From Sistotremastrum niveocremeum HHB9708 (Eukaryota > Basidiomycota > Agaricomycetes > Sistotremastrales > Sistotremastraceae), in NCBI GenBank assembly GCA_001630475.1, contig KV419418.1, forward strand, positions 390,584 to 454,583: DNA of 64,000 nucleotides, in the 5' to 3' direction. The position numbers and the translations under genes are program-made. Below, piece after piece: positions 1-64,000 of the stretch; within the stretch, counting starts at the first letter, position 1; every line of letters starts with the position of its first letter. The notes under the pieces are model-generated. The model saw nothing but the letters and a program-made list of their open reading frames with translations, was not told the origin of the DNA and made no database searches.

Positions 1-499
1 TTTATTGAGTCCCAAGTATGCCACGAATCAGTGTAGATAGTGTAAATCTAATCTCGACGTGAAGGTCGGCGACGTTGATGGTGAGGACGCTATTCGGCCG
101 AAGAGTATGCCATGAAGAGACCAAGCAACATTACTTACATAATCATCACTTCCCCTAACCTCGTCCTGATTAAGTTCCTACGTTGATGTCCTGGACCTGG
201 TCGAACGTTCCTATCATGCATCCGTGTCTATTTCAAGTGGCACGCTAGCACTCACACTTCAATGTATGGCTTCTCAAATCACAAGTCGCGTCTCTGAGCC
301 CAACCCGCCCCCGGCGAGAAGTCGAGCCATGATGCATGATGTGCAACGCAAAAGATTTCCCGGAACCCTTCCAATCTCACCCCTACTATTGCTTTTTGAC
401 GTCCTCGAACAGCGGTAACAACTACGCTACGCCCTGAGTTCATCGCATTCGGCCCTTGGAAGGTGCATAACTAACTCTCCATCAATCTTGTCACCTCGA
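1..499. other. Left edge, no gene recognised
   Basis: I find no convincing gene here. Short open frames on both strands resemble no family I know and show no splice-consistent continuation. The segment ends at a decayed P450 tail beginning near position 500. Confidence 0.4.
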
Positions 500-650
500 A
501 ATGTAGCATATGTCCGTGGCTTTATCCTGACGTGGCTCACTATCGCTACTCTTCTGGCTGTCTTTGAGATTCCGCGGGAATAGGATGGTGAAGGAAAGCC
601 GATATGGTCGGACTTGAGCAGGCGCTTGTCACGTACCACGTTTGCATCGC
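500..650 (+). pseudogene. Cytochrome P450 C-terminal relic
   Basis: A plus-strand translation gives TIATLLAVFEI then an in-frame stop, then DGEGKPIWSDL. This aligns by eye with the post-haem segment of P450-D in this window (TIATLLAVFKISPELDDDGK). The preceding haem-loop bases (atatgtccgtgg...) resemble the atatgtcctggacgacat of the same exon but carry indels, and a further frame change follows. This is therefore a fragment of a fifth P450 with at least one stop and one frameshift. No upstream exons were found. It matters only as evidence that P450 copies have repeatedly duplicated and decayed here. Confidence 0.6.
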
Positions 651-1394
651 ACAGATTCAGACCTGACCAAAGGCATGCAGTCATCCAAAACCGTCCTCAC
701 CGTTTGTGGACCTCGTCCGGGGATGATTGCAAGAACTTTGAGTTTCGACAAAAAGATACCTATGTCACTTTCGGCCTTCTTCCTGATGCAGTTCCACCGT
801 TCAGGACAAGGCCTCAATTCCTGGCACGTTCAGTGTCGATGTATCATAGTCAATCGGCGTGACGACTCTGATGTTCGACGCTCTCAAAATGTAACCGATC
901 TAAGGTGTATTCATTATAGCTAGTCTTCTATCAAAGACTATCATTACCCCCAATAGCCTCTTGCATGCAAGACGATAACCGGAGAGTTCTCATGCCTCTC
1001 GCTTGTAGCCGCTGCTCACCCACGTCGAGGTCCCCGAGAACTCGACGCATAAAGTTGGGCCCGTCGAGTCAGCCAGAGACGTCCACTGTCGGTACTAGTG
1101 AGCATACTCAGCCTACACGACCGGAAGCATCTGCGTTTCATTCAAACCCATGGCTCATATACCTGAGTTCTACACGAGGCCAGTACGCCACCCCCTGACA
1201 ATGACTCAACAATGAGGGAACAGTTGAGCAATTGTTTATGAACCTGTAGATCTTTCCAATTCTCACCCCGCTGCAATTCATTGCCCTATACCGATATCGG
1301 AATTTATTCCAGTCTAGTACAAGACAAGTCTAGCTTTGATCGCCCCTGTTCCGCTTTCGAAAAAAAGTCCGTTATGGGCGTCTGCTGTCATCAG
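651..1394. other. Intergenic, no gene recognised
   Basis: About 740 bases between the P450 relic and the P450-A promoter. Only short unconnected frames are present, with no repeat or RNA gene I can support. Confidence 0.4.
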
Positions 1395-1402
1395 TATTTA
1401 TA
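1395..1402 (+). promoter_or_regulatory. TATA-like box of P450-A
   Basis: TATTTATA lies about 40 bases upstream of the ATG at 1441. P450-C, the paralogue of this pseudogene, has an AT-rich TATATAT stretch near 18871-18877 upstream of its own ATG. No transcription start is visible; this is a consensus match only. Confidence 0.35.
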
Positions 1403-1440
1403 TCCACGTTGACACCTAGTAGCAGTACGTTCTCTGTCCC

Positions 1441-2358
1441 ATGGAAGCAAAGAATCTCACACTGCGTCGGTACTGGAAAAGTGCATCCTTCGAGTCAAGA
1501 GTAAATGCGGACTGGCTCTTCAAGCCCGAGCCTTTTTTGTCCTGTGTTGTAGGCCTCGTTATCGTTGCTTTTGTCTGGACCAAGTTTTGGACTACTCATA
1601 CTCAGAGTCGTGGCGAAAAAAATCTCTCCCATCTGCCCGGCCCCAAGGGTCTAGCCCGATAGTGGGAAACGCTTTTCAAATACCCCTCAAGGGTCCTTGG
1701 ACCAAGTTTACCGAGTGGGCGTCTCAGTATGGTAAGGCCGTGTCTTTAATATCAGACACGTTCACTCTCATATTACCGCCTCGCATCGCTATAGGTGACA
1801 TTTACTATATAAACATGATCGGGCAGAATGTTCTTGTTTTGAACAGTGCCCATGTCGCACACGATCTATTGCACAAGCGTGGAAGGATTAATGCTGATCG
1901 ACCGGGGATGACATTGGCTCGAGACCAGTAAGCTGTTCTTCTTCACTATCCTGCCAGGATATTTTTCTGTGTCCCTAAAACTGTTCAGCGGCGGATGGAG
2001 TTTTGTTGTAACGATGGACCCATACGGAGAGGACTTTCACCTGAAGCGCAAGTTCATAAATCAGACCTTCAACCGAACCGCAATCAAAAACCACTTCGGC
2101 ATCATGTATACCAATCTTCGGATACGGACCCAGGTTAGTTATCGTTCCTCATAAACACTGATGTTCTTACTTTCGGGAAACATACATAGGATATGCCCTG
2201 GACGACATTTCGCAACCTCGTGGCTCTGGCTCGCAATCGCGACGATTCTAACTGTCTTTGATATATCGCCAGAGGTCGATGCTGCTGGAAACGATATGCT
2301 ACCTGATTTGGAATATGTGCCCGTGGTCGTCAGGTACGTCTTTCGCAAGTCGAATTAG
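1441..2358 (+). pseudogene. P450-A, internally deleted microsomal cytochrome P450
   Basis: The N-terminus (MEAKNLTLRRYWK) and membrane anchor (LVIVAFVWTKFW) precede the proline-rich hinge LPGPKG. A +2/-1 frameshift near 1650 then separates the hinge from IVGNAFQIPLKGPW. Exon 2 (GDIYYINMIGQ...RPGMTLARDQ, about 1795-1927) and the start of exon 3 (GGWSFVVTMDPYGEDFH, from 1989) follow with good splice sites. At about 2112-2117 the sequence jumps from MYTNL straight into the haem-loop bases encoding FGYGPR, out of frame. An intron and the exon ICPGRHFATSWLWL follow, to a stop near 2358. The I helix, ExxR region and most of the protein are missing. The copy is closest to P450-C, which lies inverted at 16435-18709 and shares its 3' flank. 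It cannot encode a functional enzyme. Confidence 0.85.
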
Positions 2359-2640
2359 AGCGTATGTTGACCCTGTATTGGTATTGGGATAGTCACCCCA
2401 AGCCATTCCAAGTCAGACTGAAACGGCGTGACAATATTGGCCCCGTATTGGCAGCAGCTGACCTGATCTGATGGAGGAACGTGTGACTTGAGGAGTATTT
2501 GAGCATAACGCAGCTGGTCCCAGTGGAATAACAGCGTCAGAGCGGGAAGGCGGGAGATTTGAGACACGATCTTGGAGTGTACGAATAGTGATGCATTGCT
2601 TTTGTATAAATATGAGAGAAGGCCCGCATAAGTGGTCCCT
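2359..2640 (+). repeat. Duplicated 3' flank shared with P450-C
   Basis: Bases after the P450-A stop (for example caccccaagccattccaagt) recur in inverted orientation downstream of P450-C at about 16150-16434, with many substitutions. The duplication that made A and C therefore included a few hundred bases of 3' flank. No open reading frame within it looks real. Confidence 0.6.
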
Positions 2641-3184
2641 CTCTTCACAGTGTCCTTGAGTTCACGTTGGTCCGACGTCAATCGAGGAATATAATTCGCC
2701 ACGTCAATGATACTGAGACTGAGACGACGAAACGACGATTTGATTTGAAAACAAGAACGGAAAAGGAGCAATGTTCTGAGCGTTGCGGCCGGTCCTTCTA
2801 ATAGGGAAGGGATTTCTTCCTGATCGTCTGGATGTCAAGACTCGAACCAACTTGCTCGACCAAGTGGTCGACACCAATTTTGCGATGTCGGGAGGACGCC
2901 GGAGTCTCAATTCAAGCCGTTCTCGGCCTCGGCATCAGAACGAGTTCGGCAGCGGCATTTGCAGGAAGATTGATGAGCGTCCTGCTGAGAGAAGATTGGC
3001 CCACAGGAACTGTGCATATTGACATGCAAAGATGTGGATTCGAATTGTTCAAATTATAGGATGAAAAGGCAATTATAATAAGTGCACCGCTCCAGTCCGC
3101 TCCAGAAGAAATGGGATGTGAACAGAAATTGATGTGCTAGCAACTCTGGCGATAGAGAGGATTATATAATGACGGTCGATGTAT
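2641..3184. other. Intergenic, no gene recognised
   Basis: About 540 bases downstream of both the P450-A copy and the convergent Sec14 gene. Short frames on both strands lack family resemblance or intron logic. Confidence 0.4.
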
Positions 3185-4310
3185 TTAAACCGTAGGCTGT
3201 CCCTCCTTCGCATCTCCAATGCTGACGCCCTGCTGTTTCTCGATCGGCAGATTCCAAGGACCTGCATCGCTCAAAGAACATCCCTGAGCACAACGACATT
3301 TTCCGCCCAAATCATGCGGAAGATTCTCCTCAGGAATCTGAGCCAAGAGATCTTTTTGATAACTGCTCCCAAGAATAGAGATCTTCGCCACCGTCACAGG
3401 ATCCAACCACCCCTTGACCAAACTCCACACGGTCGAGAATCCCCAAGGTGCGTTGATGATATAGAATTTGCCCATGCATTCTGGGTATCGGTCTTGACCG
3501 ATCTCGGAAGCTTTCTGAACGCTGCCCTTCACGTCGAAGAATTGTTTGATTCCTACGCCTTTGAGATCTAGGATCGTGCAGGAGGTTTCGACTGGATGAC
3601 CGACTGCGCGTGAACATGCGGGAAGTCGCTCGGTCAAGAATTTCTCGTATTCTAAGACGAGGCGCTTGATGAGACGGTCTTGAGTCGTGATCTTCCACAA
3701 TTCATTCACGTTGAGCTGGCCAAGTCGTTCGATGTATATTGGTCGTCCATCCTGAACGTGCGCGATAAGCCCACTGATCAATGAAAGAAAAGGATAAGAC
3801 GCACTTTATCCATCTTGTGATAATACTGAGGATAATATTTATCCACTTCCTGTTTCTCCTTAAAGTCGAACGATCTAAAAATACGCGATGACAGGTGAGT
3901 CATCGCCGCTTCGCCCAGAACTCGTAAATCGCCCGAACGACTCACTTGACAATCTCATCCACGCCAAACTCCTTCCTCCATTTCTCATTCGCAATGAACA
4001 TAGCCAAAGCTTTCTCAAGATCGAATTTCCTTGCTCTCAAGAATCTGCAAGTACGACACGACAACGACGCGACGAAAAAATGCGACACAGCCCACTTCGA
4101 ATCAGCCTCCTCCTCAATTCCAAGAAGAGAAAGGACATACCGTAAAAGAGTAGCATCATCATGTCGTTCAGCATCATACCATCCCTCCTCCTCCAACGCC
4201 TTCTTAAATTTCTCAAGCGTATGTTGTTGAGGAATCGTAAGGTTACCAATGCGACCAGGCAACGGCTTATAATTAGGATCGGTCACTATCGGTGATTGCG
4301 TCGATGTCAT
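3185..4310 (-). CDS. Sec14-type phosphatidylinositol/phosphatidylcholine transfer protein
   Basis: Four exons join in frame: 4310-4141, 4044-3946, 3874-3805 and 3751-3185, giving 301 residues, about the size of yeast Sec14 (304). Introns are 96, 71 and 53 bases with GT-AG ends. The CRAL-TRIO N-terminal helices carry [18 protein letters not shown]. The lipid-binding core shows [46 protein letters not shown] and [17 protein letters not shown]. The C-terminus has the family signature LSDAGPWN. The chosen ATG at 4310 gives the usual short lead before [10 protein letters not shown]; an open frame runs upstream to 4496 but adds atypical sequence. The family exchanges PI and PC between membranes and supports Golgi secretion. 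This is probably a conserved host gene, the least disturbed locus of the P450 neighbourhood. Confidence 0.93.
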
Positions 4311-4966
4311 TTCTATCGGCTCGACGAGCGGAGGGGATCGTGATGTCGGATTTGGGGGTATGGGCTGTGATGATGAGGGGTATGAGCAAGGTTGGAGCAG
4401 AGATATAAAGCGCAGGGTTCGGAGGTCGTTCTTCGGATGATGTGTTCCTGAGCCAAGGGAACCATCATTAGCATCGTTGGCTGGTGCAACGAACACATCA
4501 CTTCACACTGAGACCGATGAATGCGACGACTTGGAATATAGCTGAAGTGGATGATCTCTGCTCCTGTTTCTCTGTCACTCTCAAGAATATGTGTGATTAT
4601 CTTTCATTTCTGTGGCAGGATATCAACGAGGCATTCTACACATGAGATACTAATCAGACGAATCAGTAATATATACGAATGAACGAAACGAAACGATGCG
4701 ATGCGATGCAAAAAAGGTAATAAAAAGAGAGCAAAACGGGAACGGACAACGAGATGCTAGTAGATGTACAATGTAATGCGGATATCGATCGATGAGAATG
4801 ATTCAGACGATAAGGATCAAGTGGGGGTAGTTTGCGATGCAAGGACAGCGAGCGATACGATAACGATCGAGTCGATTAGGTTGGCCGAACTTATAGTAGT
4901 TGGTCCATTTTAGAGCAATGAGATGAAGATGAAAGCGAGCGAGAAAAAAGGAAAGGGAAAAGGAGA
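4311..4966. other. Sec14 upstream region / PPR downstream region
   Basis: About 650 bases between the Sec14 start and the stop of the PPR gene (both minus strand). It should hold the Sec14 promoter and the PPR 3' UTR. It contains low-complexity acgaaacgaaacgatgcgatgcgat. No separate gene is supported. Confidence 0.5.
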
Positions 4967-7900
4967 TCACTGATAAGTAGCATAGAGGGGGAACAGCCCT
5001 GCACTCGATGAAGGCGATTCCGAAGGAGGAATGAAAGAGCCATAGGGTGATGAAGGCTCATCGTGCAATATTCCACTGACGCGATGAACGACCGCGGGTG
5101 GATAAGCCCTGTACATCATTAGCATACATACGAAACATATAGATGAAATGAAGTACCTAGCTTGCATCCTCGAAATAAGATCAAGAGCTTCCTGTCGATT
5201 ACCAGCACCCAATTCCGCTCTAACAATCGCCTCCCAAGTCGAAGGCTCACGATAAACCGGTGCATCAGCAGGAGCACTCATCGAACTCGCACTCCCAACC
5301 TTCCCATCATGCGGCGCATGATTCATAGGCGCAGCCACACCCATCGGAGGATCTAAAAGCCCCTCAAACACCTCTCTCGCAAGCCCCAAATTTCCCGCAG
5401 CCGCATGTCCTTTAATGAGCAAATTCGCGATGTAAGCCGTCATATGCACTTGAGCGCGACGAAGACGAGCAAGGTAAGAGGGTATAAGGTCCGTTTGATG
5501 TAGTGTTACGAGGACGTTGATGAGTGCTTCGTAGACTACTGCGTCGGGGAGATTGGAGTGCGGTTGAGTCGAGGGGTGCGTGGGGATCGAGTCGAATATT
5601 GCTAGTGCTTTTTCGAGGTTCTTTTGAGCGCAGCCGTAGGAGTTGATAAGGGCGGCCCAGTGAGTTCCGTTAACTTGCACTTGACGATCGGCGACGAGGG
5701 CTGCGAATATATCTTCCATGGCTTTCGTATTGACCGGTTGAATCGTGCCATATGCGTCGAGGAGGAGCTACATTCCAGGCTGAGTATCGATAAAATAAGA
5801 AAAATGAAGAAGGGACGTACCTTGTAAGTATGCGCAGAAGGAGCCACACGAGCCGCCTTCATCGCATTATAATAATAAGTGACCTTCTCCATATTCGGCT
5901 TCGTATGCGTATAAAGCTGAATCATAGTATTAAAAGGCGGCACCCTCGGCGTATACTTCCTCGACCTCTGCATCTCCGCAAAAAGCGCTTCGGCAGAATG
6001 AGCATCGCCCACACGACAACAAGCAGCAATCACAGCTCCATACGTTACCGAACTGGGGTAGATCCCAGAAGCTTTCATCTGATGGAATAATTCGAGTGCG
6101 AATTCTGCTTTGCGGGCTTTTGCGAGACGCGAGATGATGGTGTTGTAGAGGAACATGTTGGGTTTTACACCGCGGGATTGGGATTCGATCCAGAGCTGCA
6201 TCGCATTGGATACGTCGTCCGTCGTGTCTTTTATACCTGTGATCAGAGCGCCGTATGCATCGGCCGATGGGGCTCCGCCTTGAGACATTATTCGTTCGCG
6301 ATGGACGTTAGCTGAATCGAGGTCTCCGGCGTGGGCGAGAGCGATGATCATCTGATCTTCGACTTGGAACCAAGCAAGTGCCAACGAACCTTCTTTCCCT
6401 CCATTCAGATTCTGCTCCATCGAGCTCAACACGATCTGCGCAGAATCATAAAGCTTTCGAACGGCATCCCGATCGCCTAGACGGCCCATAGCATTGATAA
6501 GTCTTCCAATGACTTCAGCGGGTGGATAAATCCCTTTTGAGAGTCCTTCGATGAATCGAGAGAATCCGTCGCGCGCTGTGAGACGGCGATTGGAAGGGAA
6601 ATATTCGTCTACGTATCGGCCGTGTGATTCGTCGATTATTGCGTATGTAGGCGGTTGTGCGAAGGGGAAATCTGCAGAGGGGGATTCGACGTATTGCCAT
6701 TCTTGTTCTGAGGCCTCAGCAGCGTCGGCGGGGGCGGGTGCAGGGGAAGGGGAGGGAGCACGGAGCGAAGATAGAGGAGTCGAATTTTGCGAGCGGGCCT
6801 TGACGATTTCCCTCACGGAATTCTCCACATCCCTCACATTCCTCTCTGCCCCTTCCTCCTTAGCAGAAGTAAGCACTTCCTGTCCAACAGAAATACAAAG
6901 ACCCGTCACCCCACTATCCAATAACATCTCGAACTTCCCTCCGAGGTCTTTGAGAAGACCAACAGCTCCTTCGACTCCCAATCTCTCGGTTAAAGCGCGG
7001 ATGATGTGTCTTTTCGCGCGAACATCGAATTCCTCTGGATCGATTGAGGTCTTGGCCAGTTCGCGGAGAAGCGAAGAGGTAGTGATAGCTGCAATAGCCT
7101 TCTTCTCCACACCCGTCAACGGAATATACCCCTCCCGCTTAACAAAGGTCCGCTCATTATACCCCGGTAACTCATTGCTCGCAACAGCAAACATCAACAT
7201 ACTCCATTCTTCCTTCGTAAGTTCAGAATGAAGATCCCTGCCTGAGGATTCGGAGGTGGAGAGAGAGGTGATGTAGGAGCGGATGAAGTAGGGTGCGAGA
7301 TCTTCGTTCATTATGAATAGGAGCTTGTCTTCGTATGTTCGTGCGAGGGCGAGAGCATCTTTTAATCCAATGAACGATTGTCCAAGACCATTAGAACCGG
7401 TAGGAGCCGCAGGCGATGTAACAGCCGAGCGCGAAACCGAGGAAGTCGAAGTCGAAGAAGCCGAGGAGGAAGAAGGGGAAGCACCGAGGAGAAGCAACAA
7501 AACATGATTAGCAGTAAAATGAAACTCCTCCCTCCTCAACGCCCAATGTTCCGGAAAATACTCCTTCCCATTCTTAACCCTAATCCACCCCTTATGAGCT
7601 TTATCAGTTCCCTCCATCCATGCTTTTACCATTTCGAGCGCACGAGATGTAAGGGGAGGAGAGGAGGAGAGGGCGAGTTTGAGAGCGTGGGATATGAATG
7701 TGTTGGAGGTGGAGGAGCCGTAGGATATTGGGCCTGGACCTGAGGTTGTGCTTTCGATGGGTGAGGTGGATGACGAGGTGGAGGTGGAGGTGGAGGTGGA
7801 GGTGGATGAGGTGGGGGAAGGGGAGGTGGGAGGACCGAAGAGAAGGACTTTGTCCAGGACAAACTGAACAATCTCTCCATACTCCTCCGTCGAAAGACTC

Positions 7901-9714
7901 TCCTTCCTCTCAGCGAGATACTCCATATTAGCACCAGCCACCAAAATCCGATCCATACCCCTAATCAACTCCCTCACCCCTTCCTCCTCTCCCATCCTCT
8001 CAAAAAGCGCATTAAGCTCCTTCACCCGTCCCGCCTTTGCAAGTTCCTCCAAAAGAACAATCCAAGCCCCCACATGCGGTTTAACAGGATCCTGTATCGG
8101 CTCATAAACACTCCTCCCCCTCGGACTCCCCGCCCCCTCCCTCTCCAACAACTTCCAAAACCACACAAGCGCAGTATCCAAATCCCCCGCTGTACAAAAT
8201 CCTCGAATGATAGCGGTGTAGGTACCTATACATGGCATTGGAGGATCTTCAGGACCGAATTCCAACCCACGTGGTGTGTCGAGCATTTGTTCGAAGAGGG
8301 TTAGGGCGGATGAGGGTTCTGAGGCTGAGAAATGGGCTTTGATCATTTCGGTCCAGATTTGGGATTGGGAGATTCGGGCGAGGCCTGTGCGGGTTGGGGT
8401 GGCGAGGGAGGATGTATTTGGGGGGAGGTCGAGTTCGGATGAGAGTTCTGTGGAATCTGCTTCGGAGTCTGTGGAGGGTTCCGAGCGAGAGGCAGAGGTG
8501 GAAAGAGGACGAGAAGGAGTAGGAGAATTATCCTCATCAGCCCAATAAATCGCCCCCTCCTTCTTCGACATCTCTCTAAACTCCTCAAATACCTCTCTCG
8601 CACCATTATAGTCCCCACAAGCATTATACACTCCAATAAGATGATAATAAATCCTCGCAGTCGGAAGGACAGTACTCGAATGTCTTTCGAGATGGGCGAA
8701 GATTCGGATGGCTGCGTCGATTGATTTGTGGTAGACGCAGGAGCGGAGGAGGAGGGTGTATAGGTTCGCGTGGAGGGGAATGTTTCGGAGAGCCGAGACG
8801 GCTTGGAAGAGGAGGAACGCGGAGGCGAAGTTATTTTCTTTGGAGAGTGCAGCGATTCGCTTGGAGTCTGCTTCGTCTGCCATCTGCGAAGAAAGACCAA
8901 GAGCATTCCGTCTCTTCATCCTTCCCTCCAACGTACTCGTAACTCTCATAATCTCATGATCGCGCTCACAAAGTGCTGTGATCAACGTCCTGTAAGTGCG
9001 AATGTTGGGCATGAGATCTTTAGCCAGCATCTCGTTGTAGGTCTCCAAGAGCGGAGTGAGAGGTGCTCCTGGTTCGCGAACGGAATGGAGAGCTTGGAGA
9101 GCCATGTTGTACCCTGCTGTCGTGGGTGTTGGACATGTTGAACGATAGTGTGTTACGGAGGAAGAGATGGTCTTGGCATCGTGTGATTCGAAGGCTTGTT
9201 TGAGAGCTAGATAGCCTGGGATCGTGGAGGGATCGAAATCTTCTTTTGAAGAGGAGGAGGAGGAAGAGAGTTGATCGGGGAAGGGAGGGACGGAGAGGGA
9301 GAGATCGGAGGATGTTGTCGAGGAAGGGGCGGAGGATGTAGGTGCGGATGGGGAGGAAGTCGAGTTACGTCGCAATCCAACGACAGACGAGCGATTTGCG
9401 AATGTCGAAGTTCGAACAGTCAACGGAAGACGTTGATAGCGAGGTTTTCGCTCGTCGTCCGTCACAGACGAATTAGCCTGCGTCAACGCCCGTCCAGCGC
9501 CCTAATCATATGTCAATGTCAGCCCTCCCCCAGATAAGATAATCTAAAAGAAAGAACGAACGGTATATCCATTATAAAATCTGCTACCAGCATTATACTT
9601 AGCGCCCCCAGCAGCCCCAGCCCCGCTCTGCGAAGAATTAAAGAATCCTCTTCCGAGCGCATTCGATGTTCTGGGGATATGGTGGAATAGATTCGTGGCG
9701 AATTTAGGCAGCAT
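4967..9714 (-). CDS. Large mitochondrial pentatricopeptide repeat (PPR) protein
   Basis: Exons 9714-9562, 9501-5821, 5767-5157 and 5108-4967 join in frame to 1,528 residues. Introns are 60, 53 and 48 bases; the first uses the less common donor GTTCGT. The start at 9714 gives MLPKFATNLFHHIPR, a basic amphipathic leader typical of mitochondrial import. Helix-pair PPR units are recognisable, for example YNMALQALHSV, YRTLITALCERD, YTAIIRGFCTAGDLDTALVWF, YGALITGIKDTTDDVSNAMQLW, YNTIISRLAKARKAEFALELFHQM and WAALINSYGCAQKNLEKALAIF. A middle Ser/Thr-rich run (STSTSTSTSSSTS) is encoded by a GGTGGA-type microsatellite near 7781-7812. PPR proteins bind organellar RNA and promote processing or translation. 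Overall layout recalls fungal mitochondrial mRNA factors such as Neurospora CYA-5, but I cannot assign orthology. Confidence 0.9.
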
Positions 9715-11274
9715 TGCGCTGCGTCGTGTGTGGCCGTAAAGGCAGTTGCGGTTGCGGGTGCGAACGAAGGAAAAGCGAGTCACGAGAATTTTATTCGGAC
9801 GGCAGAACGACGCGTCTGGATGGCCCGGGAATGCCCGTCAGCTTTCCGGTCCTTTCCGTCACGGATCGAAGGGGTGCCACGATGCGATCCTGGCTCTGGT
9901 GATGCTGTTGGATATTCACTGAGTGGTCGATCGAGTTGGAATTTTGGATGGGTGAAGCTGAGGGGCGAAAGGGTGGATTGGCGAGGTTGGGTAATTTTGC
10001 GATGGGTGATTCGCTCTGTGATCTGGATCGTTGGGTGAAGGACATTCACCCCCACGACCAACCACGGATTGACATCACTCGTCTTCAATCGAGCGGTCAG
10101 AAGCAGTTGATCAATGAGCCTCGCCATCGCTCGCTTTCGTCACCTGCTATTCAATCTTCCTGGGCGTTTCGGAGGCCAGCTCGCTCAATCCCTCGATCAT
10201 TCTGTACCACTACTCTACGATCATTCTGTACCACTACTCTACGTACTAGGGAATCCTCGGCTGCGCCGCGATTTACCTTGCCTGCTTGGAAAGGTAAGGC
10301 ATTGAGAATAGTAGAGCTGTATATAGATGCATTATTCTCGTATTCTAGCCGCGCAGTAATGTTCGTCTGTGAATGGGACGTCATGTGATTACTGATACTC
10401 GTGAAGATTTGTTGATGCTCTCGTCTGCCAAAAACTTTAATCGAGCAACTGGATCAAGTCACTTGAAATGGTGGTAATAATTTCTCCGGCGTCGAGACTT
10501 TCCTCATAATTCATTTGAAACGAAAATCTTGAGAGCCTTTTCTCAGTGGCCTGGCATATCGTAGTTATGATTACAGATTTTGAGAAATATTACTCTAGAG
10601 CTAAGATTCAGATCAGCTCATTGGGAAGTTAAAAGAATCTTATTGCATGACGGACCATGAACACAGCCTCCGAAGCGTCTCAAACCATCTGTCTCCAACC
10701 TCTAACGCGTCTTGGATCGACGCTCATTGTGCTGATCGTGGTCTTGATTCTAACCTTCAAACATAAAAGTCGAGCTTGAGCTAAGGTCGAGCCAACCTTC
10801 GGGGTGACAGCTGGCCTCTCAGACAGCATTCCGAGTTCTGTTTCCTTGAAACTCGGGGTTCGTTTGATGTCATTTGAGGGACGGATGACTGCAGGGCGGT
10901 CGAAAAGCTCACGGCGTAACGCAAACGGTAGCTTTCCAGGAGCACCCGATATAGAGAGCAAGACAACAGTCGTGTTGGACGAAGTCGACTAAAGACGAAT
11001 TTTCCAGCCACTAGACAGCTACCCAAAGGGTTTGATATGAAACGACAGGGTTGAGTCACTTCCAGCGCTTTCATGAGCGATGGAGAGACAGTATTCTGCT
11101 GTGGGAACAAACTCTTCAACAGAGAAAGCACGGGATTTGACTGCGGCCGCGAGCATTCGTCTAAACGTACTTCAGTATACTGTATTTGCACCAGCGCAAG
11201 ACCTGAGACTGAGAATCGTCTGAAGATGACACGAGTGATGCTCGTCACTTCAACTCAAGAAAGAGTGATGCATC
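9715..11274. other. Intergenic upstream of PPR gene up to first MITE
   Basis: About 1.5 kb with the PPR promoter at its left end. Apart from the 24-base duplication at 10194-10241, only short unconnected frames occur. I see no gene, RNA or element boundary. Confidence 0.45.
10194..10241. repeat. Perfect 24-base tandem duplication
   Basis: Two adjacent copies of a unit starting cgatcattctgtaccac and ending tactcta, with no mismatch. This is probably replication slippage or a small segmental duplication in noncoding sequence. Confidence 0.9.
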
Positions 11275-11790
11275 TAGGGTTTTAAAGTCCGGTCACGACT
11301 GGACTTTTTCCATTTTTGCTCATGACTGGCAACTGCCGGTCCGGTTGCCTGCCAAAATTTTGGGCAACTGGCAACAGGACTGCAGTTGCAGTCCAGCAAC
11401 CAGTTGCCAAAAAGACCAGTTGCCTGACCAGTCATGGCCACGACCTGAGGTCACAACTGGTCTAAACCATTATTTTAATCAATTATATATTACTTTTGGG
11501 TCTTATTAGTGGTCATATAGTGTCTAGTAACACATAGGAACACTATATAATACAATATATGATGAATATATGCCCATAAATACCCACTTGACACCCAAAA
11601 TACCCTGTGTATACCCTTTCCCAGGGCCCCTCAGGGTCCTCAGTCACGACCACGGTTGCGACTGGTCATGACTGCAGTTGCCGGTTGCCTGATTTTCAGA
11701 AATCTGGATGACCGGCAACTGCAGTCCAGTCACAACCCCACCACGACCTTCGGTTGCTTGCAGTCACGTGGACTGGACCTTCGAACTCTA
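11275..11790 (+). mobile_element. hAT-like MITE, copy A (516 bases)
   Basis: The left end TAGGGTTTTAAAGTCCGGTC and the right end GGACCTTCGAACTCTA are degenerate inverted repeats. The flanks are a perfect 8-base duplication GATGCATC (11267-11274 and 11791-11798). An 8-base duplication with termini of the form YAGNG is the signature of hAT elements. The arms are crowded with short motifs (GGCAAC/GTTGCC, CCAGTC/GACTGG) around an AT-rich centre. It has no coding capacity and must rely on a transposase elsewhere. It differs most from copies B, D and E and is probably older. Confidence 0.9.
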
Positions 11791-11798
11791 GATGCATC

Positions 11799-13189
11799 GT
11801 ACACAGGGTCAGAATATTCGACTTGGAAGCCGAACTGGCCAGGAGAGAAACTAGGTTCTGAGAATCAATCTATGACGAAAACAGGCATATTTGCACCGTG
11901 ACAGGAATGACAGAGATTTTTCGAATCGAGACGAGTTTACAGCGAGCAGAAGAGCGCGTTAGCGACGACATGCTCGGCCGGTGATGGTCATGTCGCCATC
12001 TGTTGCATCCAGGCGAAAGTTTTCAGAGCGCGCCTGAACGATATTGGTTTGGCGTTCTTAAAGATCCAAGGTGTTGGGGAATCATCTGATCTGACGCGGC
12101 TGGCTGTGTTTCTGTTGGTCGCTTTCGAATTTCGTGGTCCCGTCGACGGAGTGAGGTCAATGAGGTTGACGAAAGTCAAGAAGTAGCAGTATCGATTAGA
12201 TGACTCATTTACTCTGACACTCTCGGAAATAGGACTTCAAAAACCGGTCAGTCAGGAACGAGCTTCAGTTGAAGGTCAAGCGACCAGTAGTAAACGCTCC
12301 GCCGGAAAGTCCGCCCGGCTCTAATGCCGGCCGGCACTGTTCGGCGACCTTCGGCATGTCCCAGTGTGACCGAAGCCGCCATGCTTTGTATACCAATGGT
12401 ATGCATCGGAGGTCACCCTCCTTCAACGATGTTCACCAACGTTCAGCGACTTCCACCGTCATTCGGCGAATTTTGACGACCCTTGCCGATTTTTCCTCAC
12501 GTTAACTCCCTTCCATCCCTTCTCAGGACCTGCAATTCACTTGCACAGCATAGTTACTCGACTATCATTGCAGTTTGTCTGGATTATTTGGCATAGAGAC
12601 AGTAATTCAACAGTAGGCCCAATGAACTTCGTTGAACTTCGCCATCTTTCCGATTCTTTGGCCGTGCTTTGTTATGCTACATGGCATGTAGATTGATAAC
12701 AGATTTAAATACGAAAATATCTTGGTTGAAAATACATGTTTGATAATACGACCCAACCTTTCCAGCAAGCCTTTCAAGCTCGACACCCCCCATTAAACAA
12801 CAGTGAACATCGCTGACCCCCGGCGGATACCATCATAAGTCAAAACTCCGCCATTAGAAATTCGAAAACCTTCGGTGAAACCCCTCGGCGTTCTACGGCG
12901 AACACCGGCGTCCGTCGACCTTTCTGGCGGAGCGTTTACGACTCCAAGCGAGCGGCAGTAAGCGACGGACTAACGGAGTCTAACCGCCGGTCAGTCAGGA
13001 ACAGGCTTCAATTTTGGGGGCGGGAGTTAAACCTTGCAAGCAAGGTAATTCCCAAGCTAATTCGAACCAGATGAGCCCAACAACCTCCACACCCCTCCCT
13101 CACGAGCCCTCAAAACACACCTAAAAGGCCTCGGATGACTTTCCCACCAAACCACCCCATCAACCTTCATCAACGAACAACACATTAAC
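11799..13189. other. Intergenic, contains a degenerate TIR element
   Basis: About 1.4 kb between MITE copy A and the stop of P450-B. Its main visible structure is the 12245-13012 element described separately. No gene is supported. Confidence 0.45.
12245..13012. mobile_element. Possible degenerate inverted-repeat element with outer direct repeats
   Basis: GTAAACGCTCCGCCGGAAAG at 12290-12309 has an inverted partner at 12920-12939 with one mismatch. Outside this pair, about 25 bases beginning ccggtcagtcaggaac are repeated in direct orientation at about 12245 and 12988. The interior of about 610 bases is noncoding and rich in CGGC/GCCG motifs. No clean target-site duplication is seen. It could be an old MITE or a decayed larger element; the superfamily is unknown. 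Confidence 0.45.
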
Positions 13190-15435
13190 TCAAACGAAAA
13201 ATACACACCTAATCGGACCCTTATCATACTCAACCTCAGGCAACCTCACAGCCCCAAACTGATCCCTCGCTGGCAGAATATCAAACGCAGATAGAATCGT
13301 AGCCATCGTTATCCAAATCCACGCCGAAGCGAAATGACGTCCTGGACAGATCCTATACATATGTATACTCAGAGTCAGTGGGGAGAGCAGCGTCAAGTGA
13401 GTTTGGCGAGAGCTGAGAGCTGACCGTCGTCCGAAACCAAATGCCATATCTTCTGGATTCCTCACATCGGTTCGGAGAGAATATCGCCGATCGCGATCAT
13501 CGTACTCTAAGAATCGGCCAGGGTCAAATTTGGATGGATCTGGGAATTCTTGAGGGTTGTACATCATTGCTCTGTCATTCATGTCAGGATGATAAGGGTA
13601 TGGGAACCAAGAGTGTCGTACAGCATGTTGAAGAATATCATAGATCCTGCAGGTATGAACATGCCTTGATATTTATCATCTTGAACCGAACGATGAGGAA
13701 CGCCTGGTAAATTTTATCAGTAATTGGAACAGCTTTCGGCCTTCAGGCGAAGAGTACGAATCACCTGCTGGAAGAACAGGTTTCCATCTATAATTCCTCA
13801 TGAGCAAAGTAGAAGATTGGAATGAAATTTGACGTACCGTAGCACCTCTCTGTACAAAGCCTCCACATAAGGAAGAGAACCTCGATCCTCAAAAGTGGGC
13901 AATCGTTCCCCTTGCAACAATTCATCAATACTCTGCTGAGCCTCGCGTTGTATCTCAGGGAAATGGATCATCGCTATGATAAACGTATCGAGACTTCCAA
14001 CTGTCTTCATTACTCGCAATCAGCATCTTCCCGCTTTCGAAATTTCGTAGCTTACGGTATCTGCACCAGCTACAGGGACATTATGAGGAACATTCTCGTG
14101 ATTTGTCTAAGTAGTTTGAGGGACGTACCGATATATGTCATTGCTAACACCCCGTTTATCGCATCTTCATGCTTGACAGTGCCATCCGGCATCAAATTCG
14201 CTTCAATCAATCCCGTAGCCATGGACGGTAAAGCAGTCCCGTCAAACTATAAGCATCGGAGGAAACGGATGAGCTCTAGACTTGGCATGAGCAGTCGAGC
14301 TGATCACGTACATATTTTGCCTTGACGATATTATAAGGCAGAGTCGTCGTCCGCTCAGCCGCTTTCTTCATAAAACCCACGTTACGCACGAACTTCGTCC
14401 CCCATATCCGCAAAGGTAACTTGCCCACTGTAAAACCGTGAGCACGTTATTTATTAGTGAACAGAGAAGCTCGACGCACATATGGGCCATATGTCGATGG
14501 GGTGAACACCGGGACCTCCAAGACATTCGAGAGTGCGGATAGCTTCTTTGGCGTTTATGACCCACTCGTCGTCGTTGCTGGTGACTACAACACGTTAACG
14601 GGGAACTTCATAGTATATATGCGGAACGTACCTTTATGACCGTAAGTGAGTGACATTATATTGGCACCCGTGTACCTGTGAAGCCAGAAAATGAGAAGAG
14701 CACCAAGAGGGTTTGCATCAGGTGGCTTTACATTCGGTTCTGTGACTGAAACTCGGTGGGATGCTCCAGCAATGAACATGCAAACGCTTTCGCATTGTCA
14801 GCGAGCATGCTCTGATATTTGGCAGAAGCACTTCTGTTGAAATATTGATTGATCATCCGACGTTTCAAGTGGAACTCTCCTCCGTATGGTTCCGCCGATA
14901 ACGCGAACGTCCAGCCACCGCTTCGAAAAATCTTCGTCAACCATCTGAATGTGGAAAGAAGAGGAGTACACTCACTGCTCTCGTATTACCGTCATCCTAG
15001 GACGATCAGAGTAGTTCACACCTCGCTTGTGTAACAGATCAAAGCCGATTTCACAAGAGTTGATGACCACGATCTTCATTCCCAACGCCGACAGAAAATA
15101 TATATCTCCTATAGAATGCACTCAATCACGGGGAAATAATTCTCCAAACCCGAATACATACCGTAGATAGCTGCCCATTCTGTGAATCTGATCCAAGGTG
15201 CTACAAGAGGAATTTGAAAGGTGTTTCCAAAGATTGGGATACCCTTGGGACCGGGAGGATACGCGCCCCATCGTCGATGCCACGGACGCTTTCCAAGCGT
15301 GAAAAACGCGTATAGGAGTACGACAGAAATGACTGAAAGCACTGCCCATTGGGTGCGTTGAAGAGAGATTGGAGGACAGTATTGAGATAAGTAGTTCCGT
15401 AGGATGGTGCGAGAGTATGTGGTAGGAATGGTCAT
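13190..15435 (-). CDS. P450-B, apparently intact microsomal cytochrome P450
   Basis: About 13 exons with short GT-AG introns can be joined without a lesion to roughly 520 residues, normal for the superfamily. The start at 15435 (MTIPTTYSRTILRNY) precedes a membrane helix (WAVLSVISVVLLYAFFTLG) and the hinge YPPGPKGIPIFGNTFQIP, so it should be an ER-anchored monooxygenase needing a P450 reductase. Key motifs are present: I-helix AGADT-T, K-helix REVLRWKP (ExxR), FDPGRFLEY, and haem loop FGFGRRICPGRH with the cysteine ligand. The last exon ends GPIRCVFFV. The sequence resembles the basidiomycete P450s loosely annotated as O-methylsterigmatocystin oxidoreductase-like. The substrate is unknown and no other biosynthetic gene is adjacent. 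It is the only P450 here with no visible defect. Confidence 0.88.
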
Positions 15436-16434
15436 TTTATGGACCGCTGTAGACGAAGACCTATCAGTACGACCTTGGTGGAATCGCACTGGCATTGACA
15501 CTCACACTAGCTTTATCAACGCAACCTCAGGTTCTGCTGATGACTATACCAAGGACGCGTCCTAACAGCCGAAGAGAAAGTTGGGGTACGGGTGATGATG
15601 AGCCTGACACTGACGAAATTTGTACAGTAGGAAGAAGCATGGTACTTGATGAGAGGCTGAAGTGAAGACCGTGCTAGATGCCAGCGCTATAGTTTACGGC
15701 CATCGTGTTCATGGTCGCCATACTGTCATAGGCATTGGGATGGCCGTATGACTTCTCGCCACCTTGGCAAGGGATGGCCGCATCCAAGGCCGTATCATCC
15801 GCATTTTACGACATAGACGCGACTTATAAATTCAAAAGCTATACAGCGAGTTGGGTTTACTGATGGGTCAGTTGAGAAGGCCTTGGATGCATGATAGGAC
15901 ATGCCAGTGAGACATTTCGACGAGGTCAGAATGAAGTGAAGCTTACGTAAGGACGGTTCTCGGCCGAAGAAGCTGCCGAAGGACGACCTCAATTGGACGA
16001 CCTTGACCTTGACCCGGAAATCGACATCGCATTTGCACCAATTTGCGGCGGACTTGGGACTCATAATCGATCTACAACGAAGTTTTATCTAGGAGCACCG
16101 CATGCCCACCTCGTCGTATCACAAGAACACGACTTATGGCCAAGTTTATGGCTGCAAAGAAATCGTACGGTAGAATCGGTTTGCATGATGATGGGCTACT
16201 CGAGAGGGCTATCATGCTGGATAGATGATCAGATCTTGAATCTCCCGCATTCCATGCGCTCTCTCGTGCCACTGGCTCCACTATTCTCAATCACTCCTCA
16301 CATGGCACGCCCCTCCACTAGATCAGGTCTGCTGCTGCCAATACGGCTCCAATATTGTCACGTCGTTTCAACCTGACTTGGAATGGCTTGGGGTGGCTAC
16401 CAGAATATCAATATTGGATCAACATACACTCGTT
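15436..16434. other. P450-B upstream / P450-C downstream
   Basis: About 1 kb between P450-B and P450-C, both on the minus strand. The part at 16150-16434 is the 3' flank duplicated behind P450-A. Around 15700-16000 I see only AT/GC-mixed noncoding sequence. Confidence 0.5.
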
Positions 16435-18709
16435 CTACTGGAAAAAGACATACCTGACGACTGCGGGCACATATTCCAAATCAGGCAATATATCGTTTCC
16501 AGCAGCATCGATCATTGGCGATATATCAAAGATGGCAAGAATTGTCGACATTTCGAGCCAAAGCCATGATGTCGCGAAGTGTCGTCCAGGGCATATTCTG
16601 TAAACACGTTTTCTGAAAGTGAGTAAAATGCACAACGGAGCGTTTCACCGAAACAATGGCTAACCTTGGTCCGTATCCGAAAGCAGTATTCAAAGGATCA
16701 TTCTCCGCCTTCTTCAAGGTATGCTTGTTTCCGTCGGACTCCAGGAAACGATAAGGATTGAAAATCTCGGGGTTGGGAAAATCATCAGGATTGTGCATTA
16801 TAGCCCTGCTTACACTCAGCGTCGTAATCGTGGTCCGCCATCCTACTTCTCTTACATTACGTTAAAAATGATCATTGTACCCTTAGGTATCAATACCCCT
16901 TCGTATATGTCGTCGTGTGTGGAGCGATGTGCAATACCTATGGGTGTATTACTGGTGTCAATGGATTGGTTATAACAAGTTACGATTTAGACCCTCACCT
17001 CCCGGAACAACAGGCTTCCACCTTGACAACTTCCATATTCAAGAAATGCTCGACGAAAATATATCCAAAAGCTCACCGTTGGATCTCCATGAATAGGGCA
17101 TCCAAAAAAGGCAACGACGGTCTGTCATCAAGGTTGGGTAGCCTTTCTCCTTGTAAAACCTCATCAATGGATTTCTGAGCTTCGCGTTGAACCACCGGAT
17201 TGAGCATCATAGCGATCATGAATGTGTCAAGGCTTGAGACGGTCTTCAAAAGCGTAGAGGAACATATTATCAGTCTGCCCTGGCCAATGCACAAGTGAGC
17301 AACCCACCGTGTCCGCGCCGCCTTCGTCGTTCGATACTAAATCAATTGAACCTCTATCGCAACAACTTTCAATACTGACCTAGATATGTAATTCCCAGAG
17401 CGCCGCTGATAAGCTCTTCATGTACTATTGTCCCATCGGGTCTGAGATTTTCCTCTATCAGGGCCGTGGCCATGGAGGGAACTGCGTTTCCCGAGAGCTA
17501 AAAGAGTAAATGATCAATGTCGACTCGGAAATATCTTGGAATTACTTAAAAATTTCTCTTTGACAATGCTATATGGCACAGCAGAAACCAGGTGAGTTGC
17601 CTTTTTCATCTCTTCTATTTTTTTAGGGAATCCCTTTCCCCAGATTGCGTACGGTAGCTTCCCCACTCCGGCTCCATTAGCCCTGCATTCTTGAGAAATA
17701 TTAAAGCATCTACTCACGGATTGGCCATATATCGATCGGATGTTGAGCCAATGTTTCGACGGTTGACAGTGCCTTTTCGGCATTCCGAGTCCACTCGTCG
17801 TTTTCGTCCTCCACTGTCAACACCGCCCTGCATCAATATGACTCACAGAACAGAGTGCAATCTAGACTACCCAGATGTCCATAAGTCACCATCATAATAT
17901 TCGCCGCAGTGTACCTTCAGAGACGGGAAAGTCAGAGCCAGATAACGCATCTTGCAAGTGTGATGAATTTCTCCTACATTTTATGATACGAGTGAAATTT
18001 TGTGGGATCTCGGAGAAGACTTTGCATAAACAATCGGAGATTGGTATACATGAGGCTCAAGTGCTTCTTAGTCGCGGTCGGGTTGAATGTTTGATTGATG
18101 AATCTGCGTTTCACATGAAAGTCCTCTCCATACGGATCCAGTGTTAGATTAAACCCCCATCCGCCGCTGGCCCATGTGTCAGGATTTATCGAAGCCTCGT
18201 TGCATAATGATGAAGAATAATAACGTACTGATCTCGAACCAATGCCATCCCCGGTCGATCAGCATTGTTTGTTCCACGTTTATGTAAGACATCATGTGCA
18301 ACATGAGCACTATTCAAGACGACAACTTGCCGACCCATTATATTTAGATAGTAGATGTCACCTAAACCAATATGAGATTGTATTCATGAGCATTCAACGA
18401 GTTCGAGGTTATAGCTATAGACGTACCATATTGAGCCGCCCACTCAGTAAACTTGATCCAAGGACCTTTAGGGGGGATCTGAAGAGCATTTCCCAAAATC
18501 GGAATACCTTTAGGCCCAGGGAGATCGGAGAGACTTCTCGTGCCTCTACGATCAATAGTGTGGAATTTCGTCCAGAAAATGATGCCGACAGAGAGACAGA
18601 GGACGGTTGATGATAAAGTCTTCAACGCGAAAACCCAGTCCACATTTGCTCTTGTATAGAGAGAGGCAGTCTTCCAGAGCGAACGAAGCGTGAGGTTTTG
18701 GAGTGACAT
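16435..18709 (-). CDS. P450-C, microsomal cytochrome P450 with a suspect splice donor
   Basis: The start at 18709 gives MSLQNLTLRSLWK, a membrane helix, then LPGPKGIPILGNALQIP. Later exons give YYLNIMGRQVVVL, GGWGFNLTLDPYGEDFH, TLAQHPIDIWPIR, the I-helix GGADT-T, the K-helix region DALFMEIQRWKPVVPG, FNPYRFLES, and haem loop FGYGPR-ICPGRH, ending VVRYVFFQ. After VKEKF the donor expected as GTAAGT reads TTAAGT near 17545; paralogues B and D have GT there. Using the next GT instead gives a frameshift into the following exon. The gene may therefore be poorly spliced or a young pseudogene. It is the intact relative of P450-A. The substrate is unknown. Confidence 0.8.
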
Positions 18710-19124
18710 CGGGCACAGAAAGAACTGAGAGTAGTGAAACCCAACGGGGCTACAAGTACTGAATGGACTCGAGGACGACAATTACCAATGCCTAGAACTG
18801 ATGTCGGTCCGAAAACGTCCCATGAATCACAGGAGCAATGAAAGCTAAGCCTGTCCTGTACTAGACTCGAATATATACAGGTACGGTGTAATTGATTGCG
18901 GTGGAGTGAGAACTTGAGAAATACACCAATCGATCACCTACTCAACAATTCACGCATTATTAGTGGATGGTTTACTGACCTCGTGTAATGACACTTGAGT
19001 CTGTGCGGTGCTACGGGGCTACGTAACTGGGGCCCCTTGATTGAAAGCAGATGCTTCTGCTTCCCGGCAGCCCTCGTATGCTCGGTTGTTGGCTGAGTCG
19101 TGGGATTTATATGGAAGTCCTGAC
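18710..19124 (-). other. P450-C upstream region
   Basis: This should contain the P450-C promoter; an AT-rich TATATAT run at about 18871-18877 is a possible TATA box. No other feature is seen before MITE copy B. Confidence 0.4.
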
Positions 19125-19630
19125 TAGAGTTCCAAAGTCCAGTCACGACTGGACTTTTTCCAAAATTCCTCGTGACTGGCAACTGCGACCGGTTGCCAAA
19201 TTCCAAAATGTCCATGACTGGCAACTGCAACTGCAGTCACGGTCCGGCGACCAGTCATCAAATGACCAGTCACGACCAGTTGCCTGCCCTATAAATGTAA
19301 TATTTTATTGATTAATATATTGTTTTACCCTCTTATATATAGTCTATTGGTGTCTATTGATCACATATATACTGTATATACATCATATACCATGAATACA
19401 TGCTCATACATGGGGAAAATACCACCACATGACCCTCTGAACACCCTGGTTGGGGACCCTTAAGGGTCTTCCCTGAGTATCGGTTGCGACCGTGGTCACG
19501 ACTGGTCATGACTGCGGTTGCCGGTTGCCTGATTTTCAGAAACCAAGGCAACTGGCAACTGCAGTCCAGTCGCGACTTCGGTCCGGTTGCCCAATACGAC
19601 CAGTCACGTGGACTGGACCTTGGAACTCTA
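19125..19630 (+). mobile_element. hAT-like MITE, copy B (506 bases)
   Basis: Termini TAGAGTTCCAAAGTCCAGTC and GGACCTTGGAACTCTA form the inverted repeats. The 8-base duplication GTCCTGAC is perfect (19117-19124 and 19631-19638). It has the same length as copies D and E and is nearly identical to them, implying recent movement. It is noncoding. Confidence 0.93.
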
Positions 19631-19638
19631 GTCCTGAC

Positions 19639-20680
19639 TCATTACATCCTTACGTCCCGTCCTCATTCTGGTCGCATTAATCGCCAGGGCCAGTAGCATG
19701 CAATAAGAATGAAGGAGACAGCACGGCTACAGATAAGACGTAGGTGTAGAAGTACGTCGGTCCTACTAATACTGCATGTCCAGCACGTCATATAGTCTGT
19801 CATATCAAAGAGGAAATTCGTCTCCCGACTCCGTTGCGCAGTACCGTTGCATAAGTCCGTCTAATATCATAATGCATAGCCTGGGAGACAGGGTCAAATT
19901 GCATAGTAATTCGATATATATTCGATCATTAATATATTATTTTCATGAGATTGTATCAGATTGTGTGGTCTCTGTACCATGCGAGAGATGCGTTAGGGGG
20001 TCATTGCACCGGTGACGGGCTCGAGCTCGAGATCTGGGGAAGTATGAGAACTGAATACTGATAAAAGATTGCTTGTAAAAATCATAACAAAAATCGATTT
20101 GATTATCACATTTATTGCCCAGCTCCATATTCCGTCTCTGTGCATTGGCCTGCATGTTCAACAAAGCTCTGCTGAATGCTATACGGCGAAGTCCACGGCC
20201 GAGGTCCCGGGACTCTGACTCGAGCGGCCGTAAGCGAGAGGCGTGAGAACTCTTCAGTCAGCTGCCGACTTGTAAGTTAATGACTTAAAGTTGACAGTAT
20301 AGACCATGATTCTGTGAATTGTGTGTGCAACGTTTTGTGTTGCGATCCCGATACAGAGGTCAGAGAGATTCCCAGCCTGGAGGTTCTGCTCTCTCGCCCT
20401 ATGCCACTTGGTTGAGCGGAGTCCGAATTGCCTCAATAGACTAACGGACTTTTAGACTGAAGGCAATCGTACTCAGTTATCGAGGTCAGGACTCGTCTTA
20501 GACATTTTTTTTCGCGGCTCTCATCTGTATATTGAGGTCCTCAAGTGACCTAAATATTATCTGGGCCAGTCGATGGAGAAATCATTACTCCGAAGAATAA
20601 CAGCAGCAGCTCAATAATCTCCCAACAACGAAGCCATCCCCGGGCGAGGTTTCAAACACGAGCCAAACTGTTTGGGATGA
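19639..20680. other. Intergenic, no gene recognised
   Basis: About 1 kb between MITE B and the 3' end of P450-D. It includes a short palindromic ctcgagctcgag and AT-rich stretches but no supported gene. Confidence 0.45.
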
Positions 20681-20944
20681 CTACATTCCTCTCTTCAGCT
20701 CTGACAGTCCAGGATTCACGCGAAATTCACAGTACCTGACAAGCGCTTGTTCGTAATCCAAGTCTGGCAATATCGGCTTTCCGTCATCATCCAATTCCGG
20801 CGATATTTTGAAGACAGCAAGAAGAGTAGCGATAGTGATCCACATCCAGGATAAGGCTACATGTCGTCCAGGACATATTCTAGCTCTCGTGTAAGCGACG
20901 GGGGAAGACTGATGTAGAAATGGTTGCGCACCTTCGTCCGAAGC

Positions 20945-21589
20945 TAAGGCTCCACTGTATCCATATATATATGGTATATATATGGGGTATATATATGATA
21001 TACGGTGTATAATATACAAGCTTCCCGGTATATGTATAGTATATGTATAGTATATGGTATACAGTTGTAATATAATAAGAGGGTCAAGCTGGGTTTAAGG
21101 TGACATTGTCCCATGAGATCTCCATTCCAAAGTGTTTAAAACAGCACTGAAGGACTCAAACGTTTTTAATCATTATTTATATTAATAAATTGCGGATTAT
21201 CCTCATCCTGGGGGGTGGTCAGACACTTTATTGATAACTGGGAGTGGTATGAAAGGTCATCTCACAAGTACAACAGTGTTTGGACAATGACTATTGGTTT
21301 CAGGTTAGTCAAAATCAAGGCACCATTATAAGAATTACCATGCAGAGAACAGCCAGAATTAATTTAAATTAATGAATTTAATCAGATATACACAGCCAGG
21401 TGTGGAGGGAGATGAGTCTAGTAGTACCACAGTGATAGTAATACTCCTGTAGTGCAGTAATGCTCTTAGTAATTTATTAAGTCAAATATACAGTATATAC
21501 CATATATATATGGATATATATATGTTATATACCCTATACTGTATCAAATACAAAATTTTGTATATGGATACGGATACAGTGGAGCCCTA
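20945..21589. mobile_element. 645-base hAT-like nonautonomous element in the P450-D haem exon
   Basis: The ends are TAAGGCTCCACTGTATCC and the inverse of TAGGGCTCCACTGTATCC, so 17 of 18 terminal bases match. A perfect 8-base duplication TCCGAAGC flanks it (20937-20944 and 21590-21597). Its interior is very AT-rich (repeated tatatatgg/ccatatata) and has no coding frame. The 8-base duplication and termini suggest hAT, but the sequence is unrelated to the 506-base MITE family. It splits codons encoding the haem loop. Confidence 0.9.
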
Positions 21590-23442
21590 TCCGAAGCCGA
21601 ATGTGATGGTTTCGGGGTCCTGGATGTCTGTTCTGAGAGAGTAGTCCTTGCCACCATCAGCGGACGTCAAGAAGCGATGAGGGTCGAATTTGGAGGGTTC
21701 AGGGAAGTCCTTCACATTGTACATCATTCCTCTGTATACGATTAGCGCTTGAAAGTAAATTATCTGGGCGTCTCACAGGACGTTGAAGATGACAGTTGAT
21801 CCTTTCCGAATGTACATTCCCTTATATTCGTCATCCTCGATGGACCGATGCGGAATACCTTGATATATAGCATTAATCCCAAATGACAGAAAATAATTCA
21901 GTTCGCATACCTCCCGGAAGTACCGGCTTCCATCTTGAATTTGTCATCAAAACGATGCCACTCGGATCCTTTTATAGTAATAACGTACCGAAGCACTTCC
22001 TTCAATACCGCATCCACAAAAGGCAACTTCCCCCGATCTTCAAGAGTGGGCAATCGTTTGCCTTGTAGTAAGTCATCTATCGCCTTCTGTGCTTCGTGTT
22101 GTATTTCCGGATGCAGTATCATCGCGATGACAAATGTATCGAGCACGGAGACGCTCTAAAATGGAACGTTAGCGCACCGGCGGCTCAACCACCAGAGGAG
22201 AACGAACTGTATCAGCTCCGGCTTTACGAAAACATAATAGTAAGCATGAAATCATTAGGATTTACGTGAATCCTCGACACACCTAGATATGCACCAGCGA
22301 GCGCCCCATTGATACTCTCTTCGTACATAACACTCCCGTTTGCCTGCAGGTTGTCCTCGATCAAGTTCCTTGCCATAGAAGGCACAGCAACACCCTCGAA
22401 CTACATCTCTCACTTCAATCATTTGCAACATTACCTGAATGGGATAACTTACGAACTGTTGCTTAACGATCTCATAAGGGACTGTACTCACCTGATACGT
22501 GGCCTTCTTCATTCTCTCGATCCGACGGACGAGGTTAGGTCCCCAGAGCCACAAAGGTAATTTTCCGACTGATAGTTGAGTCAGATTCAGCGTGAACTTT
22601 GATTACGAGACTGAGGGAAGAGGACACACGGAAGGGCCAGACATCGATTGGGTGAACGCCGAGGGTATCGACCGTTGTTGCTGCTTCTTCAGCGTTTCTG
22701 ATCCATTCGTCGTTCTCGTCTATCACTGCACTCGGGATTTGTGATCATGATCACCTCAGGATAATATAACAATGAGCGAACCTTGATGACCATAAGACAT
22801 CATCATGATATTCGCACCCGTGTACCTATTGCCAGTGTCAAATCTCAAGTCCTCCCCAACATCAATTCCTTACGTTCGATTATAGGTCCGAAAGTTCGAA
22901 GGATGTCGCAAGAGATGTAAGACGAAAGTGTTGATGTGGTCGGTCATTATGTCGTAGTATTTCTTGCTGGCGCTGGGGTTGAGGGATTGATTTGTAAGCC
23001 GACGTTTGATGTGGAAGGATTCACCGTAAGGCTCGGTTCCCAACATGAATTTCCATCCACCACTGTGAAAAGCCAAGCACAACACATTATTCAATCGGAT
23101 GATGAATGTGAAAGAAATGAGAAATATACGCACTGGTCTCTAGTAAGTGACATCCCGGGGCGATCTGAATATATCGCTCCCCGTTTATGCAGGAGATCGT
23201 ACGCGCCCTCAAAAGAGTTGAGGACTATCAGATCTTGTCCTATCATTGAGAGTCGGAATATATCGCCTATGATAATGCCAGTCAATTATCATTCTCTCGC
23301 AAAACCAAAACTAGGCGACGGGAAAGGAACGTACCATATGTAGAGGCCAACTCGCTAAATTTGGCCCAAGGTCCTTTGAGTGGGATTTGAAAGATGTTTC
23401 CGAGAATGGGGAGTCCAGCTGGACCCGGCGGATAGGGGAGCT

Positions 23443-23951
23443 TAGTGTTCTGAGGTCCAGTCACGACTGGACTTTTGACCCTCGCAGGGTGCGACTGGCA
23501 ACTGCCGGTCCGGTTGCCGTCCAAAATTTGGCGTGACTGGCAACTGCGACTGCGGTTGCGGTCCGGCGACCGGTCACGGCTGCGACCAGTTGCGCAACCG
23601 GTCACGGCCACCTTTTCCAGTCACAACTGGTCTTATGTCAATATTTTAATCATTATTATATTATATATACTGTATATACACCTCATATGATGTGGTACAT
23701 GCATATAGAGACCAATATATACCAGATATGTCACCACAAACACCCATTTGAGACCCAAAATACCCTCTGGGTACCCTGGTTGAGGACCATTAAGGGTCCT
23801 CGGTTGCGACCACGGTCACGACCGGTCATGACTGCGGTTGCTGGTTGCCTGATTTTCCAGGAACCTAGGCGACCGGCAACTGCGGTCCGGTCACGGTCCG
23901 GTCGCGACCTGCGGTTGCCACCGGTCACGGCAACTGGACCTTGGAACACTA
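23443..23951 (+). mobile_element. hAT-like MITE, copy C (509 bases), in the P450-D hinge exon
   Basis: The termini are TAGTGTTC and GAACACTA. The 8-base duplication GGGGAGCT is perfect (23435-23442 and 23952-23959). It interrupts the P450-D coding exon between the membrane anchor and PPGPAGLPILG. The arms carry the family's GGCAAC/GTTGCC and CCAGTC/GACTGG clusters, but the sequence has diverged from B, D and E. Short open frames inside it are repeat artefacts. Confidence 0.92.
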
Positions 23952-24143
23952 GGGGAGCTTCGACCTACGTGAAGCATTCGAGCTCTATCTGATCAGGAGA
24001 ATGAGGAAGATGACCGGGATTGAGTAGACGAGTAGGGGTAGAGTCGGAACTGGCAATATTCTTTCGGTTTCTTTTTCAATGGGGGAAGTTGGGAAGGTCC
24101 GATTGAGGATCCAAGTATGAATTTGCGCGGATGTTAGCTGCAT

Positions 24144-24882
24144 TGATAGCTGAGGCAGCGAAGGAGGATTCAGAGCAACAGGATTAAGAGCTTATGAGCA
24201 GACGCAGATATTCGACAGAGATGTCGTGTGGGTTGACCGTTCGAGGTTCGGGCGGGATGTATCCTGAATCCTCGTTGAAATGTTGTACACATCTGTATCA
24301 TGGTGAACATATGTGCCGGTTCGAAGGACTGGAAGATTTTCTTGTCAAAACTAATTTGACGGAGAGGGGTGTGAAGACGCACTTTTACATCCGCCGACAC
24401 TGGCAGGCAGCCGGGAGCAGCGGGAAGGTCTTCTGTCGATAATTACAGTGCGAGTTTGTGAACGTTGTGTAGGGTGCCATGTGACTCCGAGACAGCAAAA
24501 GATGGAAGGGAGGGCAATTTGATGAGGCGCTAGGAAGAGAGAACTCGAACTCGAACTCGAACTCGGATGTTGATGGAAAATTTGCAATTAGGGAGGCCCA
24601 TCTTGTAAGTTGTAATGCTGAATATCTTTGAAACTTGAAGATCCGATTGGTCTACTGCGCTGCAGCATAAAACCGGTAAGGGTTGAATTCGACGCATTCG
24701 AGGAGGTCAAACGAGGTGCTGTCTTTTTGAAACGTGCACGTGGACGAAGACAGCTATGAAGGAGACGAGGAGAGCCGTCGTCCCGGTACCTTGCCCGTCG
24801 CTTTCGTAACTCCGGCACGATCAATCTCGATCACTGAATTTTGATTCCTTTACCTTACACTCGACCTTTATGTCCTTACATG
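24144..24882. other. Intergenic with a small (GAACTC)4 microsatellite
   Basis: About 740 bases upstream of P450-D. Positions 24541-24564 are four perfect GAACTC units. No gene is supported; the P450-D promoter presumably lay here. Confidence 0.45.
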
Positions 24883-25388
24883 TAGAGTTCCAAGGTCCAG
24901 TCCACGTGACTGGTCGTATTGGGCAACCGGACCGAAGTCGCGACTGGACTGCAGTTGCCAGTTGCCTTGGTTTCTGAAAATCAAGCAACCGGCAACTGCA
25001 GTCATGACCAGTCGTGACCACGGTCGCGACCGATACTCAGGGAAGACCCTTAAGGGTCCCCAAATAGGGTGCTCAGAGGGTAATGTAGTGGTATTTTCCT
25101 CATGTATGGTCATGTATTCATGGTATATGATATATATACAGTATATATATGATCAATAGACACCAATAGACTATATATAAGAGGGTAAAACAATATATTA
25201 ATCATTAAAATATTGGATTTATAGGGCAGGCAACTGGTCGTGACTGGTCATTTGATGACTGGTTGCCGGACCGCAACTGCAGTTGCAGTTGCCAGTCACA
25301 GCAAATTTGGAATTTGGCAACCGGTCGCAGTTGCCAGTCACGAGGAATTTTGGAAAAAGTCCAGTCGTGACTGGACTTTGGAACTCTA
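24883..25388 (-). mobile_element. hAT-like MITE, copy D (506 bases, inverted)
   Basis: It begins TAGAGTTCCAAGGTCCAGTC and ends GACTTTGGAACTCTA, the reverse orientation of copies B and E. The 8-base duplication CTTACATG is perfect (24875-24882 and 25389-25396). Near-identity with B and E shows recent transposition. It is noncoding. Confidence 0.93.
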
Positions 25389-25396
25389 CTTACATG

Positions 25397-27049
25397 TACA
25401 CCACACGATTTACAAGATGCTAATAGAGCTCCTGTGGTGTCGCAGAGGCGCTGCAGTGTTCCCGCAACCTTATTCTCTGGATAGAAATAGTGCCCATATA
25501 TATATGGAGCGGCATTGTATCGGCGCCTAGAGAACATTCATCAGGAAAACGCCCCCTGAAATCATAGTTTCTTGATAGCGCGAAACCCCCCCAGACAGTC
25601 CTGATAATTGGTCGTAGCAGCCCGATAGCTTTCTTGGGGGTCAGAGGGGCATGGTCATGGCGACTACTGACCTATACAACACTATATCTCGCTCCGTAGT
25701 CTCTAGGAATCCAAGGGGGGCTTTCCTGATGGTAGGCTAGGAATTCGGAAGCTGGATGGTGGAAGGGTAACGGTGATTGGAGGAAGGAAATGCGAAAGGA
25801 TGCATCGCATGTCAATTTGCTCTACCGGCCTAAACTAGACATCCAAACCGAGACCGGGCTTTAGTGTTCGAGATAAGACAGGGAGACACAGGAGACGGCA
25901 TGCTTGTTAGAGGCCCTGAGAGCGCCACAAGAAATTTTATTGATCGAATGTGGCGATGTTATTCATTTTGTGTCTTGTAGTATGACTCTCTGGACATGTG
26001 CACCGCATACGAGGATCCATTGGACAGTTGAGCAATTGTTGAGTCATTTAATATCAATCCTGTGACGAACTTGCAAGCTTGCAAGACGGATACATGGGAA
26101 GGGAGAAACTCCAAGGCGGAAGAAAAGTGGTAGATTTGAGAGCTTCCCACGTGCCGGGAGAAAATTCAGCGAGAGAATCGTGTGGTTGGAAGACTACAGC
26201 ACCGCACTCTGTGAGTCGATTGATCGGATATCGTTGTGGTAGATGAGATGCTGGTGAATCGTAGCTTTGTGGGATGGGAGCTTGAGCGAATTGAGATGAT
26301 GGCTCGATCTAGATATCTAACGCATCGAGTCGCATGGGACCGAGCTCGGTTGACCCAAAGACGAGAGGATGGATTTTGGAGAGGCGGGTTGAGAACATTG
26401 GTCGAGAACGTGTTCCATGTGGAGAAAGCAGTGACAATTCAAGGCACGCGATGAGGGGTTCTTTTATGATGGCAGGACGACTCAGCGGAGATGAAAACCG
26501 CCGGGCCCTGAGCGAGATCCAGTCAAGCGAGGGGGGTCAAAAACGGTGCCCGGAGGCCCGATCAGACCCTATTTGGCGTTTGACACGAAAATGCCTTGAA
26601 GAGTCGTTGGGGCATAGTGAGGCCAAATCTAAAGACATGGGGAGCTTTGAAGAGCATGAAATAGACTATACAACCACTTTTCCCGAGCTGAAACGATATG
26701 TGTGAAGTTCCTGAAGGCTGGTGTTTCCGTGACACAAGTAACGGATTGTCACAGCGCGTTGTAGGCTTGGAGCGACCAAGTTGGACCTCTGGTGGTTTCA
26801 ATGCGTAAAAAGTGAGGAACATCAATGTATTGCCATTAAATTTCCTCAGAATTTTTTATGATTTTTCTATCGACAACTCACTTACACTGCAAGTAAAACA
26901 CGTCGCGCGTCGAAAAGCCTTCCCAAAAAAAGGTCTTTCCAAAAGCGGAAGGACCTCACTCGGCTATCATCTTCCCCTTCCGGATGAGGAAGGACCTACC
27001 GTCTCGACTAGTCGACTAGTTTCCGGGGTCCGAGGATTTGTCGATGATA
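25397..27049. other. Intergenic, no gene recognised
   Basis: About 1.65 kb. Several open frames of 60-120 codons occur between 26236 and 26830, but none shows a known domain, consistent splicing or a paralogue in this window. A small palindromic repeat (cgactagtcgactagt) lies at 27005-27020. Confidence 0.4.
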
Positions 27050-27147
27050 CTTCAGAAAAAATTAGACCTACTTATTGTACTTTTGAGTACTTTTGAGTGC
27101 TAAAAAGTACTCAAAAGTACAATAAGTAGGTCTAATTTTTTCTGAAG
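27050..27147. mobile_element. 98-base hairpin MITE, copy 1
   Basis: Almost the whole element is one inverted repeat: arms of about 45 bases starting CTTCAGAAAAAATTAGACCT, with a loop of a few bases. Both sides are flanked by TA (27048-27049 and 27148-27149). It is AT-rich and noncoding. The same length recurs at 27612 and 46163. Confidence 0.88.
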
Positions 27148-27149
27148 TA

Positions 27150-27611
27150 AGGTCAAAAACTCTGCCATCGCATGCTCTAACCTCGTAGATAGACAGTAAG
27201 GGCATGGATGAATAGCGTTTCTACGCTTGTCGGCACTTGATTTGGATTGATATCTGATAGTCAAATGTTATAGACTGTTCATGACATAATCCAGAAAATA
27301 TAAATTGCATCCACGGAAAATATTACTAGTAATATTACAAGGGCGTCACCTGATATACTCTCAGTCTGTGTATGCTCAAATTAGTTCGGAAGTCCGGACT
27401 CGCGAGTGACCAAAGAAAGGCGACACCAACAGCGAGAAACTGAACGAAAGTCTGTAAATCGAAATCACGCTGACCGTTGAGAGTCGCCGTGTCGATCCCA
27501 TGGTCGAAAGTGCAAAGAGGACCAAAGGCAAGAGGATACAAGACACTTACCTTGTTTTGTCTTCTCTGAGTTGCTTGAGGCCTACGATGTCTTCCGCTTC
27601 TTGGTGAATAC
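27150..27611. other. Intergenic between two hairpin MITEs
   Basis: About 460 bases without a supported gene. The right end (just before 27612) is the ancestral 3' coding end and UTR of the minus-strand gene at 27694-28797. Confidence 0.45.
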
Positions 27612-27709
27612 CTTCAGAAAAAATTAGACCTCCTATTTTGACTCTGGAGTACTTTTGAGTACTCTGGAGCACTCAAGAGGTGAAATAGGAGGTCTAATTT
27701 TTTCTGAAG
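27612..27709. mobile_element. 98-base hairpin MITE, copy 2, supplying a stop codon
   Basis: The arms start CTTCAGAAAAAATTAGACCT and mirror at the other end. The flanking duplication is AC (27610-27611 and 27710-27711). It lies inside the last coding exon of the minus-strand gene and provides that gene's present TAG at 27696-27694. Confidence 0.88.
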
Positions 27710-28797
27710 ACAGACAGGAGGGCATCGCCGAATTGTTTTTTGGGGCGCTCCGAGATGGCTAAGTCGGGGGCATGTTGGTCGGAGAGTTCAGTGATGGAAG
27801 CAAAAGGCGGGTCAAATGCATAGGTGATATCGGAGACTGGGATGAAACCGTGTGACTCGAGATCTGGGAGGAGAGAGAGGACGCGGTTGTTGATCCTTTC
27901 ATATTCGATGAACGCTTCTCTAGATTGGCATTAGCCATCAAGGCAGAAGGCATGATTTAGGACTCACATGTGAAAGTGAACATGTGCAGCGTCAACTTGA
28001 AGATGGCAATCGGAGAAGGGAGGATCGGGACAAAGTGACCAGAAGCCAGGCGGATCACGCACGGATCCATCGGGGTTGGGGCGATAAGCAAAGTAGTAAA
28101 CAAATGAGGTTTGTTCGTCCAAGATTGCGAGAGAAGGATCAACGCGAAAACCCGTAGACGACACTATAAACAGTCAGTACATAAAATTTCAAACAAGCGA
28201 AGACTGACCTATGCGGAGAGGATGAACATCGATCCCAAAATCCTTAGCAAGTGAACGTGCAGATCCAAGAAAGAAGTCCAAGATGTCGTCTGTGCAGTAC
28301 GCGCGGACAAACGTGCGCAGATTGACTTCCTCCTCAGAAGAAGAAACATCGATTGACCATCTGAGTACAGCAGTTAAGTGACGAGATCGGGAGAATCAGG
28401 GGTCTGACCTTGTGTATCCACCAATCTCAGTTCCCTGAATCGCGTCCCACTCTCCATCGTGCCATCGATCAGCAGCGATGGAATATCTTGGTGGACCCGC
28501 GAGTGGGACTTGGTGGACGAGAGAAATCGGATGCCAGACATTTCCCTCGATCCACCCAATGTCCCCAACAGATGGCGAGCTTGTTCTTTGCACAGACTCA
28601 TTCGACCCGCTCCACCATCTCAGCCAATTCCACAGAACTCGACCATTCTCTTCTGTTTTCTCCTGGCTCCATCTTGTCACTGCTTCCCTCATTTGCTGGA
28701 ACCGAGCTGCATATAATTCAAAGGACCCGCTCGCTGCACCAGTCCTATCTGCGTTGACTGAGAAAGTGTCGCCTCGCGATAAAATTTGACTGACCAT
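27694..28797 (-). CDS. Unrecognised 320-residue protein, C-terminus rewritten by a MITE
   Basis: Exons 28797-28409, 28360-28209, 28163-27968 and 27919-27694 join in frame (963 bases) with introns of 43-48 bases. I do not recognise the family. Visible stretches are VGDIGWIEGNVWHPISLVHQ, YTRWSIDVSSSEEEVNLRTF and FVYYFAYRPNPDGSVRDPPG. There is no signal peptide or membrane helix, and it looks cytosolic or nuclear. The reading frame ends ALLSVFRKN, with the last residues and stop encoded by hairpin MITE copy 2. Removing the 98 bases and one AC restores ALLSVFTKKRKTS, which contains a short basic run. The coding frame is otherwise clean, so the gene may still be expressed. Neighbours do not suggest a role. 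Confidence 0.65.
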
Positions 28798-29136
28798 CTC
28801 CGTCCTTCAACTGGTTTTGCCATCAGCGCTCGATCTTCACAGTCAATCATCACTTACCCTCCAAAATGCTTCCTCCATCCGCCACCCTGAATCCTCCCAC
28901 CGAACATCCATCCTCCCCAGTCCTCCCATACACAACTGTTTATCCTTTGCACCCAGGAGGACATCTCGATACTGCTCGGCCGGCCCCGTCAGCAAACGCT
29001 GCTCTCATTTACTCGGACCACTCACCCCTCCTGTCCACGACCCTCCGTGTTCCCCAAGGAATCTGTATCCTGCCTGCCATCCGTTAATTACTGATTACAC
29101 GGACCACTGAACACCACTCACCACAAATTCACACAT
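28798..29136. other. Intergenic between two minus-strand genes
   Basis: About 340 bases holding the upstream region of the 320-residue gene. A plus-strand frame at 28866-29087 is Pro/Ser-rich and without support. Confidence 0.4.
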
Positions 29137-29529
29137 CTACGTCTTCGTTAGCTCTGCATAGACGCCAAAAGATTTGATATTGACAATACGCGTGTGCTCA
29201 ACAAAGTACTCGAAACCGGACAGACTTTGGAGGTAGTCGTATGCGGCAACGGTGCCTGTGGCGCGATCAGTTCTTGCCTCTTGCAAGAGCCAATGGACTT
29301 ACCTGCCTCGACCACGATCATCTTTGTTCTCCCCGTATCCGAACTCGCAATGCCAAGCAATCTGCCTACATATCGATTTCTGAAGACCAGATCGTCAGAT
29401 TAAGTCGTATTAGAACACTTCGAAACAGGAGGGCAACGCTCACAAGAGATCACCGCGGAGTCCAAGCTCCTTCTTGAATTCCTCCAAGCCCCGATGTTCA
29501 TCTTCCACTTCAGGCTTCACCCAGGCCAT
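29137..29529 (-). CDS. Unrecognised small three-exon protein (93 residues)
   Basis: Exons 29529-29444, 29379-29303 and 29255-29137 join in frame (282 bases) with consensus donors GTGAGC and GTAAGT. The product starts MAWVKPEVEDEHRGLEEFK, continues YVGRLLGIASSDTGRTKMI and ends FGVYAELTKT. No domain is recognised and there is no signal peptide. Its exons are too short to stand out as single frames. Three exons keeping frame across two good introns is the only evidence of reality; no regulatory or neighbour information helps. Confidence 0.5.
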
Positions 29530-29957
29530 ATGACTCTAGTTGTCATACAACACAGGCCGAAGGCCCAGAGGATAGTGTATTCACTATGAGGAGATTGTAG
29601 AGGCTTGCTTGTACTACAATGCCGTGTACTTAGGAGAGCTTAAGGTGGACTTCGTAACCCGCCATGGATTGTATAACCGGCCGCGGTCACCCTTGCCTCG
29701 ACCTCCGGGACCGGTTAGCGACCGATTATGGGCCGGCGTCGGTTGTTCGGGTTTCGGCTTGATTCTCGGGGTAAAATCGATACCGCCGTATCGGATACGG
29801 CCGTTGGGACCGTTGCTTACGAATTATTCAGACTCAGCTCTCGTCGATGATGGGTGCAATTGCGGCATTTGGTAGCAGAATGTACATCCGAATGTAGACC
29901 ATGTAATTGAATATATTATCAAGACAATTCAATAACATGACGAGAACTACTGAACGA
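29530..29957. other. Intergenic, possible left flank of a KDZ element
   Basis: About 430 bases, rich in ccggt/cgg motifs around 29680-29830, 3' of the large orphan gene. I could not find a terminal inverted repeat or duplication that would mark an element end. Confidence 0.35.
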
Positions 29958-32814
29958 CTACTTGCGACGACGTTTGCGCTTGGTCGGCGATTGGTTGTCA
30001 GGCTCGACGTCAGCGTGCGTGCGTTTAGCGGATGGAGGACGGGACTGGTTGTACTGAACGAGTTGATGAGAAACCCAGGCGACGTCGTCTACGATGACAG
30101 CGAGTCTCGCACGGAGCTCGACGTCGGTGTCTTCTAATGCGTCCGCCCACCACGACAGACAAAGCAAGATGAGGAAATATCCGTTCGACGTACCGAAGTT
30201 CACGATCTTCCACCACTTTGCGTTCGCTCCCGTCCTCTCTAAAGGCAATCCCGACCCTCTCAAGCTATCAAAGAGACTGATCCACCACTTCTCACATTCG
30301 TCCGCTAAGTTCGGAAGCGACCAATTCGGTTCGCCAGCTGGATGCTTCGTGAAGTCGCGTGCGAGCTGCATCCAGCGAGCTACGTGTGTCGGACGATATT
30401 GAGTGGGGAGACGTACGCGTTGCTAGACCAATCAATGAGAGACGTTTACGAGGAAAAAATCAGCAACCTTACCTCGTCAAAGCCCAATGAACGATCCAAC
30501 TCGATTAGACCCGATATGGCGGAGTTCCACTGAGGAGGGGGATTTGGGATCGCTTTGAGATACTCGACAGCCTCAACGAGCCATTGAGGACCATCGGGAG
30601 GGACAGTGATGGCGTCGATTGGGAAAGGTGCTGAATTCGGCGGAGTTGGTGCAGATGGAGGAGGCGCCGGCAGTGAAAGAGGAGCTGATGCCGCTGGAGA
30701 TGGAATGGGCACTGCTGGAGAAGGGACCGATGGCGATGGAAGGGGGACTGGCGCTGCTGGAGGTGGTTGCGATGGCACTGGGGAGGAGCGTATCGGTTGG
30801 GGAGGAGGCTGTGACTGGGGAACCGAATGAACGGCCTCGGTAGCTGCCGACTCTGCTTCTTTGGCCCTTGTACCTGAGGTTGGCTTCGCGGCATTCTCCT
30901 TCGGATCGCCTAGCGGTTCCGACTCGTGTCGCTCTTCCTCGTCATCGCTTGTCGTCTTCTCCTGAAGAGTTTCGTCCTCTTGTGGATTCCCTTTGCTGAA
31001 CCAAAGCCCATGTAAGCATCCTATCAATCGAAGGTAATGACTCAAGCTTACCTCAGACGCGAAGACCGGCGGCACGGCTCCGATGATGCGGCCTTCTCAC
31101 GTGGGCGCTTCTTTGCCTTTTCGATCGGAGGTGGAGCATTAAAGAGCTCCGCCGAAGCCTCCTTGGCCCCGATATTATCCAGAATGGTTTTCCATTTCTG
31201 GATATTCTTCTCGCGCTCCCTCATCAACGCCCTTCCGGTCAACATTCGAGGGGCGGGCTCCTCTTCCTCCTCTTCCTCCTCTTCCTCCTCGTCTTGTACA
31301 TCATCGTCTTCCTCATCGTCCTTTCCTCCGTCCTGCTCGCCTCCTCCACCTTCGCCTGGCTCATCAAACTGCTCTTGCACATCTCCCTCCCCCATTCCTG
31401 CACCGTCGCGATCTGAAGTGTGAGCATCCGTCTCCTTCTCTTTTTCGTTGTTGGTCGGCTGATGAGGAGGGGCGGAAGACGGAGCGTCTGACTGTGTAGG
31501 CTGTGCCGCTTGAATCGGACCGGAAGAAGGAGTCGGCTGAGTCGTAGATGCGGTGATCGAGTTTGATGAGGGAGTTGGGATCGTCTGAGGGGGGGTCGAT
31601 GAGGTCTGGTTGGACGTCTTATCGGACGGATTCGTGGGAGGGGAAGCGTTCGTTGTCGCAGGTGAGTTTTCCTTCGGCGTTTCAGCTGTAATTTACTCTC
31701 ATCAATTATGCCAACAAACAAGTGCAATGTGCTCACGTAGGCATCGATGTGCATACTCCAGGATGGGATCGATGTATCTCTCTTTGAACCCAGGCACGGT
31801 GTCTTCGAACTTCTGGCCATCAGCTAAGTGCTTTCCAGTCGATGCGCTGAGATCCACGTGAGTACTACGGATGTTCGAAACCGGCCGAAGACTTACATGT
31901 ATACGCTCATCTCGTTTCCGTTTCGAGGCACGCGTCCGACATAGATCGTTATTCCCACGAAGTTCGTTGCGACGAAGATGGAGTTGGAATGTGATTTCAT
32001 AGTGCGTGGGAGTATGTCGATGGAGCTAACCCTCCGAGGTGAGTATTCATCCCTTCTGACACAATGCGGACGAACAACTCACTCTTGTCGAAGTGCCTCA
32101 CTCTTCTCATGATCGTTAGCCTCCTCCTCTTCCGACCCTGCCTCCGCTTCGCCTTGCGCCTGCCACAACTCTTCGACCTCCGCCTTAACCTCTTCGGTCT
32201 CATCATCCAGACATTTCAACGTGAACGCATTACGGGCTGCGAATTTCTCGTCCTTCGTGAGTGGTGCTTCTCCGTTCGCAGTTCTCGTCGCTTCGAGCTG
32301 AGCTATGTGGGCTTCGTAGGATTTTTGAATTTTCTTCTCGTAATATAGACCAGAGTATATCTGCCACCTATGCCGCTTCGCCTGGACCTTCGGCGTCGCC
32401 TTACGCATAGGTATGACAGCCTTGGTACGACGACCTTTACTGTCAGCCGCAGTCCGTACACCGTTATATATCCAATCCTTAATCTTCTGTATAGCCGTCA
32501 GTTGTGAACAAGAATACGAGGTATCGATTGAGACGCACCCTCTGCCTAGCGACCGTAGCGTTTGGCGCTGGATTTTTTATCTTCTTCTTCCCCTGTGCTC
32601 TCCTCTCATCACAAGCCCTTTGCAATTCCGGCAACGCGAGACTGTACGCTTCGTCTTCCTTAGACGTTACCGGCCAAGTCGCGTCGAAATGCGCATACGT
32701 TTCGGCCAGGTACGCAGCCGTCTTTCCCTGATCCTGGGCATCCTTGAAGCCCTCTAATCTCTTCGTTAGGTATTGGAGACGGTCTTCTGGCCAGGTCGAG
32801 CGATATACGGACAT
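29958..32814 (-). CDS. Large orphan protein (848 residues), candidate KDZ-element companion
   Basis: Seven exons (32814-32539, 32486-32083, 32031-31897, 31846-31737, 31685-31052, 30995-30473, 30422-29958) join exactly in frame. The N-terminus is a helical region (RSTWPEDRLQYLTKRLEGF, YAHFDATWPVTSKEDEAYS, RHRWQIYSGLYYEKKIQKSY). A low-complexity centre follows, with Ser/Thr/Pro-rich runs, a run of about 11 Glu, and Pro-rich repeats. The C-terminal domain is WSLPNLADECEKWWISLFD, IVNFGTSNGYFLILLCLSWW and a basic tail SPTKRKRRRK, probably a nuclear localisation signal. I do not recognise a family. It is divergently arranged with the viroplasmin gene and lies beside a KDZ transposase, so an element-encoded accessory role is possible but inferred. 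Confidence 0.7.
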
Positions 32815-33150
32815 GAGGACGAGGACCGCTGTCAGGGTTCCTTTTTTTCGCTGTACACGTCTACACGAGCCAGCTTCTTCTCGCTTCGAACAACGCTAAG
32901 ACAAGGTCCGTGCGCTCGACCTGCCCTAAACCTTGTCCTGGGGTATATAAGCCCGCCCTCATCGCTCCTCTCTCTCTCCCCCCAACTCTGTCCTGACCAC
33001 TAGTAAGTTCCCTTCTTTCAACTAGCTTTGTACACATTCTGACTCTAAGTCGATCTTATGTAGCTTGTAGTCGCCAGTACAAGGTTCTTCTTCAGCACTG
33101 TAAGTGACCTCCGTAGCTCTATTAGCTTTACACTAAGTAGCTAGTGTAGA
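32815..33150. promoter_or_regulatory. Shared divergent promoter region
   Basis: This 336-base gap separates the start of the orphan gene (minus) from the ATG of the viroplasmin gene (plus), so both must be driven from it. TATATAA at 32944-32950 in a GC-rich context, followed by a pyrimidine-rich ctctctctcccccc tract, looks like a plus-strand core promoter. GTAAGT near 33003 and later AG sites suggest a 5' UTR intron. Confidence 0.5.
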
Positions 33151-34080
33151 ATGGCGGCCGGTACACAGCTCAAGCAGAAGCAGAAGAGTGAGCGGCCGCC
33201 ATCGCCTGAGTTCTGGGCCGAGTCCGAGGATGAAGATGAGCTACGTTTGATAGCGGACAAGGTCGACGAACTCGCAACCTTCGTCGAAGGTCTTCAAATT
33301 CGTCAAGACGCGAAGAAGCCGATGACATTCGCGCCGAACTCCGTTATTACTCAGTCCCCGCCGATGACTCCTTCGTCTGCCTCAAGCGTGAGATTGAGTG
33401 ATCAAGATCGTCGTCCATACAAGTCTCCGCCGAGGTCTGAGATCAATGCGTGCCCATTTAACACTCCCATCTCAACGTCACTTAGCTTGCCCGACACAGC
33501 TGAACTTCTCGGCTCGCCTTCTCGGCCGTCAAGTTCAAGGGGTAGTACTCCCGCCCGAAATGTCATGTCGCCTCCTCCTCGTGCTTTCCCTTCGCGGGTC
33601 CTTCCTTCTGGTAGACATTCATATCCTCCCGTCATTTCGTCCGGTGTTATCACCCACTACTATCCTGGCCGTCGCATTCGCGATGTAAATAAGCCCCGCC
33701 GTTGGTACGTCGTATTGAAGGGCCGTGAGCCAGGAATCTTCGATGACTGGTAGGTTTATTACGTCTTTGATGCCTCGTTCTATCTCTGACGTTACCGCAG
33801 GGGTCTTACTAAAGAATCGGTTGACGGGTTCAAGGGCAATTCGTACTTCACTGTCCCTGACGAAGCGGAAGCTGTGTCGAGGTGGAATGAATACCTTGCC
33901 GATTCGCAAATAGAGTTCCAAAGTCCAGTCACGACTGGACTTTTTCCAAAATTCCTCGTGACTGGCAACTGCGACCGGTTGCCAAATTCCAAAATGTCCA
34001 TGACTGGCAACTGCAACTGCAGTTGCAGTCCAGCAACCAGTCATCAAATGACCAGTCACGACCAGTTGCCTGCCTTATAA
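33151..34080 (+). CDS. Viroplasmin / RNase H1 N-terminal-type protein, 3' end replaced by a MITE
   Basis: Exon 1 (33151-33749) and exon 2 from 33801 meet in frame inside the domain. The domain reads RRWYVVLKGREPGIFDDW then GLTKESVDGFKGNSYFTV and DEAEAVSRWNEYL, the caulimovirus-viroplasmin / RNase H1 hybrid-binding fold that binds RNA-DNA duplexes. The first 170 residues are acidic then Ser/Pro-rich and probably disordered. No catalytic RNase H domain follows. After ADSQ, MITE copy E interrupts the frame; the sequence now reads on into the element to TAA at 34078-34080, adding about 55 foreign residues. Without the element and one duplication the protein would end DSQRGRPRSGSSALFV with a stop at 34463-34465. 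The binding domain itself is complete. Confidence 0.8.
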
Positions 34081-34416
34081 ATGTAATATTTTAATGATTA
34101 ATATATTGTTTTACCCTCTTATATATAGTCTAATGGTGTCTATTGATCATATATATACTGTATATACATCATATACCATGAATACATGCTCATACATGGG
34201 GAAAATACCACTACATGACCCTCTGAACACCCTGGTTGGGGACCCTTAAGGGTCTTCCCTGAGCATCGGTCGCGACCGTGGTCACGACTGGTCATGACTG
34301 CAGTTGCCGGTTGCCTGATTTTCAGAAACTGAGGCAACCGGCAACTGCAGTCCAGTCGCGACTTCGGTCCGGTTGCCCAATACGACCAGTCACGTGGACT
34401 GGACCTTGGAACTCTA
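33911..34416 (+). mobile_element. hAT-like MITE, copy E (506 bases), in a coding exon
   Basis: Termini are TAGAGTTCCAAAGTCCAGTC and GGACCTTGGAACTCTA. The 8-base duplication TTCGCAAA is perfect (33903-33910 and 34417-34424). It is nearly identical to copies B and D, so the insertion is young. It sits in the last exon of the viroplasmin gene and supplies its present C-terminus and stop. Confidence 0.95.
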
Positions 34417-34465
34417 TTCGCAAAGGGGAAGGCCTCGCTCTGGTTCTTCGGCTCTCTTCGTTTAG

Positions 34466-35707
34466 TCTCGCTTCGCTTTACGTAGTTTGTTTTGTTGTGT
34501 CATTTGATTGGCTGCTCGTGCCTTCAATATATGTCGTTTCCCTAATTTACGTCTGAATCGTCCTTACCAATTGAAAACTCCATCAAGTCAATTGTCGACA
34601 GAAGTGTGTAGTGTTCCATCAGAACAGTGTAAGCATTGAAGTAGCATAAGGATCGTAACTAGAGTCAACGAATATAAAGCTTTTACTATTCAGTTGTTAA
34701 TATATCATGGCAATAACACATTAGAAGAGTCGTCAGTCGACAAGCATTCTAGTCTACTTCGCAAGAGACAAGAGAGAGAAAGGGAGTGACGAGTATCGAC
34801 TCACCAGCGCAGCGTATCGACGGACGTATCAATCACCCTTTGAATGCATGACAGTACGAGTCAAATGAGGAGATCGATTCATTCGATAATCGTACGTGTT
34901 GGTAGGGTACACTCATTTCTCGAACAGTCGCTTTCGTTCGGTTTGGCGGTACGACTACGAACGCGGTACATGCGCATTTGATGTTCTCTTGGTAAATCAG
35001 GCGAATACGGTCGTAACGATAAGCGATAGACATGATCAAAATAGCAAAAGCTGAATCGACGGGAACTTCTGTATTGCGATGTTCGAGCTTGCCTCAGATT
35101 TACTTTCAAGACGACGTACCGCAGTGATCTTCTCTTTCAATCTCGAGTGCCATGAAAGCTGTAGCGTCAGAGTTTGCTGAAATGTCTGGGAGAAAGACTC
35201 TTGGTCTCCACGCGTATAGAGCCATCATTCGTCCGAGTACGGTAATGAGTGACCTGACAATTAGACCTATGATTTCTGGAATGTTAGAGTCTCGTACTCC
35301 GATTTTGATTTCATTCCGGCTTCTGTTCGATCTATTCACCTCAGTCAAAATAAGTGGCCCGTTCTAGGAGCCCAAGACGACTCAATCAATCAGTATGTCG
35401 GAGTGTTTGGTTTGCCACTGAGGCGACAGCGATTAGATTAACGTCTAGTTGACTGAAGGTCCAGGAAATCTCAATCAATCGAAGCCCTATGAAAGATTCA
35501 TTTCTTCGTACGTATCTGTTATTACATTTTTAAACGACTTCGAACGATGCTTTCTGGTTTTCTGACCCAATTTCTAAATTTAGTCGGTGTCGACACACGT
35601 TATTCAGTGACCGATTCCAACTCCGCTGCAACGCGTCTCCCACCAAATCATCCCCTCCACGTCGCTGCCATCCTCCATCGTCGTCGATCCGTTGCACCTC
35701 ATGTATC
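34466..35707. other. Intergenic upstream of the KDZ transposase
   Basis: About 1.2 kb after the ancestral stop of the viroplasmin gene. It should include the KDZ promoter. Frames at 34833-35348 on the minus strand and 35152-35367 on the plus strand are short and unsupported. No terminal repeat was found. Confidence 0.4.
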
Positions 35708-38700
35708 ATGTCCACGCCCACCTCCTCTTCAAAGTCTAAACCATCCGCTCGTCGTCGACGCAAGCAACAGAACGAAAGCGATGACGACGATGTCACCATC
35801 TACTCCAATGTAAAACGAGCGCGTGCTGGTGAAAGAGTGACGAATATCGTCCAACTCGACTTCCGTTCACGCAACATCACCTCCACTACCACTCGCGATG
35901 TAACATATCTCGATACCCCCTCTACCCTTCTTTTTCCTCATCTCAACATCGTTCGCGCCGAGGATGAAGACACATCACCTAATTCTGAGCTCCGTGGCGC
36001 GTTCGATCTACAAGATTCCGAGTACTACCACGTCTGCGACGACGAACGGAAATCTCGAAAGACCAAGCAGAAGGCCATCAAGAAATCGTCCAAGGTATAA
36101 TATCTGTATTTTCTCTGTCACTGAACCAACCTAACGCGCTTCGCTGTCAGGTAAAAATGGACGAATGGGCTCAGCTTCGTGACGAATATTTGCAGGAGCT
36201 CATCAGACTCGATGGTCTGGGTTCCGATAACTCCCCCCTTTCTATATCTTGTATTCTCTGTGGCAACGCTGGTTCGTCCGTGCACAGATGTATCGATTGT
36301 CGCGCTGGTGCATTGCAGTGTACCGACTGTATCATATCTTCTCACCGCCTTAACCCCTTCCATCGAGTCGAGGTGAGGCTACTTCTTTATCCTATTGTTG
36401 CTCATCACTGATCCGACATTTCGATTAGACGTGGCGTGGCGAATTTTTTGAGAAGAACACACTCGCGTCTATCGGCCTACGGATTCAACTGGGTCATCAC
36501 GGTGGACGATGTACCGGCCCTCTCCCCGGTCACAAAAAGTTCACCGCCGTCGATATCACCGGCGTTCACCGCATCGCACTCGACTTCTGTGGCTGCGGCG
36601 ACAGTCAATCAGGCTCGCTTCGTCGTACCCAACTCTTACGCGCTGGCTTCTATCCAGCTACCCCCGACGAACCTCGCACCCTCTTCACACACGCTTTCCT
36701 CGAAACCTTCCACGTCCTTACCCTTCAGGGTAAAACCACGTTGTATAACTTTTATTACGCCATCGCACGCAAGACCGACAACCTTGAGATCGACGATTTA
36801 CCAGTAAGTTGTCTCTTTCTCTTCGTCTGCCAAATCTGATTTCATCTCTATCTAGGATCGATACCAAGATGCGCTGCGTGTTCTCCGACAATGGCGCAAC
36901 CTCATGCTATTGAAACGTCACGGCCGTGGACATGACCCGTCAGGGGTCATGTCCACTCTTCCGGGCTCCCTTACCACCGAATGCGCAGCTTGCCCCCATC
37001 CGGGACGCAATCTACCAGATGATTGGGAGTCGGCGGATGATAGCATGAAGTGAGAAGATACCTTTGTAATCGTTGTAACGCTTTCTTACCTGTACAAGGT
37101 TTTTGTACTTTCTTATATTAGCAATCGATGCCAACTTCCGACTGAAGTCGCGAGAGCGGCATCTTGAGGACTTCCATCTCTGTCCGGGATGGGGTTGCTT
37201 CGTCGACTCTCGCGGCTATCTAGAACACGTCGATAACTCCCCCGATCAAGTGGAGGTAAGTATTTCGGCTACGTGGTGGAGGCTTGGAAACTGACACAGC
37301 TTCGCAGATCAATACTTGTCAATCCGATCTCCACGCTGTCGATCATGCAAACAAAAGCAAGAAGGGTCTGAGAGCTAGCGGAGCTGCTGCGGTTGTATGT
37401 GCAAGGCACGGACTTGTGAGACCGAATGGTGTAGGGGATTTACAGAAGGGCGAAAGGTGTGTGTAGCTACTCCGTCATCGTATTCCATCCAACCTAATCG
37501 TCTTGTCATTAGATATGCCAATATGGATTATATCCTTATGTCGGGCGCTCGCGGTATCAAAGTTAACCACCTCATCGTAACCTACGACATCGCTTGTCAA
37601 TTCTTCAAGAAATGGGATGCTCGACACGCAGCCCTTCCCCTCTCCATCCAGCTATCGCCTACCGTTGAACTCGACGCCGGGGTTCCCAGTCTCCATATAG
37701 AAGGACATGGTGCTGACTGCAAGTGCCGATGGGGGCTACGACAGAAGAAAGGTGCATGTCGTACGTCAGGAGAAATAATCGAGGAGCAGTGGTCGAGTGC
37801 GAATGGGTTGGCTTCAAGCATCTCCGAGATGTCTCCTAGTGCGCGCGAGGAGATCCTTAATGATCATTGGAATCATTGGAATTTCCGCAAGAGAGTCAGC
37901 TACGGTATGTCTCATAGTATCTTTATCTTCTCGTCTATTCAAACTTAATCGCCGATAGGTCGGATTTTCAAGAAAACTTTGATCGAAGCACTCGAAATGC
38001 GTGTCACGCAGAACGCAATCTTCGTTCAATATAACAACGCGTTTCCCAAGGAGTTGACTACGAAATGGGAGGGAATGGTGGAAGCGTGGGATCGTGAGAT
38101 GCTAGTGAAGACCGTGCCCAATCCATATGAGGAGCCCACTACAAGTAAGTCGGGCCAACGTCTATCATGCGTCTATCGTTTATTGATTTTGCAATTAGAG
38201 TCTTCGCTTCAAGACATTCGATTAGCGTTAGCGGAAGAGGAAGAGAAACTGATCAATGAAGGACATGTGGCTGTACATCGTGTTTCGGCTTCTGGGTTGT
38301 TGGTTACTGGATTACAGCTCGAAGAACAGCAGTACGTCGCCGTCTTCCATTATATCAATTCGCACCAGCTTAACCTTTGTAGGCATGTTCTTCGCATCCG
38401 CATTACCGCCTTGCATCGCAACGCGCCTGCGGCGCAGCGAGCAAATCTGAAGGAGAAGCAGAACGCTCTTGCACGAAGGATCAAAGCGTGGCAAGAGATT
38501 CAAGATCTCCATATGCCCTTCATCATCGCCCATCGCACCGCCCCCTCTACATCGACTTCTACATCGACTTCTACATCAACCGCCCCCTCTACATCGACTC
38601 CCCCTTCTACATCGACCGCCCCTCCCACGTCTACCCGCCCCAATCCTCAATCGACGGCTACTCCCTCCAATCCCCAACCGTCGACTCAATCGCAGTCGGA

Positions 38701-39010
38701 CGCTATTTCGTCGGGCACCCCCTCTCCCTCTTCACCTTCACCTCCGTCTGCAGCTGACGTCCCCCTCTTCCTTCCTTCTTCCTTACCCGACTCTCTTCGG
38801 TTATCGCCCTCTCTCACCTCTTTCGTTTCGATCGAACGTCGACTTCGTATTGCGCAAGCTAAAGACAGTCTAAACTCGCTTCGACGTTCTCTTCGCACGA
38901 CGAATCAGCTGTGGGATTATAAGAAGAAACAAGTCACCGGTCAGCGTGGCAACACTCGCGCGCGTAGTCTCATCGAGCAATTTAAAGAGAAGACGGACTT
39001 AGCTGTCTAA
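35708..39010 (+). CDS. KDZ-type transposase with CxC2-like cysteine cluster
   Basis: About ten exons join in frame to roughly 1,000 residues. After a basic N-terminus (SARRRRKQQ) comes a zinc-cluster CILCGNAGSSVHRCIDC and LQCTDCIISSHRLNPFHRVE, the CxC2 module typical of basidiomycete KDZ (Kyakuja-Dileera-Zisupton) transposases. The RNase H-like catalytic core shows FLILAIDANFRLK (first Asp), LIVTYDIACQFFKKWD (second Asp, with the family's DxxCQ) and TSGEIIEEQWSSAN (Glu). Conserved HGADCKCRWG lies between. A Thr/Ser-rich linker from repeated acatcgacttct units precedes a C-terminal helical segment ending EQFKEKTDLAV. All three catalytic acids and an open frame suggest a potentially active enzyme. 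It would move its own element and perhaps related nonautonomous ones. Confidence 0.9.
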
Positions 39011-39029
39011 GGCTTCCAACGAATACATA

Positions 39030-39400
39030 CTCGCCATACTCGAGTACTCGTGGGTGAGTACTCGTGATGCGAGGCCGAAGGTCTCGCATCCGATTTTTTT
39101 TTGAGTTTTTTGCTCCGAAACACTCGAGTACTCGCGTGTATATTCGCGAGTACTCACGATCACACGAGTATTTGCGAGCATTCGCACTCGAGTGCTTTCA
39201 GAACACTCGAGTACTTGTATTCATGAGTACTCGAGTCTATCCGATACACTCGAGTCTTTGCAATCATGAGTTGACGAGTTCACTTGCGAGACTTGAATAC
39301 TCGTCCTTATCACACTTTTCAGACTCGAGTTCAAGCAGAACTCGAGTCGCACTCATCGTACTCGAGTCCAGACAGGACTCAAGTACGCTCAATCACACTT
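39030..39400. repeat. CTCGAG/GAGTAC-rich subterminal-like tract
   Basis: Immediately after the transposase stop, variants of ACTCGAGTACTCG recur in both orientations over about 370 bases, spaced irregularly; sparser relatives (gcgagtact) continue to about 40680. Short motifs repeated in both orientations beside a transposase gene resemble the subterminal transposase-binding repeats of DNA transposons. Function is inferred. Confidence 0.6.
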
Positions 39401-39979
39401 CACTCAAACTACCTACTCGGACCCAGACACCTTGACTTCTTGTTTGTCTTGTTCACACTCTTCTTCTTGAGGCTGCCCTTTGCTGGTGGTTTTCATCCGA
39501 GTACCCACGCTGATACCTGCGAGTACTACATAGTAGTCGGAACTGTTTGCATCGCGGCGGCGAGAGGTGGTGAGGGCGCTAGTGGTGGTAGTGGTCGTGA
39601 CGATGGGGATGTGTGGACGACAGCGGCGATGCGAGAGTATTGGGCGAGAACGGAGGAGGCGACACCGAGAGGAAGAGGAATTGGGAGGAGGGAGGGAGAC
39701 ACGAAAGAAAAAGAATTCATAAGTATCAGTCGAGACATGAGATAGACAACATACGCACCGTTCATCCACAGGACCACCTCATCTCATAATAAACTCATTC
39801 CTGTCTTTCAGGCTCTGGCTTCCGGACTTTGGGTCTTCGAGAGACGGCGGAGACGTTGAGTCGTTGGCGTGCACAGGCAAGGGATTGCGGAGCGAGACGA
39901 GGACGGTCAAAGTCGAAAAGAATGAGGGTGATGACGTGTACGATGAAACTATGGACGGTGTGGGGTGTGAGTCGAGGAT
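39401..39979. other. Noncoding downstream of the KDZ gene
   Basis: About 580 bases, partly G-rich (ggtgagggcgctagtggtgg). No gene is supported. Confidence 0.4.
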
Positions 39980-40610
39980 TGAGTGGGGTGGACGAAGGTT
40001 GAAGTCGAAAGAATGTGAAATAGATAGTTAGCAATAAGTACGAGACCAAACGGTTTGACCGACGCACCTCTTATTTTACACTCAGATGACCGTGCCCTAT
40101 CTCCATCTCGAACATCAAGCCGCATCATTCAACTTCACCGCCGATGAAGATAATCTAAAAAGAGCGAAGGTAAGCTACGTCGTGAGATCGAATCGAACGA
40201 GTACTCACGATCTTGGCACGATTTCGAATCGTGCGGTCTTGATTTCCCTGGGGATTGAGATCCACGACGACGGATAATGATGACGGCGGAGGACAATGTC
40301 GTGGGGCAGATGGAGTCTGATGGACGAAGGATTAAGTCGAACGAATGTAAAACAGACAGTTAGCGATATGTGCGAGACCGATTGAATGAATGACGAACCT
40401 GACGTTTGATACCCGAATGACTATGCCCCATCTCCATCTCCAAAACCCAGTCTCATCACTCAACAACGATGAACGCGATCTGAAAAGAATTCTGGTAAGT
40501 TGCAGCAAACGATCGAATCAAAATGACAGACTACTCACTATTTGCACGGCCTCGAATCGCGCGGTCTTGATTTTGTGGGGGGCTGAGATCGACGAGGAGA
40601 GACGGGTGAT
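39980..40610. repeat. Imperfect tandem duplication of about 330 bases
   Basis: The segment around 39985-40280 recurs at about 40318-40610 with an offset of about 331-333 bases. Shared landmarks include ggacgaagg(t/a)t(t)aagtcgaa, ccctatctccatctc versus ccccatctccatctc, and gcggtcttgatt. Substitutions and small gaps show it is not recent. A few short frames in each copy are not convincing. Confidence 0.6.
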
Positions 40611-40979
40611 GGGTGTGGCAGAGGACGATGTGATAGTGAAGACGGTGGTGAGTTGCAGAGGGTGTCTTGCGTCCGCGAGTACTAAATAGTATGCTCTTGA
40701 TTAGGTCGTGTTTGGGGCGATGGAGTAGCGGCGGCGGCGTCGACAGAGAAGATTTTGAGCAGTGGATGTGCTGGCACGATCACGAGGACGGTTAGTTGGA
40801 TGTGGTGAAGGTGGAGTGCGACGAGGAGGAGCGAGCGGTGGCGGCGAGTATGGCGGGTGTGGATGAGGACGCGCGAGTCCTGTACAGCAGCTGATGTAAG
40901 CCAGTCGATTAGCTAGGAGGGGGCTATGGGTAAAAACAATCTATGAAACCAAAAAAACAACATTTTCAACTCGACTATC

Positions 40980-41048
40980 TAGCTCAGCGTGCTTACTCGT
41001 GGCATGCTGGGCGCTCGCGACAATTTTGTGGTCGCGAGTTCGATTCTC
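40980..41048 (+). other. tRNA-like sequence, possible SINE head or tRNA relic
   Basis: TAGCTCAGC at 40980-40988 resembles a Pol III A box and GAGTTCGATTC at 41036-41046 a B box, spaced as in a tRNA. The T stem pairs only partly and no acceptor stem can be folded, so it is not a functional tRNA. An AT-rich tail (41070-41150) follows, as in SINEs. Confidence 0.3.
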
Positions 41049-41179
41049 AATGCTGGCTGTTGAAAATAATATTATAGTAAATAATATATATATATAATAT
41101 TTAAATAATAAAAATAATAGTAAATTAAATATTATAAATATTAATTAAACCACGAGTGTTAGCCGGATACTCGTGTATG

Positions 41180-42310
41180 GAGGACCGTAATGGACTTTAA
41201 TCCACAGACCAAATCTTTCCTTTTTTGTATGCCTTGTGGGTGCGCATGCGCAAAACATGCCTTCTTATCCTCTGTGTGCATGCACATGGATCTGTGTGGA
41301 GTAGTGATTTTCAAAAACACTACCAAGTGGTCAAGTGGTGTGCACTCAAGATGTTGTGTTGCACTATTGCAGGGGCGCACAAAAGGATTGGCCATGAGAT
41401 CAGTGTGCACACTTGCCCTCCACTGTGTTCCAGACTCTGTGCGCACAACATTCTATGGAGAGTGAATATCCTGGCATGTGTATAGAGAGATCTTGATTTT
41501 GACTTTCAGCTGTGAACTTTATTGCAGGTGTTCTGCCAAATTTTAGGCCATAGGTGTCTGTGTGCGTGCGCATCATGTTTGACAAAAGCTGATTATGGTC
41601 TGTACCTGCACAACAACTGTGATACAGTCTGTCAATCCAGATTCCCAGTTCTGCTAGCAATGGCCTGATATGAACTCCAATTGACCCCAAATGTTTAAAT
41701 CATACATGAATTTAGCACAGCAACATCAATCTAGAACTACAGACTATTCATGGCATTGCTTGGTCATTGAATCAATACCAGAAAGATAGTCCTTGGAACT
41801 TATGAGACCTGCCTACATATTTTGGGGGCAGAGTTAGACACTCCTACTGAGTCCTGTCACAACCAAACCACCAGACCACAACCCAGGAAAGAAATCTCAG
41901 TGATGAAGGAGCAGGATGTTAGAACCATCAGATAACAACAGGTGATTCCTTCAAAGAGGATAGAAGACACCAGTCAGTAAAACAATAGATACCTTGAAGA
42001 TGTATATAAGCAAGCTCACCAATCATGGAAAACAATAGCTGGATTCACAAGAGTGCCCAGGTCTGACACTCTTGTGGTTCACATCTTTCCCTGAAAACCA
42101 GAATGAATGCACTTCAAGAGGCTCAAAAATGCGCAGCCTGGAACTCAGTGAAACCCTGAACCAAGTCTGGTGAAACATAACAGAACTGACATACAATTTA
42201 AAGGCTACAACTGTTAGGGTTCTTGGACACAGCAGGACCTGTTAGGGAGCCTGGATACATGGTCAGAGGAGAGTCAAAACAAGGAGAGGCGGCACTTGTC
42301 TATCAGTTTA
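41180..42310. repeat. CpG-depleted block, probable old methylated repeat
   Basis: Over about 1.1 kb I count only about eight CpG dinucleotides, most inside GCGC or TGCGCA, while adjacent DNA has dozens per kb. TG and CA are abundant. This is the footprint of CpG methylation followed by deamination, as expected for an old silenced repeat. No gene or terminal repeat is recognisable inside. Confidence 0.55.
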
Positions 42311-43482
42311 GTGAGATTGCTGAATTTGGAAGATGCATTCTTCAATTCCTTGTTGTAAAATGGCTTCAGATTGACCTAGAATTCCAGGTGAGCACTGAGC
42401 GAATGTATGATGTGATGGAATGATACCATGAAAGAGCAGTCCGGATGTCGCAGGGTTGTTTGCGTGGTCAAAACGTAGTTGTAAGGTTCCAGCCATCTTA
42501 ATGCCAGGATAGATGCTGACTTACAATATCACCTTTGCGTTGTGATTATGTGGACAGACAATCCAACAGAAGAGCTCCAAAACTAAATCCAATTCCATGA
42601 CCAAAAGCGTTGCAACAATCTGGTGACACGGGCATCTTTCGACGCGTTTCTCAGACAAACGACACGAAACTCTAAGGCGATAAGAACTCACAATTGTTGG
42701 CGGCGTCTTTCTCTCCAATCAAAAGGATGTCGGGCTGTACCAAGGTTAGGTATGTGCCAGCACGAACTTCGCCGATACGCCGGGCTGCAAAGTGATACAC
42801 AGTGATTGTTGGACGTGTTTTCCAGACCCAAATTGTGTGCCGAATGTGCTGAACCCAAGTTGTTGACAGATGGCGAGGTGAAGACGAGACGTCCGTGAGG
42901 CTATCATGGGAGGTCTTTGAGCAGATTTTATGGTTCCCAGAACGCGAGCCACTCACCCCCCATACGTGCTCGACAGTGTAAAGTTGCCCGATAGAGAAGA
43001 CGAGATCAGAGACGAACCGTCGGTTGATTTTGAAGATCGTATTTGTGGTTGAATAAAATAATACGCGTCAGAAGGTGTTTTAGAAATCAGGAATGATCGA
43101 GAATGAGCAGAGCGATGAACCTACAGCAAGCATCCCCAATTTGAACACCGACCTGCCCCACGTGTAGCGAAAGCCTTCACGCAATGGTCTTGATGAGACT
43201 GACAGCAAAAGGTGGCATAGGGTTAGTAGTGGACCAGGACGTTGATGTAAAAAGTGCTCACAGTGTTTTGAGTAGAACAAATCTGAGAACGCGAACGATG
43301 CGAGAGGTAAGGTCGAAAGCGGTTTCAGCGTAAATATTGGTAAATAGCCGCAACCAACTCAGTCTCCGCTCCTAATGGTCGGCCGTCGCCGCCGACCAGC
43401 TTCTCAACACGATTAGTTCCACATAATCTTGTGCTAAACAAAGTCTTAAATAAGGAATACTAATGTCTGTTTCGATCCATAG
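42311..43482. other. No gene confidently recognised
   Basis: About 1.2 kb. A minus-strand stretch around 42670-42956 reads YHFAARRIGEVRAGTYLTL and similar, but I could not extend it into a spliced gene. Normal CpG density returns here. Confidence 0.35.
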
Positions 43483-44473
43483 TAAAGGCTCCCATCGTTC
43501 GAGCGTCTGCCAGTATTTCTCGAACCGTGGATAGATTCCGCTGGAAGAACAGCACAAGACAGTGGGAAATTACGGGCAAGCTTGCTGATAATGTTGCGCA
43601 CTGGACAGAGGAAGACAGACTCGCGAGGAAGGAAGACGAAAGAGGACGACGTGGTCGCAGGTGGGTTCAGACCAGGAGATGGACGTCGAAGAGGATGAGC
43701 AGTCATCCGACGAAGAATCCGAGGAGCTTTCTGACGCTCCAGAAGAGATAAAGGCGTTGAAGGTGATTCTTTTCTGCTCTTAACATGATTACAAGTCCTC
43801 TAATGCTGTCTATCAGGCTCGTCGACGTCATCTGCGCAATCTCTTGTCGGAAACTAATCGTCAATCGTCGAAACGTCCTCCTCGTCACGTATCTCGGGCC
43901 CGACCACATCCTGTTTCTCGGCCTCCGTTACATGTCATTCCCGGCTATACGGTACTCGTCGTAGACACAAACATTCTTCTGGATTCTCTCGCCAGCTTCG
44001 CTTCTCTAGTCGAGAGTGAACGCTGGACTGTGATTGTTCCACTCGCCGTCATCACAGAACTTGATGGACTCAGTGCAAACAATAACCAACTAGGGGTTGC
44101 AGCAGCAGAAAGTATCGCCTATATATCTTCGCACGCAAGGACACATTCCGTGTCATTGAAGATCCAGACTTCGCAAGGCAACTACCTGCACACTCTTGGC
44201 TTACGGAGTGAGGACGTTCAGTTCGACTCAGATGAGTCATTGTCGGAGCGCAACATGGACGATCTCATTTTGCGAGCCGCAGTGTGGCAGGATGATCATT
44301 GGGTTGATCGTTCTAATCTTCTCAAAAGTGAAAAGCAGTCATCGGAAACGGAGAGCGCTGCAAAGGTGAGGTTGTCAAGCTTTGATCGCAATCTCCGCCT
44401 AAAGGCTCGTGCACGCCAGTTGGCTGCAGCAGATCAACGCGATCTGGCTTCTATCCTGGTTGTTGGCACCTAA
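43483..44473 (+). pseudogene. 5'-truncated SMG6/EST1-like PIN-domain nuclease gene
   Basis: A 3' splice site before 43483 opens an exon reading KAPIVRASASISRTVDRFRW and WTEEDRLARKEDERGRRG. An acidic exon follows, and the last exon starts at 43817. The PIN domain shows VLVVDTNILLDSLASFASLV (first Asp), PLAVITELDGLS (Glu), SERNMDDLILRAAVWQDDHW (Asp) and LSSFDRNLRLKARARQLAAA (Asp), so all catalytic acids remain. This pattern matches the SMG6/EST1 family of RNA endonucleases in nonsense-mediated decay. The N-terminal 14-3-3-like and helical domains of SMG6 are absent upstream. After the stop at 44473 a different frame continues as ASRKGQLRARSHTTVDLYSF to a stop at 44634, suggesting a frameshift or a missed intron. 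Likely a retained fragment. Confidence 0.65.
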
Positions 44474-45208
44474 TCATTGCTAGCCGCAAGGGACAACTCC
44501 GAGCACGCAGCCACACCACCGTTGACCTATACAGTTTCTTCTTGCTCGATACGTTCCTTGAGCTTCATTCAGAACTTCAGAGAGAACTGGAGCAGATTAT
44601 TCAGCAAGAAAGACGGGGTGAAATTCCTTCGTAAACACTGGGCGCACTGCTGTGATATATAATCCCGTCGCATCCACAGCTCGCATATGCATTCTTGCAT
44701 CTTTGCTCCTTCGTTCCTTTTGCATACTTCCTTCGGTTCATCCATGTTTATTGCCTTGTATCTTTCCTTCTGTACTCTGAGCCGCATCTACCGATTCTGC
44801 ACAGTAGTAGCGTAGATCCTCACACATCAGGGAAAGCATCTGAAACACATTTATCCTTCACAGCCTCCAATCACATCCCGCCGCCGCCACCATAACTTGG
44901 GTTCACCGAGTTCACAGTGTTTGCTACTCGGTCTCGCCCCAGCGTAGCGACGAATGTGCGGATTTACCGGGGATGACGGCTTTCGGCGTCTAACTCTCAT
45001 CTGGCCTCTAATGCAAATTCGAAATTTCAATTGTAAGATAAAATCGACACTTACATCCATCACCTTCGCGAGGTGGGCTGAAGCACCGCGTGCTACGATG
45101 TTATAAGCATAGCACCCTATTCGCCGGAGATTCTTGCGGCCGGCACGCTGTGATAAGCGCTGGAAACCTATAATCGTTGCCTCACTGCCTCATGCCCCAT
45201 GCCCCGTC
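44474..45208. other. Tail of PIN fragment and upstream of integrase gene
   Basis: The first 160 bases hold the alternative-frame continuation described for the PIN fragment. The rest, to 45208, shows no gene and presumably includes the integrase promoter. Confidence 0.4.
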
Positions 45209-47341
45209 ATGCCTGATCAGCAAACCTCATTCCCCGACATACCTGTCAGCGCAAACCCCGCAGTCGTCGAGGCATATAATCTCGTCCGAGCGACTTGGGA
45301 GCATGGAGAGACACTGTTGTCTCAAGAAGACGTCGATCCAGTCCAGCTACGCACCACAGCGACAAGGCTTGAAAGTTACACAGAGTTGGTGGATGCAATG
45401 GAGGAGGGCGGCGATGATGAGGAGTGGATCAGAAGCTTATCCATATCGCTCGCACGTATGATTGGATCCTTACGGGGTGCTGCTCGGGCGATGACGACTC
45501 GGTAAGGCAGATTCTGAGTTTCTTGGATCATCATTTGGTTTTTATGGTCTGGGATTCATCTAGGAGGGATAAGAATACGGCTCATTTCCCTGCGGTGCAA
45601 GTTCAACGCACTGGACAGCGTGGTCGACCCGCAAAAGTCCTAGATGAGGGAATTTTGAGGAACATGATGGCATCAAACCGGAACGTTACAATGGTAGAAC
45701 TAGCCAAGACCCTCAACGTTCATCCGAAGACCGTCAAGCGGTATATGCAAAAATATGGGATCACAAAGTCTTACAGTGCTATCACTAATGCGGAACTGGA
45801 CGACCTCTTTCGCAATTATCGCAAGGAGAGGCCACACTCCGGTAGACGATATTTCCACGGTCATATTCGTTCCATGGGACTGCGAATACCGCGACACAAA
45901 ATTGTATCTTCAATGAAGCGTGTTGATCCGGTCGGTGTTCAGTTGAGGTATAGGCAGGGAGTTCAGAGGCGAGACTTTGAGACACAGTGGCCGAACGCTT
46001 TGTGGTGTATGGATGGCCACCACAAGCTAATACTGTGGGGTATTGTGATTCACGGATTTATAGATGCTTATTGTCGCACGGTACACCATTTCCATTTCAA
46101 TAGCAGCCGAGTCTGACTCTCTCCTAGATAGTAGGTCTGGAAGCTTCAAATACAAACTCCAGCTTCTGAAAAAATTAGACCTACTAATTGTACTTTTGAG
46201 TACTTTTTAGTACTCCAGAGCGCTCAAAAGTACAATTAGTAGGTCTAATTTTTTCAGAAGAGTGTGCAAGTTTTGGGAGTCTTTCACCGTTCGATAGAAC
46301 AGTACGGGCGCCCCACTCGTGTCAGAGGAGATCGAGGTGGAGAGAATTTTCTTGTCGCGAAAGAGATGGTGGCTATCAGAGGAGAAAACAAAGCTGCTTA
46401 CATCTTTGGAACGTAAGTGACGAAGTTCAGATTTCAGGATCTCACACCTGGACAGATCCACCCACAACACACGCATAGAGCGCCTTTGGCGTGAAGTAGG
46501 CGATCAATTTGCACGCTGTTGGAAGGGTTTTTTTCTTCGACTTCAAAATTCATTCATGCTCGATAAGAAAAACCCACACCACTTATGGCTTCTCAATCAC
46601 CTATTTCTCAAGGATGTTCAAGAATCATGTACTAAATTCCAACGAGAATGGAATCACCACGCAATTTCTGGAAGATCAGCTAGTGAAAGATCTCCAGCTG
46701 TAAGTTCTTCGCCAGGCAATCTCACCTTCTGTTAATCGGTTGAGCGACTGCTAGGACATGCGTGCAAAAGGTGTCCTCATCTATGGATATCCTAAGGAAG
46801 TGGATGGAGACATATTTCTGTCTCAGAACTCCACCGCGATGAGCAAATATTTCGGCAAGAACATTGAAGACGTTTCTGACTCTGGTTCGGACAGCAACGA
46901 TGAGCTTGACACCGACCTCGATTCGGAAGCAGACTCGTAAGAGTCTTCTTCCCCTTTCATGACATACACTCATCTAGATGCAGCGATTCAGATGACTCCC
47001 AGGAATCCGAGGATGAAATCAGCGAGGCAGATCGTCGACTTTTCGCAGCTTTTACAGCGGGGCAGCGACATGTCCCACGCATAGTGTTTCCTTTCCCAGA
47101 ACTTACCATGGTTCAGAGATTTCAAGCTGCTTTTGAGGCAGCTGAAGAAGAAAACTTCATTCCCAATGGATACGGCATGCTACCGGAGGAGGATGAATAT
47201 GAAGTTTGGGATCCGCATGAAACCGTCACAGTTGCTAGGAAAGACGTCACAGTCACATTACTGGAAGAAGTTTGGAAGCCAAGAGCAGTGCGTTGGATAC
47301 TTGGTTTGCATCTGTTAGGCCTCGTACTTCCCCAAGTTTGA
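45209..47341 (+). pseudogene. Integrase-core (DDE) protein gene interrupted by a hairpin MITE
   Basis: Exons 45209-45501, 45564-46080 and from 46128 onward join in frame. The N-terminal region includes LARMIGSLRGAARAMTTR. A helix-turn-helix module follows (GQRGRPAKVLDEGILRNMM, MVELAKTLNVHPKTVKRYM). The rve-type core has NALWCMDGHHKLILWGIVIH (Asp), GFIDAYCRT (Asp) and THNTRIERLWREVGDQFARC (Glu). This architecture is common in multi-copy integrase-core proteins of Agaricomycetes. Hairpin MITE copy 3 lies at 46163-46260 within the third exon. Removing 98 bases and one AG restores TNSSVQVLGVFHRSIEQYGR. Later exons are acidic (SDSDDSQESEDEISEADRR) and end at 47341. Only the MITE breaks the frame, so the gene was intact until recently. 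Confidence 0.8.
46163..46260. mobile_element. 98-base hairpin MITE, copy 3, in an integrase exon
   Basis: The arms start CTTCTGAAAAAATTAGACCT and mirror at the right end. The flanking duplication is AG (46161-46162 and 46261-46262). The length is identical to copies 1 and 2. Precise removal restores the host reading frame, which independently confirms both element ends. Confidence 0.92.
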
Positions 47342-49363
47342 TATAATAGTCTCTGCGACCGCTTAATTCCAGTGTTTTGAGACTAAGTTGACAATACCCG
47401 AATAGTCTATCATCGTGCGTGGATACAATGTACCGGGATTCTATGGATATACCGCTGAAAGACAGAATTTAATGTTTTGGACCAGGGAACGATGGCTTTC
47501 TCACCGGAATACTAGCGATGACGCGAGGCAGCGACTTTGTCGGAGCTTGAAAACGAAGTGCGTCCTGGGGCCATACTTCCGCCGTCTGAGCCAAAGTGGT
47601 CTGGCAACGACAAGCTGCGAGAGATAGATCAAAGCTCACAAAGGAATTCTTACTAAGAAGAAAAGTTCAATATCTGATAATCCAAATATGACCTGAAGGC
47701 TACCGACGAGGATTCGACTATGGCTCCGAATTCTGGCTTCCAAAACACGGCTGAGGTCATTCTATCTTATGGATGTTTTGAATAATCGATTATCCTGTCT
47801 TTTCATTCTAAGGATATCCATCCCATGGACAAACATCCAAAGTGTGATAGGGATTCAAGGGTCTTGAGGAATCTGTCGAGTATCCAGCTGTTCCACACGT
47901 ATCAGACAAGCACGCCCATCCCTTATCCGTTCACGGATCTCCCATCTCGATACGTGTTCCCTTCTTGACCTGCCCCTCCCACTTTCAAGTTCCATTTTCG
48001 AACGTACTGGAAGTCCTTGAACTGAGCTCGGCGCGGTGTTTAGGTTCAATGTGGGACCATCTGGAGATCACTAAGTACTCGCCATCGCCACCGCCGCGTC
48101 CTTTGCATTTCATGAAAATGCCGAAAGTCGAGACCAAGAGCTGTAGAGTCGCTATTGGAGGTCCCAATTCGAGTCGCGACAGGATAATGAATGAAGGTGC
48201 GCATTTTGTGGCATGCTCGTCGTAGGGCCATCTTTCATTTCGAGCTTCTACACAGCGAACCGAAACATGCGATCCGTCCTCGAATCACTCAAGTCCATCC
48301 TGTCCACGATGAACAGCCCGCCAACTCCTTCGCAAGAGATCGCCCCCCTCAACTCCTCGACAAGAACATGGGTTCGGACGTCGCTCATTGTCGCCATCTC
48401 TACTACGAAGAACTTCGCCAATCGCGACTCCACGCGAGACCTTGTAATCCTGCCCATACCGACATACCAAGAGCTTATGGTCGCCTATTTTCAACTGCAG
48501 GAATGTGCTTCGTCACCAGTCCGAAGGAGCTCGGTGGTTGCGAATACCCCTGAGAAGCTGAGTACGAGAGTTCCTGAAGAGTGGGTGCTGGGACAGAGGC
48601 AGAAGGGGAGTCAGATGGTGCCGCCGACGCTGGAATCGCAGGGCTACGATGCCGTTCTGTCGATCAGGGGGAAAAAAGTCCTCACAGGTTGAAAACATAG
48701 GATGTACGTAACATGTCTTCCAATATACATTCATACCCACAATTACACGTCAAGAAATATGAGAATCAGAAGTATTGTGAATGCTGAATGAAGTCTCGCG
48801 GTTGTGTGGAACGAATATCGAGCTCTTCATGATTAAGTGTAGACACGGAAGAAGCTTCGTCCACAGGCTGCGTGGCGAATTTTGGCATTCTAGTTTGGCG
48901 GCAGCTTCCTAGTCTCGTCACCAGAGAGGCCAAGCACGCGAAATATTTTACCGCAGAGGGATTGGTCACGAGTCTAGTAGCTTCCCCTCCGCATTGATGT
49001 GATGCTTATCGAAGAGCCGGGTTCAAGGTGGATATGGGCCTGCCAAGCCGGTGGCAAAGTGCTATGGGTATCCCCATCTTCCTCTCCGGCATCTGTTAGA
49101 TCGTTTCCATCGTCCATTTCGTTCAATCTTCAATTTCCATTGCTGCGAACAAGATCTTCGTGAATCATCCGTGGCTCAGGAGGAAAAAAATGTTTTGGAA
49201 TGAAGGAATAGGTGCGTTGCATTTAGCTCGCGGAAATCAGAAAGGTTCAAGAAATGGAAATCAGCTTATATCAAAGACAATGATCTGGCTAACGGATACA
49301 GGGAGCAAGGGACAAGAGCGTACGCAGTCAGTTATTGCTGTGGATGGGATTATCAGCGAGGGT
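47342..49363. other. About 2 kb without a confident gene
   Basis: A plus-strand frame at 48213-48692 (159 codons, beginning MLVVGPSFISSFYTANRNM) is the longest candidate. It shows no domain, and I would not call it without homology. The remainder is noncoding as far as I can see. Confidence 0.35.
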
Positions 49364-49876
49364 TTAGAAAGAAAAGGTCACGACGTACTCTCGAGTGTAG
49401 CTAACTGCGGCCCCAACAACATGCGGATCAGCGCCCACATCCCCTTCACTCCTCGCCGTATCCGCTGGCCCTTCCTCAATAATCCTCTCTTCGCCCATCC
49501 CACGCTCTGTACCTCCCTCAGTCGTACCAAAGATAGACTCATAGGACGGGGGTGCACCCGAACCGAATATCGATTCGTAGGATGGGGGCGCAAGATCGTC
49601 GGCGCGATGACCGGGTAGTGAATGGTAGGGGGGAGGATTGAGATCGGATATCGCCTCATCGACGGGAGCATGTATATTGCCATTTTGGATGGCCGCTGTA
49701 GAGCTATTAAAACGAGATCAAACACCTTGAGCGCGATCGCACCTATCACTGCCCCTAAATATCCTGTGTGAATACCGAGACCTCCAAAGGCTAGCAGCCG
49801 ATGACTTACCACGCATGACATGCAGAACTAACTGTTGCAGAACACTTTCCGGCAAAATGACGTTGTGGATAGACAT
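49364..49876 (-). CDS. Small protein with three PPxY motifs (139 residues)
   Basis: Exons 49876-49810, 49763-49743 (21 bases) and 49695-49364 join in frame (420 bases). The product begins MSIHNVILPESVLQQLVLHV and continues MRGYLGAVIAAIQNGNIH. It then carries NPPPYHSLPG followed by a near-perfect duplication APPSYESIFG / APPSYESIFG, and ends REYVVTFSF. The three PPxY motifs are known ligands of WW domains, as in Rsp5/Nedd4 ubiquitin ligases and their adaptors. If the second intron is retained, the sequence GAVIGAIALKVFDLVLIAL would form a hydrophobic helix before changing frame, so splicing could alter membrane association. I do not recognise a family. An adaptor role is inferred from motifs only. 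Confidence 0.55.
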
Positions 49877-51117
49877 TGCAGAATACTAGATGAGCGGTCG
49901 ATCAGCTACGCAGACCCGACCACGGTAGACGGAGTTTACCGTACGGGCACGCACCGATAGCCGCCCGTCGCCTACGACTCGTGGTCCCGTGGGCGGCGCT
50001 TTCTCGCGGGGTGGTGGTGGTGGTGGTGTATTCGTCCGACGACGCCTACGGATTTCATCTTGACTTTTCCTTCTCGTCTAAATCCTTCTCATGCTTTTGT
50101 CAGTGTGCTGTCTGACACATGCTGTGATCCTAGAGAGCTATGACTTGAGCGGGAGACGTCAGTGATATCGTGCGGATGATATTGGGATGGTGATAACATG
50201 TCAGGTTCCAGCCAGATATCCCAAGTATCCTTGATGAAAATCTGGCCGACTTGACTTCCTCTGAGCACGCACCAAGATCGTGTACAATCAGGTGGGGAGT
50301 GGCAGCAGGAATGAAAACATACATTAGGAGCACAGGTAAGAGTCAGAGGAGAATTGGCTTGGAGATTATGCTCGTGTCTACCAATGATTTGACCGGTCCC
50401 TTCACTCCTGGAAAATCGATTTTCTGTGCAAGACCTTGAGGGTACTAAGAGAGGGAAGCCCTCAGAAGCCTTCAAAAGCCTTCAAGATATTCAGTGGTGT
50501 GGACTGGTTGTATGGATAAGGATCAGAGATTGTGGTGACCGGACTTCCGAACGACAGAGGTACATTATGGGGATCTGATACTGTTTGGTGGAGTGCTTGG
50601 CACTCCGCTTTACACTCCGGTTCACACTCCGATTGAAAAAATTGTTTTTAAGATAAACAAGGGTCTTAGTAAGCAAGACTAAAATGCAGACACTTGAGAC
50701 CACGGCCGCCGCCCTTGAGATTGCTGACATCCCCTCTCACTGGAAACTCTGTTCAGACATCACGGACAGAAGTCCAGGAAACCTGACATTAGGCCTCGTC
50801 GCTTCTACAAACAAAAGCGGCGCTCGTGCGATCACATGCTCGATGTTTGGGAGCTTGTTGGATATTAATGGTTAGATATGTCTGTGCGGTTTGCAAGGAA
50901 CGGGAGCGATCATAGGTGTGCGTCTCAGCAATGCAAGAGGAAAGAGTTGGAAGACCACTGTGCCGCAGAAGCAGTAGCATTGACGTATGAATCGGGTGGT
51001 CAGATGTGCAAATCACGTCGGAGTTAGGGGAGGTCTGTTCGACGAATACTTTTTGCTCCTAATTGGATTCACTGTGGGAAGTGAGTCCAGTGACGCTCAT
51101 ATGGGCTGACGTAGAGA
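49877..51117. other. Intergenic, no gene recognised
   Basis: About 1.2 kb. Around 50590-50640 a short array of CACTCCG-type motifs occurs (gcactccgctttacactccg). A minus-strand frame at 50089-50475 is unsupported. Confidence 0.35.
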
Positions 51118-51889
51118 TTGTCAGCGGAAGTACCACGGACCATTGACGAATATCGCGATGCTGCCCGGGCGCAAAGGTCGTGTATAACATCTGACTTGAG
51201 CAAGGACTTGCTCAGCCCCGTGATGCGATTTCGGGATGAAATGGGTCTTTGTATCACTTGGGCGGGCGTCACTGATACGCGCTGGATACAGTACGTGTAT
51301 AGCTATCACTTACAGTGTTCTAGTCCTGTCACCCTCCGTCCAGCAACGATCGATGAAAAGTATTCCGTCTTCATGTAGGCAACGCAGAGATGTAATGTGG
51401 CAGAATGAGGTCCTCATTGCAACGGAACCTCGAGGTGGGAAGTGGGTCGGTGAGTCACACTTCAATTTGGAAGTCCGCTGTTTGTCATCCTCTTCACACC
51501 CTGTCGATACCAACGAATGCCTGGGATTCGACCCGACCCTTTCGTCCGAGCTGATCGCGTCCTTTTCTCTGCAGGTGAGATTTATATTGGATCGCATGAT
51601 ATACTACTCAAGCGAGACCAAGCGAAACTGGGTACCCAATGTCCCGAGGCTGGAAGCGAGGTCGCACTCAGGCTACACGCCATTTCAGGTGCATTACAGT
51701 CATCTTGAACCTGGAATCATCGTAGAAACCTCTTTGTCCCTCGCTGGAACCGCTCCGCAACCTTGTGATGCCGTCCCCTCAAAGCCGCTCAATTCACTCG
51801 TGTCTCTCACATGGTCAATGAATATCAAAGCCTTACCTGAGTGCGCTGATTCATACCCCGAAGCTTCTGGATCATCCGAACAGGGATAA
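51118..51889 (+). CDS. Possible hypothetical gene fragment, uncertain
   Basis: Open segments read RDEMGLCITWAGVTDTRWIQ, then after a possible intron MWQNEVLIATEPRGGKWVG. With an intron using GTGAGT and the acceptor ending ctctgcag, the next exon reads GEIYIGSHDILLKRDQAKLG. The splice signals are reasonable and the peptide is not low-complexity, but I recognise no family and cannot fix the start or end. It lies about 1 kb upstream of the P1 orphan gene and might be part of a longer, damaged gene. Treat as a lead. Confidence 0.3.
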
Positions 51890-52843
51890 CCCTTGATTTG
51901 AGACTCTCTCTCGTGCGAGTCTCTTGCGTCTGAGGAGTGCTTCATTCTCCGTGTCAGCACGTCAAGGAGCTCTCAACATTTCATTGTTTTGATCCAAATT
52001 CTCTGTCAACTACTATCTACCGGCCGATTTATCGTTCAGGTTTCGAGCCAAATACAAGGCCGTCGCTACTGAAAGGTTACTGAGACTAGTTCTGCTAGTG
52101 GTTTAGGGTTCGCTCCCACATGAAGCACACTTTGACATCAAGCCTTCTCTAGACATAATTCCCTTTCGAGCCAATGATTTACATTCGTCTGCACTGTTCG
52201 GGAAGACATGCAAATGCACATTTCGCGAAGCCAGCTGGATGAACGAACCAAGAACGTAATGTTTTGCATCAACCGCGCGTATGTACGTCACAGTCCCTGA
52301 CCGAGGGCCTGATTCGGTACACAGAACCTCACTTCCCGCTTTGGTTCGGCGACAAGATAACTCAACAGAGACAGAAAACAAGGCGATTCTCTACTCAACC
52401 CCGTATATGGGACAAGATAAGTTGAGTCACGATAATGGTTCAGGATTTGATTAAAGGCAAGATTGGAATATAAGGGGAGGGAAGAAGAACCTGGCTGTGC
52501 AGCTTCTTGAATTCAGACGCTGGATCCGTCCAAGACATCTACGATATCGCGATAGGATCCCATGGTCCTAATATGACTTTGAATGCAAAGGATGATTACG
52601 TCGACGACTCGCGGTTCAATTAAAGAAGTAAGCGAAACATGAGTGCATGAGTGTCGATGCATAGCTCCGTGATTTCTCGGTCCGCTTCAGGTGCGCATCA
52701 AGTCATACATGCCAGGCATATATCATTTGCTGTACGTGATGTGTCCGGAAAGTATGTCAATCTTGATCCAAAGAAAGGCAGCGGAGTGTCGGATATCAAT
52801 TCATCTCGGAGTTTGAACTCTCAACACATCCTGCACGCTCGAC
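51890..52843. other. Intergenic, no gene recognised
   Basis: About 950 bases with short frames only. No repeat shared with other parts of the window was noticed. Confidence 0.35.
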
Positions 52844-54469
52844 ATGACACCCATAACATCGCCTATATCAGAAGCTTCGAACACTGAATCGTCACCCAAC
52901 AGCGACGCCGTCTGCCCAAGATCCATGGACTGTGAGCAATTCCTATCCACTCGACTTTGTGGTGTGACTGACTGTGCTCGAATTATCAAGTACCTTCAGC
53001 TACGCTCGAAGTGGCTATTGGACAACAATTTCTCCTTTCTTCAACATTGGTCGCACTAGCTGCTTTAATCCCGTTTATCACATCGTCTCAGGATGGAGAC
53101 TCCGCTCTCTTGGTCAATGTACTGCTGCAGGCCTGGATCAATGAGCTCTCTCATCGCAGCGGCGAGGTTGATCCTCTGATTATCGCTATTCTCTTGAGAA
53201 AATATGACAGCGAAATCTTTTCGAAATGCGACATTCAAAACATTTTCCTAACGACTAGTGCAGCCTACGAGGGAAACGATCCAGCGTACTACACCCGGTT
53301 TCCACGTCGCTTGGGAATGTGGGCCGATGCTACCCTTGCCCCATCCTTCAGCCTTTCACACAGCTCCGAAAGTCTCTCTCGTGTCGTATATAACCTGCGT
53401 GGAGCTGCTGCTGCAGGGTTCCGTCATGTCATACCAGCAATGGCTGCTGACCCCGTCACTCACTTCGTCATTCGTTTCAACCTCCCTTTGTCGTCAGAGC
53501 AAATCTCAACGCAGACCTTGGAGATAATCCGAAGTCTCGTAGTACCGCCCAATCAGCAAGGTAAGAGGTTGCTTAAGAAGTTGTACTCGTTGCTTGACAT
53601 CTTGCGATGTAGGCCATGCCAACCCGGATAGGTCTACCGACGACAGTGATTCAGCACCCGATGATCATGAATCCGACTCAGATCATGAATCCGACTCAGA
53701 TCATCCTCGCGAGCCGTTTACTTTGAACTTTGTAGTGCGGCCCTCGGATGTACTTCCGTCTCCCGTCGATGAGGATCTCCCAGAATTGCTTACACTTGAC
53801 TCGAATTCGAGCTCAGATTCAACTGCTCCTCATCAACCCCACTCTCCTCCTCGACTTCCGTTGCTATCTGACACGATCCGCATTATGCCCGCACCTTCAT
53901 CCGCTCCGCCCACCGTTTACTCCCCAAGTCGACCTCGTCGGATCTCAGCCGAGGAACTCGACAATCCGCGTCTTATCATTTCTCGGGAGGAAGACTGGGA
54001 TGGTAAGACCGCGAAAACGCTTGGTTCATTGGAATCTTTTCCCGGAAATCGAAAAGCATCAGTAGTGGATCAAAACCAGATCGACCCGGATGTTCCAAAG
54101 GCCAGGCCCGGTCTCGAGAACATCCTTCCGATTCTGCAATCTCTAGGCCTCGATCCGGCCGTCGAGGAGACAGCTCTTGCAGACCCGGATAAGGCAGGCA
54201 GGCCTAATGTAGAAGATATTATCGGCGTGCTCAAGAGCTCGCCTGACGCAATCAAGAGATGGCAGGAAATCAGGCAGTGGACTGTCAGTGTCGCTCAAAA
54301 GAAATGGAAAGACAGGCATGTTATGTCCTTATCTCGTTTTAACTCCACAATATTAAAACGACGTATGCAGTCCCGATGTGAACGCGGCCCTGTGACGGCG
54401 TTCATGATTCGTGAATGGTCGAAAATGCTTAGTCCGGTTGCTTGCTACATCGCTGGCTACGTCTGGTGA
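52844..54469 (+). CDS. P1: orphan-family protein, probably incomplete
   Basis: The strongest part is the exon at about 53090-53562 reading AYYTRFPRRLGMWADATLAP, SLSRVVYNLRGAAAAGFRHV and VTHFVIRFNLPL. It aligns by eye with P2 on the other side of the JmjC gene (AYYTQHMRRLGDWPSEGLEP, RARTIYNVTGQAAAQFQEGY, STHFVFRFNLVD). An intron leads to a Ser/Asp-rich linker with a repeated DHESDSDHESDSDH. A helical C-terminal region (IIGVLKSSPDAIKRWQEIRQ) matches YKWLEIRRWCM of P2. The start at 52844 is uncertain because the N-terminal exon does not splice cleanly in frame, and the last exon of P2 has no counterpart. I do not recognise the family. It is probably a decaying copy. Confidence 0.5.
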
Positions 54470-55164
54470 AACGTCTATTGATGTGTTGCGTCATATATTG
54501 TCTTCTGATGCGTCAAGCCACCCTTGACCTACATTGTGTGTTTTTCTCGTGTTCCATAGGTTCTTGTCTAGCTTTTCTTTCCCCTGTGAACGGTGGTTTG
54601 TGGTAAATACGTAGCTTTTCGGTTTGATAGTGCGAAGTTTGCATTCTGTTTCTTTGTGCAATGGCAGTAGGCCATGAAAAATTTGACAGGAATCTTGACT
54701 TCGCGGACCTCCCTTCATGCCTCTGTATAAATGGCCTTATGTCAGAAGTCTCGAAGCAAGATGATCAAGTAGTAATCCTCTATGATTGAAATGTAGATCG
54801 TCCAATGGTCATGATATCCTTCGCGTCGCGCCTCGCGCTGCTTGTTTTCCTGAACGCAAAGATGTAGCATTCCTTTCGAGTATCTTTACAGGCGACCTTC
54901 GAGAGGTACACGTAAGGAAGGGAATACATCTCGTCCTACAACGTCTCACATACTTCAACTTATCACCCGTGCTCCAAAGCTCGATTTTGTGCTTCATTAT
55001 TGTGATGTTGCCAATGACCATGGCTTGCAATTGCATCTGGATCACAACGAAACAACGCCGTCGAAGCTAATTGCTTCAGAGAGAGATCAAGAGTTGAATT
55101 CAACGACATTGGCTCAAAGAACATGTACGAGCACATTATAATAGCAACAGGTTCATCTTCCACA
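54470..55164. other. Convergent 3' region between P1 and the JmjC gene
   Basis: About 700 bases between the 3' ends of P1 (plus) and the JmjC gene (minus). No gene or element boundary was found. Confidence 0.4.
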
Positions 55165-58100
55165 TCATCCTTCTGCTCCATCCTCTTGAACTTCTAACTC
55201 ATTTCCGACATCCAAAGCCAGCCCTCTTTTAGCATCTCTTGCATCTGCTCGAGCCTTGCGACTAGACTCGGCTGTGGGCGTTTGAGGAGGTGCAGGCAAT
55301 GATTTGGAGCGTTTGGAGCCAGTGTTTCGGACCGCTGATCTTGGATGAACGGGCTCGGAGGCTCTCAGTGAGGACTTGGGTTGTGAGGGAAGTCGAGCAT
55401 CCTCGCTTTTCGCGAGCCCTTGATGCTTTCGTTCGTACTCCATTGTCCGCATCTGATACCTCTGCTCGAAACTGTCCTCGGCAGCAATGGTGTTCCAGTA
55501 GACTTTGCCTTTGAGTTTGGCCGAGTTGTAGTCCAATGCATCCCATAAGTCCCTCTGTTGAAGATCGGGTCTGTGGTTGAGTGTAGCTTTGACCTGAGCC
55601 TCGATGCTATTGTATGTCGTGCGCAGCTTTGCATAGTAGGGGATGTGGAGGCCTTCATCAATGATTTGAAACCAGCTGGCCAAAGATTTCTGCGTTGCTT
55701 CGCGATCGTGTTTATACCCCTGAGGCCACAAATACTCGGGATCGTCATTAGTCAGTGCCAGCTGCGGAGTCAGATCGTGGATATTGTTGATCAACACAGC
55801 GAGAGACATCATGTTGTGGATTGTAGGCAAGCCGGCTGCAACGCCATAGTTTTCAGAGATTCAAGACATACGTCAAAATGAAAGCCTACCAGGGTGCTTG
55901 TACAACTGCTCACGAGAGAAATGCTGCCTCCAAATTTCCTCGTAGTGCATCCATAAACGGAAAAAGTTGGCGCTCAGTGTCGGATCGTTGGAATTCGTGA
56001 GGTTAAGCCCAGCTATATGTTCTTCCACAACAGCACAGAGGGTGGAAAAATAACTTGCTCGTGGATAATAGAATACACCGCGACAGACAGAGGTTTCGAG
56101 AGTTGCGACCGCGTGGATCGTTCCCGGTGGCATGGAGCTGAGATTCCGAACCATGTTTATTGCAATATCTTTCAGACGGAGACTTTCGAGCACTTACAAT
56201 TTATCCCCAGGAAATAGAATGTAAATCTCCCACTTCGACAAATCTGGTTTATCGGTTTGCAACTGTTTGTCCTTCCGCGACATAGGTTCACCTGGTCTTA
56301 CAGCCCAACCTTTGACTCCAGACAAACACTCTATGAAGGTGGCGGCGCCGTTGGGATCGCCATGAGCTCGAGATACCACCCCATCTTGACCTGCGATGAC
56401 CCACGAACGTTTCCCACAATCTTTTGACTTCCACATAAAACCGTGGTTATGAGCAACTTCCGTGTCAACGAATGGACTATAGTGGAATGAGCGTTGATTG
56501 CGAATTGACGAACAAGACGTACCTTATCTCATCCGGGATCCCATCGTGTGTTCCATTCAGAACCAAAAAATTTACGGCTTGTGTTGGAGGGTCGTTGTAT
56601 AACTTAGATAAAGTATCGATGGCACACATCTTGGTGCCTTCCTTTCCAGCCCGTACTTCCACATTTCGCCTTGTAAGGTCTGAAAAGCAACTCAGATGCC
56701 GATACAGTGTACGTACTGAGATACATACCGTTCACCTGTCGTGGGATATTTTCATCGAGGTGTAACAGAGCTAAGATTTTGGAGATGGTGGATTGATCGG
56801 GTTTTCGAAGCGCTGATCTGACTTTCTCCTCGTACAGGCGTCGTTCCTTGATCCTGGCTTTCAATTCCGTTGCTTCCAGATCATAATCAATCGGCGAGAT
56901 CTCCTCGGGCTCTGGACCGTCCAAGGTGAAGCCAGGCAATCCTCGGTACGTTCCGGCACCCATTATCGCGACACAACGTGTCTGCAGAAGGCGCTCAGCG
57001 TCGGCCGGATCGTTTTTCAATTTCTCCTTCCATTGTTGAGAAGAGAACCTGACGATTGATCGAGCTCGATCAGAGTTCGCTGTGGGTTTGAAGGTAATGT
57101 TCAACAATTGATTCCGCCACTTCTTGTCGATGGCCTGTGACTGCGTTGAGAGTCTGGACAATCAGGTGACACAAGACTTACCATATTCGGCATATGTCGT
57201 ATCATGTCGGAGTCCTCCACAGTGTCCCAGTCACCATTTGAAATGGACGGTTGACCCCGGCTATCATACATGGTGCGCCGATAAACCACCTTGTATCGGG
57301 AGAAATCCTATTGAATTGTTAGCAACTAGAAGACATTCGGGGACATATCCGTAACCTATCTTACCTCCACTCTGGGCGCGGTATGCGCAAATTCCAATCC
57401 ATCGAGCTCAAGACTCGGGGCCACAACCTCTCGATCACGAAGTTGAGGACGCACTGGTTTGATCGGCTTTGTATCGGAAGGGATTCGTTCAGTCGGTCCG
57501 GCCGCTCCAGAGCCTCTTGCTCGACGTTTTGGCTTTGAAGTCTCAGGGTGTTCCAACCCTCGCTTTCTAGATTGCTTCTTAGGCCCCGCTTCTTCATTCG
57601 ATGCTTCTGCTATGCAAGATTCAGGTTCCGGGGAGTTCGGCTCGAGATTAATGACAGGGATGATGATGATATCGCTAGTATCAGCATCAATGAGAGAACT
57701 CGCATTATCCTGAAGACTGCCATTCTCCGGCACATGCCCAGGGCTTAGCTGTTGGTGAGGATGTTCTATCTCGACGAGCGCTTCGCCATGAGTTGCGGGA
57801 TCGACATCCATTTCGTCTGACAGATCCAGCACCAAGGGGGGTGACATGGGCGCATCATCGAACTCCTCGGAGACGTTCAATCTTTGGAAGCTAGTGAACG
57901 AGGTATTATGGGGAAGTCTTGGAGCAGAAGAAGACTGGTCGGAAAGACCAGTCGCATTGTCGAGTGAGCCGCCGGGATAGGAACCCTGGCTCGGCAAGGG
58001 TCGTTCGCTATCTTTCTCCTTACTTGTTTCGGCCAACGATCTACCGTGAGAAAGGGGCGGGTTGGATCCAGTTAGGACACTTAGTGCAGACGTTGTCCTC

Positions 58101-59765
58101 GGGACGTGGTCACTGTTCTGATCTGTATCACTCATCTGAGAAACAGCTCTCGATACCACTGTCTCTGATGATGTATCGTCCAGTGTCTTGCCATCTCTGC
58201 TTTCAATTTGGACTCCCTCCGGACAAGCCGATTCCGATGAAGATTCTATACCTTCAAATTGTAGGCTTCCAGGTCCGATCTAATAAGAGATGATTACGAC
58301 GGGAGCGAGCGCGGAGAAAGTAGCCTACGTAGACAATAGGCCGCGGAGTGACGTCTGGAAAGTCTTGAAGGCTGGGAGGAAGCGTAGAAGTCCATTGTAG
58401 AAGCGTGCTCCATTTGGTGACAAAGCTATTGGAGCCATCAATCATACTAAAGACGGCCTTCCAGTACAGGTCGTCAAGTCGACCCTGAAGCACAGACGAC
58501 TCATAATCTGGAACAACAATGTCCTACTCAATTCACAGTCAGGATCTTCACTAAGAAAGAACATGGGTATAAGTGCTCACAAGGATCATTATTTCCAAGC
58601 TGGAACGAGCCTTCAAAACATCGGCACCGCCAGAAAGAACGCTTGGCCCTATTCCAAGACTAGAGAGAAACATCTTTTCAAGCTTGATGGGGTTGAGAGC
58701 ATTGCGATCGGAATCGGTCGCACAATTAAAGAGCGTCAGCAAACGCTTGGTCCTATCTGAATCTCCGCCATTCTTGCGAACAATACGGTCATGTACCTGT
58801 CTAGTTGAGTTTTATGAGTGATTAACGGTGCTTCTTCACGGATCCACGTACTGAAGTAGAGCACTTCGCTCCTGTTTGTCAACCAGAGTGAACCAGACTA
58901 CTCCAAGAGCCGCGGCGCAAATGTTTTCGACAACGTCATTGGCTGTGGCCACTAATTCAGCAAGAGAGACAATGTTTTCGACCCTTTCCATGGTTGGTGT
59001 CAGACACGTGGACTCGTCGATTCGACCGGCACCTCGATTGAGACCAGCTTTGACGAGCTGGCTGTACCATTCCAAACGCAATCGAGAGATCTGAGGTTTC
59101 CTGCGTTCCAAAATCTCGGACCTGAGATTCACCGCACGGGAAACCCAATACTCATATACATGTTCGTCGACATATACAATGATGGGATCGCTAGATGGTT
59201 CGGCATTGGCAGCCGTGGCAGGATTGAGGATGGATGTGATTCGATGAATCAACTTTTCAAGGACGATGTAGATGACAGGTGGAGACAGTTTTTGTCCGAT
59301 ATCATGAGCTTTGAAGGAAGCAAGCTCATGAATCGCCTGCTCGGCGATTTCTTGTTTTCGGCTTTGAAGAGTCTCCCTCAAAGCTCGAAGTCCGGGTTCC
59401 GAATTCGATACGGCTTGAGTCTGCTCGAGGATCTCAGAGAACTGAGCTGAGCCTCTGACAATTAAAGATAACAAGCTATATTGTTTGGGCTGTATTGCCT
59501 CGAATTGAGAGTCGTCGGAGGGTTCATCCCTGGCCAGTCCGCCGGGTGATTCTGAAGGAGATGTTGAAATGGCTTCTTTGGGCTGTGTTGCCTCGAATTG
59601 AGAGTCGTCGGAGGGTTCATCCCTGGCCAGTCCACCGGGTGATTCTGAAGGAGATGTTGAAATGGCTTCTTTGGGCGGTTTTGCCTCGAATTGAGAGTCG
59701 TCGGAGGGTTCAGCCCTGGCAAGTTCGCCGGGTGATTCTGACGGGGAAGAGGGAGACGGTGGCAT
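55165..59765 (-). CDS. Large JmjC-domain Fe(II)/2-oxoglutarate dioxygenase-like protein
   Basis: About ten exons join in frame to roughly 1,300 residues. The start at 59765 opens a Ser/Pro/Asp-rich N-terminus made of three 31-residue repeats. A helical region follows (YVDEHVYEYWVSRAVNLRSE; VHDRIVRKNGGDSDRTKRLL; DLYWKAVFSMIDGSNSF). Next is a long disordered part with basic KPKRRARGSG. The JmjC fold carries SRAHGDPNGAATFIECLSG (HxD metal ligands, His codon 56364-56362), WEIYILFPGDKL and SMPPGTIHAVATLETSVCRG (second His, codon 56115-56113). A C-terminal helical domain ends in a basic Ser/Lys-rich tail. All three metal ligands are present, so a demethylase or hydroxylase activity is possible; the substrate is unknown. 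No chromatin-reader domain is evident. It sits between two paralogous orphan genes. Confidence 0.82.
59497..59755 (-). repeat. In-frame 93-base minisatellite in the JmjC N-terminus
   Basis: Units start at 59497, 59590 and 59683 (period exactly 93 bases, the third incomplete). They encode SPSESPGGLARDEPSDDSQF and FEATQPKEAIST with few substitutions. Because 93 is a multiple of three, copy-number change would alter length without breaking the frame. Confidence 0.9.
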
Positions 59766-61501
59766 TCTGCAGTCCTGATGGAAGCGTGAGATGTAAAGAC
59801 CGTGCTAAGTCGTGTCCGACAACTCACCTGCCGTCAGTTGAGGCGAATGCGCGAGACGAGCTTTGTGAGTTTTGGCCAATCGCTCTGTCGTGGTCTGATT
59901 AATTCTTTTCTTTACGGCACAGACCGATCCAAGTGCGGCTGCAGGTCCCACTCTTTAGCGCTCGTACGCATGCTCATACGATGCGAGCATTCCGGGTCCT
60001 CCTTCTCTGCCTTTGATTAGTCTACGCAAGTGAGTATCTCTATAAACCTCCTGATACGGCTCTATGACGATGCTCCGAGTCCAATAAACCACTCATTCAT
60101 TCAACTATCGATTTGAAATAATGGAATTTGATCTCGCCATTATACTGAAATGATTACTATGCATGTCACGAGCTAATTCATGAAAGGGACCATTCCGCAA
60201 AACGGGATATGGGAGGCTGAGCACTGATCATCGAGGTTTTTATCGCACCAAGCAGATAGGTGTGGTAGTAATGTGAGGGGTTGCTGCATGGACAGAAGAC
60301 AAGACGTCGCGACTTTCTTGTTACTGCAGAAAAGTACTATACTGCCCACAATGAGGCTACCAACTTGAGAAGAATGTGAGCGCACTGCGTGAGGAAATGT
60401 ATGAGCGGGCGAGCGAAGGGATACGGGATGGATCAGGATTATACGTACTTGTTATGGAACAGAGAGGTCGTGTCCATCCACATCCCATACACAAGCAGGG
60501 CTACTTTCTTCCATATCCAGGACAACCGTCTCATTCGAGTTCGTGAGTTGGGAGATGATAGACTCGAGGACCTGGAGGTGATACTTTAGGTGATCGTGTT
60601 CTTGGTGCGAAACATATTCCTTGTATCTGTGTGATGTACCAATTAAGACCTGAAACGAGAAAAGAGTATTGTCTGAGAGCTCACGAGCCAGTATTATGCG
60701 TGTAGAATTGACACGCGCTCGATGTGTTTCTCTGCGAAAACGATGAGCCGCCTCAAGTTGTATGTCAATGTAGAGGAATTAGAACCTACACGGATACACG
60801 CGCCACAAGGAGCTTGTCGGTCACACTTTACCTTACGACGCCTGCATTCTAGGGAGTTGATTCATGGGTTGCTTTCCAAGAACCAGCAGTTGCCCTGACT
60901 GGACGATCACTCACCAAAACAACTCAGAACGAATCGTTTTCTTCCTTTTCCACGCAAATCCTCAAGTGTCTCTACTTTGTTTTTTTTATCTTCTCTTTCT
61001 ATCGAGTCCGCAAACGGTGGACTAGGATCCGTTGAGAGGGTGAACGCGAGAGAAGTCGCTTGCTGGGATGTTTCGCCTGGGGTTTCGCAAAGTCCTGGCA
61101 TATGGGGCATCAAGATCAGAGAATCCTGATGGATACTTTGTGGTATCATTGCAGAATTCTGTCCGAGATCCCCAACACGGGCACCAGGCTGCTGCGCGAG
61201 AGGATTTAATGGAATCAGGTGCCGGCATTGGCCAGGCATTTCGAGCTCACGTTGCATTACTGCTGAAGTCCATCTGAGAAGTAATTACACTGGTACTCTT
61301 ACAGTAAAAACAAGAGAACTCGTGAAAATTTTCATTTCTGGCATTTAAGTTTGGAGAAGGCCACAGAAGATACCGTCGAAAAGCAAATCGCACAGTAGAT
61401 ATTATCCACATGTCAGATGCACGGCTACAAAACACCTCATTCTCTAAGGGGACAGCGTATCGCAGACAAAATCCAGGATCATAAACGGTGACAAAGCGTA
61501 T
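59766..61501. other. Intergenic between the JmjC gene and P2
   Basis: About 1.7 kb containing the JmjC promoter and the P2 3' region. A minus-strand frame at 60907-61257 (begins MQRELEMPGQCRHLIPLN) has no recognisable domain. No transposon ends were found. Confidence 0.35.
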
Positions 61502-63414
61502 TTACGGACTTTCGTCCTCCTGAGCCTCACGACCCTCCCACTGACGATACCCGATATAGAAAGTTTCAGCGAAGGCATTGGCCAAAGTGCTGAACAGATG
61601 CTCGTTGGGGGGGGTGACAAAACTTTTCTTCATCATGCGTGCCAAATAGAATTGATCCTCCTCTGCTCTGACGGCGGCAGGTTTTATCGGGATCATCTTC
61701 CTCTCTGTGATGAAACCTTGGGGACCGTAGAGCTGCTGGATCGCCAGATGCCAATGATAAAGCAGATCCAGCTGATTGGGGAGCAGCTGGGCGGCGAATA
61801 CTGCTCTCATAAGTAATTGAGGGTAACACAGTAGATAATTACTTACCTGGAGATAGAGCAGTCCAGGGCTTATTTCCGATCAGCATGCACCATCGACGAA
61901 TTTCGAGCCATTTATAGAAGGTGTAGCGGGAATACCCGAGATCAGCCAAGACGTCGCGTATGCTATACTTAATTCCATCGGTGTTGCCGGGGATATCTCG
62001 TTTGTAATCAGCATCATCACTTTCGATGACGAAGCCGAGGAGATAGAGAAGGATGATCAGCAGCTCGATCTTGATACCCTTATTGTAAAATTCGGGATCA
62101 AGTTCGTGCTTCAATCGCTGGATTCCCTTATACCACGCCTGAGATTTCCCCGCCATCTGCCAGAAACGTGGACGCGGCACCACGATCTGCAGTGCAGGCT
62201 GACGACGCTTTGCCGGGGGTAAATCAGCTTCGGGTATCGGAGAAAGACTTCGGCGCTGTGGGAGGGGGGCGGAGGACGGGGATGATGTGGAAGCTGAGAC
62301 GTTGTTAGATGGGGAAGAGGAGTCGGTCCAAGACTGCTCCGTCAAATGGACAAAACCCTGTGCCTTTTGCTCAGCAGTCGGCCGCGCTTGGGCAGGGTTC
62401 TTGGTGGAACTCTTGGATGACCCACTACGTTTCTTTTGAGTGGGCTTGGCGGGGTGCGCCGATTTCTTGGAGGTCTTGGGCGCACCACCATCGGAAGAAG
62501 TAGTAGGGACGGAAGAGGAGGGAGGGGCGGAAGAGGAGGTAGGAACCCCAACCTCGTTTGGGCGTTGAAAGGCATTGGGAGAGAGGCCGCCTTCGGGCGA
62601 TTCAGCCAGCTCTCCGATCGCGCACCGAGGCAGTACTAGATCTGGGTCGAAAGCAGGATCCAGCTGGCCGACAGCGTCAGCGGATGAAGCAAAATTCGTA
62701 TACGCTGGAATCGAAAGATTATTTGAGAAGCGGCTCAGCTGAATTCGGATTAACTTACAGATGTGCGAGCGATCGAAGGAGGCTGTAAGACCGTCAAAGT
62801 ATTCAACTACCTTGAAAGCCCGATCGACGAGGTTGAAGCGGAAGACAAAGTGGGTTGACGCGGGTGCGACCGTTTCAGAGTAACCCTCCTGAAACTGAGC
62901 AGCGGCTTGACCGGTCACATTGTAAATCGTGCGAGCCCGATTTTCCGCAGTTGGTAATTCGAGCTTTGGTTCCAGACCTTCACTGGGCCAGTCACCAAGG
63001 CGACGCATATGTTGGGTGTAATACGCGGACTCATCAGAGGTGACGGGAACCCCGGGGTTGACGGACAAATAGATGCTGGACAGCTCCCAGGAGTCACAAA
63101 GTGATAGATGAAAGTCCTGATTGAGGAGTGCGCTGATCTCTGGCCCGAAACATCCAGTTGTGGTCGACAGTCTTTCTTTCGTCAGATATAGAGCCGTATT
63201 GATGGTGAGAGCGTTCGTTCCGCCTTCCGAAACCATCCAGAACTCGGCTTCGGGGAAATCGAGGACTACAGAGCCGTCGACGAGACGCTGATTCCGCGCA
63301 AACTGCACCGTAAAAGTGGCATCTGGATAAAGAGGTGGAGGTAAGATGGGGAAGGACGAGAAAGTGAGTGGAAGTGGACTCACTACGAGGTTTCACCGGG
63401 ATAGAATGTGCCAT
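61502..63414 (-). CDS. P2: orphan-family protein, apparently complete
   Basis: The start at 63414 gives MAHSIPVKPR; an intron then joins to NATFTVQFARNQRLVDGSVV. The body includes TNALTINTALYLTKERLSTT, AYYTQHMRRLGDWPSEGLEP, RARTIYNVTGQAAAQFQEGY and STHFVFRFNLVDRAFKVVEY. A Ser/Pro/Lys-rich linker (KKSAHPAKPTQKKRSG) follows, then a helical domain WYKGIQRLKHELDPEFYNKG and YSRYTFYKWLEIRRWCM. An intron with donor GTAAGT and acceptor gagcag leads to the last exon VFAAQLLPNQLDLLYHWHLA, ending REAQEDESP at 61502. The total is roughly 590 residues. I do not recognise the family. The YxW...RRW region could be a small DNA-binding helical module, but that is a guess. It is the better-preserved relative of P1. 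Confidence 0.65.
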
Positions 63415-64000
63415 GGGGAATGACGGTGATACAATAGATATGGCTGTCGGTGTCGTACAATCAGGGCGAAAGGCCACGTATGATATTCCTTACCCACTGG
63501 CCTGATTGTAAGTTGGCCTGCTATATGGTACTATAGGGGATTGTATATGGATTGTATGGATTGTGTGACGAGGCCTCCTATGAATATAAAGCCGTATTTT
63601 TGCGATTATTGATGATTATGAGTATCCGGGATGATTATTATATGATAAATACTCAAGATATTCATTATTTCTATATATTTTCATATCCGGGGAACCGCTG
63701 GGCCGTTCAGGGACATATGGGTACCGTTCTGATCGGGGAAGCGAGGAGAAGCCAAATATGGCATCAGATGACCAAACAAATACAAATAAACAACGAAAAT
63801 AGGGTGTGGGTGATCCAGAACCGGATTTTCAGCCCCGTTTCAACCGTACGGGTATCAGGGGCAGGTTTGGAGCAAATATATGCAAACAAAGGGTCCCAGG
63901 GACATCATAGGTGATCCTGGGAGCATTTTGCAGCCCCGGAACAGCGGCGCAGCCCGTTTTGGGATATTCCGGCATTCTGGGCCCCCCGGGGGCGTTTTTG
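63415..64000. other. Right edge, no gene recognised
   Basis: About 590 bases. It includes a short repeat (ttgtatatggattgtatggattg) near 63541 and a GC-rich end (gggccccccgggggcg). It may be the edge of a repeat continuing outside the window. Confidence 0.35.

Follow-up and report, generated by a model that had tools for sequence, protein, structure and literature searches.

What mobilizes a 98-bp hairpin that duplicates two bases of almost any sequence where it inserts? The question arises from three hairpins in a 64,000-nucleotide stretch of the genome of Sistotremastrum niveocremeum HHB9708 (hereafter the window; Table 1). A sequence-only reading of the window had taken them for a family of MITEs of exactly 98 bases, whose flanking duplications (TA, AC and AG) do not suit the Tc1/mariner superfamily, and I find that the positions, the lengths and the duplications all hold. 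The hairpin at 27050 has a copy identical at 98/98 bases at G000:C23:34559, with a CA duplication there. The flanks of the copy at 27612 have an ungapped empty relative on contig C65 (83% identity), in which the duplicated AC reads GC, and the copy at 46163 has open pieces on both sides that apparently belong to a single gene encoding an integrase core domain.

Table 1. Hairpins in the window and Plavaka loci elsewhere in the genome (C8 and C54 are contigs).
Feature	Position	Length	Strand	Ends or subfamily arms	Flanking duplication	Remark
98-bp hairpin	27050..27147	98 bp	.	CTTCAGAAAAAATTAGACCTACTTATTG	TA at 27048-27049 and 27148-27149	
98-bp hairpin	27612..27709	98 bp	.	CTTCAGAAAAAATTAGACCTCCTATTT	AC at 27610-27611 and 27710-27711	
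98-bp hairpin	46163..46260	98 bp	.	CTTCTGAAAAAATTAGACCTACTAATTG	AG at 46161-46162 and 46261-46262	
Plavaka element	C8:707362-713876	6,515 bp		CTTCAGAAAAAATTAG / GTAATTTTTTCTGAAG	TA both sides	
Second Plavaka locus	starts C54:17772			CTTCAGAAAAAAATAGACCAACTA		starts ~3.5 kb before Plavaka domain at C54:21310

An exact genome-wide search for the core GAAAAAATTAGACC returned 63 + 60 occurrences, against none for a reversed-pattern control. Ninety-two of the 100 ends listed (of 123) form 46 end pairs, 45 of which imply an element length of 98 bp and the remaining one a length of 88 bp. The eight ends that do not pair, considered as candidates for an autonomous element, are mostly truncated or interrupted copies. 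Collecting the genomic copies, as the earlier reading had proposed, gave 47 distinct insertions of the family, with termini CTTCA..TGAAG or CTTCT..AGAAG in the 98-bp copies. The near-perfect palindromy claimed for the hairpins stands for the outer arms, where 98.6% of cells are paired over 36 pairs (in 28 distinct sequences of 98 bp, among them CATCA-ended kin), but not for the central 26 bases, which are poorly paired; over the whole half-length, pairing averages 88.8% in the 47 copies (46 of 98 bp, one of 88 bp). Many different, unrelated sequences flank the copies, target duplications are present, and some copies form near-identical groups. A length of 98 bp, absence of coding sequence, inverted ends, 47 insertions, 40 of them with a 2-bp duplication, and empty sites together mark the family as MITEs.

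Several sister families accompany it. Hairpin lengths are mainly 78, 88 and 98 bp, a single 91-bp copy being the exception, and hairpin interiors carry boxes at 10-bp spacing. The termini of the 88- and 128-bp families take one or the other of the two forms found in the 98-bp family, but the interior of the 128-bp family is not palindromic (arm complementarity 0.50). Five further kin hairpins have the termini CATCA..TGATG; a 2-bp duplication flanks only one of the five, and a 3-bp match another. I rejected a 645-bp element at C22:311699-312343, which proved to be a 128-bp copy enclosing another repeat, and the AGTACT clusters at 39043-39226 of the window and at L115, which belong to a different repeat with ends AAGGC(A/T)TCCAACGAATA.

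Across the 98-bp and sister families, 61 of 73 parsed insertions are flanked by a 2-bp duplication, where 5.7 are expected. By family, the counts are 40/47 for the 98-bp family (mean 4.6 with permuted flanks), 17/18 for the 128-bp family and 3/3 for the 88- and 78-bp hairpins. A 1-bp duplication was rejected (16/73 match versus 19.2 expected). A 3-base match occurs in 5/73 insertions (mean 1.1 and maximum 6 over 2000 permutations), three of which have the 3-bp match only, and two of the seven 98-bp-family insertions that lack a 2-bp duplication show one (GCT, GGC). All 16 dinucleotides are represented among the 61 two-base duplications. TA makes up 11 of these, about four times the window background (2.8 expected, P 9e-5), and 9 of the 40 in the 98-bp family; it is thus mildly preferred as a target but far from obligatory. 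Of 38 sites searched, 11 have paralogous, ungapped empty counterparts, ten of them non-TA; six were checked letter by letter, and for one of them two paralogues both show 98/98 identity. The duplications with empty sites are GA, CA, AC, AT, CC, GT and GC, and also TA. Furthermore, a 78-bp hairpin is nested in a 98-bp hairpin and flanked there by duplicated GA; the letters of this target are known, since other members of the family supply them.

The search for an autonomous element sharing these ends, also proposed by the earlier reading, led to a Plavaka transposon on contig C8 (Table 1). Its ends agree at 15/16 positions as an inverted repeat and are of the CTTCA..TGAAG / CTTCT..AGAAG type, and it encodes a spliced transposase of 1,035 aa in an uninterrupted reading frame, two exons of which match the Pfam Plavaka family PF18759 (1.3e-17 and 3.5e-73). 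In a set of 61 rows, made up of this transposase and 60 of its 120 listed relatives, residues D357, D464, C480/C483 (CxxC), H708/H712 (HxxxH) and E732 are each conserved in 56-61. The genome contains 39 matches to PF18759, 37 of them over the cut-off, whereas 14 control genomes contain none. The leads to the long elements came by way of GGCC-type ends.

The first 16 bases of the 98-bp hairpins match the left end of the C8 element at 16/16 positions in CTTCA copies and 15/16 in CTTCT copies, and the common form of the 128-bp family has the same first 23 bases as that end, CTTCAGAAAAAATTAGGCCAGGT. A second Plavaka locus, on C54, has a catalytic exon 66% identical to that of C8, and its start is identical at 23/24 positions to the 88-bp hairpins and at 21-22/24 to the 98-bp hairpins. 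It differs from the 98-bp-family end at bases 13 and 20; the C8 element diverges after base 16. Downstream of other Plavaka loci, three of ten stretches contain (T/G)TTTCCTGATG, as candidate borders. Among the 100 of 123 exact core ends listed, none belongs to a full-length element with the exact end CTTC(A/T)GAAAAAATTAGACC. The C8 element is the only Plavaka with both ends in hand; the C54 locus runs into N, and in a copy on C40 the homology stops, the right end having been sought in 3 kb, with none in the next 2.7 kb.

On this evidence the hairpins are very probably non-autonomous MITEs of the Plavaka group, in the CACTA/EnSpm-Mirage-Chapaev-Transib clade. I assign them there because 16-24 terminal bases are common to them and Plavaka loci of the same genome, because they duplicate two bases of almost any dinucleotide, because they form several families of nearly fixed length, and because their CATCA-ended kin carry the published termini of PlavakaB. 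Published PlavakaB transposons of Agaricomycotina have 2-3 bp duplications and termini CATCA..TGATG (PMC12730594). The elements here resemble PlavakaB in the C(2)C and H(3-4)H motifs of a Plavaka transposase, in duplications of 2 (or 3) bp and in similar ends, the published ones being found on the CATCA-ended hairpins and probably on other Plavaka loci of this genome. They differ in ending CTTCA..TGAAG or CTTCT..AGAAG, in that the hairpins are non-coding, and in that a DUF6532 piece, on the opposite strand, is the sole neighbour gene recognised in the C8 element, rather than TET/JBP. The repeat library of Marasmius oreades contains non-autonomous Plavaka elements, and that study takes the same Pfam domain as the mark of autonomous Plavaka, whose inverted repeats it characterises in a supplementary figure (PMC8290104). 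The 98-bp hairpins and their partners are probably CTTCA-ended kin of PlavakaB.

The target of mariner elements, Made1 included, is TA, and the enrichment of TA among the duplications could point to a Tc1/mariner (or pogo) MITE whose target choice has relaxed. The shape fits as well, since Made1, an 80-bp palindromic MITE of human Hsmar1, is a tiny near-perfect palindrome, almost only two inverted repeats, derived from a longer transposon (PMC1784062). However, Made1 is mariner-derived, whereas the hairpins here duplicate any dinucleotide and have inner boxes every 10 bp. With 50 of the 61 two-base duplications non-TA, with empty sites known for seven other dinucleotides, which contradict it, and with a Plavaka transposase encoded by the long elements found to have matching ends, this origin, which the earlier reading had doubted, is extremely unlikely. 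A MITE of PIF/Harbinger-ISL2EU type is highly improbable: duplication length, alone, speaks for it, Harbinger relatives being able to make duplications of 0, 2 or 3 bp (PMC12730594), but in the long elements that were found to have these ends the transposase is of the Plavaka and not the Harbinger type.

It might instead be supposed that the host keeps the hairpins for the RNA they form, for example as a source of small RNA, and that their arms change jointly for this reason. Arm covariation is indeed strong (0.265 versus 0.080 shuffled), the arms changing together between subfamilies, and the folds are stable, with z-scores against shuffles of -17.6, -13.0 and -14.5 for the three window hairpins as single-strand DNA. 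Yet the unrelated flanks, target duplications and near-identical groups are as from recent transposition, an Rfam search of the window gave no match, and the 128-bp family shares the outer ends but not the inner palindrome. Several of the changes confined to single copies are one-sided, for example in L005, L032 and L054, although the pair L006 and L007 carries a change on both arms. Host use of this kind is very unlikely. That the hairpins are introners, transposons that create introns, is next to impossible, although the size range of fungal introns takes in theirs and the copy at 46163 sits between open gene pieces. The CTTC-ended 98-bp copies end CTTC...GAAG and have no GT in their first 27 bases, and a GT-AG intron therefore cannot match the element borders.

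Plavaka transposons, then, probably move the hairpins. A Plavaka transposase supplied in trans would bind the shared ends, perhaps also the phased AGTACT-like boxes inside the hairpin, excise the element and reinsert it with a 2-nt stagger, which host repair would convert into the target duplication. Between bursts of amplification a founder copy may have its arms re-matched, for instance where repair or copying passes through a hairpin or cruciform, and each new subfamily would thereby begin as a matched palindrome. CACTA/EnSpm elements, of the same transposase clade as Plavaka, carry subterminal TnpA-binding repeats beside their ends, in arrays within kilobase elements, whereas here the array and the ends are the whole element. 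The less ordinary features of the hairpins are the co-changing arms between subfamilies and the 78/88/98-bp lengths. That mobility includes a folded (hairpin or cruciform) stage re-matching the arms at each burst, and that the transposase reads binding boxes spaced by one helical turn, leaving mainly these lengths viable, is a tentative and rather doubtful proposal. If it were true, transposase-DNA geometry rather than chance deletion would set both length and palindromy.

The Plavaka group is little studied, although it is among the main groups of DNA transposons in at least one mushroom genome (PMC8290104). A group of hairpin MITEs with a nearly free target dinucleotide is now linked, within one genome, with a full-length Plavaka whose reading frame is uninterrupted, and the exact ends and empty sites make a test of trans-mobilisation practical. 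The joint change of the arms and the 10-bp steps in length offer a way into the question of how very small palindromic transposons originate and keep their palindromy.

The hairpin elements of this genome are best explained as MITEs of Plavaka, a CACTA-related cut-and-paste transposon group. The three window copies, which the sequence-only reading had described as exactly 98 bp long and flanked by different dinucleotides, are confirmed in position and flanks (see table). All three fold far better than shuffled sequences, and an end-pattern search of the window found no elements beyond them. The window corresponds to G000:C25:390584-454583 of an assembly of 34.7 Mb in 111 contigs, from a species whose current name in the NCBI taxonomy is Sertulicium niveocremeum.

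Hairpins, the full-length Plavaka element and neighbouring features (C8 and C40 are contigs)
Feature	Location	Length	Ends	Flanks
Hairpin	window 27050-27147	98 bp		TA
Hairpin	window 27612-27709	98 bp		AC
Hairpin	window 46163-46260	98 bp		AG
Integrase-core gene, first piece (PF24764 match)	window 45421-46116 (+)			
Integrase-core gene, second piece	window 46249-46735 (+)			
Repeats with GACTGGCAACTGC / CCAGTCACGACTGGAC motifs	window 19125-19630, 24883-25391, 33908-34416	~500 nt		
Further stretches with these motifs	window ~11268-11736, ~23493-23857			
Repeat rich in ACTCGAGTACTCG	window ~39000-39600		start AAGGC(A/T)TCCAACGAATA	
Head-to-tail repeat, three units	window 59481-59759	93 bp each		
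C8 element	C8:707362-713876	6,515 bp	CTTCAGAAAAAATTAG / GTAATTTTTTCTGAAG	TA
Plavaka model match	C8:711053-712050			
Plavaka model match	C40:92212-97215			

Several other features share the window. Open pieces of an integrase-core gene seemingly flank the third hairpin, which may lie in an intron or break the gene. Judged by eye, sequence resembling the ~500-nt repeat interrupts both a 128-bp element (L085) and the Plavaka copy on C40 (L105). The ACTCGAGTACTCG-rich repeats form a separate family, found also at loci L115 and L071, and the L115 copy has inverted ends. The 93-bp repeats, 83-97% identical to the first, lie within a 309-aa open reading frame on the minus strand.

Genome-wide, the 98-bp family core GAAAAAATTAGACC occurs 63+60 times, versus 0 for the reversed control. 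Among the 100 of these 123 ends that were listed, 92 pair into 45 elements of 98 bp and one of 88 bp, and 8 are unpaired. The 25 CTTCAGAAAAAAATAGACC ends give nine 88-bp elements and one of 91 bp (20 paired, 5 unpaired), and this kin family also includes one 78-bp member. CTTCAGAAAAAATTAG followed by CT or GC marks 58 ends and 27 elements (19 of 128, six of 129, one of 120 and one of 645 bp), with four ends left over: C8:707362, C40:86346, C76:59089 and one end of an element at C8:986 kb. Fetched loci also yielded five 98-bp hairpins with CATCA ends, and L077 holds a sixth with N to one side. A single hairpin insertion with a TA duplication recurs with identical flanks on seven contigs (C11, C64, C18, C42, C75, C93 and C105; loci L047, L055, L061, L069, L081, L082 and L084). 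Because it lies ~1.7-2.1 kb from the contig end every time, a shared subtelomere-like segment is suggested.

The sequence-only reading had also argued that a variable 2-base duplication does not fit Tc1/mariner, and had proposed collecting the genome's copies; with that collection the argument holds. From the fetched loci, 73 distinct insertions could be parsed after setting aside copies with mutated outermost bases, those with N or too-short flanks, and same-flank repeats of one insertion (segmental duplicates). Matching 2-bp flanks occur in 61 of them, compared with 5.7 on average and 15 at most under permutation (40/47 in the 98-bp, 17/18 in the 128-bp, 3/3 in the 88/78-bp and 1/5 in the CATCA family). 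All 16 dinucleotides are represented among the 61 duplications. The preference for TA is mild, since it accounts for 11 of them where 2.8 are expected, and no other dinucleotide class is significantly over background. Three of the 12 insertions lacking a 2-bp match have a 3-bp match instead, two from the 98-bp family (GCT, GGC) and one from the CATCA family (AAG). These agree with the target duplications of 2 or 3 bp given for PlavakaB (PMC12730594).

Empty sites point the same way. For 38 of the 61 sites, one of them truncated, the joined flanks were searched against the genome, and 11 insertions had paralogous empty sites spanning the junction. Six were checked letter by letter, with duplications of GA, CA, AC, AC, TA and AT; for the remaining five (CC, GT, GC, AT, CC) the evidence is that the aligned lengths are equal. 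The GA site is 98/98 identical in two paralogues; the TA site also has two, one with single-base gaps remote from the junction. The empty site of the window copy at 27612 is 83% identical, with GC in place of AC. Additionally, a 78-bp hairpin is nested in a 98-bp hairpin, and the GA that it duplicated belongs to CAGAAG, a sequence known from the family.

A Plavaka model has 39 matches in the genome versus none in 14 control genomes. GGCC-extended ends pointed to C8:707362 and C40:86346, and the proposed search for an autonomous element sharing the hairpins' ends thereby led to the C8 element. Its transposase, Plavaka by Pfam, comprises 1,035 aa, is uninterrupted once two introns are spliced out, conserves the acidic triad and the CxxC/HxxxH motifs, and has as its best relative P0001 of Sistotremastrum niveocremeum HHB9708. 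A DUF6532 piece lies on the opposite strand within the element. The element also contains a nested 98-bp hairpin with an AC duplication, and a second 98-bp hairpin starts 84 bases past the right end. The transposase pieces on C40 match C8 at 97-98% identity, but a further repeat and a stretch of N break up that copy, and its right end was not found in the 3 kb fetched. At C54:17772, CTTCAGAAAAAAATAGACCAACTA precedes a Plavaka domain 66% identical to C8, and the right side is occupied by a stretch of N. Among ten downstream stretches of other Plavaka loci, one of them mostly N, three have TTTTCCTGATG or GTTTCCTGATG at candidate borders, resembling published PlavakaB termini.

In the outer 36 arm base pairs of the hairpins 98.6% of cells are paired; changes on both sides occur in 15 of the 36, above all 500 shuffles, and sliding the partner arm abolishes this signal. 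Of 15 comparisons between six sequence groups of 98-bp hairpins, 13 show more both-sided than one-sided changes (such as 13 to 0), one is tied (2 to 2) and one is reversed (2 to 4); because the sequences are related, these changes do not count as independent. By inspection, the asymmetric centre has AGTACT-like boxes starting at 27, 37, 47, 57 and 67. Self-match peaks at lags 10 (0.54), 20 (0.47) and 30 (0.39) versus 0.11-0.33 at the other lags tested. There are, again by inspection, three central boxes in the 98-bp form, two in the 88-bp and one in the 78-bp. In place of these boxes, ATAGC/GCTAT motifs occur in the 128-bp family and in the subterminal parts of the C8 element. By analogy with CACTA elements, boxes of both kinds are putative transposase binding sites.

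Plavaka elements with 2-bp duplications have already been described, and the ends of Plavaka elements from Marasmius oreades are given in the supplement of PMC8290104. In the titles and abstract openings searched, covering few subscription journals, neither Plavaka hairpin MITEs nor the transposons of Sistotremastrum niveocremeum are named. What the analysis adds is a CTTCA-ended lineage, comprising a full-length element with an open transposase frame together with its hairpin passengers, and also the joint change of the hairpin arms and their 10-bp steps in length.
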